This document shows positions 1 to 64,000 of a DNA stretch of 64,000 nt, in pieces. Each line of letters starts with the position of its first letter. Position 1 is the first letter of the stretch. Source of the stretch: Ceratodon purpureus (taxonomy: Eukaryota; Streptophyta; Bryopsida; Pseudoditrichales; Ditrichaceae). Under the pieces are notes generated by a model. The model was not told the DNA's origin, did not search any database, and was given only the letters and a program-made list of their open reading frames with translations. The stretch covers positions 4,389,271 to 4,453,270 of the forward strand of contig CM026432.1 in NCBI GenBank assembly GCA_014871385.1, written 5' to 3'. A program made the position numbers and the translations under genes.

Positions 1-377
1 CTCAGTGTCGTTGGAAGATTCAAGAAGATGGACTATATGTCTCTCAGTTCAGTCCTCCTCGAGGTTTAGGGTTTCTTTCTGCAGAAGGGCCAGTTGAAGA
101 GAAATCCATACATCTCGGGACTAATTGATTGACTTGGCGACTACTCTGTTTCAATACTTAATGAGCTTCACCACAAATTGATGCTGCTTTACAGACTGGT
201 AAATGGTGCTACAACAGTCAGAACACTTCCATCCCGTCTTCAGAGAGAAGCGGAAAATGAACGTACAACATGAGTTATTTTAAGAAAAGCTACACATCCA
301 CATTTTATTACGAAATAGACTCATGCAAGTTCATTCTCATAGCAACAAGGCAATTCCGCAAGGATGTATTTCTATAG

Positions 378-617
378 ATGCCTCCTGATGACCCAAATGA
401 TCCCATGATGTATATTGATTGCGCTTGGAAAGCAAATGACAGTGGTATTTTTCTAGATATAAGAGGCTGTAATCAAAACAGCCCTAAGTGGATAAAACAA
501 TTTGATTGGGTTACACGTCGTGAGCCAGTACTGGATGTGGAGGGCTGTCAGCCAACAGCCAATGTGGATAATAGAAATCCTAGCAAGCGTCCAAAACTGG
601 AAGACAATGGACTGTGA
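378..617 (+). CDS. Hypothetical 79-aa ORF (copy of 16471-16710)
   Basis: A short open frame from ATG to TGA, identical to the one in the full-length MULE. It encodes an acidic, Trp- and Asp-rich peptide ending in a basic patch (SKRPKLED) that could be a nuclear-localisation-like signal. I do not recognise a family. The ATG follows directly on a TATAG that could be a splice acceptor, so it may be the last exon of a small gene whose first exon is at 15892-16221 in the full copy. Its first exon is only partly inside the window here. Low confidence that it is expressed. Confidence 0.25.
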   Translation: MPPDDPNDPMMYIDCAWKANDSGIFLDIRGCNQNSPKWIKQFDWVTRREPVLDVEGCQPTANVDNRNPSKRPKLEDNGL

Positions 618-844
618 CTACTATGCACACTAAGGAAGTCATTAGAACATACATGTGCAACGTAACAAACACACCTACGCACGTACAGCAATTGAAGACA
701 GAAAAACCCTCGTGGTCGGTGTGATGTGGTCAAAAGCTTTTACCCTAATCATTAACCTCCAACAAAGGTGGGTCATTAGTAGACCTCCCTCTCAATGAGA
801 GTGCCGTAAAACTCCGATTGGTTTAGGGAGTCTGTAAAAAGGTT

Positions 845-1180
845 TGTTCGGGTCCGAGCACACTTAGGTGACTCCCTTCTAGACCCTGGAAAAGGTTTGT
901 TCGGGCCCGAGCACACTTAGGTGACTCCCTTCTAGACCGTGGAAAAGGTTTGTTCGAGCCCGAGCACACTTAGGTGACTCCCTTCCAGACCCTGGAAAAG
1001 GTTTGTTCGGGCCCGAGCACACTTAGGTGACTCCCTTCTAGACCCTGGAAAAGGTTTGTTCGGGCCCGAGCACACTTAGGTGACTCCCTTCCAGACCCTG
1101 GAAAAGGTTTGTTCGGGCCCGAACACACTTAGGTGACTCCCTCCTAAACCCTGTAAAAGGATTGTTCGGTCCCGAGCACA
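845..1180. repeat. 53-bp minisatellite with phased palindromes (left copy)
   Basis: Seven copies of a 53-bp unit, each with the 18-bp near-palindrome TGTTCGGGCCCGAGCACA. They start at 845, 898, 951, 1004, 1057, 1110 and 1163, exactly 53 bp apart. The rest of the unit (CTTAGGTGACTCCCTTC...) is also conserved, and first and last units are more diverged. It is identical to 16938-17273 in the full MULE. Confidence 0.9.
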
Positions 1181-1419
1181 CTTCCGTGACTCTTTCTTAA
1201 ACACGATTTATCGGACCTCCTCAGGAATTAAATAGTTCTTTACATTGCTTTCTTAACAGTTTCTACAATGCTTCTGCGTATTCAGAGCGAATTTCACACC
1301 AAAATGGAGAAATGGAATCCAGTGCTACTGCAAATTTTGAGTAGTGGCCCTTTTAGTCTCACTACTTCAACATTGAAATAAATAAAGGTTTAGGTGTGCA
1401 AACAACGATTCAGATATCA

Positions 1420-2489
1420 CTAGTTGTCCAAGTACTTCAGAAGGCCACTCTCCAGGACTTGCTTCACCTCGTTGAAGCTAAAACTAGGTGCATGAATGAA
1501 TGTATCCGACTCTGAGTCTAGAGCGCAAACTACACTGAACAAATAGTACAAGTGCTTGCAACTAGCCCACTGACCCCGCTTCCCAAGTGCCTGCATTGCC
1601 ATCTCCTTGAAATACGGGCAAGTGCAGGCAGGGTGTTGCGAAATCGTCAGGTAATACTGCTGTACCTTTGGAAGCTTCCCAGAGTCCAATGTGACGATGC
1701 ATCCCAGGGCTGGGGCTGGCAGCATGCACAACTTGCTCACCTTCGCATTCAACGACAAGGCAGAGGCACAATTATTGCTATGCTTCGTTGACGGGGCCTT
1801 CTTGTTCCGTCGGATAAGCTTTCCTGATCGCCGGGTAGGGAATTCATCCGGATTTGCCGGCGTAGGGTAGGCCGAGAAGTCCACTGCCGGTGCCCGGTCT
1901 TGAAAGAGTCTTCTTGGTGACATCTCCTTCTGCTGTGGGAGTCTAAAGCCTGCACTCTCTAGAGACAAGATCTCTTTCTTCGTGAGCTTGGTCCCAAGCT
2001 TCACGGGCCAAACCTCAGGTACCTTTGGCACCGATAAGACCCACTTCCGTCTACTACCCTTGACGCACCTGTCAATGTCGTCATTGCAGAAAAAGAACTG
2101 ATGAGTCTCTACTCTGTCTTTTTTGTAGTTCTTCATGGGGCCCGTGTATGTCGGCGCAGCAGTGCTCTTTCCGTTCTGCACAATCCGTGCAACGCATTTT
2201 TTCTCAGTCACGGCATGCTGGGCGAAGCAGGCCTTGGCGGATGTCTTAGGAAGTCGTGCAATGTGCCACTCGGAAGGGTTGCAGGCGCTCTCCTCAACTG
2301 AAGTGACGTGATGGTAGTGAACTGGAGGTGGAGAGTGGTTGGGGTGAAGGTCGGCTTGGTTCTCTTCGCTGCTTGTAGGGGACTCTGGTATTACCACAGT
2401 AGGAGGATAGTCGCTCTCCCGGCGTGCGGCTCGGGTCTGGACACGAGGTCTTGACACGCTGATCTTATCTGGCCGATGAGACTCCCGTT
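1420..2489 (-). pseudogene. MULE transposase 3' fragment with SWIM zinc finger
   Basis: The reading frame reproduces the C-terminal ~356 residues of the transposase encoded at 17513-21244. It includes the SWIM zinc-finger pattern (C-x-C...C-x-H, seen as ACTCPYF...WASCKHLYY) near the end. The upstream catalytic exon is missing. Beyond 2489 the frame runs on to 2586 only through unrelated sHSP intron sequence, so those extra residues are not real. The TAA stop is at 1420-1422. It cannot supply transposase activity. Confidence 0.85.
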
Positions 2490-3465
2490 TTTGAAGTCGG
2501 TTGGGCCTAGTTTTGAAATCTTTCCCGTGTTTTGTCACCGAATTGCTTGGGAGCGTGAAGTCGAGAAGTTTTGCTGTTGTATACATTGTCGAATGCGATA
2601 GCAGTGCTCCTTTCCAATGTCATTTTTCGGATGATCGTTTCCTCAAGTCGATTAGGCTTGTTTTCTGTATGATCGGTTATCGTTTTTGTTGCGTTTTCGC
2701 CAGAAGAGTGAGTGAAAATATCTTGACAAAATATGTTTGAGCAGAGATAGTTCTAGGCAGCGCAATCAGTAATGTACTTGTTGACGATCATTCTCGTGAA
2801 GTCTAATTATTCTATTTTTGAAGTGTTTACGGTTTGCTGCTCTCTATGTGTGAGAAGCTATACTTCTGCTTAGATAGCTTGTCGCAATGCCGTTAGTATC
2901 ATAGCCTCTTCGAATGTAGGTTTGTTGATGATCGCTTCCTCAAGAGGACTTTCAAGTTTGGTTTTGAGATTATTAGTGTGTTTGTTGCTGTCTTCCATGG
3001 TAGAGTGTGAATGATAGTTTCGAGGCAAAGTCTGTTCGAGTTTAGACCGTTGAACGCAATGAATTGCGTTTAACGGTCATTCGACATAATGCCAAGTTCA
3101 TTTTTAGGCATGAACAACAAGGTTTTGGTTTACCGGTTAGAGGAGGATTAGATTATATGATGCTAATTGAACCTATGAGGACGCCTCTGTACTTTGTGAG
3201 TCCTCCAGTCTTCCAGAAATTTTGCTGTCAATAGCTTCGGAATAATTGATTGCAGGAAGTTTTCTTGAAGTCGATTCAACTTCTGTTACTGTCTCCTTTC
3301 GAAGAGTACATGTGAAAACTTAGATTGTCTAACGCAATGCAATCAGTAGCAGTGCTTGTAGTACTATTTTCACTGCTGTTCGGAACGCATTGTCGCCTCA
3401 TTAGTTCCATCAAGTTGTTGCCTTCTTAGACTAAGTATTGACTCCGCCATGTTGAATGAACGCAG
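2490..3465 (+). other. sHSP copy A intron remainder (empty-site sequence)
   Basis: The sequence GTTTTTGAAGTCGGTTGGGCC at the junction reads straight through the MULE target site with a single copy of the 9-bp target GTCGGTTGG and no terminal repeat. From here to 3465 it matches 36236-37205 with one difference I could find (CAGAAG at 2701 against CGGAAG at 36441). It ends in the acceptor GAACGCAG at 3458-3465. Confidence 0.8.
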
Positions 3466-3723
3466 GTGCAACTCGAGAATGACAACGTGCTCGTCATTGG
3501 TGGAACTCGGAAACGCGAGGAACAGGACCCTCACGTGAAGTACATTCGCATGGAGCGCAACTCAGGCACATTCATGCGCAAATTCACTCTCCCTCAGAAC
3601 TCCAACTTGGACAAGATTGGGGCCTCTTGCGTGGACGGCGTGCTAACTGTCACCGTGCCCAAGGTTCCTCCTCCCCAGCCGGCCAAGCCAAGAACCATTG
3701 AGGTGACCATGGGAGGTCAATAG
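3466..3723 (+). CDS. Class II small heat-shock protein, exon 2 (copy A, partial)
   Basis: This exon encodes the last 85 residues of a cytosolic class II sHSP, an ATP-independent chaperone that holds unfolding proteins. It contains most of the alpha-crystallin domain: [31 protein letters not shown], then the beta9 [10 protein letters not shown] strand, then the class-typical Pro-rich C-terminal extension ending TIEVTMGGQ. It follows a consensus acceptor at 3465. Exon 1 is not in the window and by analogy with copy B should lie upstream of position 1. Coding sequence is nearly identical to copy B, with a few substitutions in the last 80 bases and divergence after the stop. Whether copy A is functional cannot be judged without exon 1. 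Confidence 0.85.
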
Positions 3724-4812
3724 ATGCGGGAGCTTCTGTTATGGTATGGTATCCTAGATGATAAGAATGCAATCCCTCCATCTTGCTGTGGTCTAGTAGC
3801 TGGCGCCCTTCCTTTTACAATATTGGGCGGCGAGAAGCTAGAAGTTTCTCAATCAGTTTGTAAAGAGGTATTAGTACAGTACGCATAATTGTGCTGAGGT
3901 GTCAAATTGTGTTACATAATATGATGTAGCATGTGAGTAGCCGGCTGTGGAGTGTGGAGCTAGTTTTTGTAGGTTCTTTACTCCATGGACCTCGATGAAA
4001 ATTGATAATCTAACTAAAACATTTTTGAGTTTAAACGTCCAGTTTGCCATTTGTGTTATGAACGTTCACTTTCCCTCTGATGACAACATTTGATCAAAAG
4101 TTGAGTTGCGTTATTCTTCAATTGTTGATTTGTACTGTGTTTCTACCTATCAACGAGTTGTTGCCCTAAAGAGGCATTGCCCAATTACTACAATTAGTTA
4201 ATCAAAGTTGGTACTAAACATGATGTACATGTAAGCTAATGTAACGTATTCATCCTGTATTAGTTCTCCTATTACAAATAAGAATATTCCTTTTCCACAA
4301 ATATGCAGAATAATAGGAATATCAGAACCATTTCAGTCTCTGTACAGTGAGGAAATATTGATATACATGAAATGGAGAAATTATTCAGATATGTTGCAAT
4401 ATTCAAACATTTGTAACAACTCACTTTAATGGGGAAAAGAGCAGATCGAAGCAAATTCAATATTAACTACTTTAAAAAATTAATGATCTACTAGATTGTA
4501 ACAAAATCTTCCCCGCAATTCACTTCCTTAAATGCAAAAGTAAATTGTCTACAAATGATTCATAAAATTTCCTTTTTAAAACAAAATCTCAACTCCTCCC
4601 GAATGCCAGTCTTTCACATCAAAATACGCTCACGCTACACTTCTTTCGAAGAATGAAACACTGAAACCCGTGTAAGCTGAAGTGAAAAACTACAAAACAT
4701 ATACTACCATAGCAGATAATAAACTCACTTCAAGACCAAAATTTATTACAGCCAGCACATGAATTAAAGACCTTTGCGGGAATATCATTTTATTTTTGGT
4801 AAACAGTATCGC
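3724..4812. other. 3' flank of sHSP copy A, AT-rich, no gene seen
   Basis: Non-coding sequence. A short stretch near 3925-3945 (GATGTAGCATGTGAGTA) is shared with the 3' flank of copy B near 37696, which shows the two genes are tandem paralogues with otherwise diverged 3' ends. From about 4000 onward it is AT-rich with no convincing ORF or RNA gene. Confidence 0.6.
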
Positions 4813-6502
4813 AAGGCATACTTGTAGTGGCCAAAGTGATTTTTCCTACTCCTCAGTAACTCCAAAATTTTGATACACCCTTCAACTACCCTTGCCTTCA
4901 ACTACCCTTGGAATTTTTAATGCAACTAACTACCAGTCCAACATGATTATCCAAAACAAAATTCTTACACAGTGGAAGATTTTCATTCTATAACGAGCCA
5001 AATTTTTCTCATCTTTTTCGGTCAAGCTGAAAAAAACTTTTTCTTTATTGCATAAAAGATAGAGATTTTGTTCTCTTTTTCCCTTCTTTTTTCCCCTCTA
5101 AGAATAGACATAAACCTTTGTTTTGACCACATGGATTTGTATTCTACCAAAAAATGATATATCAAAAAAACAAAATGAGTATTAGCAATAACATGAACCC
5201 ATGTTCCTTATAAAAACTTTTTGATAATGCTACACTTCTTTGTTGAATCTAGAATTTGTGCACAAGTAACTAACATCATTCACATCATATAAGTACAAAT
5301 TACCTCCAACTTGTATAGAGCAAAACATTTACACAAAGAAAAGTCAAAGTTTGTTGGTCCTGTTTGGAAAGGATTAAAAAAAACCGGTGTTTCTTATCTC
5401 AAACACTATCTTCTTCTACTCGACGTCGGCAAATGTACTGAAACTTTTTGTGCATAATCTTCTAGAAGTCTTAAGTCAGGTCCTATGGTTAGAGATGTTA
5501 AGAAAGCTTTAGTTTTGGATTGTTCACTCTTGCTTCAAAAATGAAAGATTTTAAAGTGTTTTTGGTGAGGAATGGTTAGAGCCGGTTAGGAAATAATCAA
5601 CTCCAACATATTAGTATGACAATAAAACCAAAGAAGGCAAGGGTCATTCAAAAGTTAAAACATGAATATAAATGGTAAAGATAGGGTTTGAAATGAATAT
5701 AAATGTGAAACATTATGTAAATCACACAACACTTCAAAGTATGACTTTCAAAATAAAATAAGAATGAAACATGAATCTCAACATTCCCATTTTAGACATA
5801 TTCAATGTTGGCCTAAGGTTCTTTGGTTGAGAGGTATACATCATTGCCGTGAATGTCTACTAATTTTGTAAGGTTTCCCAAAAAATCTTGAATGGCCGAA
5901 AGTAGGCAAGTTTTTTTGCAACCATTTTGACTCCCAACCAAAACAACACATATTGAACATAGATTTCACTTTTTTTCTTTTACTCTTTGATTGGTTTTTT
6001 TTTTCCCACATGTTAATCATTGTACCTCATTTGATAACATACTTGAATTTTCTCTAGTTTGGGAAGGGAATATCTTGGGTGAGTGTAATTTCAATCAAAC
6101 ATTGTGGTAAACTTGGGCCTATACTTGTTTTCGCGGCCCTCCAAATTTAAGAAAATTTTGAGGAACCAATAGATGAAGGTAACAAGAATGTGCATCACGT
6201 AAACATGAAAATCTACGGTGGGAATCAGGCATATCTATAACACACATCTTACAAATTTACAACTTATTCATGTGGTGTCCAAAAAATGTGTCTTAAAGTG
6301 CAATGGAATTCTCTTTCTCTTGGTGATGGGATGTAATAAAAAAATGATATAGTTTTATTAGTGGTAATGGATGGAAATGAACAAATTTAGCTGATTGGAG
6401 ATTGGTACTAGGTTGCTGCACGGGCTGAGTTGGCATCCGGGTTTCGGGGGTTCTCTCGAGATCATCCATCTCAGCAAGGATATCACCCTGGTATCGGTGG
6501 GT

Positions 6503-6576
6503 GTCTGGTTGGTGTAGTCGGTTATCACGCTAGTCTCACACACTAGAGGTCCCCAGTTCGAACCTGGGATCAGACA
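6503..6576 (+). tRNA. tRNA-Val (anticodon CAC)
   Basis: The acceptor stem GTCTGGT pairs with ATCAGAC, followed by discriminator A. The anticodon stem CTAGT/ACTAG closes the loop CTCACAC, giving anticodon CAC. The T arm is CCCAGTTCGAACCTGGG. There is no intron and no encoded CCA. The B box GTTCGAACC is intact, so it could be transcribed by Pol III. It lies 21 bp upstream of tRNA-Arg in the same orientation. Confidence 0.88.
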
Positions 6577-6597
6577 ATTTGCATTGCAAACCCTAAT

Positions 6598-6670
6598 GCG
6601 CCTGTAGCTCAGTGGATAGAGCGTCTGTTTCCTAAGCAGAAAGTCGTAGGTTCGACCCCTACCTGGCGCG
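6598..6670 (+). tRNA. tRNA-Arg (anticodon CCT)
   Basis: The cloverleaf starts GCGCCTG and ends CTGGCGC plus discriminator G, with one T-T mismatch at the sixth acceptor pair. The anticodon stem TCTGT/GCAGA encloses TTCCTAA, so the anticodon is CCT (reads AGG). The T arm GTAGG-TTCGACC-CCTAC is perfect. There is no intron. Confidence 0.88.
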
Positions 6671-7775
6671 AGCTGATTGGAGGAAAATTAAATATTCTAT
6701 TCTTGGTGATTTGAAATTCACTGATGCAATGTTTTAAAAAAAAATCATACTACTTGCAAGTTCCACAATCTTCCCTTGCAAGCATGTTTATATTGCTTGA
6801 TCTTTATTCACCAAGGTTTGGATGTACTAGAATTCCTAAATGGTTTAGGACAAAGCATTTTCTATCATAATTTTATGGAATAGAATATGGAATTCAAAGG
6901 GCTTTGTAGTAAAAAAGCGTCCACACGAGCACTTATTAATGATTTAGGACAAGACATCCTAGGATGGAGTTTTATTGTGGAATATTATGTCTAAAATTTT
7001 GATTTATAGATTGTCCTATTAGTAAAAAAATGCTACTATAGTCTATTTTGTTGTACTTATCATAAAGTAGCATAATCTATGCAGTATATTTCATGAACTA
7101 TTTTTTTGCCTACCAACAGAAGTGGTCTTATGACTTGATTTCTAATTTTATCCCCCTTCCACCTTCATCTTATTTTTTCTTCTCTTTTCTCTTTTCTTCC
7201 TTATCTATCTTTATGTATGAAGTTGGTTCATACAAAATTTGATGCTTGACAAAACAAAACTGCCATGCAAAGGTACTAGATATCATTTAAGCCCCATCAA
7301 TAGGCTTTCAAAATATGGAATCGTTTATCACCTTTGATGAAAAATACCAAGGATATACTCTCTCCACTCTTATATTTAGAAATCAAAATCAAACTCAAAA
7401 CACCATATGTAGAACCTAGATTTTAATTAAGTTGTTTTTAAGATTGTTTTATACATACTCCACATCAAATCAGTAAAAGAAAACTTCTACTCAAAAATTA
7501 ACATACCAAATTTTTATTTCTAACTTGTTTCTAAGTTTTAGAGGATTATTATTATTTTTTTAATTTGTGATTCTGATTCTGATTCCACTCCATTCGATTG
7601 AATATGAGGTCAATGTATTTGCCTCCTCAAAAAGTCGTCATAGAAAAACCAACAATTGGGCGTCTTTTGAGGGTAAACGCAATGACTGCCCTTGCCACAA
7701 TTTACATCAAAATCTTTGCTTTACTGAAGTAGACTGCAATTCAATGGGCGTAGGACTACAACACAATGGGCGTAG

Positions 7776-8182
7776 GTAGGAAATCAATGCACTGAAGAGT
7801 TCTTTGAGTTGGGTAGAAAATCAATGCACTGAAGAGTTCTTTGAGTTGGGTAGGAAATCAATGCACTGAAGAGTTCTTTGAGTTGGGTAGGAAATCAATG
7901 CACTGAAGAGTTCTTTGAGTTGGGTAGGAAATCAATGCACTGAAGAGTTCTTTGAGTTGGGTAGGAAATCAATGCACTGAAGAGTTCTTTGAGTTGGGTA
8001 GGAAATCAATGCACTGAAGAGTTCTTTGAGTTGGGTAGGAAATCAATGCACTGAAGAGTTCTTTGAGTTGGGTAGGAAATCAATGCACTGAAGAGTTCTT
8101 TGAGTTGGGTAGGAAATCAATGCACTGAAGAGTTCTTTGAGTTAGGTAGGAAATCAATGCACTGAAGAGTTCTTTGAGTTTA
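7776..8182 (+). repeat. 37-bp tandem array, 11 copies (left arm)
   Basis: Unit GTAGGAAATCAATGCACTGA... of exactly 37 bp, starting at 7776 and repeating to 8182. Units are almost identical, with rare single-base variants (AGAAAAT in unit 2, GTTAGG before unit 11). There are no unique spacers. The mirror array in the right arm has 8 copies. Confidence 0.95.
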
Positions 8183-8249
8183 ATAAAGATTGCTATGAGA
8201 GGAAAATCATTACCAAACTAATATATGGGGGCAAGGCACTAATGAAGAA

Positions 8250-8600
8250 GGAGAGTATATTTCTTTAGGTTCAACAATACTACCTGGAGCTTTCTACAGC
8301 CAAGACATTAGCTAATATGATCCAACCAAAACTCTTCATGATCATTCAATCCATCAAAACCGGGTTTATCAAGGACCTGAGCATATCGGATAATGTACTC
8401 TTCGCTATGACGCCATTGAATGGACGAGAAAGAATAAGCAAGACCTTGTCATTTCCGTTCTTGATTTTGAAAAAGCGTATGCCTGAATCAATTGGACCTT
8501 TCTTGAATCCTCTATGCACAAGCTTAGATTTTCCGAAACTCAGATTAGATGTATGTTGTTACTCTACGCTCATTTTAGCTCCTTTGGTTATAGCTCACCT
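8250..8600 (+). pseudogene. LINE reverse-transcriptase remnant
   Basis: Translation gives a non-LTR retrotransposon RT signature: AKTLANMIQPKL...KTGFIKDLSISDNVLFAM, then, after a frame change, EWTRKNKQDLVISVLDFEKAY (8421 onward) with an in-frame TGA, then INWTFLESSMHKLRF. The DFEKAYD-type block of plant L1-like RTs is recognisable although the key Asp after AY has been lost. The fragment straddles the inner end of the left palindrome arm and continues into the spacer. It is dead: at least one frameshift, one stop, and both ends missing. Confidence 0.7.
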
Positions 8601-9455
8601 TTTACATTAAGTGCTTGAATTACATCGTTCATAAAGTGCCAAATGTTATGTTTTTTAGTGCGGTCGTAGAGAGTATGAACGTTTACAAATTTTGTCATCA
8701 AATTTTTAGATACCTTGTATTATGTGTATACCTTTGACAGATGAGGATTGGTTGCATGAGTTTCTTTGTACTCCAAAGGCATGTTTTAGTTGGCACGGAA
8801 TTTGTGGGTTGGAGTAAAAGTGCTGAAAAAGTCTCTCATATTGGGTTTTGACTTTGGCCTTTTCTGCAGCGTCTCAAACACATGCCTATGCTACCAGTAT
8901 GACCTTTAAAGGTGATCCTTGTGGTTATACTTTTGTAGCAGTGAGCAGCAAGTGTTCACTAGGCAACTCCTCTCTGTCACATCAATATTGTAGCTCAGGG
9001 ATCTGGGGCTGAATAAGAGTCTTTTCGTGCTGTCTACATGATGTGGGGGTGTGTAACAACATCTTTGCCTTAGACACTTGGGTTTCTACAGATTCGTCAA
9101 AGATCTTTAGACAACCTTTTGGTGTTGAGATCACCACCATTTTCTATGCCATTCTTGCATGCTCCATTTTGTTCGCTTTTTCATGCTATACAAAGTTTTG
9201 CATTAGCGTGCAAACTTTAAGAAGGATACTCCTACTAAGTCACAACATGAGGCTAAATACCCTATACTAGCCAAGGTTCTTTGGACCAAGAACCTTGGTT
9301 GAAAATGATAGTTCCTTTTTTATCCAAAGATTAACTTTGGACTGCACCTAGAAGAGTACTTTGGAACCTTAATCCTCCTACAAATATTCTTCCAAATAAG
9401 GTAACCCATATATCATGCTAATTTTGGTTTCCTAAGCCGCTTCATATATATGTAA
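8512..9455. other. Palindrome spacer, no intact gene
   Basis: Unique 944-bp spacer between the arms. Its first ~90 bp continue the LINE RT fragment. The remainder has only short open frames (for example 9043-9270), none with a motif I recognise. It is probably degraded transposon sequence. Confidence 0.6.
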
Positions 9456-9784
9456 AGGATTCAAGAAAGGTCCAATTGATTCGGGCATACGCTTTTTCAA
9501 AATCAAGAACGGAAATGACAAGGTCTTGCTTATTCTTTCTCGTCCATTCAATGGCGTCATAGCGAAGAGTACATTATCCGATATGCTCAGGTCCTTGATA
9601 AACCCGGTTTTGATGGATTGAATGATCATGAAGAGTTTTGGTTGGATCATATTAGCTAATGTCTTGGCTGTAGAAAGCTCCAGGTAGTATTGTTGAACCT
9701 AAACAAATATACTCTCCTTCTTCATTAGTGCCTTGCCCCCATCTATTAGTTTGGTAATGATTTTCCTCTCATAGCAATCTTTAT

Positions 9785-10080
9785 TAAACTCAAAGAACTC
9801 TTCAGTGCATTGATTTCCTACCCAACTCAAAGAACTCTTCAGTGCATTGATTTCCTACCCAACTCAAAGAACTCTTTAGTGCATTGATTTCCTACCCAAC
9901 TCAAAGAACTCTTCAGTGCATTGATTTCCTACCCAACTCAAAGAACTCTTCAGTGCATTGATTTCCTACCCAACTCAAAGAACTCTTCAGTGCATTGATT
10001 TCCTACCCAACTCAAAGAACTCTTCAGTGCATTGATTTTCTACCCAACTCAAAGAACTCTTCAGTGCATTGATTTCCTAC
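9785..10080 (-). repeat. 37-bp tandem array, 8 copies (right arm)
   Basis: Reverse-complement of the left array with 8 units (296 bp). One unit carries CTTTAGTGC instead of CTTCAGTGC. The copy-number difference of three units accounts for the whole 111-bp offset between the inner and outer halves of the palindrome. Confidence 0.95.
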
Positions 10081-11185
10081 CTACGCCCATTGTGTTGTAG
10101 TCCTACGCCCATTGAATTGCAGTCTACTTCAGTAAAGCAAAGATTTTGATGTAAATTGTGGCAAGGGCAGTCATTGCGTTTACCCTCAAAAGACGCCCAA
10201 TTGTTGGTTTTTCTATGACGACTTTTTGAGGAGGCAAATACATTGACCTCATATTCAATCGAATGGAGTGGAATCAGAATCAGAATCACAAATTAAAAAA
10301 ATAATAATAATCCTCTAAAACTTAGAAACAAGTTAGAAATAAAAATTTGGTATGTTAATTTTTGAGTAGAAGTTTTCTTTTACTGATTTGATGTGGAGTA
10401 TGTATAAAACAATCTTAAAAACAACTTAATTAAAATCTAGGTTCTACATATGGTGTTTTGAGTTTGATTTTGATTTCTAAATATAAGAGTGGAGAGAGTA
10501 TATCCTTGGTATTTTTCATCAAAGGTGATAAACGATTCCATATTTTGAAAGCCTATTGATGGGGCTTAAATGATATCTAGTACCTTTGCATGGCAGTTTT
10601 GTTTTGTCAAGCATCAAATTTTGTATGAACCAACTTCATACATAAAGATAGATAAGGAAGAAAAGAGAAAAGAGAAGAAAAAATAAGATGAAGGTGGAAG
10701 GGGGATAAAATTAGAAATCAAGTCATAAGACCACTTCTGTTGGTAGGCAAAAAAATAGTTCATGAAATATACTGCATAGATTATGCTACTTTATGATAAG
10801 TACAACAAAATAGACTATAGTAGCATTTTTTTACTAATAGGACAATCTATAAATCAAAATTTTAGACATAATATTCCACAATAAAACTCCATCCTAGGAT
10901 GTCTTGTCCTAAATCATTAATAAGTGCTCGTGTGGACGCTTTTTTACTACAAAGCCCTTTGAATTCCATATTCTATTCCATAAAATTATGATAGAAAATG
11001 CTTTGTCCTAAACCATTTAGGAATTCTAGTACATCCAAACCTTGGTGAATAAAGATCAAGCAATATAAACATGCTTGCAAGGGAAGATTGTGGAACTTGC
11101 AAGTAGTATGATTTTTTTTTAAAACATTGCATCAGTGAATTTCAAATCACCAAGAATAGAATATTTAATTTTCCTCCAATCAGCT

Positions 11186-11258
11186 CGCGCCAGGTAGGGG
11201 TCGAACCTACGACTTTCTGCTTAGGAAACAGACGCTCTATCCACTGAGCTACAGGCGC
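11186..11258 (-). tRNA. tRNA-Arg (anticodon CCT), mirrored copy
   Basis: Exact reverse-complement counterpart of 6598-6670, with the same anticodon loop TTCCTAA and intact T arm. No substitution seen. Confidence 0.88.
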
Positions 11259-11279
11259 ATTAGGGTTTGCAATGCAAAT

Positions 11280-11353
11280 TGTCTGATCCCAGGTTCGAAC
11301 TGGGGACCTCTAGTGTGTGAGACTAGCGTGATAACCGACTACACCAACCAGAC
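11280..11353 (-). tRNA. tRNA-Val (anticodon CAC), mirrored copy
   Basis: Exact reverse-complement counterpart of 6503-6576. Anticodon CAC, intact T arm and acceptor stem. Together with the left arm this gives two divergent Val-Arg pairs in 5 kb. Confidence 0.88.
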
Positions 11354-13043
11354 ACCCACCGATACCAGGGTGATATCCTTGCTGAGATGGATGATCTCGA
11401 GAGAACCCCCGAAACCCGGATGCCAACTCAGCCCGTGCAGCAACCTAGTACCAATCTCCAATCAGCTAAATTTGTTCATTTCCATCCATTACCACTAATA
11501 AAACTATATCATTTTTTTATTACATCCCATCACCAAGAGAAAGAGAATTCCATTGCACTTTAAGACACATTTTTTGGACACCACATGAATAAGTTGTAAA
11601 TTTGTAAGATGTGTGTTATAGATATGCCTGATTCCCACCGTAGATTTTCATGTTTACGTGATGCACATTCTTGTTACCTTCATCTATTGGTTCCTCAAAA
11701 TTTTCTTAAATTTGGAGGGCCGCGAAAACAAGTATAGGCCCAAGTTTACCACAATGTTTGATTGAAATTACACTCACCCAAGATATTCCCTTCCCAAACT
11801 AGAGAAAATTCAAGTATGTTATCAAATGAGGTACAATGATTAACATGTGGGAAAAAAAAAACCAATCAAAGAGTAAAAGAAAAAAAGTGAAATCTATGTT
11901 CAATATGTGTTGTTTTGGTTGGGAGTCAAAATGGTTGCAAAAAAACTTGCCTACTTTCGGCCATTCAAGATTTTTTGGGAAACCTTACAAAATTAGTAGA
12001 CATTCACGGCAATGATGTATACCTCTCAACCAAAGAACCTTAGGCCAACATTGAATATGTCTAAAATGGGAATGTTGAGATTCATGTTTCATTCTTATTT
12101 TATTTTGAAAGTCATACTTTGAAGTGTTGTGTGATTTACATAATGTTTCACATTTATATTCATTTCAAACCCTATCTTTACCATTTATATTCATGTTTTA
12201 ACTTTTGAATGACCCTTGCCTTCTTTGGTTTTATTGTCATACTAATATGTTGGAGTTGATTATTTCCTAACCGGCTCTAACCATTCCTCACCAAAAACAC
12301 TTTAAAATCTTTCATTTTTGAAGCAAGAGTGAACAATCCAAAACTAAAGCTTTCTTAACATCTCTAACCATAGGACCTGACTTAAGACTTCTAGAAGATT
12401 ATGCACAAAAAGTTTCAGTACATTTGCCGACGTCGAGTAGAAGAAGATAGTGTTTGAGATAAGAAACACCGGTTTTTTTTAATCCTTTCCAAACAGGACC
12501 AACAAACTTTGACTTTTCTTTGTGTAAATGTTTTGCTCTATACAAGTTGGAGGTAATTTGTACTTATATGATGTGAATGATGTTAGTTACTTGTGCACAA
12601 ATTCTAGATTCAACAAAGAAGTGTAGCATTATCAAAAAGTTTTTATAAGGAACATGGGTTCATGTTATTGCTAATACTCATTTTGTTTTTTTGATATATC
12701 ATTTTTTGGTAGAATACAAATCCATGTGGTCAAAACAAAGGTTTATGTCTATTCTTAGAGGGGAAAAAAGAAGGGAAAAAGAGAACAAAATCTCTATCTT
12801 TTATGCAATAAAGAAAAAGTTTTTTTCAGCTTGACCGAAAAAGATGAGAAAAATTTGGCTCGTTATAGAATGAAAATCTTCCACTGTGTAAGAATTTTGT
12901 TTTGGATAATCATGTTGGACTGGTAGTTAGTTGCATTAAAAATTCCAAGGGTAGTTGAAGGCAAGGGTAGTTGAAGGGTGTATCAAAATTTTGGAGTTAC
13001 TGAGGAGTAGGAAAAATCACTTTGGCCACTACAAGTATGCCTT

Positions 13044-14322
13044 CCAATGTTTACTAGAAATTAAACTATATTCTCTGAAAGGTCTTAATAGCTTTGTTTA
13101 GGAATAAGGGGTAGTGTTACCGCCCTTTTAACAACTGTTTTGACGTCCTATGCCTAAGAAAATTTGTGGTTAATTGCGGGTAAGAATGTGTGGAGTTTCT
13201 GATTGGTCGTTTGCGGAAACTGTGCAAATTAGGCATAGATGTTTTACTTTTGTCCGAGTAAATCTCAATCTTAGCATTATTTGGTACATATAACCATAAG
13301 ATCTTAATGCTAAAGTCTAGAATGAAGACAAGGAGTTACTTAGGGTTATCTCATTCGGATCTTAAAAGAAGCTTCATTAATCATAGGATGGGATATATGA
13401 CCGTAGCCCCGTTTTATAAATTATGTTGATATACTATGGACATACTCAAAGTTGTTCATTGATATTTTGACAGGTAGGAGATTGTAGTGATGAAAAGGTG
13501 CTGATTTTTTTTAAGCCATAGGAGAAACTTCTTATTGTCAAACTTTGAAGCCTAGCCTAGAGTATTTGATGTATACCATAATGTGGGTGAGTTGGGTGTT
13601 TGATTAAGAATTTGGCTAACTATACTTTACAAAATAAAAAGTTTTACGATTCCTAGACCATGAGTCTTCTATTTGTGAAAGTTGGTTTTCCACAAAGCTC
13701 TTTGAATCCTCTATATACTCTAAATATTTCAAAATGTGAAAAGAAAGACTAATAATTTATTGAGAGTGACTAATACCCTCAAAACTTGATTATGCTTTAA
13801 AAGAACTTTAGGAGTTTATCAACTCTATGATATTTGTGATTTAATTAAAGTAAAGTTTTACTTTGTTGCATAATATTATGCAACTTATTTCCCAACATTC
13901 ATGCAACAACCTTATGTATTTTTATTTTTTATCAATAAACAATATATTTTTTTATTAAATCCATTAGGTAAAGAACGATGATTTCAAATGCAATTTATCA
14001 TACATTTTAGAGACATTATATGAACAAGTTCGCAATATTTAAGATGTCTCATATAAATATGTATAATTCCAGACCTAAACTTTCATATTTATTAGTTGTA
14101 CATTATTCTCTACACTTTCTATCAAGTTTTCACGATTTTCTTAGATTGTGATGTGTTGCAAACAGGCTAGTTTACCTTACATGGTTTATACGTGGTTTAC
14201 CTCACATTGAAAAAGCTCTCAGCGGAGTACGCTGATGAAAATAAAAAAACTCGCCAGCGTGGAAAGCTCCGCAGTCCAAGTGGCACGCCGACTCAGCAAC
14301 TCGCGCCAGTCCCAACCCACAC
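13044..14322. other. Non-coding region between the palindrome and sHSP copy B
   Basis: AT-rich, with no ORF of note. Part of it (13960-14130) resembles, in reverse orientation, a segment of the palindrome arms around 6200-6300 (loss of cell-wide words such as ACAAGTTCGCAATATTTAAGAT against ATCTTACAAATTTACAACTT), so a diverged member of the same AT-rich repeat family is likely present. GC content rises from about 14210 into the sHSP promoter. Confidence 0.5.
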
Positions 14323-14350
14323 TCTAGAAACCCGCGGAAACCTCTAGAAA
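14323..14350 (+). promoter_or_regulatory. Candidate heat-shock element cluster
   Basis: Three GAA triplets at 14327, 14337 and 14347 are exactly 10 bp apart in the context CTCTAGAAACCCGCGGAAAC, and two of them are in CTCTAGAA, one base from the canonical TTCTAGAA. This is the phasing expected of a gapped heat-shock element bound by HSF trimers. It lies about 340 bp upstream of the sHSP start and 70 bp upstream of a TATA-like box. Confidence 0.55.
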
Positions 14351-14419
14351 CCTCCACACAACTCTAAGCAACTCTCCACTTGTCTCAGCAGGTACGAGAC
14401 TCACTCACTGGGCCAGCGG

Positions 14420-14427
14420 TATTAAAA
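14420..14427 (+). promoter_or_regulatory. TATA-like box of sHSP copy B
   Basis: TATTAAAA at a plausible distance downstream of the heat-shock element cluster and about 265 bp upstream of the ATG, leaving a long C/T-rich 5' UTR (14440-14600). Confidence 0.4.
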
Positions 14428-14692
14428 TTCTCTCCCATTGAAACTCAAGCACCAAAACTACATCGCCATCGCCAATTACCCCCTGCATCCACTCTCTCGC
14501 CCTCATCTCTCTCACCAACCATCTCCTGCTCTCCTCTCCATGCGATCTCTCTCGCTCTTCATTCCGCGCTTCTTTTGAGCTCCCGTTTGGTCTTCTTTGG
14601 TGCAGATTCGAGCAAGTAGTGAACTAGCTTTGAGCTGGTTTTCAGCTAGTTTTGGTTGAGCTTCGCCAGTTTGAGGAGTTTCGAAGAGAGCG

Positions 14693-17600
14693 ATGGACTT
14701 CCCGCTGTTTCAGATTCTGAGCTTCCCTGATGAGCTGGAGAAGTCGCTGAACCCGCAGTCGCAGAAGTATGTGCGGGATACGAAGGCGATGGTGAGCACT
14801 GCGGTGGACGTGAAGGAGCTTCCGGATGCGTATGTGTTTGTGGCCGACATGCCGGGGCTGAAGTCTGCCGATGTGAAGGTAATGGAGGATTTTGGTGTGT
14901 TGAATATGGTGATCGGTTTTTGTTAGAGTTGGTTATGGTCGTGTTTGAGATTGGAGTTTGAGTTTGGAGGGGCGAGAGTAAGAGGTTCTGTTTTCGGTGC
15001 TGTGTGTTTGATGCAATGTGAGTAAGTCGCAGTGCTTTGATAGCGTTTTTGAAGTCGGTTGGGGGACGTCGCTATTCTGCGAGCGTTGAGAGGCGAGCGG
15101 AGAGCGGTGAGCGGTAACTTTTCGGATATTTTGATGAAAAGATGATTTAGAGCGGTGAGGATACGGTATTTTATGGATTGACAACTTTTTTTAGTTTTTA
15201 AAATTCTAAATATAGTTCGTAATGTGACCTATGGCCGTAGACAATTTCAGTGAAATGACTGGAGGACCTGGATCTATGGCCGTGGAAAATGTTGGTTTAG
15301 GGTTTAGGGCTGTACGGGCTTGCATTCGTGGAACGTTGACAGTTGAGACTTTGTATCTTTTTATACATGCTAAAGTAACCTTTCATATTACAACAACCTT
15401 TCAACCGGTCACCTCCTCAGATGCCTCCAACGATTCAAAACATCAAACTTCAATTGTTGATCACTTTTTGCCTTGATTCAACTCAGACTTCAGTGAATGA
15501 CTGCTTGAGCTTGAGTTGAATACACCGTGATCCTCTTTTGAACACAACATGTGTCTGCTAATAATTTTTCTGTCACAATTTCCAGGATCAAAATATAACA
15601 TTGTTGCACATAGTAATAGTTCTCAACCATTCGAATAGAGGATCGAAATCAAGTCTCTAGCAATCAACTTTGTTCTCTGATTTTCTTAATGTCTTCAGTT
15701 TCTCATTGCGTACATGCTTTGCGACCGAATACATGTAGTCCCCTGCAGATTCAAAACGCATCTCTTTATCTGGTTATACTGAATTGTGCCGAAAAGAAAG
15801 CCGTCAAAGGATTGGTTAGAATGGATTATACTTTCTCTCAAGGCCTAGTCCGAATTCGGTAGCTCTTCTTGGTTCTCCGCTTCGACAACGTATGAACTCG
15901 AAAATGTTCAGAAACAATCTTCTCTGCAAATTATTGTACGAAACACGGAACTGTTGGAATTGCCAGGAATCCTATATAGTTGAACCCGTCTGCATTTATG
16001 AAAATCTGAAAGTGCTCAGCAAGCGAAACAAGTTGGCAGGATACTCGGACGATGACTGTCGAATTTGTGATGAATGGCCGCATACTGAGGAACCTCAGTG
16101 TCGTTGGAAGATTCAAGAAGATGGACTATATGTCTCTCAGTTCAGTCCTCCTCGAGGTTTAGGGTTTCTTTCTGCAGAAGGGCCAGTTGAAGAGAAATCC
16201 ATACATCTCGGGACTAATTGATTGACTTGGCGACTACTCTGTTTCAATACTTAATGAGCTTCACCACAAATTGATGCTGCTTTACAGACTGGTAAATGGT
16301 GCTACAACAGTCAGAACACTTCCATCCCGTCTTCAGAGAGAAGCGGAAAATGAACGTACAACATGAGTTATTTTAAGAAAAGCTACACATCCACATTTTA
16401 TTACGAAATAGACTCATGCAAGTTCATTCTCATAGCAACAAGGCAATTCCGCAAGGATGTATTTCTATAGATGCCTCCTGATGACCCAAATGATCCCATG
16501 ATGTATATTGATTGCGCTTGGAAAGCAAATGACAGTGGTATTTTTCTAGATATAAGAGGCTGTAATCAAAACAGCCCTAAGTGGATAAAACAATTTGATT
16601 GGGTTACACGTCGTGAGCCAGTACTGGATGTGGAGGGCTGTCAGCCAACAGCCAATGTGGATAATAGAAATCCTAGCAAGCGTCCAAAACTGGAAGACAA
16701 TGGACTGTGACTACTATGCACACTAAGGAAGTCATTAGAACATACATGTGCAACGTAACAAACACACCTACGCACGTACAGCAATTGAAGACAGAAAAAC
16801 CCTCGTGGTCGGTGTGATGTGGTCAAAAGCTTTTACCCTAATCATTAACCTCCAACAAAGGTGGGTCATTAGTAGACCTCCCTCTCAATGAGAGTGCCGT
16901 AAAACTCCGATTGGTTTAGGGAGTCTGTAAAAAGGTTTGTTCGGGTCCGAGCACACTTAGGTGACTCCCTTCTAGACCCTGGAAAAGGTTTGTTCGGGCC
17001 CGAGCACACTTAGGTGACTCCCTTCTAGACCGTGGAAAAGGTTTGTTCGAGCCCGAGCACACTTAGGTGACTCCCTTCCAGACCCTGGAAAAGGTTTGTT
17101 CGGGCCCGAGCACACTTAGGTGACTCCCTTCTAGACCCTGGAAAAGGTTTGTTCGGGCCCGAGCACACTTAGGTGACTCCCTTCCAGACCCTGGAAAAGG
17201 TTTGTTCGGGCCCGAACACACTTAGGTGACTCCCTCCTAAACCCTGTAAAAGGATTGTTCGGTCCCGAGCACACTTCCGTGACTCTTTCTTAAACACGAT
17301 TTATCGGACCTCCTCAGGAATTAAATAGTTCTTTACATTGCTTTCTTAACAGTTTCTACAATGCTTCTGCGTATTCAGAGCGAATTTCACACCAAAATGG
17401 AGAAATGGAATCCAGTGCTACTGCAAATTTTGAGTAGTGGCCCTTTTAGTCTCACTACTTCAACATTGAAATAAATAAAGGTTTAGGTGTGCAAACAACG
17501 ATTCAGATATCACTAGTTGTCCAAGTACTTCAGAAGGCCACTCTCCAGGACTTGCTTCACCTCGTTGAAGCTAAAACTAGGTGCATGAATGAATGTATCC

Positions 17601-20600
17601 GACTCTGAGTCTAGAGCGCAAACTACACTGAACAAATAGTACAAGTGCTTGCAACTAGCCCACTGACCCCGCTTCCCAAGTGCCTGCATTGCCATCTCCT
17701 TGAAATACGGGCAAGTGCAGGCAGGGTGTTGCGAAATCGTCAGGTAATACTGCTGTACCTTTGGAAGCTTCCCAGAGTCCAATGTGACGATGCATCCCAG
17801 GGCTGGGGCTGGCAGCATGCACAACTTGCTCACCTTCGCATTCAACGACAAGGCAGAGGCACAATTATTGCTATGCTTCGTTGACGGGGCCTTCTTGTTC
17901 CGTCGGATAAGCTTTCCTGATCGCCGGGTAGGGAATTCATCCGGATTTGCCGGCGTAGGGTAGGCCGAGAAGTCCACTGCCGGTGCCCGGTCTTGAAAGA
18001 GTCTTCTTGGTGACATCTCCTTCTGCTGTGGGAGTCTAAAGCCTGCACTCTCTAGAGACAAGATCTCTTTCTTCGTGAGCTTGGTCCCAAGCTTCACGGG
18101 CCAAACCTCAGGTACCTTTGGCACCGATAAGACCCACTTCCGTCTACTACCCTTGACGCACCTGTCAATGTCGTCATTGCAGAAAAAGAACTGATGAGTC
18201 TCTACTCTGTCTTTTTTGTAGTTCTTCATGGGGCCCGTGTATGTCGGCGCAGCAGTGCTCTTTCCGTTCTGCACAATCCGTGCAACGCATTTTTTCTCAG
18301 TCACGGCATGCTGGGCGAAGCAGGCCTTGGCGGATGTCTTAGGAAGTCGTGCAATGTGCCACTCGGAAGGGTTGCAGGCGCTCTCCTCAACTGAAGTGAC
18401 GTGATGGTAGTGAACTGGAGGTGGAGAGTGGTTGGGGTGAAGGTCGGCTTGGTTCTCTTCGCTGCTTGTAGGGGACTCTGGTATTACCACAGTAGGAGGA
18501 TAGTCGCTCTCCCGGCGTGCGGCTCGGGTCTGGACACGAGGTCTTGACACGCTGATCTTATCTGGCCGATGAGACTCCCGTTCATCTCCGAAGGCAACAT
18601 CAGGTTTTCTTTTCAGAGAGACACAGACCTCCTCCCCTTCAAGATGCGGGTTCCTGGTGCACCATTCCTCTGCTCCTGGCATGTTCAGAATCGCTTCATG
18701 TAGAACTTTTGGGTTTCCTGTTCTTGCTGCAGATCTCTGTGCCCGTCGGAGCTTCAGCTCCTCTTTTGACGGACCTTTCCCAGGTCGCTCCCCCTTCAGG
18801 AACTGGAAGTAGGCAACGCATTGCATGAAGGCCCGTACAAAGTCGTCCACAGCGGCGACATATAAGTCGCTGCCCCGATCTCCGGACTGCTGCTTCCACC
18901 TGTTGTGGATTGATTCAGCAAGGTTGCAGGACGGCATCTCCGCGAGCTCATCTTCGCTGTGATTCTGCACACATCGTTGGTTAGGTTAGATAGCTAAGTG
19001 TTCAGTAACTGACTGTAGAGCAAGTTGCCTTAGATGTGACAAAGATTGAAAGGGGGAGAGTTTGATTACCAATTCCATGAAGCCTCCCCATTGGCGATAG
19101 CGGTGGTGCCAGAACGCGAGCCACGTTTCCAGATTTGAGAGCCCTTTTTCTGTGGCAGCGCCGGATGACATCCACCATGCTCGGATTGCCAAAAACTTTG
19201 TTTCAGCTTCTTCCATTGTCGTCGCGTTCTTGTACTGCTGGCAGAGCTTGATGTGCTGACCTCGCAGGTCCGGTCGAATGTCAGCCTTTGTATGTTGCTC
19301 CAAAGACTGCCTCCAATGGAACAGGCATGTCCTCTCCCTATCAATCATCCTCTCCGAGGCGTTACCGCTCCCATAGATTATGCGAACTGCGTTGAAGTTC
19401 GCTTGGGCACCGTCCGCCATGAAGCCCTTAAAGTTTACCTTCACAACCCCGTGGGTCTCCATGATAGCATTCAGATTCTTCCAGAGGACGGACTGGGCTG
19501 CCGTGTCCTCTGACTGCATGTCGCAAGCTGCGATTGTCATTATCCGACAGTAGGTGGGGTCATAGACGTGGCAGGCCATCGTTACCCAGTCCCTGACTCG
19601 CCTCACGTGGTCAAACATGATCCACGCGTTCTCCAAGTCACCGCCACTCTGCATACGCTTAACTAAATCGACTCCACTACCGGGCCCTACCTCAGACATC
19701 TTGAAGACATACACCTTCGCAGCGTCATCGCCTTGCCCCGGAAACAAGTTGTTTTGGATAAACTTCCAGTTGCTGAAGCCTCGCAGCATTCTGATGCTAT
19801 CCATGGTCCCAAAGCGCCTAACAGCCTTGAACGACGTAATGCAATTCCGGATGTTTGGGGAAGAAAGGTGCTTACAGCGGTCGAAGATTGGTTCCAGCTC
19901 CTCCAATCCCAGAATCTTCTGCGGTTCACCCTCCTTGGCCAGAAGTAATGGCCCAAGCAACTCCTTCGCTGTTTCCAGGACGATGGCGGAATTGGTGGCG
20001 GACGGAGTACGCTCCACCTGCTCCCTGATTAAGTTCTCTGTGTGTTCGACGAAGTCGCGGTTCTCGCCGGATTTCACTGGGTGGTTGTGAGTTCCCAAGT
20101 GAACGCACGCTCTCGTCATGTGAGGTCCTGCAGTGACATAGTAAATCTTTGCAGGGCAAAGTGCAATGCAGGTCGGTGGCGTACTGCAAGATTTACAAAG
20201 TACAGTTGAACTCTGCGGCGCAGTGAATCCGACTTCGAACAGTTTCTCGGAAATTCCATCCCACTCAGTCTCGTTCACTACCGCAGTCCTATTTTCACGT
20301 GACAGGTACTCACATTTGACATTGTCACAGCGGAGATGGCCAAGGCACGACGAAGATCGGAATGTCAGCTTGAGGTCGTTCTGAATATTCGAGGTAACTG
20401 TTCGAGTCCAGGGGTGGCCGTCATACTTCCTATCCATTCCACGTAACTGCTTCGCACCAGACTGATGGCCGTAAGCACCAAGGGGTGGGAACTCAAAAAT
20501 CACATCGCCGTTGTACACTGGTGGGAGGAACTGAACTTCCTGCAATCTAATTGCATTAAAATCAATGCGCGACAGAACACTCTTGGACCTCTTACGGATG

Positions 20601-23600
20601 CTAAGCTTCATGAGGCACTGAACGACACTCTCTGAAGGGGTGACAGCAACAGTAGACGCAACCGAGGACTTCGCAGAGACAAGCACTTCCTCACGATTAT
20701 CATTTGGAATTGGCACTGTCCTCTCCTTGCTCTCATGGATTGCAGTCTTCTCTATGGTCTCATGGATTACACTCTTCTCCTTGCTCTCATGGATTACACT
20801 CTTCTCCTTGCTCTCCTGGATCTCAGTGGTCTCTTCTGCGTTTTCACTATCGGAGTCATCACTCAACTCATAGATTGTTTGAAGACCTGGCTCGGCTTTG
20901 ACCTTCCTCAACAACGGTTCAGGCTCAATGCACACTGTTGTGGACGACCGAGGAGTAAGCAGTTCAGTAGACGCACCTAGCCTAGACTCCGGAACTCCGT
21001 AAACTCTATACTTCCCAGGTTTCAGCACCCAAAACGTTCCAATCTCATTTTGAGTTGACAACTGACCCACTGCATGCGAGAGTCCACCAGTAATGTCGTC
21101 AAGAAACTCCTCTTCTACATGCAGAGAGTCCTCCCGAAACCGAAATCGAAGACTCAGAGTTGTGGAACTTATCATAGCACACCCATCTACACCCAATGGA
21201 AAGGTAATCGGGACAGAGTGCGAGTCAGCACAAAGGTAGGCCATTCCGGGCAGATTAAGTGGCACTCGCAACAATGACCCGAGTTAGCAGAAAGTAAGCG
21301 CAGGAGATTACACATAAACAAATAAGCACAGAAGCATCACAGAAACAATACTGTTCGAAACCTATTAACAATCAAAAGTTCAGAGAGTGAGAAGCATCAT
21401 CATCGTGGCTTTAACTTTAATCATTGCTGAACTGTATCTACCTGTATTTGAATTAATGAGTTGAGAAGTACTATAGCTCTGGACGTGGCGGTCGATTAGG
21501 CTGGCCTAATCACAATACTAATGATAAAGGCTGCGATAACAGAGCCATGACATATTATGACGGCAAACCTACAATCAATAACAGCATCTTGGATAAAATC
21601 AAACAGTGAGAAGTACATTGGAACCATGTACATCTTCATGATGTAGAAGTATCTAATTACTGCACTGCCCACTAATGTATATCAGACTTGGCGGCTGCGC
21701 TTTTTAGATCTCTCACCACTGTTCGTGTCTTTGATACTATTTTCTTCTGGCCCTTCCATGCTCTCAACTGCATAGCATCCACTACTCTTTAGCTTACGTC
21801 CTCTAGGGCGGGGGGTACTTCTTAATAAAAGCCTAGAGTACGTTCCAGGTTTGATGACCCCTACTCTTGCATAGCCATGGGATGCTTTACTTGAATTGCC
21901 CTGGCTGCGCTCAACATTAGCCAGAGCTGGTTGAAGCGACTCACCACAGCCTTTCTCATCCACAGTATGGACGTGATCGATGGGGGCATCTACTTCGTTG
22001 CAGTCAGGAAAGTTGCATTCCGGAACTGGTTCAAAAGGACCTTGGAATTCATCTAAGGACACGCGCTCATCTCCCTCCTGCTGTGAACCTGAAGCTAGGT
22101 GAGTCGAGGACTGGAGCGGGTTGCTATCCATCTCGTCCGAAGCTTACAAGTATCTACACGGGCATGGAAAGTCTGATAGTGAATTCTGATACTGGATGAG
22201 GCCTTCACTTCACTTATATAGAGAATGATAGTACCAAGCGTGGAGTTGCCCTCTTCCAAGATTTGTTTTTTTAAAGTGCGTTACATTGATGGACGCCGCT
22301 AATAGAAGTCGGCGGTTTTTTAATAAGGTGGTTAACATACAGTAAGTTACTGACAGTACGAAAGTTGAACTAACTTTCTGGGTCCAACAATGAAGTCCTA
22401 GATATTAAAATCTTACCACATTAATGTCATAGTGCATTCGAGAAAATTTGAACATTTAGTCTATTCATAGATTGTTGTGTCGAAGGAAGTCATGGATTAA
22501 AAAGAGGCTCTCATACTAGCATTCAGAGAGATGATAACCAGGTCGAGTGCGAAAGCTAAGCTCGAATTTAGTCGGGCAGCTGGAAGAGAGCGACGTCAAG
22601 AGAGGTTACGGAGGTTAGCGTTTAGGGACGGTTTAGGTACGCCATACAACTTGCGTTCAGCAATGGGAAGGAAGGGAGGGAGGTCTAATCAAGCAGGTGT
22701 CAACAAGGAAATGGGTGACGGCGTCGGGTTTGACGATGGAGAGGTTCAGCCAATTAAACTATCGTTTCTAGATGCAGATGGTTCTTCACCTAAGAAACAA
22801 ACTACAAGAGAGGTAAGCCAAAATGATGTCCCCAATTATTATTCTAGTCAGACCATAGATTTTATGATGGAGACTCTAGGTAGTTATCGAGTTGGTGGTG
22901 ATTTACATCCTAAATCTAGGGTTTAGCTTTCGAAAGCACTTGGTGCACCTCGCAGATCCTGTCCCTGTCTCTTCGAACCCTCAAGCACTCTGAATGCTCG
23001 TACGCTCCCACTCATTTTCGTGCCTGCATTCCTCCCTGAACCGTGTCCTATGTTCTCGAATTTACAAGTACCGGAATGAGCAAACCCAATTTGTATCTTC
23101 TGGATTGTTTGCGCAGGAAGGGGGATCACAGTCGAGTGAGTCCTCTTCGGGTCAAGCGAGGGTGCTGCGGCAGAGCAAGTACCCTTCAAGGGGACTGAAA
23201 TCTGTAGCGGAATCCTCTTCCGGTTCGAAGAGTCCGAGGATGGCAGACACGACACCATCATGCGGCGTTGGAGATGAAGATCGGATGCAAGCTGAGCAGG
23301 TAATTCAGCCACCCACACTTCTATTTCTGTTGGGTTGGTGGGGAGCAGTGTTGTAGGATTGTGAGACTTCGAACATTGGAGAAGCGTGGATGAGTCTGCT
23401 CGGCAAGGAACTAACTGTAGGGAGAGTAGAGTTGGCGTCTTGAACTGATAGTAACTCTCTTCTTGTAATCTGCAATTCCGCAAGCGAATGAGATCATCTG
23501 CTCCTGGAGCAATCCGTATTTCTAATTCCATCGTACCTCTAATTCATTCTTTTATTGAATTACATTATGAGACGAGTTGCAGTCTCAAAGATACCAGTAC

Positions 23601-26600
23601 GTCCCTTGGTTCCCTTTGACCAGGTACATGGTGGTAGTTTCTCCATCGTAGGATGTGTTTATTAGTGAGAATGTCGATGATGCAATGTAAGATGTGGCGA
23701 CTTAATCGAATTTGCATTAACCCGAACAATGTCCAGCATATTGAGACGTGTACCTATTTCGAAGAATAGAGTGATCAGTGACGACCTCTACACCTTGGTA
23801 GGCTCCGAGCAGAGCTGCTGGCAATGGTCGGTTGACTAGTGGCAGGAGTTCAGGTTTAAAAAAATGAAGAGTGGAGAGCATCGTTAGGGTCCGAGCAGAG
23901 TTCTTAGAAGCTCATCTTGAGTCTAGTTCTTGATGAGATCTAGCCACGTCGTCCGTCTATATTAGTCTACTATGGTAACTTAGTTGCCTATGTCAAGATT
24001 GTTCGGTGGGGACCTATGTTCTGAACGCCAGAAATTAAGAGAACGACACTGGGTAGCCATGACCTGTTTGTAATTGCATAGCCCAAAGCAGACTTTAAAA
24101 TTCTTCTGTGGAATATATATATCACTGTACGAACCAAAGTTAAGAAGGCATACTGTTTTTGTAGATAAGGTGGAACAATTATTACTGAATATGACAAAGA
24201 TGCACTATAAGCTGTGGCGACTTAAGCAGATCAGCTTTGGACCGATCTGGCTCTGGCATTTTGAGACGTCCACCTATCGAGAGCACTAGAGTGATAAATG
24301 TTAACCCCCTCACTATGATAAATGTTAAACCCCTCACTTCGAGCAAAGTTGCTAAGCGTGGTCAGCCGATTACTGGCTAGAGTTCAGAGGGAAGTTATGT
24401 AGACTGGAGAACAGAGTTAGGGCCCGAGCAGAGTTCTGAGAGGCTGCTGTTGAGTCTGATTGTCGTTGAATGTGAGCCATGCCATTTGACTATGTTGAGT
24501 TGACTAGAGCGAACGTTGTTGACCCCCAGAGTTTGTTAGGCTCCGAGCAGAGCTGCAAGCAGTGAATCGTCATTAAGTTCAAAGAGTTTCGTGGGATGAA
24601 TTTTAGAACGAATTGGGTTCCTCGGCACCGATCACAGTTGCTGAAGCAAGCTGGAAGGTTATGAATGGTAACTTTGTTTTGTGTACTGGGGCTAACGTTG
24701 ATGACCCCCAGAGTGTGTTAAGCTCCGAGCAGAGCTGCAAGCAGTGAATCGTCATTAAATTCAAAGAGTTTCGTGGGATGAATTTTAGAACGAATTGGGT
24801 TCCTTGGCACCGATCACAGTTGCTGAAGCAAGCTCAAGCCTCAAAGGGATTTTAATGGTAACTTTGTTGTGTGTACTAGAGCTAACGTTGATTACCCCCA
24901 GAGTGAGTTAGGCTCCGAGCAGAGCTGCTAGTGCTGGTTTCTCATGAAGTTCCAAGAGTTTCGAAGCATTAATTTTAGGGTGAGGAGGGTTGCTTGGCCC
25001 CGATCAGAGTTCGAGAAGCCAGCTCAAAGAAATTTGAATCGTAACTTTGTTGTGTCTACTAGAGCTAACGTTGATGACCCCCGGGGTGTGTTAGGCTCCG
25101 AGCAGAGCTGCTAGTACTGGTTTGTTATTAAGTTCCAAGAGTTTTCAGTGATGAATTTTAGAGCAAGGAACGTTGTTCGGCCCCGATCAGAGTTGAAGAA
25201 GCAACCTCCAAGGGATTTGAATGGTAACTGAGGAAGAGTGATCGGGCCAAACCAGAGCTGCTATCGGCAGTTGTTACAATGCTTAGCTTCAGATCATAGG
25301 AATTAGATGTGTACAGAATAACAGTGCTCGGGCCCGAACAAAGGGTTCACGTATCTCTCATCTGTTACGTTTTTAGGTAAATGTTGACCATTACCCCTTT
25401 AAAGCTAACTTCGAGCTGAAAAGTGATAGAATGGTTAGTAAGATTAGGTAAAAACCAACATGACAGACATAACTTGCAGAAAAAGTCATGTGCAATGCTT
25501 GCTCCTGCAACTCTGATCGGAGCCGAGCAGAGTTCGGATGAACAGTCGGTTCAGTTCGTTAAAAAAAAAAAAACGTATGAGTGGTACCCCAAACTCTGTT
25601 CGGCTCCGATCAGAGTTGCAGGCGCAAGCTTTTCACACGCTGCGAAAGTTCTATGGGGGCATATAACACGGACAACAGGACTGCTCGGGCCATAGCAGAG
25701 TTTTTATGCCTCTCTCCCTCAATTAGAGTTGCCATATATTCTGTATTTAATATTTCAACATGGACTCTATCCTATGACTTATTCGGCTCTGCTTGGGCCC
25801 AAGACCCCAAAGTCTGTTCGGCTCCGATCAGAGTTGCAGGCGCAAGCTTTTCACACGCTGCGAAAGTTCTATGGGGGCATATAACACGGACAACAGGACT
25901 GCTCGGGCCATTGCAGAGTTTTCATGCCTCTCTCCCTCAATTAGAGTTGCCATATATTCTGTATTTAATATTTCAACATGGAGTCTATCCTATGACTTAG
26001 TCGGCTCTGCTTGGGCCCGAGACGTCTACTTATTTCAAAAAATAGACTGACCTCAGTGATGACCGCCACAATTTTCCTAGGCTTAGTGCAGACGTGCTAA
26101 CAATGGTTGGTTGGTTAGTCGCAGGACTTCAGGAAAGAAATGTGGACCTAAGAATACCGTTATGGCCCGAGCAGAGTTCTTAGGGGCTGTTGTTAAGTCT
26201 AGTCCTTGATGAATGTGGTCCACGCTATTTGTCTATCTTAGTAACTTAGTTGCCTACGTCTAGACTGTTCGGTGGGAAGCTAAGTTCTGAACGCCAGAAA
26301 TTCAGAGAAGGAGAGTTTATAAGCATGGCCTATTTGTAATTGTAGAGCCCCGAGCACACTTTAAAACAGTTCCATGGTATCTAAATATTATTGCTTGAAC
26401 CCAAGCTAAGAGGGTTACGACGTAGATGAGGTAGCACAATGTTACGAGGTCATCGTATCAGTTAACTAGATCTTACGATTCCTCGTAATGTTTGTGCAAT
26501 TAAGTAAGGAATCAGATGGCAGAATTCTATCTTGGGGGAATGCGTGATGCCGGCCTCAGGTCTTGCATGAGCTGTTTACTGCTTAGCTGCAACTCGATGC

Positions 26601-29600
26601 GAGGAAAGGTGACTGAAGAGAAATGGTTTCTATCCCGGCTTAGGCGTTGTAGATGCCGCACACTTATCTTGCTCAGTACTCTTTTAATACAAGGTTTGTG
26701 CTCTGCTCGGTGCAGATCAATGTCGATGTGCATCTCTGTCATGCAAATTATCAATGTCATTCACTTACTAACGGTCGGGTTTAAATGTTCGTAGGACCAG
26801 CTTCCTCCAGTCGAGGATATTCACGACGAGAATGCGCTGGTCTTGACTCAGAAATCAGGTGGCCGAGAGGAAGATTCAGATGGCGACGAGGACTCGCTTG
26901 GAGATGCATATGCTGGAAACGAGGACGACATTCGAACACGACAGAAGCTCAACTCTGTGTCGACAATTGCAGATATCCGGCTGCAGCCACTTAGTGCATC
27001 CAGATTCAGCATTCCGCTGTGTCGAATGCAGCCCATGCCGATGGTCCGCCCAACCTTACAGAGTGATCTTTCAAAACTCGAGCAGGAGTTTGTTCACGGA
27101 TATCGCGAGGGTGCATCAGTATTCTACGTGTCAACTACTGACGAGGATGGTAAGACCAGAGAGGTTACCGAGGCTGACACGTGGAAGTGGGGACCAATCT
27201 GGACTAAAAAAAATGAGGAGTTTAATAACTTCCTTTTGACAGTTCCAGAGTTAGCTTGCTTTACAAACATGATGTTTTTTGTTTGTGATGGAAACCATCG
27301 ATACCAAGCCTGGATGAACCATATTGATCGATTGCACAAGACGGAGGAGTCCTGGCATTACTTGGTTGACTCAATTCTCCTAGACACTAAAGGGAGAATT
27401 GGTCTAGTCATGCAGTTGATGCACAATATCAACAAGTAAGTATTGCCTTACAGTGAGATCATCTTAAGCAAGTAGAATATTGTTCCAATAGTTTCCTATG
27501 CAAGTGATTTAGGGTGTTTCTTTGTATTTGAACTTGTTTAATACTGTCTCATGTGATAGGCACACGGAGGACTCTCATGTGAAAACCAATCCAGTTCATA
27601 CCCTCTTTAGGGTTCAAAAATACGGCTTGATGCCTTTGGAGCAATTCAAGGATATCTTGTCGGATTCTGATTTAAAAAGATGCAAGAAAACAAAGCACAA
27701 TACATGGCAGACTTTGCCGATTAAAGTGTTTACTAGTTTCATCTTCCAGGTATGTTTGGGATACAGCAGATCAGATTGGGCCAGTTCTAAGTTGCTCTGC
27801 AATATAGTCCCAGCTACAATGTTAAAATAGGAATGAATGCAGCGATTCAATTGTAACATGTTGATTCTCGTGGTGGCTATAAGGCAGGCTTGAACATTCG
27901 ACTTTGTTTCCATTCGATTTGTCTCAGGGAATTCTTGCAGATGTTTCCCCACGTTCTTGCCTCCTTTAGTAAAGCAGGTGCAGCTGACTTGTTCTCATGT
28001 ACCTTTACTGTCTTTGTTTTAGCATGAGATTAGCCGTGCGGCCGACGATGGTTTAAGATGTTTCTTGGAGCAGAACGATCGTGACGTAACCGAAGCGGAA
28101 AAAGTATTTGCCATGAAAGCAGCCGTGAAGAAGGTAACGGAGAAACTCAGGCAGAAGATGAACAAACTTGTTGCCGTCGCGAATCCCGAGTTGACACCAG
28201 CTTGGTTACGTGAGGTAACTAATTCTTGGCCTCTTCCATAATGCAATGTGTTGAGACTGTACATGGCATTTACCCAACACTTTATAAATATATGCTATGA
28301 TCCACTTGCTTGATATATGCACAATTTCAAGTACAGCTCTCAATGTTGGGCACTCGGCCTCTCACGAACTGCTTGGTACCGACCGGGTTCACATTTGGTC
28401 TCTGTGGTGGAGGACTGCCCAGACAAGTGTGTTCGGCCCCTACTAGAGTTGATTACGAACGAATTCTGTTATTGCTTCATCTTCTCATCCGGCACCTTCG
28501 TTCACCTGGACGGAGTCCAATGTGGACTGCCTAAGGAAGTGTGTTCGGCCCCGATCAAAGTTGGATTCTACCAGTAGCGCATCGCCTTCTGGTGACGGCA
28601 CCAGTTACATCCCTCGTCCTAAATTTATGTTCGTTGGAATGTAGCGCAAATCAGTTTGCCACAGCAAGTGTGCTCGGTACCTACGAGAACCACAAGGCCT
28701 TACTGCGACTGCCGTCATCTGTCACTTTTTAAGTGTTGCAATGTGTTGATTGGGGTGTAGTTTGGCTGGGTGGGATAAAGCAGGTCTCGTTGGCACCTAA
28801 CATAGGTGGTTGTGACCAACACCTGAACACCTTGCCACTGCATCTGTGATGCCTTCATTCTACTTCGTACAATTAAGTTCAGCATTGTGACTGCAATGGA
28901 GCTGGGCACCGAACACACTCATATCCTCATGTTCAGTCTGAGTCGAAGGAAGTTCTAACCAGGACATCTAAGCCGAATTCAAGGCCGGGGTGCTCCTATT
29001 TTGCGCAGTTACGTCTCTTAAAATTTTATGATTCACCGTGCCACTCTATGTATTGCAGGTGGAGCGACATTATTCTTTCAACTCGAGCAATACGGAGTTG
29101 ACTATGGAAAAGCTGCAGCTCATTGTGACCGCAAAGGCCACGGCATCAGCTAAGATTAAGTGGCTCGAATTCTTCAATTCCTCTGCTGCTACCCGCGAGG
29201 CCCGGAAGATCCCTCCAAAGCCTGTCAACGAAGAGAAGCTTACCCTTTGGCTGCATAAGGCCACATTCTGGGCAGAGGTACCTTTATAAACTGGATAACT
29301 CCTCCTTGTTCATGGATTTTGGTCAAGCAAAAAAGGTGTTGAGATGCATAGCTAGGTTGATTATGAATTCAACAGGGGTGAGTCTAGCCCTAACTTACAA
29401 CTTGTATGGAAATTGGACAGCTATCAGATCAAGCCACGGCAGCCTTTGACGAGATCGTGCGTCAAGACCGTATTACCATTGATATGTCCGTATCAACCGG
29501 CCCGGTGCTGCTGCCTGCTTATGTGGAGGACTGTCGGATGAAGCTGTGGGACAATGTCTTTTATTCTTACTTCCGCGGAAATGAAGCCTTCCAAAAAGGA

Positions 29601-32600
29601 CACGAGTTTCGCGAGTTGAAGGGATCAGACCTGATCGTCAGGCGTGTCCTCTACCGGTTCGCATTATTTACATCTCATTCTGTTTGTGAACATAACAATG
29701 TCATTTATATACGTGTTGTCTTATTGTTGTCGATAGCATGATCGTGTGCTCACTGTTCATTTCGTAAAAACTAGAAAGTCTGCTGCAGTTGTAAAATGTT
29801 GGATTACAGTCGCTTGTTTTAATGGCATTGGTCAAGGGTGTGTTTTACTTGTGACTAAACCTGATGGAAGAGGGTGTCTTTTACTGATGGAAGATGCGTA
29901 GAGGTGGTCCTGTGGAGAAATTGAGTTCCAGAGTCCGATGACTCAATTTCTCCACAGGACCACCTCTACGCATTCTTCTTCATGAACTGTTTAATCTGTT
30001 ATCTTTTATTTGCTATAAGCTAATTGGTTTCTTGTGTGTTGGTATTCCTGCAAAGGTATTTCAAATACGAGCTCTTAGCGAAGCAAGCAATTTCAAAGGA
30101 AAACCTTCCTGTATTTCTTGCAGCCTGGGTCGATCGATCGAGTCCAGCATGCATGTTCTCTGCTTTGCAGCAGCGGACGTGGACGACTTCACACCTGACC
30201 GCAGGTGCATGGTACTTGGACTGTGTGCCGAGCTTTACTCCATCGTTTGAGATCGAGCTCAGGAAGTCGAGGGACGCAATTGGGGAGTCTGGTATAGAAA
30301 TGGTTGATCTTATTGGAATAGAAGACGAAAATGAGAGAGCGAAGGCGCTGAAGAGAAGGGTCGAAGAAGACCGTAAGAAGGCCCAGAAAGTGAGAGAAGC
30401 CGAGCAGAAGGCGGAGCAGAAGGAGCTTGAGAAGCAACAGAAGGCACAAGAGAAAACAGCAAGAAAAGGCAAGAAGAAGGTCAGTACCCCGGGTCAGGAG
30501 GATATAGAGAGTCCCACTAATGACTCCGGGCAGAGAGAGCAGACGGCCTCGAGGAATAGAAAAAGGAGAACAACCTATGATGAACTTAACCAGCTTCTCG
30601 AATTTCACGATGCCGGGGACTGTGGGAAAAATGAAGAAATGATCCTGAACTCATCTGTCGAAGATGTTCTAGCAGGCAGCGATGATGACTACACACCAAT
30701 GTACCTGGAAATCAAAGATTTCCTACTTAAGGTAAAGCATCTCACATCCCTTTGATTCGAGTCATGCTTGAAATGGCAGCAGAGGTGACTCCACTTTGAA
30801 ACCAGTCGGTCAGTTCACTTCATCAATTTACTATTAGCCTAGGTTACAGCACCTAGTTAGTCCTTTACGAGAGAATGATATACGTGTAATTTTAACTCAT
30901 ACCATGGTGGGTCAGAACCATGGGGACTGTGGCGCGGCCCGAGCAGTCACATACACATCTTTAAGAATCGAGACTGACTGGGCCTTTGTGTGTTCAATTT
31001 ATTTTTAATTCTCAGTTTCTAATGTCTGTATAGCTCTGCTCGGTGGCAACCGTAGTCAAAGAAGTCTTACCAGTGGGTTTCAATACTTTGGAATGGTGTC
31101 CGATTGGCCCTTTTAACATGTGCTCATCTGTGACTTCTAATGGTGACCGTGATGTTTACTCAGCTCATTTGTGCATTGAGTTTAATTATACTATTCCCTT
31201 TCCATTGTTTGTACTGCTCTGCTATAGTGTCATAGAATACCTGATCGGTCGCGGATGCTATGACCTTTGCATTTGTCCAGCTGCAACTTTATCCTTGTAC
31301 TTAAAGGGGAGCTCATGTGTATCGACTTATTAATTGCGGATGTGACTAGGACCTCACCTTATTGAGAGGCCTCCAGAATTTGAGTTATTATGCTGCGTAT
31401 AATTCACTTCATTGTATTTACTTTATGTGCAGGTCACTAAAGGGAGAGCCCTGCATTTGAAGGGAGAACAAGTGAGTCACCCGTTTGTCGACCTCATCAT
31501 TGCTGACTTACCAGAGAACCTCCCTGTCCCAGGCGTCTCAGACCCTCCTAGATCCATACCCGCTTGGAATGAGGGAGCTTCTGATTGGTTGCAGAGCATT
31601 TTTGACTTCGCTGAGAATCACCTCCACGATGATGGGGCGATGATACTTTTTCATCCTTTTCGTGCAACAACGAAATCTGAAATTCTAGGTTACTGTGACG
31701 TGTATGGAATGAAAGTCCGCAAGGAATGGTGGGCAATGAACCGACTCCACCTGACATCACCCTTGGATCAGTCCGTTACTGTAAGTTCTAGCTAAACATT
31801 ACGCCCCTTCTTTTGTTTCGTAGTCACCCCCGTTTTGCAAATTTTCTCTCGAGATAACCATTGAGAATCAGCTTAAACTTATTCTCGTAGCCAAGGACCA
31901 CGAGCCTGTCTGGATAACTTAGTAGCAGTCCCCTTGCAGTACCAAGTGGTCACGGCCTGGGCGGACAGCCATGGAGAAAGAGCCATTGAAAGAAGCGTTT
32001 TCAGAATTAAACTCCTCATCTCTTGAGCAGTCACTCATGATTGCTCTGGCCCTATGAGAGTTCGAAATCCCTCCATCTGAATGCAATCACAGAGTCCTCA
32101 TGAATTATTACTAACTTACTGTTTCAAATTGGGATGCAGACACTGCGGTTCGGGATCACCCTGGCAGTGAAGAGTGGAGTTCCTGCATCAAAGTTTGCTT
32201 TCAGGCCTGTGCCTAAGCTGCTTAGCCGCCACGGTGTAGACGTGGGCCGTGATGACTGCCTACAGAACATTGTTCTGCCCGAGAACCAGATGTGTGATGG
32301 TCAGAGGCCATGGAGAGGCCCCCGGGAGAAATCAGTGGTACTCATGGAGATGTTGATTGAAGCTGCATCAGATCCGGGCAACGTCATATTAGACTGTACG
32401 GCAGCAACCGGTTAGTTTCCTGTACCTAAAAAATCTTTGTACTCTATGTTGCAGTACATCTCCTATTTGTCCACGAACACTTATACCACTATATAAATTC
32501 ATTGGGTTGTATTTCAGGTTCATCAATCCATGCCTGCCGCAACATTGACCGCCACATTGTGGCCTTGGAGGCCGATGCAGCCATTTTCAAGGCTTTGTTG

Positions 32601-33762
32601 GAACCATTGATTCGGAATACTTCGGTTCCTGAAGGCAGCATCGCACAGCATGTCATCTCTGAGGATCCTGAGGGAGAAGTTCCTGTCATGAAGATTGTGA
32701 AGAGATCTCGATTCAAGAAGTGAGTTTAGACTCTTTTTCTCTAGTGTTACCTCTCATATACACGCATTCAATGTAAAGTGGATTTATAAACAACTTGCCA
32801 TTTACATTTGCAGATGCAATAACATGAGGTCTCCCGTGCATCGTCCTTTTTTTTCTGATCCTAATTTCCACCCGAGCCCTCCACAATCTTGGAATCTTCC
32901 ATGTTATGCAAACGATGCAGCTATCCAACTAGCTCGTGGTTCGTACCGTTACTTTAGATCCAGAAATGCACCAAGTAGATCGTTGGAGTTTCTTGATATT
33001 GAAGCCGATGAGTCAGACGACCATCTCTCAGATATGAGCCCCTCCTCAATCACTCTATCGTCCTCTGATCAGTCCGACCTTGAAGAAGAGTGCCGTCTAG
33101 AACGCTCTGTCAATACTTTGAAGGACATTTTGGAAATGTGAGTTAGGGCAGTTAGTGAGTTGATAGAGAACTTGCATGTACTGAAGGGCCTAGCCAAAGC
33201 TCTGTATATGAATTCCCTTAATTCGCAGTTGCATAATATATTTTTTGTTCTTTTCTCCATTCCAGCCATTATCTGCATATATCCTTTCCAGTCGAATTGT
33301 CCATTTTCATTCACATCCCTCCCCCCAAATTTTTTATTTTTACCGTTCCCTTTTTTATTTTTTGTTTATTCCTTCTTCTCGGATCTTTCTTCTTCATTAA
33401 CATCCCATTTTTTTGTTGCTTCAATTTTCATTCCTTTTTTAATATGTCATTTATCCTCTCTACTCGCACCTTCGTTTTTCATTAACATCATTTTTACTTT
33501 TCTTTTTCCATTCCGTCCAATAATTTCACTTATCCCTTCCACTCCAACTATCCACTCTCATTCCTATCCCCGTTATTAGTTTTTTCTTTCCTTTTCTTGC
33601 ATTTCCATTTTGTTATTTTGTATATCCCTTCCATTCGCACTTTTCCTTTTCTTAGACATATGCTTTATTTTCTTTCTAGGTTTTGGCACTCCACCCCCTA
33701 CTTTCATTCATCTTTTCCTCTCCCACTCTACACTGTCATTTCCATCCCCGTTATCATTTTCT

Positions 33763-33825
<63 letters not shown>

Positions 33826-36800
33826 AATTTTTCATTTATGCCTTCCATCCGCTCCGTTCCTCTTCATTAACTTCTCCTTGGTCCTTTTTATTTGCTTCTG
33901 CATTCCATCCCCTATTTTCATTCGTCTTCTCCACTCCAACTATCCACTCTCATTCCCATCCCCGCTATCATTTTTTTTTTTTTGTTCTTTTTTTTTCTTT
34001 TTTTTCATTTATGCCTTCCATCCGCTCCGTTCCTCTTCATTAACCTCTCCTTTGTCCTTTTTATTTGCTTCTGCATTCCATCCCCTATTTTCATTCGTCT
34101 TCTCCACTCCAACTATCCACTCTCATTCCCATCCCCGCTATCATTTTTTTTTTTTTGTTCTTTTTTTTTCTTTTTTTTTCATTTATGCCTTCCATCCGCT
34201 CCGTTCCTCTTCATTAACCTCTCCTTTGTCCTTTTTATTTGCTTCTGCATTCCATCCCCTATTTTCATTCGTCTTCTCCACTCCAACATCCTCCACTCTC
34301 ATTCCCATCCCCGCTATCATTTTTTTTATTTTTTTTCTTTTTTTTCTTTTTTTTTCATTTATGCCTTCCATCCGCTCCGTTCCTCTTCATTAACCTCTCC
34401 TTTGTCCTTTTTATTTGCATTTGCATTCCATCCCCTATTTTCGTTCGTCTTTTCCACTCCCACTCTACACTGTCATTCACATCCTCGTTATCATTTTTTT
34501 TTCTTTTACCGTTATTTTTTATATTTTCATTTATTCCCTTGTCATTCAAACATGAAATGCATAATTGCATTCATAATTTTCATGTGAGCAAACATTATGC
34601 CCACAGTGGCCATCCACAGGACTCTGCTCGGCCCCGACCACTCTTGAATGCATTGTTAAAGTCCTCATTACAGCTCACACAATATCCACGCGTCTTGGCC
34701 AGGGAGTCTGCTCGGCCCCAACCTGTGGTGAATATCATACTTAATCTCCTCATGCGAGCTCACATGAGGGGATCAATATGTAGAAGTGCTCCACAACTTT
34801 GTTCGAAGGAGGTCAACCCAGGGGTTGGCATCCCCTAAACCGCTTTCTTTTAGAATTGTTTCTCCATTATAATGCATTACTCTTATTGGAACTCTCGGGG
34901 TTCCAGTTTCGTATTATGATTCTGTAATGTATCCAACTCTTTGCATTACATTTTTTAATCCAAGTTTCTAGTCATAAATATCCCTCTGAAATTTACAGAT
35001 TGCTAGGACCCTAAACCTTATCTTATTCAGCACAAAATCCAGGCTACCCACCCTCTATAGAACTTATACAATCTTGGTCCGGAATTTTACTCTATGCTTC
35101 TCTTTTCTTTCTTTGATGCCTATTCTTTTTTTTAGTTCTTTTTCCTTTCTTCGTAAATGTTATAGAACTTATTCCATTTTTTCTTAAATTGTGTTCCTCT
35201 TCATGCTTACTTAATTTGAATCAGAAAATCCTTAATTGAATCACAAATCTTTAATTGAATCACAGAATCTCCATTCTCACAGGTTTGAGACAACAAGTAA
35301 TCTCATTCGCCAATCACAGTAATTATTTTTTTTTATAACCCATGCAGTGACACTAATTAATGCAATCACAGTAATTATTTTTATTTATAACCCATGCGTT
35401 CAAACTAATTATCGCAATCACACTAATTTTCGGTTCAAGAAGTTTGCACATAAGGACTCTCGAGATCACAGCACTTTGAGTATTGAATACATTATTAACA
35501 CGCTGGCCTAATCAGGCATTACTCGAGACCGCAATGCATTATCAATCCACATTATCCCATAAGCATTGGCCTAATCAGACATTACCTCGATATAACCAAA
35601 CCACCAACATTATATTTGTGTCACTTGGGCAGTGGCTTTGGTGAGTTATACTTCTCGAGAGAAAGCAATGGACGTCGTACCTCGCAAAGGATAATCGCTG
35701 GAGCCATTCCCAAACTGACATAAACAAACTCAAATTGGATAAAAGAAAAATCTGATAAATGAAAAATCTGCAGTTGCTGAGCAGTCTTTTTATCTCTCTC
35801 TCTGCCTTATAATAATAATAGACTCAGCGACTAAATTAAAATACAATCTATTAATGGAAAAAATTCCAAATAATCTAATAGTGATCACCAGTTGTTCCTT
35901 TATCTCTCTTACTTGGCTAAACTTTATATTCATATTAGTCTTACTTATATTGATAATAGACTTAGATACTAAGTAAAGGATAAGACTATATTCATAAAAG
36001 ATTCCTAAATGATCTAATAGTCTTCATTACCTAAATCCGTATCCATGCATGCACGGGAATAGGCACGCACGGTGATAGGCGTTTTTAAGGTCATACTTTT
36101 GAAAATAAAAATAAAAATAAAACCAACATGCTGCAGTTATAGAGTGAGAACTTCACCAAAAACATCAAAATTTCCGCAAAGTTACCGCTCACCGCTCACC
36201 GCTCACCGCTCATCGCTCGCAGAATAGCATTTCCCGTCGGTTGGGCCTAGTTTTGAAATCTTTCCCGTGTTTTGTCACCGAATTGCTTGGGAGCGTGAAG
36301 TCGAGAAGTTTTGCTGTTGTATACATTGTCGAATGCGATAGCAGTGCTCCTTTCCAATGTCATTTTTCGGATGATCGTTTCCTCAAGTCGATTAGGCTTG
36401 TTTTCTGTATGATCGGTTATCGTTTTTGTTGCGTTTTCGCCGGAAGAGTGAGTGAAAATATCTTGACAAAATATGTTTGAGCAGAGATAGTTCTAGGCAG
36501 CGCAATCAGTAATGTACTTGTTGACGATCATTCTCGTGAAGTCTAATTATTCTATTTTTGAAGTGTTTACGGTTTGCTGCTCTCTATGTGTGAGAAGCTA
36601 TACTTCTGCTTAGATAGCTTGTCGCAATGCCGTTAGTATCATAGCCTCTTCGAATGTAGGTTTGTTGATGATCGCTTCCTCAAGAGGACTTTCAAGTTTG
36701 GTTTTGAGATTATTAGTGTGTTTGTTGCTGTCTTCCATGGTAGAGTGTGAATGATAGTTTCGAGGCAAAGTCTGTTCGAGTTTAGACCGTTGAACGCAAT

Positions 36801-37460
36801 GAATTGCGTTTAACGGTCATTCGACATAATGCCAAGTTCATTTTTAGGCATGAACAACAAGGTTTTGGTTTACCGGTTAGAGGAGGATTAGATTATATGA
36901 TGCTAATTGAACCTATGAGGACGCCTCTGTACTTTGTGAGTCCTCCAGTCTTCCAGAAATTTTGCTGTCAATAGCTTCGGAATAATTGATTGCAGGAAGT
37001 TTTCTTGAAGTCGATTCAACTTCTGTTACTGTCTCCTTTCGAAGAGTACATGTGAAAACTTAGATTGTCTAACGCAATGCAATCAGTAGCAGTGCTTGTA
37101 GTACTATTTTCACTGCTGTTCGGAACGCATTGTCGCCTCATTAGTTCCATCAAGTTGTTGCCTTCTTAGACTAAGTATTGACTCCGCCATGTTGAATGAA
37201 CGCAGGTGCAACTCGAGAATGACAACGTGCTCGTCATTGGTGGAACTCGGAAACGCGAGGAACAGGACCCTCACGTGAAGTACATTCGCATGGAGCGCAA
37301 CTCAGGCACATTCATGCGCAAATTCACTCTCCCTCAGAACTCCAACTTGGACAAGATTGGGGCCTCTTGCGTGGACGGCGTGCTAACTGTCACTGTGCCC
37401 AAGGTTCCCCCTCCTCAGCCGGCCAAGCCAAGAACCATTGAGGTGACCATAGGAGGTTAG
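14693..37460 (+). CDS. Class II small heat-shock protein (copy B), two exons split by a 22.3-kb intron
   Basis: CDS is join(14693-14878, 37206-37460), 146 residues, close to the usual ~155 of cytosolic class II sHSPs. Exon 1 encodes the N-terminal arm ([19 protein letters not shown]) and the start of the alpha-crystallin domain ([25 protein letters not shown]). Exon 2 continues with [29 protein letters not shown] and [10 protein letters not shown], with the short C-terminal tail TIEVTIGG. The donor AAG|GTAATG at 14879 and acceptor AACGCAG at 37205 keep phase 0. The protein is a holdase chaperone and the promoter has heat-shock-like elements. The intron was originally about 1.15 kb; a MULE insertion expanded it. 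Splicing such an intron during heat stress may be inefficient, so expression is uncertain. Confidence 0.85.
15054..15062 (+). repeat. MULE target-site duplication, left copy
   Basis: GTCGGTTGG immediately before the left terminus. The identical 9-mer follows the right terminus at 36236-36244, and the uninterrupted site occurs once at about 2498-2506 in copy A. A 9-bp duplication is diagnostic of the Mutator superfamily. Confidence 0.9.
15063..15122 (+). repeat. MULE left terminal inverted repeat
   Basis: It starts GGGACGTC and continues GCTATTCTGCGAGCG, then a run of GAGCGG repeats ending GAGCGGTGAGCGGTAACTTT. It pairs with 36176-36235 read in reverse. The outermost 7 bases match imperfectly (GGGACGTC against GGGAAAT). 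Confidence 0.88.
15123..15891. other. MULE left subterminal region, no gene supported
   Basis: Non-coding sequence between the terminus and the first ORF. The open frame 15231-15476 has no recognisable domain. It is likely promoter/subterminal sequence for transposase binding. Confidence 0.4.
15892..16710 (+). CDS. Hypothetical small gene(s) in the left part of the MULE
   Basis: Two open frames, 15892-16221 (109 aa) and 16471-16710 (79 aa), are preserved in both copies where sequence exists. The first is Cys-rich (CWNC, CRIC) with two Trp. The second carries [16 protein letters not shown] and a basic C-terminal SKRPKL. A TATAG before the second ATG could be an acceptor joining the two, but no convincing donor was found. 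I do not recognise the family; a captured host fragment or an accessory MULE gene are both possible. Confidence 0.3.
16938..17273. repeat. 53-bp minisatellite with phased palindromes (full MULE)
   Basis: Seven units with the near-palindrome TGTTCGGGCCCGAGCACA starting at 16938, 16991, 17044, 17097, 17150, 17203 and 17256. It lies just downstream (3') of the transposase stop codon and between it and the left terminus. The same palindrome core is scattered through the right half of the element. Confidence 0.92.
17513..21244 (-). CDS. MULE transposase with zinc-binding N-terminus, DDE core and SWIM finger
   Basis: CDS is complement(join(17513-18964, 19070-21244)), about 1,208 residues. The 105-bp intron has donor GTAATC and acceptor TGTGCAG and splices ...FMEL to NHSEDEL in phase 0. 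In order: an acidic region with a four-fold (I)HES/TKEK-type repeat (aa ~140-180), a WRKY/GCM-like zinc module ([15 protein letters not shown] ... GTHNHP, aa ~300-385), the MULE catalytic core with [14 protein letters not shown] (second Asp, aa ~608) and the C-x2-H motif CLFHWRQSL (aa ~640), then [15 protein letters not shown], and a C-terminal SWIM finger (ACTCPYF...CKHLYY, aa ~1145). I chose ATG 21244 because an in-frame TAA lies a few codons upstream. It catalyses cut-and-paste transposition and appears intact. Confidence 0.85.
21682..22131 (-). CDS. Small hypothetical 149-aa MULE protein
   Basis: A single open frame from ATG to TGA between the transposase and the divergent promoter. It contains a CNFPDC motif and [10 protein letters not shown], which together could bind a metal, plus a basic C-terminus ending [10 protein letters not shown] segment [21 protein letters not shown] resembles the N-terminal segment of the transposase ([16 protein letters not shown]), suggesting a shared small domain. 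No intron linking it to the transposase frame could be found, as a TAA precedes that frame. A TATA box on this strand lies 80-90 bp upstream. Function unknown. Confidence 0.5.
   Translation of the reverse strand: MDSNPLQSSTHLASGSQQEGDERVSLDEFQGPFEPVPECNFPDCNEVDAPIDHVHTVDEKGCGESLQPALANVERSQGNSSKASHGYARVGVIKPGTYSRLLLRSTPRPRGRKLKSSGCYAVESMEGPEENSIKDTNSGERSKKRSRQV
22132..22530. promoter_or_regulatory. Divergent promoter region of the MULE
   Basis: The 400-bp intergenic region separates the minus-strand small gene from the plus-strand methyltransferase gene. On the minus strand CTCTATATAAGT (22211-22222) is a strong TATA box about 80 bp before the 22131 start. I found no equally clear TATA for the plus gene. 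Confidence 0.55.
22531..33141 (+). CDS. ParB-like domain / beta-class DNA methyltransferase-like fusion protein (12 exons)
   Basis: CDS is join(22531-22812, 23117-23299, 26795-27435, 27560-27749, 28023-28214, 29059-29277, 29421-29656, 30056-30731, 31433-31780, 32140-32410, 32518-32719, 32814-33141), 1,255 residues. All junctions are GT-AG and phase-consistent. N-terminus (aa 1-155) is basic and disordered. A ParB-like region spans aa ~195-380 with [13 protein letters not shown] and, 40 residues on, LMHNINKHTEDSH, matching the DG-HR and NxxR-type motifs. A Lys/Glu coiled coil lies at ~720-790. The methyltransferase-like region has motif IV/V ([11 protein letters not shown]...[23 protein letters not shown], aa ~887-935) then motif X/I ([31 protein letters not shown]...RHIVALEAD, aa ~1055-1105), the beta-class order. 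The tail is acidic. The family call is by motif reading. Catalytic residues deviate (see findings), so activity is uncertain; DNA binding without methylation is an alternative. Confidence 0.7.
24504..25235 (+). repeat. ~182-bp tandem repeats, four diverged copies
   Basis: Units begin near 24504, 24686, 24877 and 25058 with CTAACGTTGATGACCCCCAG. Each contains one GGCTCCGAGCAGAGCT site and, ~85 bp on, one GGCACCGATCAC/GGCCCCGATCAG site. Units are roughly 80-95 percent alike by eye. The two palindrome variants therefore alternate at about 85-100 bp. Confidence 0.8.
25584..26020 (+). repeat. ~218-bp tandem duplication
   Basis: The block from CTGTTCGGCTCCGATC (25596) recurs at 25814, with the intervening CGCAAGCTTTTCACACGCTG and ATATAACACGGACAACAGG conserved. 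Each copy contains three palindrome-type sites (CGGCTCCGATCAGAG, CTCGGGCCATAGCAGAG, TCGGCTCTGCTTGGGCCC). Confidence 0.85.
29894..29973. repeat. Perfect 33-bp hairpin in intron 7 of the methyltransferase gene
   Basis: 29894-29926 (ATGCGTAGAGGTGGTCCTGT...) is the exact reverse complement of 29941-29973, with a 14-nt loop. It is a miRNA-precursor-sized foldback or a small recent inverted duplication. No coding role. Confidence 0.85.
33240..34560 (+). repeat. Pyrimidine-rich low-complexity tract with ~174-bp tandem units
   Basis: Strongly T/C-biased top strand, 3' of the methyltransferase stop. ATGCCTTCCATCCGCTCCGT recurs at 33838, 34011, 34185 and 34361 (spacing 173, 174, 176 bp), each unit followed by CATTCCATCCCCTATTTTC and a poly-T block. 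Long open frames across it are low-complexity artefacts. A (TA)n microsatellite of about 26 units occupies 33768-33820. Confidence 0.85.
34561..36175. other. MULE right subterminal region, no gene seen
   Basis: AT-rich, non-coding. It contains two more copies of the palindrome type (CTGCTCGGCCCCGACCA at 34623, CTGCTCGGCCCCAACC at 34708) and short internal duplications (CAATCACAGTAATTATTTTT near 35310 and 35363; GGCCTAATCAGRCATTAC near 35505 and 35569). Confidence 0.6.
36176..36235 (-). repeat. MULE right terminal inverted repeat
   Basis: AAAGTTACCGCTCACCGCTC, then further ACCGCTC heptamer repeats, CGCTCGCAGAATAGC and ending TTTCCC at 36235. Read in reverse it matches 15063-15122. It is followed by the target duplication at 36236-36244. 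Confidence 0.88.
36236..36244 (+). repeat. MULE target-site duplication, right copy
   Basis: GTCGGTTGG directly after the terminal CCC, identical to 15054-15062. The sHSP intron resumes with GCCTAGTTTTG. Confidence 0.9.
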
Positions 37461-37963
37461 TAGAAGTAGGGGCCGTTGTTGTGGTTGTCAACTTTCTGGT
37501 GGAAAAGAATGTAGTCCATGCATCTTTGCAGCTGATAAGAGTATGTAGACACCATCTCTGCCATGGGTCAGAGCAGGAGCTTCTTCATTTTACAGTTTTG
37601 GATGTTGAACACCTAGGATCTCAGTCTGGTTTGAATGGAGGTAGCACATACAAATGTGCCTAGGTATTAACTCGTATTAGATACCGGTAGTCGGATGTAG
37701 CATGTGAGTACCTGATAATGGTGCATAGGTGATTCTACTTATGGGACATTCCTTTCTACTTTCAAACAAGTGGAATGCTAAAATAATGTAGAATATATTT
37801 ATTACCGTTGAGAAAGAAAGGCCTTATAGCCTCAAAAAGCATTTTTTTTTTTTTTTTGTTAAACAAGTAATCCAAAAGGAAAAGGCATGCACACTGATTT
37901 TGATGAACAACCGCCTATGTCTCACTATCAAATAAGGAATACCTAAAAGCGTGCATGGAAGTT
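37461..37963. other. 3' flank of sHSP copy B
   Basis: Non-coding. It diverges from the 3' flank of copy A directly after the stop codon except for a short shared word around 37696. A poly-T run occurs at 37843-37857. No gene seen. Confidence 0.6.
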
Positions 37964-39221
37964 TCATATGCCAAGTTTGCCATTCGGTCCTTTCACAATT
38001 CGGCCTGCCTGGTCATACTCGATTTGCCTCTCACTTTGACCCAACAACAACTCTTTCGGAGGAATATCTGTAGGCGGTGCAATGCCATACTTGTGCATGA
38101 TATCTTGCTTAGTTTCTTTCTTCAATGTGTCCTTCTTGACCTTAAACTCCTTGTATAACAACTCTGCTTGGGAGGGTGTAGCTTGGAGGTGAATGTCTTG
38201 ACCCACCTCAAACGCTCTCCGAGCGTGTATGTAGAGTTGCTCGAACTCATTGGACCGCCCCGAAATCCTATTTTGATTGTCACCCTGATAACACATACAA
38301 CAATTTCTTTTGTGAGATTAAGCAAAAATAAAAAATATGCAGCAACTCCTCACTAAACGATAAAGAGGAGTAAATGACTTGAACTCCTAGGATAAAAATA
38401 AAAAATAAGTAATAAGTGATCGTTGCACTACCTGCCCTTGAATAGGAGTGCAAGACACTCCATACAATCCTAATGTGTGACACTTGTAGCATTACACAAG
38501 CTAGATGACATTTAAAAGTTGGCATCAAAGAAGTTTGCTCAATACCTCATAGACCTTCTCATTAGGATCGCTGTCTGGAAGGGGATCCTCACGCATAGAC
38601 CGTGTTTTTGGATCGTAGTATGCAGAGTTTACATCCAAATTGAGCAAGTATTTTGCAGTATCTTCTCGGATTCGCAAATTACTGCAAACAATCAAAACAA
38701 ATAGTAGCGTTATCAACCAATATAAGGTTGCACCTAGCATAGAGAGAAGTGCAAGACCAGACATGCTATTAAATATTCAAGGACACTTACCGCACGGTTC
38801 TAGTGTTGCCTCCTCCAGTTGTGCGCACACGCTTCTCAACTTTAGCGAAGTCCATCTTTTGACTCTCATTGATTTTTGCTTCATCGACTTCCCTTCCATC
38901 TATATCCTTGTCTTGGTCTTCATCATCGTCACTCCCCTTGTCTTGGTTCGTACCTGTGACTGTTGAGTTTTTCTTCTGCTCAAGCCACTGCCATTCTTTC
39001 TGATGCTTGCGTTTAGCCTCGTAAGTTTCAACTACTCGGCTGTAAGTGGATACATCATAACCATTCCACCTGTCACGCTTGCCGTCATAGTCCAACTCAA
39101 ATGTCTCGATTTTCTCATCTGGAGCGATGAATTTGTTGGTAAACTTCGCACCGATCATACGAGGTCGATCCATGCAAGTCTTCGATAAATGTGTCATTGC
39201 ACCCGGAACTGTCCATATATA

Positions 39222-39268
<47 letters not shown>

Positions 39269-39275
39269 TAAATAA

Positions 39276-39345
<70 letters not shown>

Positions 39346-40084
39346 TTGAAAGACAAAGTCGCAGAATAAAGAGTAGCAAAGAAGATCATAAGAATGAAGA
39401 AAGCAAAATTTAACAACAAATGAATACATGACGTTCAAATGATTAGCCTAGATGGAACTTACTTGGTGCAAGCTCCTTTACGAAACTTATTAGCCTGAAA
39501 GCCCTTCTTACCACGGTCGTACCAATCCTTTGTGTAATTGGGATCCGATTTCCAATTCCTTTGATGTTTCAAACTCTTCAAGTCCAAAAAAGACAGTCCA
39601 AAGTCAGTACCACAAAGATTGTTGATACATGCCTTTAACCTACATAGAACCCCTCAAAAGGACCTTAGAATTTTCATTATTATTCGTTCCCCCTTTCAAC
39701 CCTTAAACAGATATAAGTTGATAAAGACATAACAAAACGTACCGGTCTTTCAGAGTTAAGATACCAAGGCGCAGATGACATATACCGCGGAATGTGAGGA
39801 TTAATCTCCTTGCCATCTTCATCGAGTTCCGCAGGGGCAAGACCGGCTTTTTGAGCCTCCTCCAACTCCAACTGCTTCCTATGATCCTCCCTACTCTTGA
39901 AAGCGACTGCCACCACAAGATTACGCACATCAACACAACCCTATAATCAAATTCCTCCACAGCACATCTCATTGAAAATCGCCTTTATTGAAAATCACAT
40001 CTCCGTCTACAAAAAATCCGCAAAACTGATACAAAATAAAACAGATAAGCTTTGAATCTGAAGCATACCTGACGACGTCGCCAT
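37964..40084 (-). pseudogene. SLU7-like splicing factor, 5' part, frameshifted
   Basis: Exons readable on minus: 40069-40084, 39743-39906, 39463-39575, 38791-39208, 38546-38681, 37964-38284, with plant GT-AG signals. They encode [59 protein letters not shown], then [62 protein letters not shown] and DIHLQATPSQAELLYKEFK. These are hallmarks of SLU7, a second-step pre-mRNA splicing factor. At the exon 3/4 join (AA|TTCCGGGTGCAATG) the zinc knuckle is broken: one extra base shifts the frame and the second Cys codon is lost. The conserved C-terminal third is absent; the frame ends ...GPNGKLGI at 37966. Introns are retained, so this is a DNA-level copy, not a retrocopy. The functional gene should lie elsewhere. 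Confidence 0.8.
39222..39342. repeat. AT dinucleotide / TAAA microsatellite
   Basis: A (TA)n tract interrupted by (TAAA)n, inside intron 3 of the SLU7-like fragment. Open frames with IYIY strings on minus come from this tract and are not real. Confidence 0.95.
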
Positions 40085-40317
40085 GGAGCACCTTCACTAA
40101 ACCAAAGTTGTACAACAACTTCTTTAAGCTGATCGATCCCCGGTCTAACAGATTGGTTCACGAAGGTTTATTGACTTTCAGAGGTTCTAATGTATAATTA
40201 TGACCAAAGTACGCAAGAAGAATTAAATATATTCAAGGTACAATAAATATATACTAGTTAGAGATTAATACATTCAAAGTAAAGTAAACTTAAAGTAAAT
40301 ATATATACTAAGGAGAA

Positions 40318-40500
40318 ATAAATATATTCAAAGTAAAGTAAATATATTCAAAGTAAAAGTAAATATATTCAAAGTAAAAGTAAATATATTCAAAGTAAAA
40401 GTAAATATATTCAAAGTAAAAGTAAATATATTCAAAGTAAAAGTAAATATATTCAAAGTAAAAGTAAATATATTCAAAGTAAAAGTAAATATATACCAAG
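40318..40500. repeat. 21-bp tandem array, about 8 copies
   Basis: Unit GTAAATATATTCAAAGTAAAA. It yields an artefactual repeated YFEYIYF heptapeptide frame on minus. Diverged units extend left to about 40200. Confidence 0.9.
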
Positions 40501-40884
40501 AAGAAATATTTATTGTTCATTAGATCATATACACAGTTTGTTATTTTGTTGGCTCTGTCCTTTTAGGCAGAGCCTTTGTAATGGGTGCCCCCGGCAATAG
40601 TATGGTAAGGTCCAAAGACGGAACCACTTGTGTATTCACACCAGTTGCAAGGTCGAAGGACCGAACTACTTTATGTTTACACCTGTACAATATGAGTTTT
40701 TGTAGATGGGGTTTTGTTAGAACCCTAGTTTTTGTCTGATGGAGGTCGCTCCAGTTTCAATTGCGTCCCGAAGCAGAGGGCATGGCCGATGCGGAAGATG
40801 GAAACGGAGATGGAAACTCTTCATAGACTGCTCGTACGCTCTCTACAAGCTAGTAACGGCGCATGCTCCATCTGCTGACCGTGA

Positions 40885-41146
40885 TGCAAGGAAGTCGAGA
40901 AGAATTTTTACGGCAACGACATGTTCTATGTCTTGTTCAGGTTAGATCATTCCTCCTCTTGCACGATTGCACATTCCCTATCATTTTTCCTCTATACTCT
41001 ATTTTAGGTTGAAGACATGGCTGACAATACTGTATCTTGTGTCCAGGCTTCATCAGAAACTGTATAAGCGCATCCTCTCCGCGAAGGTGAAATGTGAAAT
41101 AGTAACGAGGCAATTTCACGATCAGTTAAGCAGCGCCGAAATTTAG
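40885..41146 (+). pseudogene. SIN3-like co-repressor fragment (two exons)
   Basis: Exon 40885-40940 reads CKEVEKNFYGNDMFYVLFR across donor AG|GTTAG, and exon 41047-41146 continues LHQKLYKRILSAKVKCE before a TAG. YGNDxFYVLFRLHQxLYxRILSAK is characteristic of the C-terminal region of plant SIN3-like histone-deacetylase scaffold proteins. The intron is retained (106 bp). Sequence upstream (40739-40884) has stops in this frame; only a weak ALYKL match suggests more SIN3. It is a gene fragment, in opposite orientation to the neighbouring SLU7 fragment. Confidence 0.6.
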
Positions 41147-43003
41147 AAGCAAATGCAGAGTATTTACATGGGGGAGTGTCCGAGTGCGAGCTTGCTTCAA
41201 AACTCGAAATTCTTCTCAGGTTTTGGGCTCAATTTGGCCATGCAAGGCCAAATTGGAGTCAAGTGGCAGGCTCCATACAATTTTTTGGGTCCTCCTTTTA
41301 TTTTTCCGGAACGCTCGATAGATCGTTTTGAGCAACTTCGCTGACATCGCCATCTGGAGGACGAGGCGAGGAATGGGAGGAGCACATATCCATTGATTTT
41401 TCCTGCTGCAGCATTCGCCAACGAAGCAGTTGATGACTCATTTCGACGCCCGGCTCTTGGATGCTTTAGAAGTGCACGCTGCCACTACCGGGGGAGCGAT
41501 ACGCCTACTAAACTTGCATATCAGTTGTATAATCTACTTTTCTGCTTTGATATTTTCTTTGCACAGTTTTTGAGGGTTCCGTCACATTGTTGTGCTAAGT
41601 TTTGGACTTTATGGCACTTTGTGCAGATTGTGCAAACGAAACGAGCAGAGATCTTGATATCTAACACGCGATTCAAGCGTAGCGTCAAGCAATACCCCAT
41701 AATGGCAAGGCTGACAGAAAAGTGTTCATCAGCTGCATGCTGCAGCTGATCGTCAAACTCATTCCGGTGCGTGTGATGTTTCTACTTGTGCTATTGTGCT
41801 ATTTGCTATTGCGCTATTTGTGAAGTAGCTGATAAAACGTCAGAGGGTTGCGCTCCATGGATCAACTCTCATTATATTTCATCTCTCTTCACGTTGGTTG
41901 CTATTGCGCTATTTGTGAAGTAGCTGATATAACGTCAGAGGGGGGTTGCGCTCCATGGATCAACTCTCAATATATTTCATCTCTCTTCACGCTGGGAATT
42001 GGTCATGGTCAGATTTTGTGTGGAAATTTTTGCACGCAAGCTTTTAGAACCAAGAAAGTTTAGTGGACACTATACGACAAGCAGTGAAAACCAAATTATT
42101 AGAATCCAACAACACTCGGATGTTTACTACGCAGGTATTTTCCGCCTCTTACCTTCTAAGTGGAGATGTCAATTGTAGTAGGTCTCTTGAGCAGCATGCG
42201 GATTTTGCTGATCGATTTATCATGCGCATGTTTTCGTAGTTTGGATTGTGGTTTATCGAATACCACAACTATTGGAGTTTTACTTATTGAGCTTATTTGA
42301 TCGATATGGTTCCCTTGAGTTGAAGAATTCTAATGGTTGAAGAGAAAGTGACGTTTTATGTGGCATGTGCCGAGCTTCAGACGTTACTCCCAGGAGCTTC
42401 GATAGTAGAGACTTCAAGGCGAGAAAGCAGGCTTTCTCCATCACCACCAGGTGATAGTCTGGAGCTTGTGTTGAATCTCTAGGATATGTAAACACTCCAG
42501 AAAGTCATATTTGTGTTTTTATGAGATCTCCGTCCATATTGGTTGGAGAGAGTTCTTGCACATGGACCAAACAGCAGTAAAATTGTATTGTTTGTCATGT
42601 GTAGTGATTGTCTCCCAGAAACACCAGTTAACAAGCTGGTGAGAGTGGACTCCGCGAACCCAGCAGGCATGCTTCATGCATTTCTGCACAAAAAAAAGAG
42701 CACAGTTGATGAACCATCGCAGACCGAAAACAACATGGCAGCAACCAGGTTTTACAGATATGAGAAAAATGTCTATGTTGCCATCAACTCGTTCTAGTCA
42801 TTTCTATTATATTCGAGTCCTAAACGACGTAGAGGCCCAGAACGTGTCCTCATGGGTAACGTTGGATAACTGCAGTCTACTGTCTTGAATGGTCAGTGGT
42901 CCTATCTGTGCATGTTAGTAACACTTTTTAACATGCCTTGTGCTTGCAAGCGATCAGTCAAGGTGCGCCAAAATTCAGAAGCAAGTGCAGATCTCCCAAT
43001 GTT
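41147..43003. other. Non-coding region with a 95-bp tandem duplication
   Basis: No gene recognised. GCTATTGCGCTATTTGTGAA starts at 41805 and again at 41900, with the intervening GTTGCGCTCCATGGATCAAC conserved (95-bp duplication). A word after the SIN3 fragment (GATCAGTTAAGCAGCGCCGA, 41121) recurs in diverged form at 42951, implying an internal duplication here. Confidence 0.55.
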
Positions 43004-43887
43004 CATTAGGGGAAAAATGAGGTCTCCAACGGGCCTTGTAAGGCAGCCCGGATTAGGTGGGCTGCCTGCCCAAAACCCCCTCTGTCGCTGTCAGCAAGGG
43101 TCTGAAACGCTGCCCGAAGCGGCCTTTTGGAGACGGACGGGAGTTGCGTGGCCGGGTTTTGCCTCGTTGGCGAGAGGGCGTGGACGGTGGTTGTTGAGCG
43201 CCAAGGAGTGGGATTTATTGCTCGGCGATTAATGAAGTGCCTCAATCCGTTGCCTCGATCCACGGATTGTTCGAGTTGTTGCCACAACGGTCTGGGCGCG
43301 ATGGCGCCACCGGCTCTACGCCGTTCAGCACCAAAAAAACGAAGCGCCATGTTCTGCTTCAAGCAAGTCGTTGTTGGCACTGTGGGACGCACAATCGTAT
43401 GTGATTTGCGAGAAAGATTCCGAGTGGCGATGGCGCCCCAGACCGGAGGAGCAAAATTGAGATTGCAATTCATTTCTTGGCAGCGTCCGCTGGCAGCGAC
43501 GGCGGCGGGGGGTTGTTCTCAGTCGGCGACCAAGGTTTCAACGAAGAGATGAAAACTGATGTACTTGAAGGGAAGGTAAGTTAACCTAATTCGATAAACC
43601 TTTGTGGGGTGTTCAGGGGCTACTGGGTTTTTGAGCAATTTGAATTTCGATTTCATTAGCCCTTGCTGATACAACGGCATAAGGCAATGTAGGTTTCGTG
43701 GTCGATAGCGCTTGTAGATGCCACGCAGGTCTATCGAATTAGGTTCGGAGTATTTGAGGTTGTGAATTTAGTTTTTCATTGGGTGTAGGAGGTGTCCCAA
43801 GATCATAACAAGTTCTCTCGAATAACAGCAAATCACCAAGTGTGACCAGGGGAGATTCAATCAAGATTACCGACTATCGGGTCCACG

Positions 43888-46800
43888 ATGGCAGCAAGGG
43901 CTGAACGAAGCAATCAGTACATTCCCCACTTTGCACTGGACACACGCTATGCCCCGGTCATGAGACGAGGTTCTACGCAAGTGGAGCTGTGCATAAGGAG
44001 CTCGTTTCCAACACGGAGGTTGCGTGGAGACACGAACATTGACTTGTGGATCAATGGAGACATTTACCCTGTTGACCCAATGACAGGGAAGCCACCTCCA
44101 ATCAAGTCGCTAAAAGAGTTCGTTGAATTCATATGTCATGGAGAGCAGGGTCTTCGCGGATATACACACAGGCTGCTGGATCATTGTGTACATGGTCCTA
44201 CACAGGAGGAGACGTGGATCCAGTTGGCACAGTTGAGCGAAGAAGTGCTTCAGCTTAGAGGCGAAGCTCTGGCCAGCAACTCAAGGGCAGCCCAAGATGT
44301 CCAATTGGGGAGAATGCGTTGCCTTGAGTTAGAGAAGAAATGCAGGGATTTGCAAGCTGAATTACAGGCTGTCCGTGATTGCCATGCCCAAAGGGTGGAG
44401 CAATTGGAGCGCCATGTGCGGGGTCTCCAAGAAGACGTTGAACGCTGCCAGCGGAGGGCCAGCTTCGAGAAGGAGACCCCCATGGGCATGCGAAATAGGA
44501 GGAGGGCTCTCAGAGGGATTCACGAGTTAAAACCTGGATCAGGTGGATCAAAAGCAAGAGTGAAGCTTGTGCGGACAGTGCTGCAACCAGATGTGGTGCA
44601 GTTTGTTGTCGAAAGGAACCGAGAGAACCGGAAGTGCTCTCGACTGCGGGGGGATAAAGAGTCCCAAAATAGGACTGCAGTAGCACTAGCTCGAATTTTG
44701 TCACGGCATGAAGGTGTAGCGCTCGCTTCTCAGCCTGCAATGGCACATGTTAAGTCAGATATTGCGAAAAATGTGATCAAATCGATTGGTAAGAGTATTG
44801 GACCAGACAAAATTCTTGCTGCTTGCGACCAGGCAGGGGTTTCCCATTAGGGATATGGTGCTCTCTACAAATCTGTGAAGGCTCCCATTGCTGCTCTAAA
44901 CAAAGGAGTCTCCGGGAGTATTTTGCCGAGCCCCTATCACGTGAAACTGCTTCGGCAGGAGTTAAATGCAAACCTGCCACAGTATATTGGCGAATACTAC
45001 CATGCTGAAGGTCGACTTACGCTGCCAGCAAGTTCTAAGAAGAACAAGAAGTCCGAGGACATGGTAAAGGAAGTCGTTTTGACTGACAAGAATTCCCTAT
45101 TCACAGACCTTGAGGTGGTCCAAAGGAGCATGGTGATCTTCTACGGCATCACGGAAGAAGGTAACGTAATCACCTCAGACTATTGTTTTCAGCGTTTGCT
45201 GTCAGCAGGGTTATTTATCAATTAACCGTGACTTACACATCCACTCGCCATGTTTCCACAGAGTTAAGAGGGGCACCGCTGGTATTTGTCATGAAATTGG
45301 ACGAGGCCGAGATTGTCAATGGCAAGAAGTTTGAACGGGTCAGCATCACATTGATGAATAGGGCGCTCGACCCAGACATTCAGAGAAACCATGCCTTGTT
45401 TTTCTCAGTCCAGTCAGAGCAGGAAATCTGGCCAGTGGCAACCTTTCAAGTGGAAAAAGAGTCCTACGAAGTTCTGTCGTGGATATTTGGGAAATCCAAA
45501 TTTCCATCTGTGATTGCAGCACAGTCCAGTGGCGAGAAACTCACGGTCCCTGAAGTTGGAGAATTCCATGTGGAGTGGCATCTCGCTGCGGACATGAAGA
45601 CGATCAAGTGTATGTACGGGCTTCAGTCGGGGCCGTCGTGTGCGATGAACTGCATATACTGCGAGCAGAAGAGGGCTAAGCCTACCGTAGGGACAGCAAG
45701 CCAGGCGAGTGCTGCCATCAGAAAACGTGGGAAACCGAATTGGGTGGGGGGACTGTTTGCCAACTCTGTGGAGCCAGAACCATGTGACATGCGTGCACAT
45801 ACAAGGTGGAGGCCTATCTTGCCAATTCCGTTGCAAAGAGTGCACATTTGTACACTTCACGCCCTAGTTCGCCTAGCGGAGAAGATTGTGCATCAACACA
45901 TCATTTATGTCTGGAACATACAAGATCAAAGACTGAGGGCTACAGCCATAGAGCAAATGGAGAAGTCCTTGTCAGCTATCGGGGCTCACGGTGGCAATGT
46001 GGAGATTAGAAAGGATCCAAAACTGAGTGGCAGCATAGGGAATGTGCCACAGAAGCCATCTTTCAGTGGGGTTGTTGCTAGCAGACTATTTAAACCAAGC
46101 GTATGGTCTGGAAACGACAAGGCCTGGAAAGACATATGTCAAGCAGAGAGCAATAATAGTGGCGGCGGTGCACATAGTAGGGCAAGGGCTGCTATGTGGC
46201 AAGCCTTTGAAGAGGTTCTACCATATTTCAGCGGCTTGGTGCTGACAGCAGAACAACGACTCCAGTTCAAAGGGAAGATAGAAACGTGGGGGAGAACATT
46301 TTTGGAGGCCTTCGGAGAGGAGCATGTGTCGCACTACATGGTGAGTTATATGAACGAAGTTTGGGATGAATTAGGGGTTGATGGCTGACCTCACTTTTGT
46401 CAATTCTCTATCCAGGACTAACCTTGGAGTGGCTGTTGACAGCATGTAATTGTCAGGCATGGCAGTTGGTTTGTGGAGGAATACGGTAGTCTGGCCGTAT
46501 GGAGTTGCCAGGGTATGGAGAAATCCCATCATCAAGCGAAGGCAGCGAATCAAGCGCATACAGCTCACGGTGGTGGCAAAGAGCGCATCAGTGTTATTTT
46601 GCAACAATTCCAGCATTGGTACCGAAATATACAGCATCGGTATAAGAAGAAATTAGAGTCCACCAGGGTTCTCAATACCCCGGATGATGAGGCAAGATTG
46701 GAGGCTACGCGTAGAAGGCGAGAACAATGGCATCGATCAAATGCTGCCAGGGCTTTGGAGAATTGGCGGTCAAGGCGATGGCGTGTTGGCAAAGCTTGGG

Positions 46801-46994
46801 TGTGTGATAACACCGTTGGAGGTGATGGAGCCAACAATGATCAAGCAAAAGGATCTGCCAACAAAGATGACCCCGGGGAGGATGGCAACAATGTGGATCC
46901 TGAGGAAGGTCTCAAATCCAGTGACGGTGACGATGCTGGCAACAACGTGGACAGCGATGACGCTGGCAGCGACCCTGTGACCCGTGTGAATTGA
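43888..46994 (+). CDS. Transposase-like protein of unassigned superfamily, with one in-frame stop
   Basis: Exons 43888-45160, 45262-46340 and 46443-46994 join in phase with GT-AG introns (GAAG|GTAACG...CCACAG|AGTT; CATG|GTGAGT...GACAG|CATG). The predicted product is ~967 residues, interrupted by a single TAG at 44848-44850 (context VSH-stop-GYGALYKSV). It has a coiled coil at aa ~110-200, then a core with HLAADMKTIKCMYGLQ and CIYC-type Cys, LHALVRLAEKIV, FGEEHVSHYM, and after intron 2 HVIVRHGSWFVEEYGSL and SCQGMEKSHHQAK, ending in a Gly/Asp-rich tail. This order (Asp plus CxxC, a Leu-rich helix, then YGSL...QGxEKxHH) is one I associate with uncharacterised eukaryotic transposon proteins. No DDE triad could be assigned with confidence. 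The stop suggests early decay or an unrecognised intron. Confidence 0.5.
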
Positions 46995-47019
46995 GTACAA
47001 TGCGTTCTAAACTCATTGG

Positions 47020-47131
47020 ATGGCTATTCTAGAATGTGACAAGTCCTTATTTAATTTTTTATTTTTTTAATCGGAGTAGACAGTGGTTTTTTCTTGAACA
47101 TGTTTTTTGGTTTATATTCTAGAATAGCCAT
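47020..47131. repeat. 16-bp inverted repeat downstream of the transposase-like gene
   Basis: ATGGCTATTCTAGAAT at 47020-47035 is exactly inverted at 47116-47131, with an 80-bp AT-rich spacer, within 30 bp of the stop codon. It may be a 3' end-forming structure or a small insertion. Confidence 0.7.
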
Positions 47132-48948
47132 TTACGAATAGATTTATAAAAAAGATTCGGATTTTATCCAGGAATTGCCTAAAATGGCTTATCCATTGCT
47201 ATGTTACTCTTGATAATTATTAAAGAGGCACCCATGGAGAAGGTAGTGATTCCACTGACAGTGAGGTCGCTGGCAGCAAGGAGTACAGTGACGACGCGAG
47301 CAATGGCCGTCTGTGACTTGGCCGCAATGTGTCTTGGTAATTATGTTATAGCTATGTAGAATGTGGCTGGCAACAATGTTTTTTTTGAATGAGTTAGGCC
47401 ATGTTTCTCCCCTAAACTTGTTTTGTGGATAGCTCACTAAAGTGCCTAGTCCATGCAATTATTAATCTTCATAATTAATGGTCTTAGTAATCATATGTAC
47501 CGGTCACGCTCAAATTAAGATTTTAATTTCTAAGACGATTTTCTAAGTACCCACATCAAATGGGGATGTGTGGTTTAGGGCCATGGCAATCATTTGCATG
47601 GAGTGGCAATTAAGGGAGAAATGAGAGCTTTGCACCAACTCCTCAACCTCCCTTCATTAAACTCTGTTTGAGACTCTCAACTCCCTCTAAGCCCCCCAAA
47701 CCTCCCCTAAAAGCGTTCCAATATCCTCTTGAAGTAAACCCGGCCTAGTTTCCAAGGACGCACATGTGGTTGACTCGGGCAGGAAGGCCTCTCTCTTTTC
47801 CTGCCTTGTTCCCATACGACACCCTCCGTTGACTCCAACACCTCTTCAGCTCCTCTGTCTTCTTCAGTCGTCCTCTTGCTGTCAGCAAGGGCCCTCGCGA
47901 TTGCAATTACCTTGGCAGTTTTGTGGGCGCCGTGGGGAAGTTGGATGTTCAGAGGGCGGTACAGTCACGCACCCCCTTTGGGTCATTGAGGATCGCGTGA
48001 GGAGACGAAGAGTACCGCCAGCAACGACTTTGAAGGAAGGGGCCGTTGCGGTCGACTGCACGAAGCAGCTGCAGCGTGAGGAGCGAGCCGTCGAGGAGGG
48101 CCGTGGAGATTCAACGGCAGGTGGAGCAAGGGGGTCGTGAGCGGTTTTGGAGCAGCAAGGTCGGGAGCGAGGAGCAGCAGCAGGGTCGAGAGCTGCGGGG
48201 AGGTACAGCAAGGAGGACGAAGGAAGAGCAGCAACGTCGTTGGCAAGAAGAAACGGAAGTGCAAGCACTGTGGTGGGTCACGGAAGGTGATAGAGCGGGG
48301 CAGAGCTGCATTACACGGAGCTCGCGTTGAGGGTCACGTGAGGAGCGGCCGTGGAGCTGAAGGCGAGTTCTTGCGGTTGGGAGCTACAGCGCAAGGTGTG
48401 GGGAGGAGCAGCACGGTCGGGAGCCCGAGGGGAGGGGGGTACAGCACAAGGAGCGGGGTGGAGCTCTCGAATAGTGAGGAGCAGGCGTGGAGCTCATTGG
48501 CGAAGTGAGGAGCGGGCGTGGAGCTGCAGCGTGAGGAGCGGAGTGGAGAAGAACCGAGGCCAGCCGGAGAGAGGGGAGGGTGAGCTATAGCAGAAGAAGC
48601 GGGGTGGAGCAGCAGGGCTGGGAGCGTGGGGTGAGGTGGAGGTTTCTCGGCTGCAGAATCTAGAGGCGCATTGTCACGCGCGGCGAGAGGGGCTTCAAGC
48701 TGCACCGTCTTCCACCGCTGACAGTGAAGCATTGCGAGGTTAGTGATCTGATCGTGTCTATTTTTTTGCAACCTTGCTCCTCCTTATGTTGCGGTTGGCC
48801 ATGTTGGAGCGTACCGACCATGGTGAAGAGAATAGAGTTGCTCAGCAATGGCTGCTAGGGTCGCGGGGGGTAATGGTTTAGAGATGTGTAGCTTAAATCT
48901 CTAATCTGCAAGAATAATACCCTGTCCGTTTCTCTCCTTTCAGCTGCC
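47132..48948. other. Region without a supported gene, purine-rich internal repeats
   Basis: Between 48040 and 48650 the top strand is G/A-rich with degenerate 25-35-bp repeats of GTGAGGAGCGGNGTGGAGCT type. Several open frames on both strands cross it but have repeat-driven composition and no domains. A pyrimidine tract ending TCCTTTCAG at 48943 could be a 5'-UTR splice acceptor for the next gene. Confidence 0.5.
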
Positions 48949-50939
48949 ATGCGCGATCCCCCTTTCGTAAAACGTGTTGTTTTTGCACTACCAGCGCCAG
49001 GGATGTCGAGCCGTAGGAAGGGAAAGGAGGCCGTCGTGAAGAAGGAGGTCGTCGAGGTTGCTGACAGCAAGGAGGATGGCAACGATGTTGAGACGCCGTG
49101 GGATGACGCCTTCGACTTGGACGGCTTACCCCCTGCACTTCATGCACAGCTCCACCACCTCGCCCCATTTCTGCTGGGTAGGCAGGCTGCGGATTACGAT
49201 GAGGACTTCTTCGCCCGCACCTTGCAACTCTCCAACAAGGGGCTCAAGTTCAGTGACCTCAGCGGCGACAAGCATTGCAGGAAGGCCGACTTCATCGACA
49301 GATGGCCAGAGCGTTCTTCTGGGCGGCACTACGTTGCTGACTGTGAGGATCCGGAGGCCCATAGGAAATACTGCGAGATGTACCGGTGGACTTATGGAGG
49401 TGACCCCGACAACTGGGCATTCGGGACCTCCTTTCTTCGGGCTTGCCACCTCTACTTTGAGAAGGGCGTGGATGTCAACTTCGCCCAGAAGGCGGAGGCA
49501 ATTGTGAAGGGGCGTGAGAAGCTGCCAGGGCGTAATCCGCAGAAGTTGACTCCCCCGGCCTTGAGGGAGCAGATTGAAGCCATTATCGACTTCCTCGCTG
49601 GCCACATCTCCGGTGCTGGCAGCAAGGGCAAGGGAGGAGGGGCGGAGTCGAGCGGAGGAGCCAAGCCAGTTGGAGCCACCTCCAAGGCTTTGATCACGGC
49701 CGCGGAGGCGAAGAAGGTCAGGGGACCTAGATCCCTGCCCCCTCCTGCCAAGGCCGTGGCTGAGAAGAAGTCCGTGAAGGCCCTTGCTGCCGTTGCCATC
49801 AAGGTGCAGCCCTTGGTGGCAACGGATCCGAAGCAAGTCCTGGAGCAGCAGCGCCTCAAGAAGAAGTCCTTGGAGGCGGCACTTCTGAAGGTGGAGGCCA
49901 GCCGGGACCGCGTGAAGGTCAACCTTGCAACCCAGCGGGACTACATCAAGGCCAAGGAGGCCGAGGAGTCCAAGCTCTATGACGACATCTTCTCCGCCCG
50001 CGAGGCCTCCAAGAAGGCCGCGGCTGATGGCAACGACGAAAAGAAGAGGCGCTTTGATCACGCGGCCCGCTTAGGCCAAGACAAGCTGGGGCTTGCAAGC
50101 AAGGCACTCCTTGAGGCCCAAGCCCGCATTGACAGGGTCTACAAGAAGTTGGAGGAGATGGAAGCCGATGAGCAGAGACGCCACGCCGAGGTCTCCGCGC
50201 TGACAGCGGAGATCTCGGCCTTGGAGTTGGCTTCAGCTTTCTTGCGCCCGAAGAAGGTGCTGGCTCGTTATCCATTGGAGTTCCAGGTGTTGCCAATAGC
50301 CCTGAACGACCCATGCCCCTTCTGCGAGCGTTACTTCGTTGACACCTGCTGCGTACCTCTGTTCTGCGGCTGCTTGGCACATCCCCATTGTATGTTTGAG
50401 GCAGTCTTCTCCCAAGACGCCCGGTGCCGTCGATGCGAGCGGGGGATGACTGGAGGATGGCTTGGGCAGTGGGGCTTCGACCTCGACTCCAAGGCCGCGG
50501 AGGAGTTACGTCTCACGGAGGAGATCTTCCTGGCCGAGCCTGCTTCACCGCGTGCTGGCAGCAAGAGGCCCGCTGCCCCCTCTGTGGCCGCGCTTCCGTG
50601 GAAGAAGACCAAGGGCAACCAAGGTTTGTTGCCCCTTAACCTATCTGCCCATTGCTACTTGCCTAATTCGTTGTTACATCCGAATAATTCTTATTTTCTA
50701 ATTCTTGTTTGCTGGCAGCAACTACAGAGGATGCTCTCCCCGACTCAGACTCCCTGGCGTTCGATCCCACGCAACGCTCTCCTCATGAGACCCAGGCAGC
50801 CCTATCCGGAGAAGGGAACAAGGGCTCATCCGCCACCACGCAAGGACCAGGTGCAGCTGAAAAGAACGAGGACGACACCAACATGGAGGGACTGTCGAGC
50901 CTTGTTGAGGCAATTGCCACAGATGCAGCCGTGGAGTAG
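48949..50939 (+). CDS. Coiled-coil protein with C-terminal RING-like zinc cluster
   Basis: Exons 48949-50623 and 50719-50939 join in phase (AACCAAG|GTTTG...GCTGGCAG|CAACTAC); about 630 residues. N-terminal ~210 residues form a compact Trp/His-containing domain (for example FDLDGLPPALHAQLHHLAPFL, DNWAFGTSFLRACHLYFEKG) I do not recognise. An Ala/Lys linker follows, then a long coiled coil (aa ~285-430) and, at aa ~450-490, CPFC...CVPLFCGCLAHPHC...CRRC, a C-x2-C, C-x-C-x2-H-x2-C, C-x2-C spacing typical of RING-type cross-braced zinc sites. The tail is acidic and Ser/Gly-rich. It may be a ubiquitin-ligase-like transposon protein. Start chosen because a splice-acceptor-like TTTCAG precedes it; an alternative ATG is at 49003. 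Confidence 0.6.
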
Positions 50940-52090
50940 ATTCCCACCTTAGATAGTTCCGTAGGCCGGGTTAGGGGTTTGCTGGCAGCGACTTTTGGTC
51001 CGGACTTTTATGGGCTACATTTCTTAAACTTTTCCGAACTTGAAAACAATTTGCCTCTGGACTGCCATGTCTCTTTGAAAGATATGGCATTCTTGTAACC
51101 CTTCCTTTTTATTCGCAACTGTATTTCTTCTTTATTGTGGACTGCTGACAGCAAGGGCTGCTCTTTAGCCGCCATTTTTTTTTTTTTCTTATTTCATTAT
51201 TCGCCACCATGGTCCCTTTCAATTTTGGCCATTGTTGTTATTTACCATCTGCGACCTACTTCATCTCTTATTTACAACTGTTTTTTATTTTTATCTTGTT
51301 CTATTAGAATCAAGCGTGGTTCTTTTTTTATTTGCAACCTTCATTTTTTCGTCTTTGTTGGCACCAAGGGCTGCATTGTGCCCGCCATTGCCAGTTCAGA
51401 GCACCAGGTTCACGAAGGAGCCAGCCTCTTCGGAGGAAGTAACAAACTTTACATTCCTTCCTAATTACTTCATATTTGTCAAGTGCCAAACTCCATTTTG
51501 TGCCTCTGAAGGGTCATGTGCTCTATTGTATGCAATTGTTTTTCTTTTCTTATTTTGCGCTAGCAGCAGGCTCCAGCGTCAATGGCGCCACCACAAGTTC
51601 GAAGCAATTTTGCGATTCAGACCCAGGCCCTCTGAAACCCCGGCCATTCTTCAGACTTCTTGTATTTTATTCTATTTTTCATTTTGCACCCTAGGATTCA
51701 CCACTGGTAATTGTAACTGTTTTTCTTTTCTATTTCCGCTGGCAGCACGAAGATCAAGGGTAATCACAAATTTGCCTCCATATAACACGTTAATACAGGA
51801 TGTCCCACAGAAAGTCCTGAATGGTAAGCAAAACCACTACCTGAACTCGCTAACGACTTCGCGAAGAACCTAATGACTTCCCACATACTGTGACTACCCA
51901 TCCCCGAAATCACTTTTCCTACAGCTCCACAATCTTCATCCTTTTGGGAACCGTGACATCCGCAGCTGTAAGGTGTCTCTCATGGCGCTGGTTGATCTGC
52001 ATCCAACAAATCCTGTCATTTTCGTTTGCTGGCAGCAAGGAGCTCTGAACAGCCAATTCCCAACACATCAAAACGACTACATGAATTCGG
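50940..52090. other. Intergenic region with poly-T tracts and splice-acceptor-like motif copies
   Basis: It contains several T-rich stretches each followed by GCTGRCAGCAAGG-type words (50988, 51144, 51740, 52027). On the minus strand 51919-52040 could hold a terminal exon of the 52091-53257 gene, but the joining frame is ambiguous. No other gene supported. Confidence 0.45.
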
Positions 52091-53257
52091 CTAGACTCGT
52101 ACCTTTTTCTCACGAACACCGTTGGCCTCTATCAAAACCAGGTTGTACTGCCCAGGTACGTCATCTCCAAGTGCCATTGCAATTTCGTGCCGCAGGTGGG
52201 ATACTGGCCAACCCTTGCCAACTTCGAATGTTGGCAGCAAGTTCCCCCTAAACATACAAGACACTTCCACCATCACCTCCTCTGGTAGGTGATCCAACGC
52301 TTCCCACTGACTGTTGGCAGCCCCCCTATACCTTGTATACATGAACCTGGTGTATAATGTTTGTCTTCCCACGTGATAGCGGAAAACAATGCTGGTCCTG
52401 TTGGCAACGCACTTGATGACATCTTGGCCAATGTGGAACTTCTCGTTCCACCCTGGGTTCATTAGACTGCTCAGCAGAGCCTCGGATGGAGTACTCAAAA
52501 CAAACAATCTAGGTGTCCGCCTAATGCTGTCAGCAGCTACCGCAAACAAATCAACCATAACATGGATTGGCATAAACCATTGGTGGTGGACGAAGCTGCT
52601 ACCAGTTGTTGCTTTCATGGCATTTGCAAAATCGAGAGTGAGCTTTGTTCTAAACGCCTCAGATGTGTGCATGTCTGGCAAAGGCCACTCCACATCGTTG
52701 AACCCTGGAAGCGGGAGTGCTTCAACCTTTCCGTACAGCGTGTCACCTGTTGGAGGCAAATACAGACCACCAAGGAAGAATGTACCTATGTCCAGCAACT
52801 CCGCGTGGCTCTGTCGATTCCGTGTTGCCTCCCCAATCTCAACATGGAGCACAAGAATGGGACCAAGGATAGATGCAGGATGTACCCAATCCTCCGAAAC
52901 CGACGCGTACAGGTAGTTTGCCATTCCCAATTTGGTTGCTGCCTCCGTAGGATCCAAGCGCAGATGCCTTGGTTGATATGCATGTTGCACAAGCACCTTA
53001 TCGAGGTCGCATGCTCCATGCTCCGTGGAGATCCAAGAGAAATCTCTGATCTGCGCTTTGAAGGCCCCCCGAAAATTTTCTCCACCATGTCGCCTTGCCT
53101 CTCTACCCCAAGGCCCATCCGACGCTGGTTGCAGCATAACCCATGAATCACGATCCACCCTCATGGGGATCCAGTTGCCCTCCAAGTCTTGAGTATTATG
53201 CAGAATGACACTCTGTACGAGGGAGTTTGGCCGTGAAGCCATACCACTAGAATGCAT
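52091..53257 (-). CDS. Hypothetical 388-aa protein with ubiquitin-like C-terminus
   Basis: An open frame from ATG 53257 to TAG at 52103-52105 region. Most of it (for example QPRHLRLDPTEAATKLGMANYLYASVSEDWVHPASILGPILVLHVEIGEATRN) is not a family I know. The last ~65 residues (VEVSCMFRGNLLPTFEVGKGW, then VSHLRHEIAMALGD, then YNLVLIEANG) have the strand-strand-helix-strand pattern of a beta-grasp/ubiquitin-like fold. AAAAAG|GTACGAG at the very end is a good donor, so the real protein probably continues into another exon and the terminal RV-stop is intronic. It is convergent with the RING-like gene within the same inverted-repeat unit. Confidence 0.5.
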   Translation of the reverse strand: MHSSGMASRPNSLVQSVILHNTQDLEGNWIPMRVDRDSWVMLQPASDGPWGREARRHGGENFRGAFKAQIRDFSWISTEHGACDLDKVLVQHAYQPRHLRLDPTEAATKLGMANYLYASVSEDWVHPASILGPILVLHVEIGEATRNRQSHAELLDIGTFFLGGLYLPPTGDTLYGKVEALPLPGFNDVEWPLPDMHTSEAFRTKLTLDFANAMKATTGSSFVHHQWFMPIHVMVDLFAVAADSIRRTPRLFVLSTPSEALLSSLMNPGWNEKFHIGQDVIKCVANRTSIVFRYHVGRQTLYTRFMYTRYRGAANSQWEALDHLPEEVMVEVSCMFRGNLLPTFEVGKGWPVSHLRHEIAMALGDDVPGQYNLVLIEANGVREKKVRV

Positions 53258-54331
53258 GAAATTTTCGACTGTGAACTCAAAAACTTACAAATGGTATCGT
53301 CGCTGTCATCAACCGCCAGAACTACACGCTGTCAACACACCCTCCGCCATCACGAACGGCTGAAACCTGCGTCCACGGCCTCGCAACCAAGGTACGACCT
53401 ACCCTAAAACCTCATCCCGAAACCCCAATTCCCAACTCAGGTACTCTCTCCAACCTATGTGGATGGCAGACCGCTGGCAGCGTTGGAAGACCACTACAGC
53501 TAAACCCTAAATCTCTACTGCACAATGCGTGACCACCCACAACCGAAATCGAACAACTTCGCCCAGCCTTTGGAGGCCTCCACCGCTCCATCCTGCTTGA
53601 CAACGCAACGACAACAACTCTCTCAGGGGAACGCATGAGGTTCGGAATGACCGTTGGCAGCATTTCGACATCAACACCTTGTGCACGTTGCATCTCAAAG
53701 GGGGAGCGGCAATTCGATTTCGGTAGGTGGCCTGTGGAGTCAGTTTTGCAGGAGTTCATAAAGCCCACCACCGCTGACATCCTTCTGCAATGCTCGAATT
53801 CCGTGCGCGAAGAGGCTCCGTTCTCGACCTGCGGGACTACACGCGCGGGGGAGGGAAGCCTTCCTGCGCGACTATTGGCCGGACCCCCCCATTCGCGATT
53901 TGGCTCACTTTTGGCGACCTGCTGGCACAGTTGGTGCCAGCAGGTAAAGTGCACGGGCATGCCCAAAATTTTGGCACAAATAACATGGAAAAGGCCCGTT
54001 GGAGACCCCAAACTGCTCCTAATGTCAAAAGTTGTTTGCTGCATGTGATCGTCAAACTCATTTAGGTGTTTCTTCTACCTCTGTTTGTGAAAGCGAAGTT
54101 CGTGAGAAGCTTGAAGCTTAATATATTCAATTGTCTCTTAGCAAATTCAAGTTTGAATGTTTGCATTAAAACACTAAAATTAACAATATTTTAGGTTTAT
54201 CAAATTTCCAAATTCTTAAATTTTTAATACATTTGTGGCTACATAGTGCCATACAAGCTACAACCAAAAGCTAATATGTATCTACAACCAAAAGTTAAAT
54301 AAGCCATGAAAATCTGGGTACCACGACGAGG

Positions 54332-54724
54332 TCAGAAACTGTGCCGACGAGGGACTCCTGGTCTCTCCCTAGTCCTGGCCAAGCTAGCCTGAAGCTCGTC
54401 AATCCTCCTCCTCAAGTACTCCGCAGTCTCGTCCATGCGTCCAATAAGCTCAATGGCTCGATCCAAGTCACTCAAGCGGCTCGACAAAGCCTCGTGGAAG
54501 GGGGGGCGAGGACTCAATCTGCGTCCAACGGCATCCTCACCATTCTCATGAATGGCGAGTACATGCAGAAAAGTGTGTGCCATCAAAGATCTCGAGCAAA
54601 CTGGGCATGTGTCATGGCCTCTCATTATCCAATCCAATAACTCCGCCCAACAAAATACATGGCCACATGTGGTGGACACCGGATCAACCATCTGCTCATA
54701 ACAAATATTACATATGAACGACAT
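54332..54724 (-). CDS. Small RING-finger protein with one zinc ligand replaced
   Basis: 130 residues, intronless. N-terminal C3HC4-type RING: CNIC (C5, C8), CGHVFC (C20, H22, C25), CPVC (C40, C43), typical of RNF5/RMA-like E3 ubiquitin ligases. The sixth ligand expected three residues after C25 is Glu (FCWAELLDW instead of FCWxCLxxW). After the RING comes a short helical/coiled-coil region (SDLDRAIELIGRMDETAEYL) and no transmembrane anchor, unlike RMA proteins. It sits 300 bp outside the right end of the second transposon unit. It may be a divergent or non-functional E3, or may still fold using the acidic side chain. Confidence 0.65.
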   Translation of the reverse strand: MSFICNICYEQMVDPVSTTCGHVFCWAELLDWIMRGHDTCPVCSRSLMAHTFLHVLAIHENGEDAVGRRLSPRPPFHEALSSRLSDLDRAIELIGRMDETAEYLRRRIDELQASLARTRERPGVPRRHSF

Positions 54725-56958
54725 GGTGACTCCCTGTCACAGCTCCTCCAACCAAGTGACTATCCCACCGTGCACCGCAACTTTCAGCAACTTTCCACCC
54801 TCTAAAGATCAGCAACCATCAGGAACATCAGGAACTGGTTCATGTATATGACAGAAATTATGGCGACATTTACAGGTAAGAGGATTTTGTTTACATGCAC
54901 TGAGTGCTCACCTTAATTTGTTGCAGCAAGCCTTCTACGTGAAGAGCTAAAGGACATACACTGGAATTCGATTCCTGCAAAGCGAAAATCAATATCAGGC
55001 ATAGTTATAGATCGGTGGACATTGAACCAAAGTGGAAAGTTATTTACCAAAGTGTAGTTAGTGCAATTATTGAAGCGAAACTTATCAAGATCGTCAGGAC
55101 GAAGATTGGGAACTTCGTAGGACGTATCTATTCATCTTCGATCACCTCTTGATGCTCTATACTTGCAGACTCTGGAATTCGGACCCGTGGACGCTGTCTC
55201 TGGACAGTGCAGATTGGCTGAAATGTGCTCACGCGCTGGCCACAATGTAAACCGATCTATGCACTACAAAACATAATTTACTCGTTTGCCATGATAACTA
55301 AATCGGCTATTACGAGGACCATGTAGCCCGATCAGAGAGTGCTCCCATCTTCACTACGACTAGAATGTATGACAATCGACATCTATTCCCGACCAACTAC
55401 TCTTCACAACTTCGATGGTCCATGATCCCCCTTTCCAAGAATCATATATTGCATGGAAAGTAGCTCCCTGAACCTCCGAAAATTCTCTAGAATACACGTC
55501 CTGAGAAGCATTCAACAAGCCACCACATGAGAAGAAGAAAGCCCAACACATCAACAACCACCAAAAACGCTGTCAAGTATTAAGGTCATATTCATTAAAA
55601 TGGCCAATCCTGATTATATTGGCTGCGCAAATAGTGTGAATTCATTTCATTTTCTCTCCTTATTTGAATAGTGTGGCGGCCAATATAATTGGGAGTGGCC
55701 ATTTTAATGAATATGCCCTTGTATGTGAAATCCATATCCCCGACTCTTGAGAATCTAGACGCTCCCTTGCGATTTGATCACTTGGTCGCTAATTCTACCT
55801 AACAACAGTCACGCTACAGTGCACTAAATCACGTTCGCTTGAAAATCCCGGAATCAAAAACAGTAGTAAGCAATCGACGATGTGCGAGTGAAGGCTCTCG
55901 AAGTGGTCCAGAACGCAACACGAGTGAATATTCTATTAACAATATTCGGGAGCTCGTCAAGCAGTCGCCGACAGAGGCACTCACGACCATCGGATGGTCG
56001 ATCCCGATCCTGCGATGAAGACAATCTGACGTGGCGGTGGGGCCCGCACTTGCAGGTTTAACAAGGTCTCATATAAAAGTAATAAATATAACTCTTTAAC
56101 CATTTCAACAACCATCAGAGGTAGAGACGGGTATTTCTGTGTGTTTAAGCCATTCAGCATATATGGGATTGAGAAAATTATCGGGATAAAATTTATATAA
56201 ATAGATGTTAGGTTGTAAATTACGAATCTGATTTTTTAATTTCTTTTTCAGAAATTTATCAAATTTCAATGATTATTTGAAGTGCAACAATGTAGACTGT
56301 CATAGTTATTCAGTAGGCTGATACACACTTACTGCCCAACCAAAACAGCGTTCTACTAAGTGTGCTAAGTGTGGTAGTTAGGTGCTGTCTACAGTATTGC
56401 TGCTATGTATTATAAAACAACAAGTATTTTTTATAAACAATCATTGTATGATCTCAAATTTTGTAAACCAAAAAGCAATCTAAGATCCGATCCCTCAATG
56501 AAAGATTCCCTTTTTCAACAAAATTATCTTTATACTCAACTTGAGTTTTAAAAACCAGGCTATGAATTTTGCTTTATTATATTATTATTTTTTCCAAATA
56601 ATTGGGAGGTATAGAAGATGGTTTTCTTACAATATACTATATACAAGAGCTTGGTGGTGTCTGAATTAAAAGAAAATAAGTTCCAACCCCATTCTTCATC
56701 CAAAACATAGTCATGGAAGGCCCGGTGTTATGAAAACCCATGGCCGTTCCCTGGCTCGTGGTGCGGCCACGTCGTCACGTTCCCGATGCGTTCCCAATGA
56801 CTTCATCTCTCAGTAGTGGAATTTCAAAGTAGGGGATGACGTCAGTCTGCGTTTGATGTCGTCGCAGAGGGATTCAAATTCAGGGTTGCAGGGGAGCTGC
56901 GTTGGATTTGGAAAGAGGTTGCCTGCTTCTCTTCAATGGCATGCTTGCGAAGGCGTAG
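54725..56958. other. Intergenic region, no gene supported
   Basis: Short ORFs only, without motifs. It contains the MITE-like element at 55581-55720 and AT-rich sequence from 56090 to 56640. Confidence 0.5.
55581..55720. mobile_element. MITE-like 140-bp inverted-repeat element
   Basis: AAGGTCATATTCATTAAAAT at the left end is mirrored by ATTTTAATGAATATGCCCTT at the right end, and the arms continue pairing through TGGCC and GGCCAATATAAT/ATTATATTGGC, giving two ~45-bp arms. Flanking GTAT (55577-55580 and 55721-55724) is a possible 4-bp target duplication. Superfamily uncertain. Confidence 0.7.
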
Positions 56959-57078
56959 TTGGATCTCATACCTGGCTTCGGTGCGCGTCCCAGCATTGCC
57001 CTCTGCAACCCACTTCCTCTGTCCCAATCCCTCCGCTTGCTTTTCTTCTCCGCTTGCCACTCCCGAGAATCATACTTC

Positions 57079-57652
57079 ATGCTTGGAGCTTGTAATGCAG
57101 TCTGCTATGGCTTTCCATCGGCATCCGTGCTGCAACATCCGGCGGTTAGAATGTTGAGTCGTCCAGTTTTGCATATTGCGTTTGGGAATTCTAGGGTTTG
57201 GCAGTCGCAGAGGAATGTGGGTTCGTTTCCTGCTTCTCGATCGCACAAGGGAATTGGGTCCGTGAGAAGCCAGGCGCAGGATGATGCAGTTGCCGCACCG
57301 AGTTCTACCCCGACCAGCTACAAGACCCTCGCAGGGCCGTGTACGTTCACATTGGAAGTGAAGAAGAGCAAGTTCATTGCGGTTGCAAGTCCAGTAGACG
57401 ACGAGGCAGCTGCATTGTCCTTCCTCTCCCAGGTATTCATTCCAATGACCAGCATTGAAGAATTATATCTCTTTCTCTAATCTCGAGTGCTTTTCTCCTC
57501 TTCCATTTTAGCAAATCCTTTTCGGGCATAGTTGCTGCCATTTTCATGAAAACCCTGAGCTGATTCTAATGTGTTCCTAAATAGTTGCTTCTCGAGGCTG
57601 ACGATTGCAGGTGCGCGACACAAGTGCTTCTCACAACTGCTGGGCTTTCAAG
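57079..57652 (+). CDS. IMPACT/YigZ (UPF0029) family protein, 5' part only
   Basis: Exons 57079-57432 and 57611-57652 join in phase 0 (CCCAG|GTATTC; TTGCAG|GTGCGC). The first ~80 residues look like an organellar transit peptide (hydroxylated, basic, few acids). Then follow TFTLEVKKSKFIAVASPVDD and FLSQVRDTSASHNCWAFK, the conserved start of the IMPACT/YigZ N-terminal fold. The next conserved block of the family, which should follow after the donor AAG|GTTGG at 57653, is not found in the following several kb. A MITE occupies part of the downstream sequence. Either the gene is truncated or the third exon lies beyond unusual intron sequence. Role in plants is poorly known. Confidence 0.65.
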
Positions 57653-57875
57653 GTTGGTAAATTACAATTGATTTTATTAAATTGCCATACGATTGGAGTC
57701 AGTCCCTTGGTTTCAGCTACTGCATGGTTTGGTGAAAATTTCCAGAGGTTTACAACCACTTCTAATACTGCATACCTGGTGATTCTTTCACAATATTGCC
57801 TAAGTCTTGCAAGCGAGGTTTCAGGTTTATCACCTTCTCATTTGATTTTGATTCGAACTTGATATTTGAACCTTA

Positions 57876-58144
57876 GAGCATCCCCCTTGTTAGCCTGTTA
57901 ACCTGTAATCATGAGAAGGTCGTTCTCCCAAACCTGAGTGTCTTTTTGACGCAAAACATTCCAAAACCATCTACAAGCCCCCTAAAAAACCTTCCAAAAC
58001 CAGGTTTCAACCTGTAATTTACAGGTTGCAACCTATAAATGAAGCTTAAATATAAGCTTTTCCCCTGCTGTCCTAAACCGCAATTCAAGGCTTTCCATTT
58101 CTTTCTGCTTTCAGGTTTACAGTACAAGACTACTGGGGATGCTC
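57876..58144. mobile_element. Tourist-like MITE (269 bp)
   Basis: GAGCATCCCC at 57876 is inverted as GGGGATGCTC ending 58144, flanked on both sides by TTA (57873-57875, 58145-58147). A 3-bp TTA/TAA duplication fits the PIF/Harbinger superfamily. Internal sequence has short palindromes (CCTGTAATTTACAGG). It is non-coding and lies just 3' of the IMPACT-family exon 2. Confidence 0.7.
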
Positions 58145-60817
58145 TTAGTTGGATACATGAAGTGCCACTTTAGATTAAGTAATTTATGTCATGTTCAAAT
58201 TGGAGACCAATGTGCATTGCGTTTGTTGCCATAGTAGCAAGAAAGTTTGTCTGTTCCGAATGGTTTTGACAGCCAACCACAAAAGTTTCAATTCCAATAA
58301 TTCGCTAACGATGTCATAACCATGAGCATTGAAAAACCTCGAATCCCCGCAGACTCCAACACCAACAACATTAAAATGCTCCCCTCCAACACATTTGAAT
58401 TCCATGGAAAAACACGAAGAAAACGTGGAAGCAAGAGCACCATCACGACAGGATCCTCAAAAAAAAGAACAGGCTCTGTACTAAAACTGTACTGAAACTG
58501 TACTAAAATTGAAGTCTGAAAAAATTCAAAAATTGTGTTGCGAACGGAAATGTCATTTTTTTAAATGCTGTCTGAGAATTTATGAATAACAATCTTCACA
58601 AGAGACTTAGACCAAGATTCCAAGAGTTTGATTTTGATTCAAAAGAAAAAAGAAAAAAAAGAGGAAAATATGGAAGAAGAAGAAAAAAGAACAACAAAAG
58701 AAAGAAAGAAAAAGAAAAAGAATCCCATCTTCCAAGGAAGTCGCTCTAAATAAAGTGTATGTTTATTCCATCAATATATAGATTGAGGGTGTAGAACTAC
58801 AAGTCTCCTCGTTGGATTTCAAATGACTTATAAGATGGGCCTTCAACGGTGAAAAATTCCCATGAGCCTCGTTTGGAAAAAGAAAAACTATAAACTTTAA
58901 ATTTGCGCTAATAGTTGTTATATATATTTGAGGATGGCCCATGAGAATTTTGCACATTATGTGTCTTACTCCACTGCCTCGTTGCACGTAGTTTTATAAC
59001 CATGGTTCTGGGTACTCTATTAAGTGTGATTTCTTCATAGATATTTTTTACCACAAAAATGAATGAGCAATTAAAAGTAATATTCTTGCCTACGGTTTTT
59101 GCATATTCGTCTTCATATCCATCACCCTTCCATCCACCAACGTGGTGGGGCTCGCCCCACAAGAGGCTAGTTCTTTATCACATAAAAAATAGAGATTTTG
59201 TATTCTCTTTCTTTTTCCATTTCTACTTCAAGAATAGACATAAACCTTTGTTTCAAGACCATATAGATTCAAATTTTATAAAAAGTAATTTATAAGAAAT
59301 TTCAAAATGTGCATTGGCTATATTTTGATTCTTGAATCCATATTCCTTTTACAATTGTTTTTACAATGCTACATTCCTTGGCAACCTTTAAAATTTGGTA
59401 AATAAAAAACTAGCATCATGTACACCATACTGATATAAATTTTAGACATTAATTAGATAGTGTAAAACATCTACATCTCCTCATAATCCGTTTAAAAGAC
59501 ATTAGATTTACAAACCAAGACATCCACATCTTATGTATACACTTTAAAATGTTCTCAATTCAATTGATCATGTTGGACATTTAATCATTATAAATGACTT
59601 TAAAATATATCCAAGACGCAGTCTAATTAAACGATACTATATGCTTTCATTCTACAACCATAAATCCGTATACTCATTTTGTTTGTTTCAATTAATTTCC
59701 ATAAAAAGAGGCTCAATACAAGGTTTATGGTTTAGTATTGAAATGGATTCAAAATGAGATGTTTTCAACATGATAATTAAAAATCAATGCAAATTTGACG
59801 ATTCACATACTTCCAAATTTGTATTTTCAATAAAGAATATATTCTATCAACACCAAATCTAGTCCTTGAACAAAACAATATCTTCGAGAACGATCCACTA
59901 TTATCTTTCAAGATGAAAAGAAAAAGATTTTTTCCAAAATAAAAATAAAAATCAAGAACTATTCACTATTATCTTCCATGATGAAAAGAAAAAGACTTTC
60001 TCAAAACCTCCCAAAAAAAGAACTATCCTCTAATATCTTCTATGACGAAAAGAAAAAAGATTTTCTTCAAACAACAAATAAAAGAACTACCCACTACTAT
60101 CTTCAATGATGAAAAGAAAAAGACTTTCTCAAAACCCAAAAATAAAGAAAGAACTACCCACTATTATCTTCCATGACAAAAGAAAAAGATCTTTCCCAAT
60201 CCAAAAAAAGAAAAAGAAAAAGAAAAAATATAGAAATAAAGAAAAATATTTAAAGTGACAAAATACCAACTACCCAATAAGAGTCATTAAGCTGCGAAAG
60301 GTTAACATAACCCACACCCAAAAGGCCACCATCACCTTTCCACAATAAATTATTTCCTTGGCATCAAACAAAAAACCAAAAAAGCGACCACCACATCACC
60401 TCAAAAACCAAAAAAGAAGAGCCAAACCAAAAAAGAAGGGCAAAACCAAAAAAGAAGGGCAAAACCAAGGTCATTCAGTGGCGCAAACGCAAGAAGCTTC
60501 TTGGCCGGAGGAGCGGTTGCCAAGTGCAGGCCAATAGAAAGCGCGACCTCGCAACAGACTGCAGTTCGCCGTCGTCGCGGCGGCGGCCCCAACGTCGACA
60601 ACGCCCACAACTAGACCACCAACAACGTCCCGGACCATCACTTGTAAGTTGATTATGCTCGTCAGTCACTGTTCACGTAGCATTTGTAGCCATTCGGAGC
60701 TCGGAGTCCATGTCGACGTAACCTGATCGAGGAGTTCGAGACTGGTTCGACTGCAGCTGGGATCGATATCGACGATAGAGGCCTGGCCGGCAAGGCAATG
60801 AGCATGTTCTCGGAGCG
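58145..60817. other. AT-rich dispersed repeats and promoter region, no gene supported
   Basis: 59170-59290 resembles the palindrome arm around 5048-5160 (shared AATAGACATAAACCTTTGTTT and TAGAGATTTTGT words), showing one dispersed repeat family. 59880-60240 has tandem-like GAACTACCCACTATTATCTT / GATGAAAAGAAAAAGA units about 60 bp apart. 60480-60800 is GC-rich and is the likely 5' region of the next gene; its open frames are on both strands and not convincing. Confidence 0.55.
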
Positions 60818-61987
60818 ATGCACCGCAACACTGTGTACGGGCACGAGCAGTGGCACAGGCACAAGTCGTCATGGCGTCACGGCCGGCACTTGTTCACCGT
60901 GCTGTCGTCGCGGGACATCGTAGCGCATCTCGCGCTGCCGGTGTGTTTCGCGACTTTGATTGCGATTTTCGTTGCGGTGTTTAACCATGGGGTGGAGTGC
61001 GGGGCGTTTGGGTCGTCCGTGCCGTTGCTGCGGGTCGCGTCGCTGCCGTTTCTTGTGACGTCGCCGGTGCTGGCTTTGTTGTTGGTGTTCCGGACGAATG
61101 CTAGCTACGGGCGGTTTGAGGAGGCGCGGAAGATCTGGGGGATGAGTGTGATTAAGACGCGGGACTTTGTGCGGCAGGCGTTGTCGTGGATTCGGAGTCC
61201 GGTGGATGCTGGGCGGGTTGAGTGTTTGGTTCGGCATGTGAAGGCGTATTCGTTTGCGTTGAAGGATCATCTGACGGAGGGGGATACGTTGCGGGCGGAG
61301 TTGGAGGGGGTGCTGGAGGCTTATGAGATTGAGCCGGTGATGAATTCTGCGCATAGGCCGAATTATATTATGCAGGTTATGTCGGAGATTATTGCGTGCG
61401 TGGAGGTTTCGGAGTGGGAGAAGATCACGCTTGATGGTAGTATTAGTGTGTTTCATTACAACGCCGGTGCTTGTGAGAGGATTTTTAATACGCCTATTCC
61501 GGTGGCGTTCACGCGGCTGACGTCGCGGTTTTTGATCGTGTGGCATTGTGCGCTCCCTTTTGGGCTGTGGGACGTGTGCGGATGGATGACGATTCCGGTG
61601 GCTTTTTTCAGCGCGTTGTCGCTGTTTTACATTGAAGAGGTTGGCGTGTTGATAGAGGAGCCGTTCTGGGTGCTGGCGTTGGAGGCGTACAGTCGGGGGA
61701 TTAGCGCGAGTTTGGATGGCATTACCGCGGCGCACCGGGATATTTGTCAGAGTAAGCATCACTCGCTGCGGAGCAGTAAGGAGCATGTGGTGATCACGTT
61801 TGAAGGATCGAACCGTGACATCACCACGCCCGCTTTCTCTACCTGTCTGTGGGATGGCAGGGTGCAGGACTCCTCAGACTTTTCAAAACCATCTGTAGAT
61901 GTGTCCAAAGTCTCCGTGGATTCCACCCCATTGTTCTGCAGCGAGACTCGGAAGTATCCAAGTTGCCGTGGAGGTGCACAAAGTTAA
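60818..61987 (+). CDS. Bestrophin-like (VCCN1-type) chloride channel, intronless
   Basis: 389 residues. Plant VCCN1 proteins are thylakoid anion channels that tune proton motive force in changing light. Seen here: GHEQWHRHKSSWRHGRH near the start, a first hydrophobic span (aa ~35-56), a second (aa ~68-90), the family signature FRTNASYGRFEEARKIWG (aa ~90-107), FNTPIPVAFTRLTSRFLIVWH, a hydrophobic block to aa ~270 and IEEVGVLIEEPFWVLALE. The C-terminus is Ser-rich. The first ATG lies directly at the conserved region and an in-frame TAG (60776-60778) blocks extension, so no chloroplast transit peptide is visible. Either an upstream exon encodes it or the copy lost it. Base composition is much more GC-rich than the flanks. 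Confidence 0.75.
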   Translation: MHRNTVYGHEQWHRHKSSWRHGRHLFTVLSSRDIVAHLALPVCFATLIAIFVAVFNHGVECGAFGSSVPLLRVASLPFLVTSPVLALLLVFRTNASYGRFEEARKIWGMSVIKTRDFVRQALSWIRSPVDAGRVECLVRHVKAYSFALKDHLTEGDTLRAELEGVLEAYEIEPVMNSAHRPNYIMQVMSEIIACVEVSEWEKITLDGSISVFHYNAGACERIFNTPIPVAFTRLTSRFLIVWHCALPFGLWDVCGWMTIPVAFFSALSLFYIEEVGVLIEEPFWVLALEAYSRGISASLDGITAAHRDICQSKHHSLRSSKEHVVITFEGSNRDITTPAFSTCLWDGRVQDSSDFSKPSVDVSKVSVDSTPLFCSETRKYPSCRGGAQS

Positions 61988-64000
61988 TCCGTCCTTGAAT
62001 TTGCAAGTAAATATTGACGTGCACAGGCAGGTTTTGAAGTATGTGGATACAGCATCATGAAGAGCTGTAATTTGTGACCCACTTCAAATTGGAGAAGATC
62101 AGCTTGTATAACCTAGGTATAGCCTTAATTCTTGTTGTGAATTTTTTTGACACATCTACATTCTTTGGCAGAATTATAAGTGAACCTCTGGTAGAGATTT
62201 GTATAATAGCCTGAGCCCGATGGGTTGCAGGCCGGGAATCTTGTTTTTCACAATTCATATCCTCGTTAGGATGAAAGTTTTGGAAGTTCTAATTGTATAG
62301 TTCTATCACCTTTGTAGGTGAGATTAGATTACAAGATTAATTTCAATAAGAGTCAGCTGGATATTCATTTGAAGAAGGTGCTGTGCACAATGCATAGCGA
62401 ACAGTGCTTTGCAGAATGCAATAGACCTCTTAATAACGTTTTGTTCCAGGTCTCATTTGTGGCCAGCAGAGATTTTGACATGTTGACAATTGTCAATAAT
62501 GCCCTCTCTTTGAGACTTGTAGTTGGCCAATGCCCGTAGTCTTTAGTAATTTAATAAAGTGAGCAGAGCTGGAGTTGATCGCACTGATGATTAATTCATA
62601 TGCCTGACCTCCAGCCCCAATATGGCTATTAATCGAGCATAGTAGCACTTTTTTGTGTGTTCATTCTGCTTTTCATGCAAATTCTCTTCCATCTTGGTGT
62701 TGTTGAAGAAGAAATACCTCTTATGGTGCTGACGACTGCTCAGGTGGCGATATGATAAACGGTATAAACCCTGTCGGTTTCTTCTGCCGATGAGAAATTC
62801 CTCAGGTGCAAGTGATATCCACAAAACAATATTCACCTATCATATCGATAGTCTAATTAATTAAAACCCTAAGTGGAATTGAAAGAATCCTCCAACAAAA
62901 AGAAAAAGTCGATTTTCTCGACAACACTTTTCACACAGTTCAGCTTGGCCACTTCAACATTGAAAAGGAGTTAAGAAGGAGCTGAAGAGGTGCTGCGAAG
63001 CTGAGATCTGTGCAAAAAACTTGAAGAGTCCATTAACCTTTTTCTATTGACAAGACACATTTTGTGGCAAGCCAAGAAATGCGCTATCGCAGCTGCCAAG
63101 GTTGCCGCACAATGACGGTGAAGTGTGTCAAGAGAATTAGCCACATACGGTTGTCTTGAAACCACCAGCGACCCTAATCCTTCCTTCAACCCACTTTAAA
63201 ATCACCACAAGGAGAATCCAATCCCACCTGTGACAATGCCTTACTTTTGCCACAGTTTGTTTACTTATCCTCTCCGTATTGATTGAATCCAAAATCAGAA
63301 GTTAATTGATTCTGAGTTTGCTTATGAGCAAAAACTAAGAACTTCAAGGTTTGGACATAGGGAACCAAGGGATATACAATGAGTTAAAGATTACCTTGCA
63401 CTTTGAAATTTTGTATATGTAAAATTGACAAATCTTTCCTCGCCAGCGGGGCTTCGGCTCTGCTCGGTTTGCAGGCTGTTATTCTTTCTCTATTAATGAA
63501 TGCATAGCAACCTTTGTTCCAAAATAAAAAATAAAAAATTTACAAATCTTAATTTCAAATTAAATTTATTTACTATCCTCATGAATACCTAAGTTTTGAA
63601 TTCATTTGTATTTTAGTTCTTAATTTAACAGTGCCAAACATAGGCAAGAAAGCTTGGTTGTATTAGAACAATCAACCCCGGGTGACCTCCCAAAAGTGTC
63701 CCATTGTCCCACTTGCCTCACTCCGCAAATCGCATGTCCTGGGAAGCACTGTAGCATCACTCTTTACTGTGCAATCTCTCCACATTCACTCCACCGTCAC
63801 TCCGCATTCACTTCCGGCAGATCACTGCAATTACCCCAGAGTCCACACTGCACATCCCCAAATAGGAATCCGTCGCCCGCTCTCCACGATTCTCCAGCTG
63901 TGGCATGTTGACTTCCAGTAACTGTAACTGTGGTAACCATGTTCATCGTCTCTTCAACTCGAATAATCGGTAATGGCGTTGAGCAGATGGGTCAACGTGT
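61988..64000. other. 3' flank and right end of the window, no gene supported
   Basis: Short frames only (for example 62318-62539 and 63654-63911) with no recognisable domain. One copy of the MULE-type word CGGCTCTGCTCGG occurs at 63468, outside the MULE. AT-rich sequence 63500-63640. Confidence 0.5.

Follow-up and report, generated by a model that had tools for sequence, protein, structure and literature searches.

A Mutator-like transposon family of the moss Ceratodon purpureus with a second gene for a methyltransferase-related protein of predicted ParB/Srx fold

What might a plant DNA transposon do with a protein that joins a ParB-like domain to a methyltransferase-like domain in one chain? 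The question is raised by a 64,000-nt stretch of Ceratodon purpureus DNA (GCA_014871385.1, CM026432.1:4,389,271-4,453,270, forward strand), called the window below, to which all positions refer. An initial annotation had proposed that a transposon captured a self-recognition and DNA-modification protein of prokaryote or phage type.

The transposon and its second gene

Mutator-like transposons (MULEs) are recognised by a target-site duplication of 9 bp (8-11) and by long terminal inverted repeats. In the window, two copies of the 9-bp sequence GTCGGTTGG (15054-15062 and 36236-36244) enclose terminal repeats of about 73 bp. The left repeat (15063-15136, plus strand) consists of GGGACGTC and a further 66 bp, and the right repeat (36163-36235, minus strand) has the outer end ATTTCCC; they are 91% identical over 66 bp (15071-15136 against 36163-36228). 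The repeats of a divergent family copy are 92% identical over 66 bp. Because of the flanking GTCGGTTGG repeats, and because the target site is also found without an element at 2496-2504, the element is placed at 15063-36235. An element with intact terminal repeats, as first described, is present.

Three further copies have 9-bp target-site duplications of the MULE type: ACCCCGTGA on C5, ATTTTCTGA on C11 and GTCTGTTCCA on C12. A sister copy is 98.7% identical over 7.7 kb, and the main exon of the transposase was scored at 59 loci genome-wide. On these sequences, the family looks large and recently active. Window positions 1-2489 are a duplicate of the element interior.

The element contains two genes, divergent as the initial annotation had it. 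The transposase, on the minus strand, comprises a main exon with an open frame (19070-21283) and a C-terminal exon (17516-18964). Its marks, DGAQAN...CLFHW and, in the C-terminal exon, a SWIM-like CxC...CxH pattern, were noticed by eye only, and a Pfam search matched zero families up to E 10.

The second gene, ParB-MT, lies on the plus strand and has 12 exons that give 1255 aa without a stop, with GT-AG borders at all 11 introns. Exon 1 (22531-22812) encodes a basic, probably disordered segment and is followed by exon 2 (23117-23299). Exon 3 (26795-27435) holds the predicted ParB/Srx-fold domain and precedes exon 4 (27560-27749). Exon 5 (28023-28214) opens a conserved middle region, about 320 aa long, which continues through exons 6 (29059-29277) and 7 (29421-29656) and ends in exon 8 (30056-30731), where a charged linker follows. 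No known domain was found in this region; a comparison of aa 433-755 with the PDB gave only a CD-NTase (E 0.23), which is regarded as a chance match. The methyltransferase-like domain starts in exon 9 (31433-31780) with the motif IV site. Exon 10 (32140-32410) carries motif X and the beginning of motif I, exon 11 (32518-32719) the remainder of motif I (DCTAATG-SS) and RHIVALEAD, and exon 12 (32814-33141) ends in the stop codon at 33139-33141.

Twenty other copies were aligned from exon 3 on. In twelve of them, at amino-acid identities as low as 66%, the nine introns predicted for this part recur without change, and the remaining eight are broken, leave the fetched stretch or have an extra predicted intron. 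The alignment is partial for several spliced copies (for example L015, L020, L021, L024, L027 and L028), which are broken or extend beyond the fetched stretch. A chance chain of exons is ruled out by the recurrence of the layout in 12 of 20 copies. Judged by the open frame, the introns and this conservation, the predicted gene structure is real, in agreement with the 12 exons first annotated. dN/dS is 0.09-0.13 in 8 of 10 pairs, the other pairs being saturated, and the gene is under purifying selection. The capture by a MULE proposed in the initial annotation was right in placing the gene within an intact transposon and understated the case: by copy number and conservation, the gene belongs to a high-copy family of Mutator-like DNA transposons in moss, as their conserved second gene.

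When aa 205-1150 were searched against 5.8 billion proteins, zero matches at E 0.001 came up among the 7993 candidates scored, probably because the relatives in the databases are annotated as short exon fragments. With domain-sized queries, 26 database proteins were found (E up to 0.01), and a wider listing gave the best 120 of 299 (E up to 10). Among the matches listed, relatives are named 'hypothetical protein' at most.

Two domains in one chain

An AlphaFold model of exon 3 (aa 205-368), compared with the PDB, has the alpha+beta ParB/Srx fold with a GxxR box, and by prediction this is the fold of the domain. The best Foldseek match to the model has E 5.5e-3, none being below 0.001. An earlier and longer model, built on a 339-aa relative from the database, had a low pLDDT of 57.4, and its Foldseek/VIA rows were unrelated proteins. 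The boxes MVRP, CDGNHR and MHNIN were recognised by eye: the moss protein has MVRP, GNHR and HNIN where ParB has QPR, GERR and ENxQR. DGNHR is present in 118 of the best 120 of the 299 database matches, and the arginine of box II is retained. The nucleotide residues of ParB appear to be kept only partly (VRP, GNHR and HN, by eye), so that a CTP switch would be hypothetical.

Profile searches gave a different picture. Pfam found no ParB domain in the spliced protein or in six family members, and PF02195 had no match over the whole genome; a control matched in 11 of 14 genomes. An hmmsearch of the PDB found no ParB either, hhalign against 15 ParB domains gave a probability of at most 0.5%, and PHROG 1033 (ParB) was reached at E 0.44 only. 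Since no profile of the PF02195 type matches, the domain is filed by fold and not as a canonical ParB. The ParB-like claim of the initial annotation holds for the predicted fold but not for a recognisable sequence profile.

The C-terminal part matches Pfam N6_N4_Mtase at E 1.8e-5, with 25.3 bits against the Pfam cut-off of 26.7 bits. Homology to beta-class amino-methyltransferases is detectable across motifs X and I. The motif order is IV, X, I, as had been claimed for this class; at motif IV, however, the sequence is DLPEN instead of DPPY, and motif I is without the usual FxGxG. When the motif IV stretch alone was compared with DpnA, the match was below significance. Among readable sites, D(I/L/V/M)PE stands in place of [DNS]PP[YFW] in 13 of 15 for the spliced copies, 16 of 18 for the exon-9 copies and all 20 for the database proteins; the exceptions are other D-x-P variants. 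A motif IV search pattern had no match in 5 of 20 spliced copies, 2 of 20 exon-9 copies and 6 of 26 database proteins. The two exon-9 copies without a match are L061, with DLAEGL, and L060, which is unreadable; two other exon-9 copies, L065 and L067, are the same loci as the spliced L027 and L023. A conserved SDPP(T/R/S)SIP about 11 residues downstream was considered as the true motif IV and rejected because both alignments put DLPEN at the motif IV position.

By sequence, the domain is related to the beta-class amino-methyltransferases, with motif IV rewritten. A predicted ParB/Srx fold and a methyltransferase-related domain do stand in one chain, as first annotated. The accompanying proposal of DNA modification is not supported: the catalytic tetrapeptide is replaced in the family, by D(I/L/V/M)PE(G/N) or other variants, wherever the site was readable.

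Palindromes in the non-coding DNA

The palindrome TCGGNNCCGA has a core of 10 bp and spans 16 bp with its flanks. It occurs in the non-coding DNA of every chosen subfamily representative, 10 of 21 sequences (the window, L013, L017, L018, L020, L023, L025, L028, L029 and L030; L027, which has no core, was left out). The core is constant, the flanks vary by subfamily (TGYTCGG.., TGATCGG.. and GCCTCGG..), and the expansion of the tandem arrays varies between subfamilies as well.

In the window element, a 53-bp tandem array of 6.7 units (16930-17285) contains seven copies of TGYTCGGSSCCGARCA with 0-1 mismatches. Intron 2 (23300-26794) holds 182-bp and 218-bp tandem arrays and 20 palindrome sites with up to 3 mismatches. 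Three palindrome-like sites lie in intron 5 (28430, 28542 and 28900, within 28430-28915) and two by the right end (34625 and 34709, within 34625-34724). The terminal repeats have zero palindromes at up to 4 mismatches. Outside the element, zero core sites were counted in 40,327 bp of the window and 10 kb elsewhere. Here, in the mismatch counts of the window and in the ranking by 5-bp half-sites below, window positions 1-2500 are not taken as outside because of the duplicated element interior there. At 4 mismatches the contrast between inside and outside of the window element is weaker, with 41 sites inside (1 in an exon) against 7 outside.

These window counts are post hoc, because the palindrome was first spotted by eye in this element. 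Better tests are the core count in 20 copies and a ranking of 4-bp half-sites by distinct contexts, in both of which related copies are not independent. The 20 copies contain 125 core sites: 100 are in four copies, 15 copies have one or two each, and the broken L027 has none. The fetched copies begin at exon 3 and therefore lack intron 2 and the side of the transposase, to which most sites of the window belong. The 4-bp ranking was used in place of one with 5-bp half-sites, in which AT repeats dominate in the window element, L011 and L012 (two near-identical copies) and CTCGG-N2-CCGAG comes first in L029 and L030. The conserved palindromes, absent from the initial annotation, lend independent support to its idea of self-recognition.

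Possible roles and known relatives

The reading preferred here, though only tentatively, is that the ParB-MT protein recognises the palindromes of its own family and keeps the copies open against host silencing. The protein, most likely a dimer, would recognise the TCGGNNCCGA sites of the copy that encodes it and of sister copies. It would load there in a nucleotide-dependent, ParB-like manner, the box II arginine being kept, while the methyltransferase-derived domain would bind DNA, with catalysis probably lost. The copies could then remain accessible, both for transcription and for transposition, in the face of CG methylation and silencing by the host. Such a role would resemble that of VANC in the VANDAL elements of Arabidopsis, with a different scaffold, one of phage or plasmid type; VANC is not known to have a ParB or a methyltransferase domain. 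Self-recognition is limited in that the palindrome could belong to the transposase or a host factor. Possible but doubtful is a fuller version, in which the transposon has its own ParB/parS-like system: a nucleotide-gated clamp of ParB fold would load at TCGGNNCCGA palindromes in the non-coding DNA and spread along the copy, a methyltransferase-derived domain that does not methylate would exclude host CG methylation, and protein and palindrome would co-evolve between subfamilies.

MURB and other second MULE proteins provide the model for a transposition cofactor, which would work with the transposase when the element is excised, captures a target or inserts; it might be an NTP-dependent nuclease that nicks DNA, with the palindromes as assembly sites. 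This is rather unlikely. The gene is paired divergently with the transposase, a few palindrome groups are no more than 2.3 kb from the element ends (16938-17256; 34625, 34709), and DNA nicking is reported for Bce_0392, a ParB-methylase of Bacillus cereus (PMC5512222). However, the terminal repeats are without palindromes, most window sites are deep inside, in intron 2, and array expansion differs between subfamilies. Alternatively, the palindromes might be bound by the transposase or by a host transcription factor and serve as promoter or enhancer elements, with an unrelated role for ParB-MT; the arrays flank the 3' end of the transposase gene and fill a large intron. This reading is unlikely; the core is kept while the flanks change by subfamily, as expected of sites that track an element-encoded protein, although the transposase fits too.

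Amino-methyltransferases of this type recognise symmetric sites, and the palindrome is one. The domain still has motif X and some of motif I and is under strong purifying selection, and its D-x-P-E site might methylate adenine or cytosine at the palindrome and mark the element's own copies, as the initial annotation suggested. This is quite improbable in view of the altered motif IV at readable sites and of motif I without FxGxG; in a rotifer N4C enzyme, a change from SPPY to APPA is reported to abolish activity (PMC8885841). MULEs tend to pick up host gene fragments (PMC6446971), and the gene might be a Pack-MULE passenger without function for the element. That is hardly credible, and was rejected, given that the gene recurs at many loci with a conserved arrangement of exons, is linked to the transposase and has a dN/dS close to 0.1.

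The nearest known architecture is that of the phage ParB-methyltransferase fusions (PMC12704722), which also occur in bacteria (Bce_0392, PMC5512222) and likewise place an N-terminal ParB before a C-terminal N6_N4 amino-methyltransferase in one chain. One of them, WCZ55008.1 of Latilactobacillus phage TMW 1.2272 P1, matched a ParB probe and is annotated 'DNA modification methylase'. It has 384 aa and DPPY, whereas the moss protein has 1255 aa, D(I/L)PE, the middle region and the charged linker, and its gene has eukaryotic introns and lies in a DNA transposon.

The proposed role has a counterpart in the anti-silencing VANC proteins of the VANDAL elements, which are MULEs; there, an accessory gene accompanies a short, subfamily-variable motif in tandem repeats, introns and non-coding DNA (PMC5735166). 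The moss element also combines an accessory gene with a repeated, subfamily-varying motif in its own non-coding DNA. The VANC motif YAGTATTAY is not palindromic, whereas the moss motif is, and its binding is inferred. ParB, Noc and KorB, with parS, NBS and operator, likewise pair a ParB-fold protein with repeated palindromes on one replicating unit; unlike them, the moss protein has an undetectable ParB sequence profile and appears to keep only part of the nucleotide-site residues. Retrotransposons of dinoflagellates and charophytes carry DNMT, an acquired DNA-methyltransferase in a eukaryotic transposable element (PMC5890265). Those are C5-cytosine enzymes, whereas the moss case is a DNA transposon with ParB and amino-methyltransferase-like domains and a remodelled catalytic site.

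Among freely readable journal papers, no MULE was found to carry a gene for a ParB or a methyltransferase, and the main text of a ParB-fold survey (PMC12704722) contains 'transpos' 0 times and 'plant' 0 times. If the preferred reading is true, a plant transposon would have made a self-recognition or anti-silencing machine from parts known in phages and plasmids, independently of VANC. One protein and one palindrome form a testable pair, and the family offers methyltransferase-like domains that lack the catalytic motif and evolve under strong selection.

The transposon and its neighbourhood

The Mutator-like transposon (MULE) in the window is complete. Its terminal repeats, described as intact in the initial annotation, are inverted repeats at 15071-15136 and 36163-36228 with 91% identity. 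These reach the ends GGGA.../...TCCC, and a 9-bp direct repeat, GTCGGTTGG, lies on either side. The ends can be placed at 15063 and 36235 because the window also holds an uninterrupted, element-free copy of the target (2496-2504), adjoined by the right flank in a second copy (97.7%). Three further insertions, each at another site, have ends that match these exactly or closely and are flanked by 9-10-bp duplications: ACCCCGTGA on contig C5, ATTTTCTGA at a 45-kb compound copy on C11, and GTCTGTTCCA at a divergent C12 copy. The compound copy (C11:7097024-7142080, loci L049 and L011) contains two genes of the ParB/methyltransferase-like (ParB-MT) type, 24 kb apart, within one pair of ends.

The divergent transposase was annotated as a SWIM-type MULE enzyme. 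Two large exons and a SWIM-like pattern are present, but no Pfam family is matched. Thus, the term "Mutator-like" rests on the duplication length, the long inverted repeats, and motifs recognized by eye.

Window 1-2489 is 100% identical to the element interior at 16094-18582, and is joined via a short shared CGTT to the element-free target site (2486-2530) and the right-flank copy. This junction is either a very recent rearrangement or a haplotype or assembly join. Elsewhere, the window contains a 3.3-kb inverted repeat (4767-8069 and 9787-13086, 99.6% identical) whose copies are stepped by 37 bp near their inner ends, a fragment of the Slu7 splicing factor 1.7 kb right of the insertion (37967-38317, minus strand, E 3.9e-27), and a Bestrophin-like protein (60779-61984; Bestrophin_2, a bacterial/fungal type according to Pfam, E 2.2e-72).

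The ParB-MT gene and its family

The ParB-MT gene (22531..33141, forward strand) has the 12 exons first proposed, in a single open frame of 1255 aa, and all eleven introns are GT-AG. Exons 3-12 were recovered exactly by a purpose-written spliced aligner. Intron 7 holds a 42-bp inverted repeat with a 14-bp loop (29885-29982). Downstream of the gene, before the right end of the element, lies a pyrimidine-rich array of 173-bp units (33828-34534; 4.1 copies, 94% matches), adjoined by (TA)27 at 33768-33821.

The gene was thought to have been captured by the MULE. It does lie inside the element, but its many loci indicate a family rather than a capture event. A search of the genome (362 Mb, 151 contigs) scored at least 118 loci for the ParB exon (64-100% identity; 3305 first-look candidates), at least 175 matches for the methyltransferase part (150 candidates scored), and at least 59 loci for the main transposase exon, all lower bounds because only the best candidates were scored. 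A divergently oriented ParB exon lies within 12 kb of the transposase at 40 of these 59 loci, within 15 kb at 41, and within 50 kb at 50; nine have none in that range. With the ParB part as a profile, a search of public genomes and metagenomes gave 299 clusters at E <=10. Among database relatives of the methyltransferase part, the sole organism named is the moss Ceratodon purpureus (proteins P0001, 85% identical across 71% of the query, and P0002).

Exactly the nine expected introns occur in 12 of 20 fetched sister copies. In six of the 20 (L011, L018, L021, which is partial, L023, L025, and L030) the portion that could be aligned is free of stops and frameshifts. By the Nei-Gojobori method, eight of ten copy pairs give a dN/dS of 0.09-0.13, with dS >1 in three of the eight; the other two pairs are saturated. 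For the methyltransferase part alone, the same eight pairs give 0.08-0.15.

A conserved but altered methyltransferase-like domain

Homology to DNA methyltransferases, part of the initial claim, is upheld. The methyltransferase-like (METHYLTRANSFERASE-like) domain matches DpnA structures (E 3e-7, with significance confined to motifs X-I), phrog_67 (E 1.6e-8), and Pfam N6_N4_Mtase (E 1.8e-5, slightly below the curated cut-off). A Lactococcus phage methylase aligns with the whole domain (25%, E 8e-6). Motif X is retained, as is the end of motif I, but motif IV is not. Its site reads D(L/I/V)PE(G/N) in 13 of 15 readable spliced copies (the others DLPKG and DLPVG). Of the 18 exon-9 copies whose site can be read, 15 have D(I/L/V)PEG and the remaining three DIPKG, DLPKG, and DLPED; two of the 20 fetched for the exon-9 set are loci already counted among the spliced copies. 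Among 26 database proteins, all 20 readable ones have D(I/L/M/V)PEG. Motif I is DCT(A/T)(A/S)TG; its counterpart in the phage enzyme is DPFMGSG. Changing SPPY to APPA is reported to abolish the activity of an N4-cytosine enzyme from a rotifer (PMC8885841). Together, the replaced motif IV, the altered motif I, and the rotifer mutant suggest a domain that is conserved but probably no longer a methyltransferase. Alternatively, its chemistry may have been altered.

Fusions of ParB with N6_N4 methyltransferases are already described in phages and bacteria (PMC5512222, PMC12704722), and one 384-aa phage protein combines a ParB match with DPPY. A MULE survey tabulates second genes or motifs including PMD, FAR1, SET, and OTU, and its main text has no occurrence of "methyltransferase" or "ParB" (PMC6446971). 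Literature searches found no report of the two combined in a MULE gene. An accessory gene in a DNA transposon is of a known kind; its ParB-MT scaffold was not found described in the literature searched.

A palindrome in non-coding DNA and its possible reader

TGYTCGGSSCCGARCA-like palindromes with at most two mismatches occur 19 times in introns and arrays of the element and never in its exons, versus once in the 40 kb outside. At three mismatches the counts are 32 versus 1, and at four, 41 (one exonic) versus 7. No palindrome was found in the element's terminal repeats. Every one of the 20 sister copies has 2-30 sites at up to three mismatches, none coding (Markov means 0-0.8). The repeat unit varies (about 150 bp in copy L017, 108 bp in L029), as do the flanks by subfamily: TGYTCGG, TGATCGG, TGCTCGG, and GCCTCGG.

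The core, TCGGNNCCGA, contains two CpG sites. Counted over the sister copies, 125 cores lie in the 138,362 bp that are non-coding and 0 in the 61,638 coding bp; 100 of these sites are in four copies (L017, L018, L029, and L030), fifteen copies have one or two, and L027 has none. The sequences fetched for these copies start at exon 3, and so lack the parts that hold most sites in the window. In the window, 14 cores lie in the element versus 0 in 40,327 bp outside it; five arbitrary 2-kb stretches also have 0. Eleven other orderings of its letters occur at most 7 times each. Among 1792 palindrome patterns, in ten representatives picked by the author from 21 sequences, the core ranks first (10/10 representatives, 18 distinct contexts, 122 copies); the second is found in 8/10, with 7 contexts.

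Palindromic sites are common for ParB proteins and for methyltransferases. It is doubtful that the ParB-MT protein is an active methyltransferase: motif IV is replaced, and this reading is the least probable of the three main rivals to the favoured one. Only slightly better placed is the possibility that the palindromes are sites for another protein. A role as transposition cofactor is also unlikely, if less so than either of these.

The nearest worked example is VANC, encoded by Arabidopsis VANDAL elements, which are also MULEs. VANC is reported to bind a short motif that has built up in tandem repeats within the introns and further non-coding sequence of the family that encodes it. Motif density matters for where VANC localizes, and through its action DNA methylation is lost (PMC5735166). 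The layout of motif repeats is similar here, whereas the ParB-MT protein is of another architecture and its element's site is a palindrome. The similar layout and the type of site tentatively favour a self-recognition or anti-silencing factor. As such a factor, the ParB-MT protein would bind the palindromes, use nucleotide, and affect methylation.
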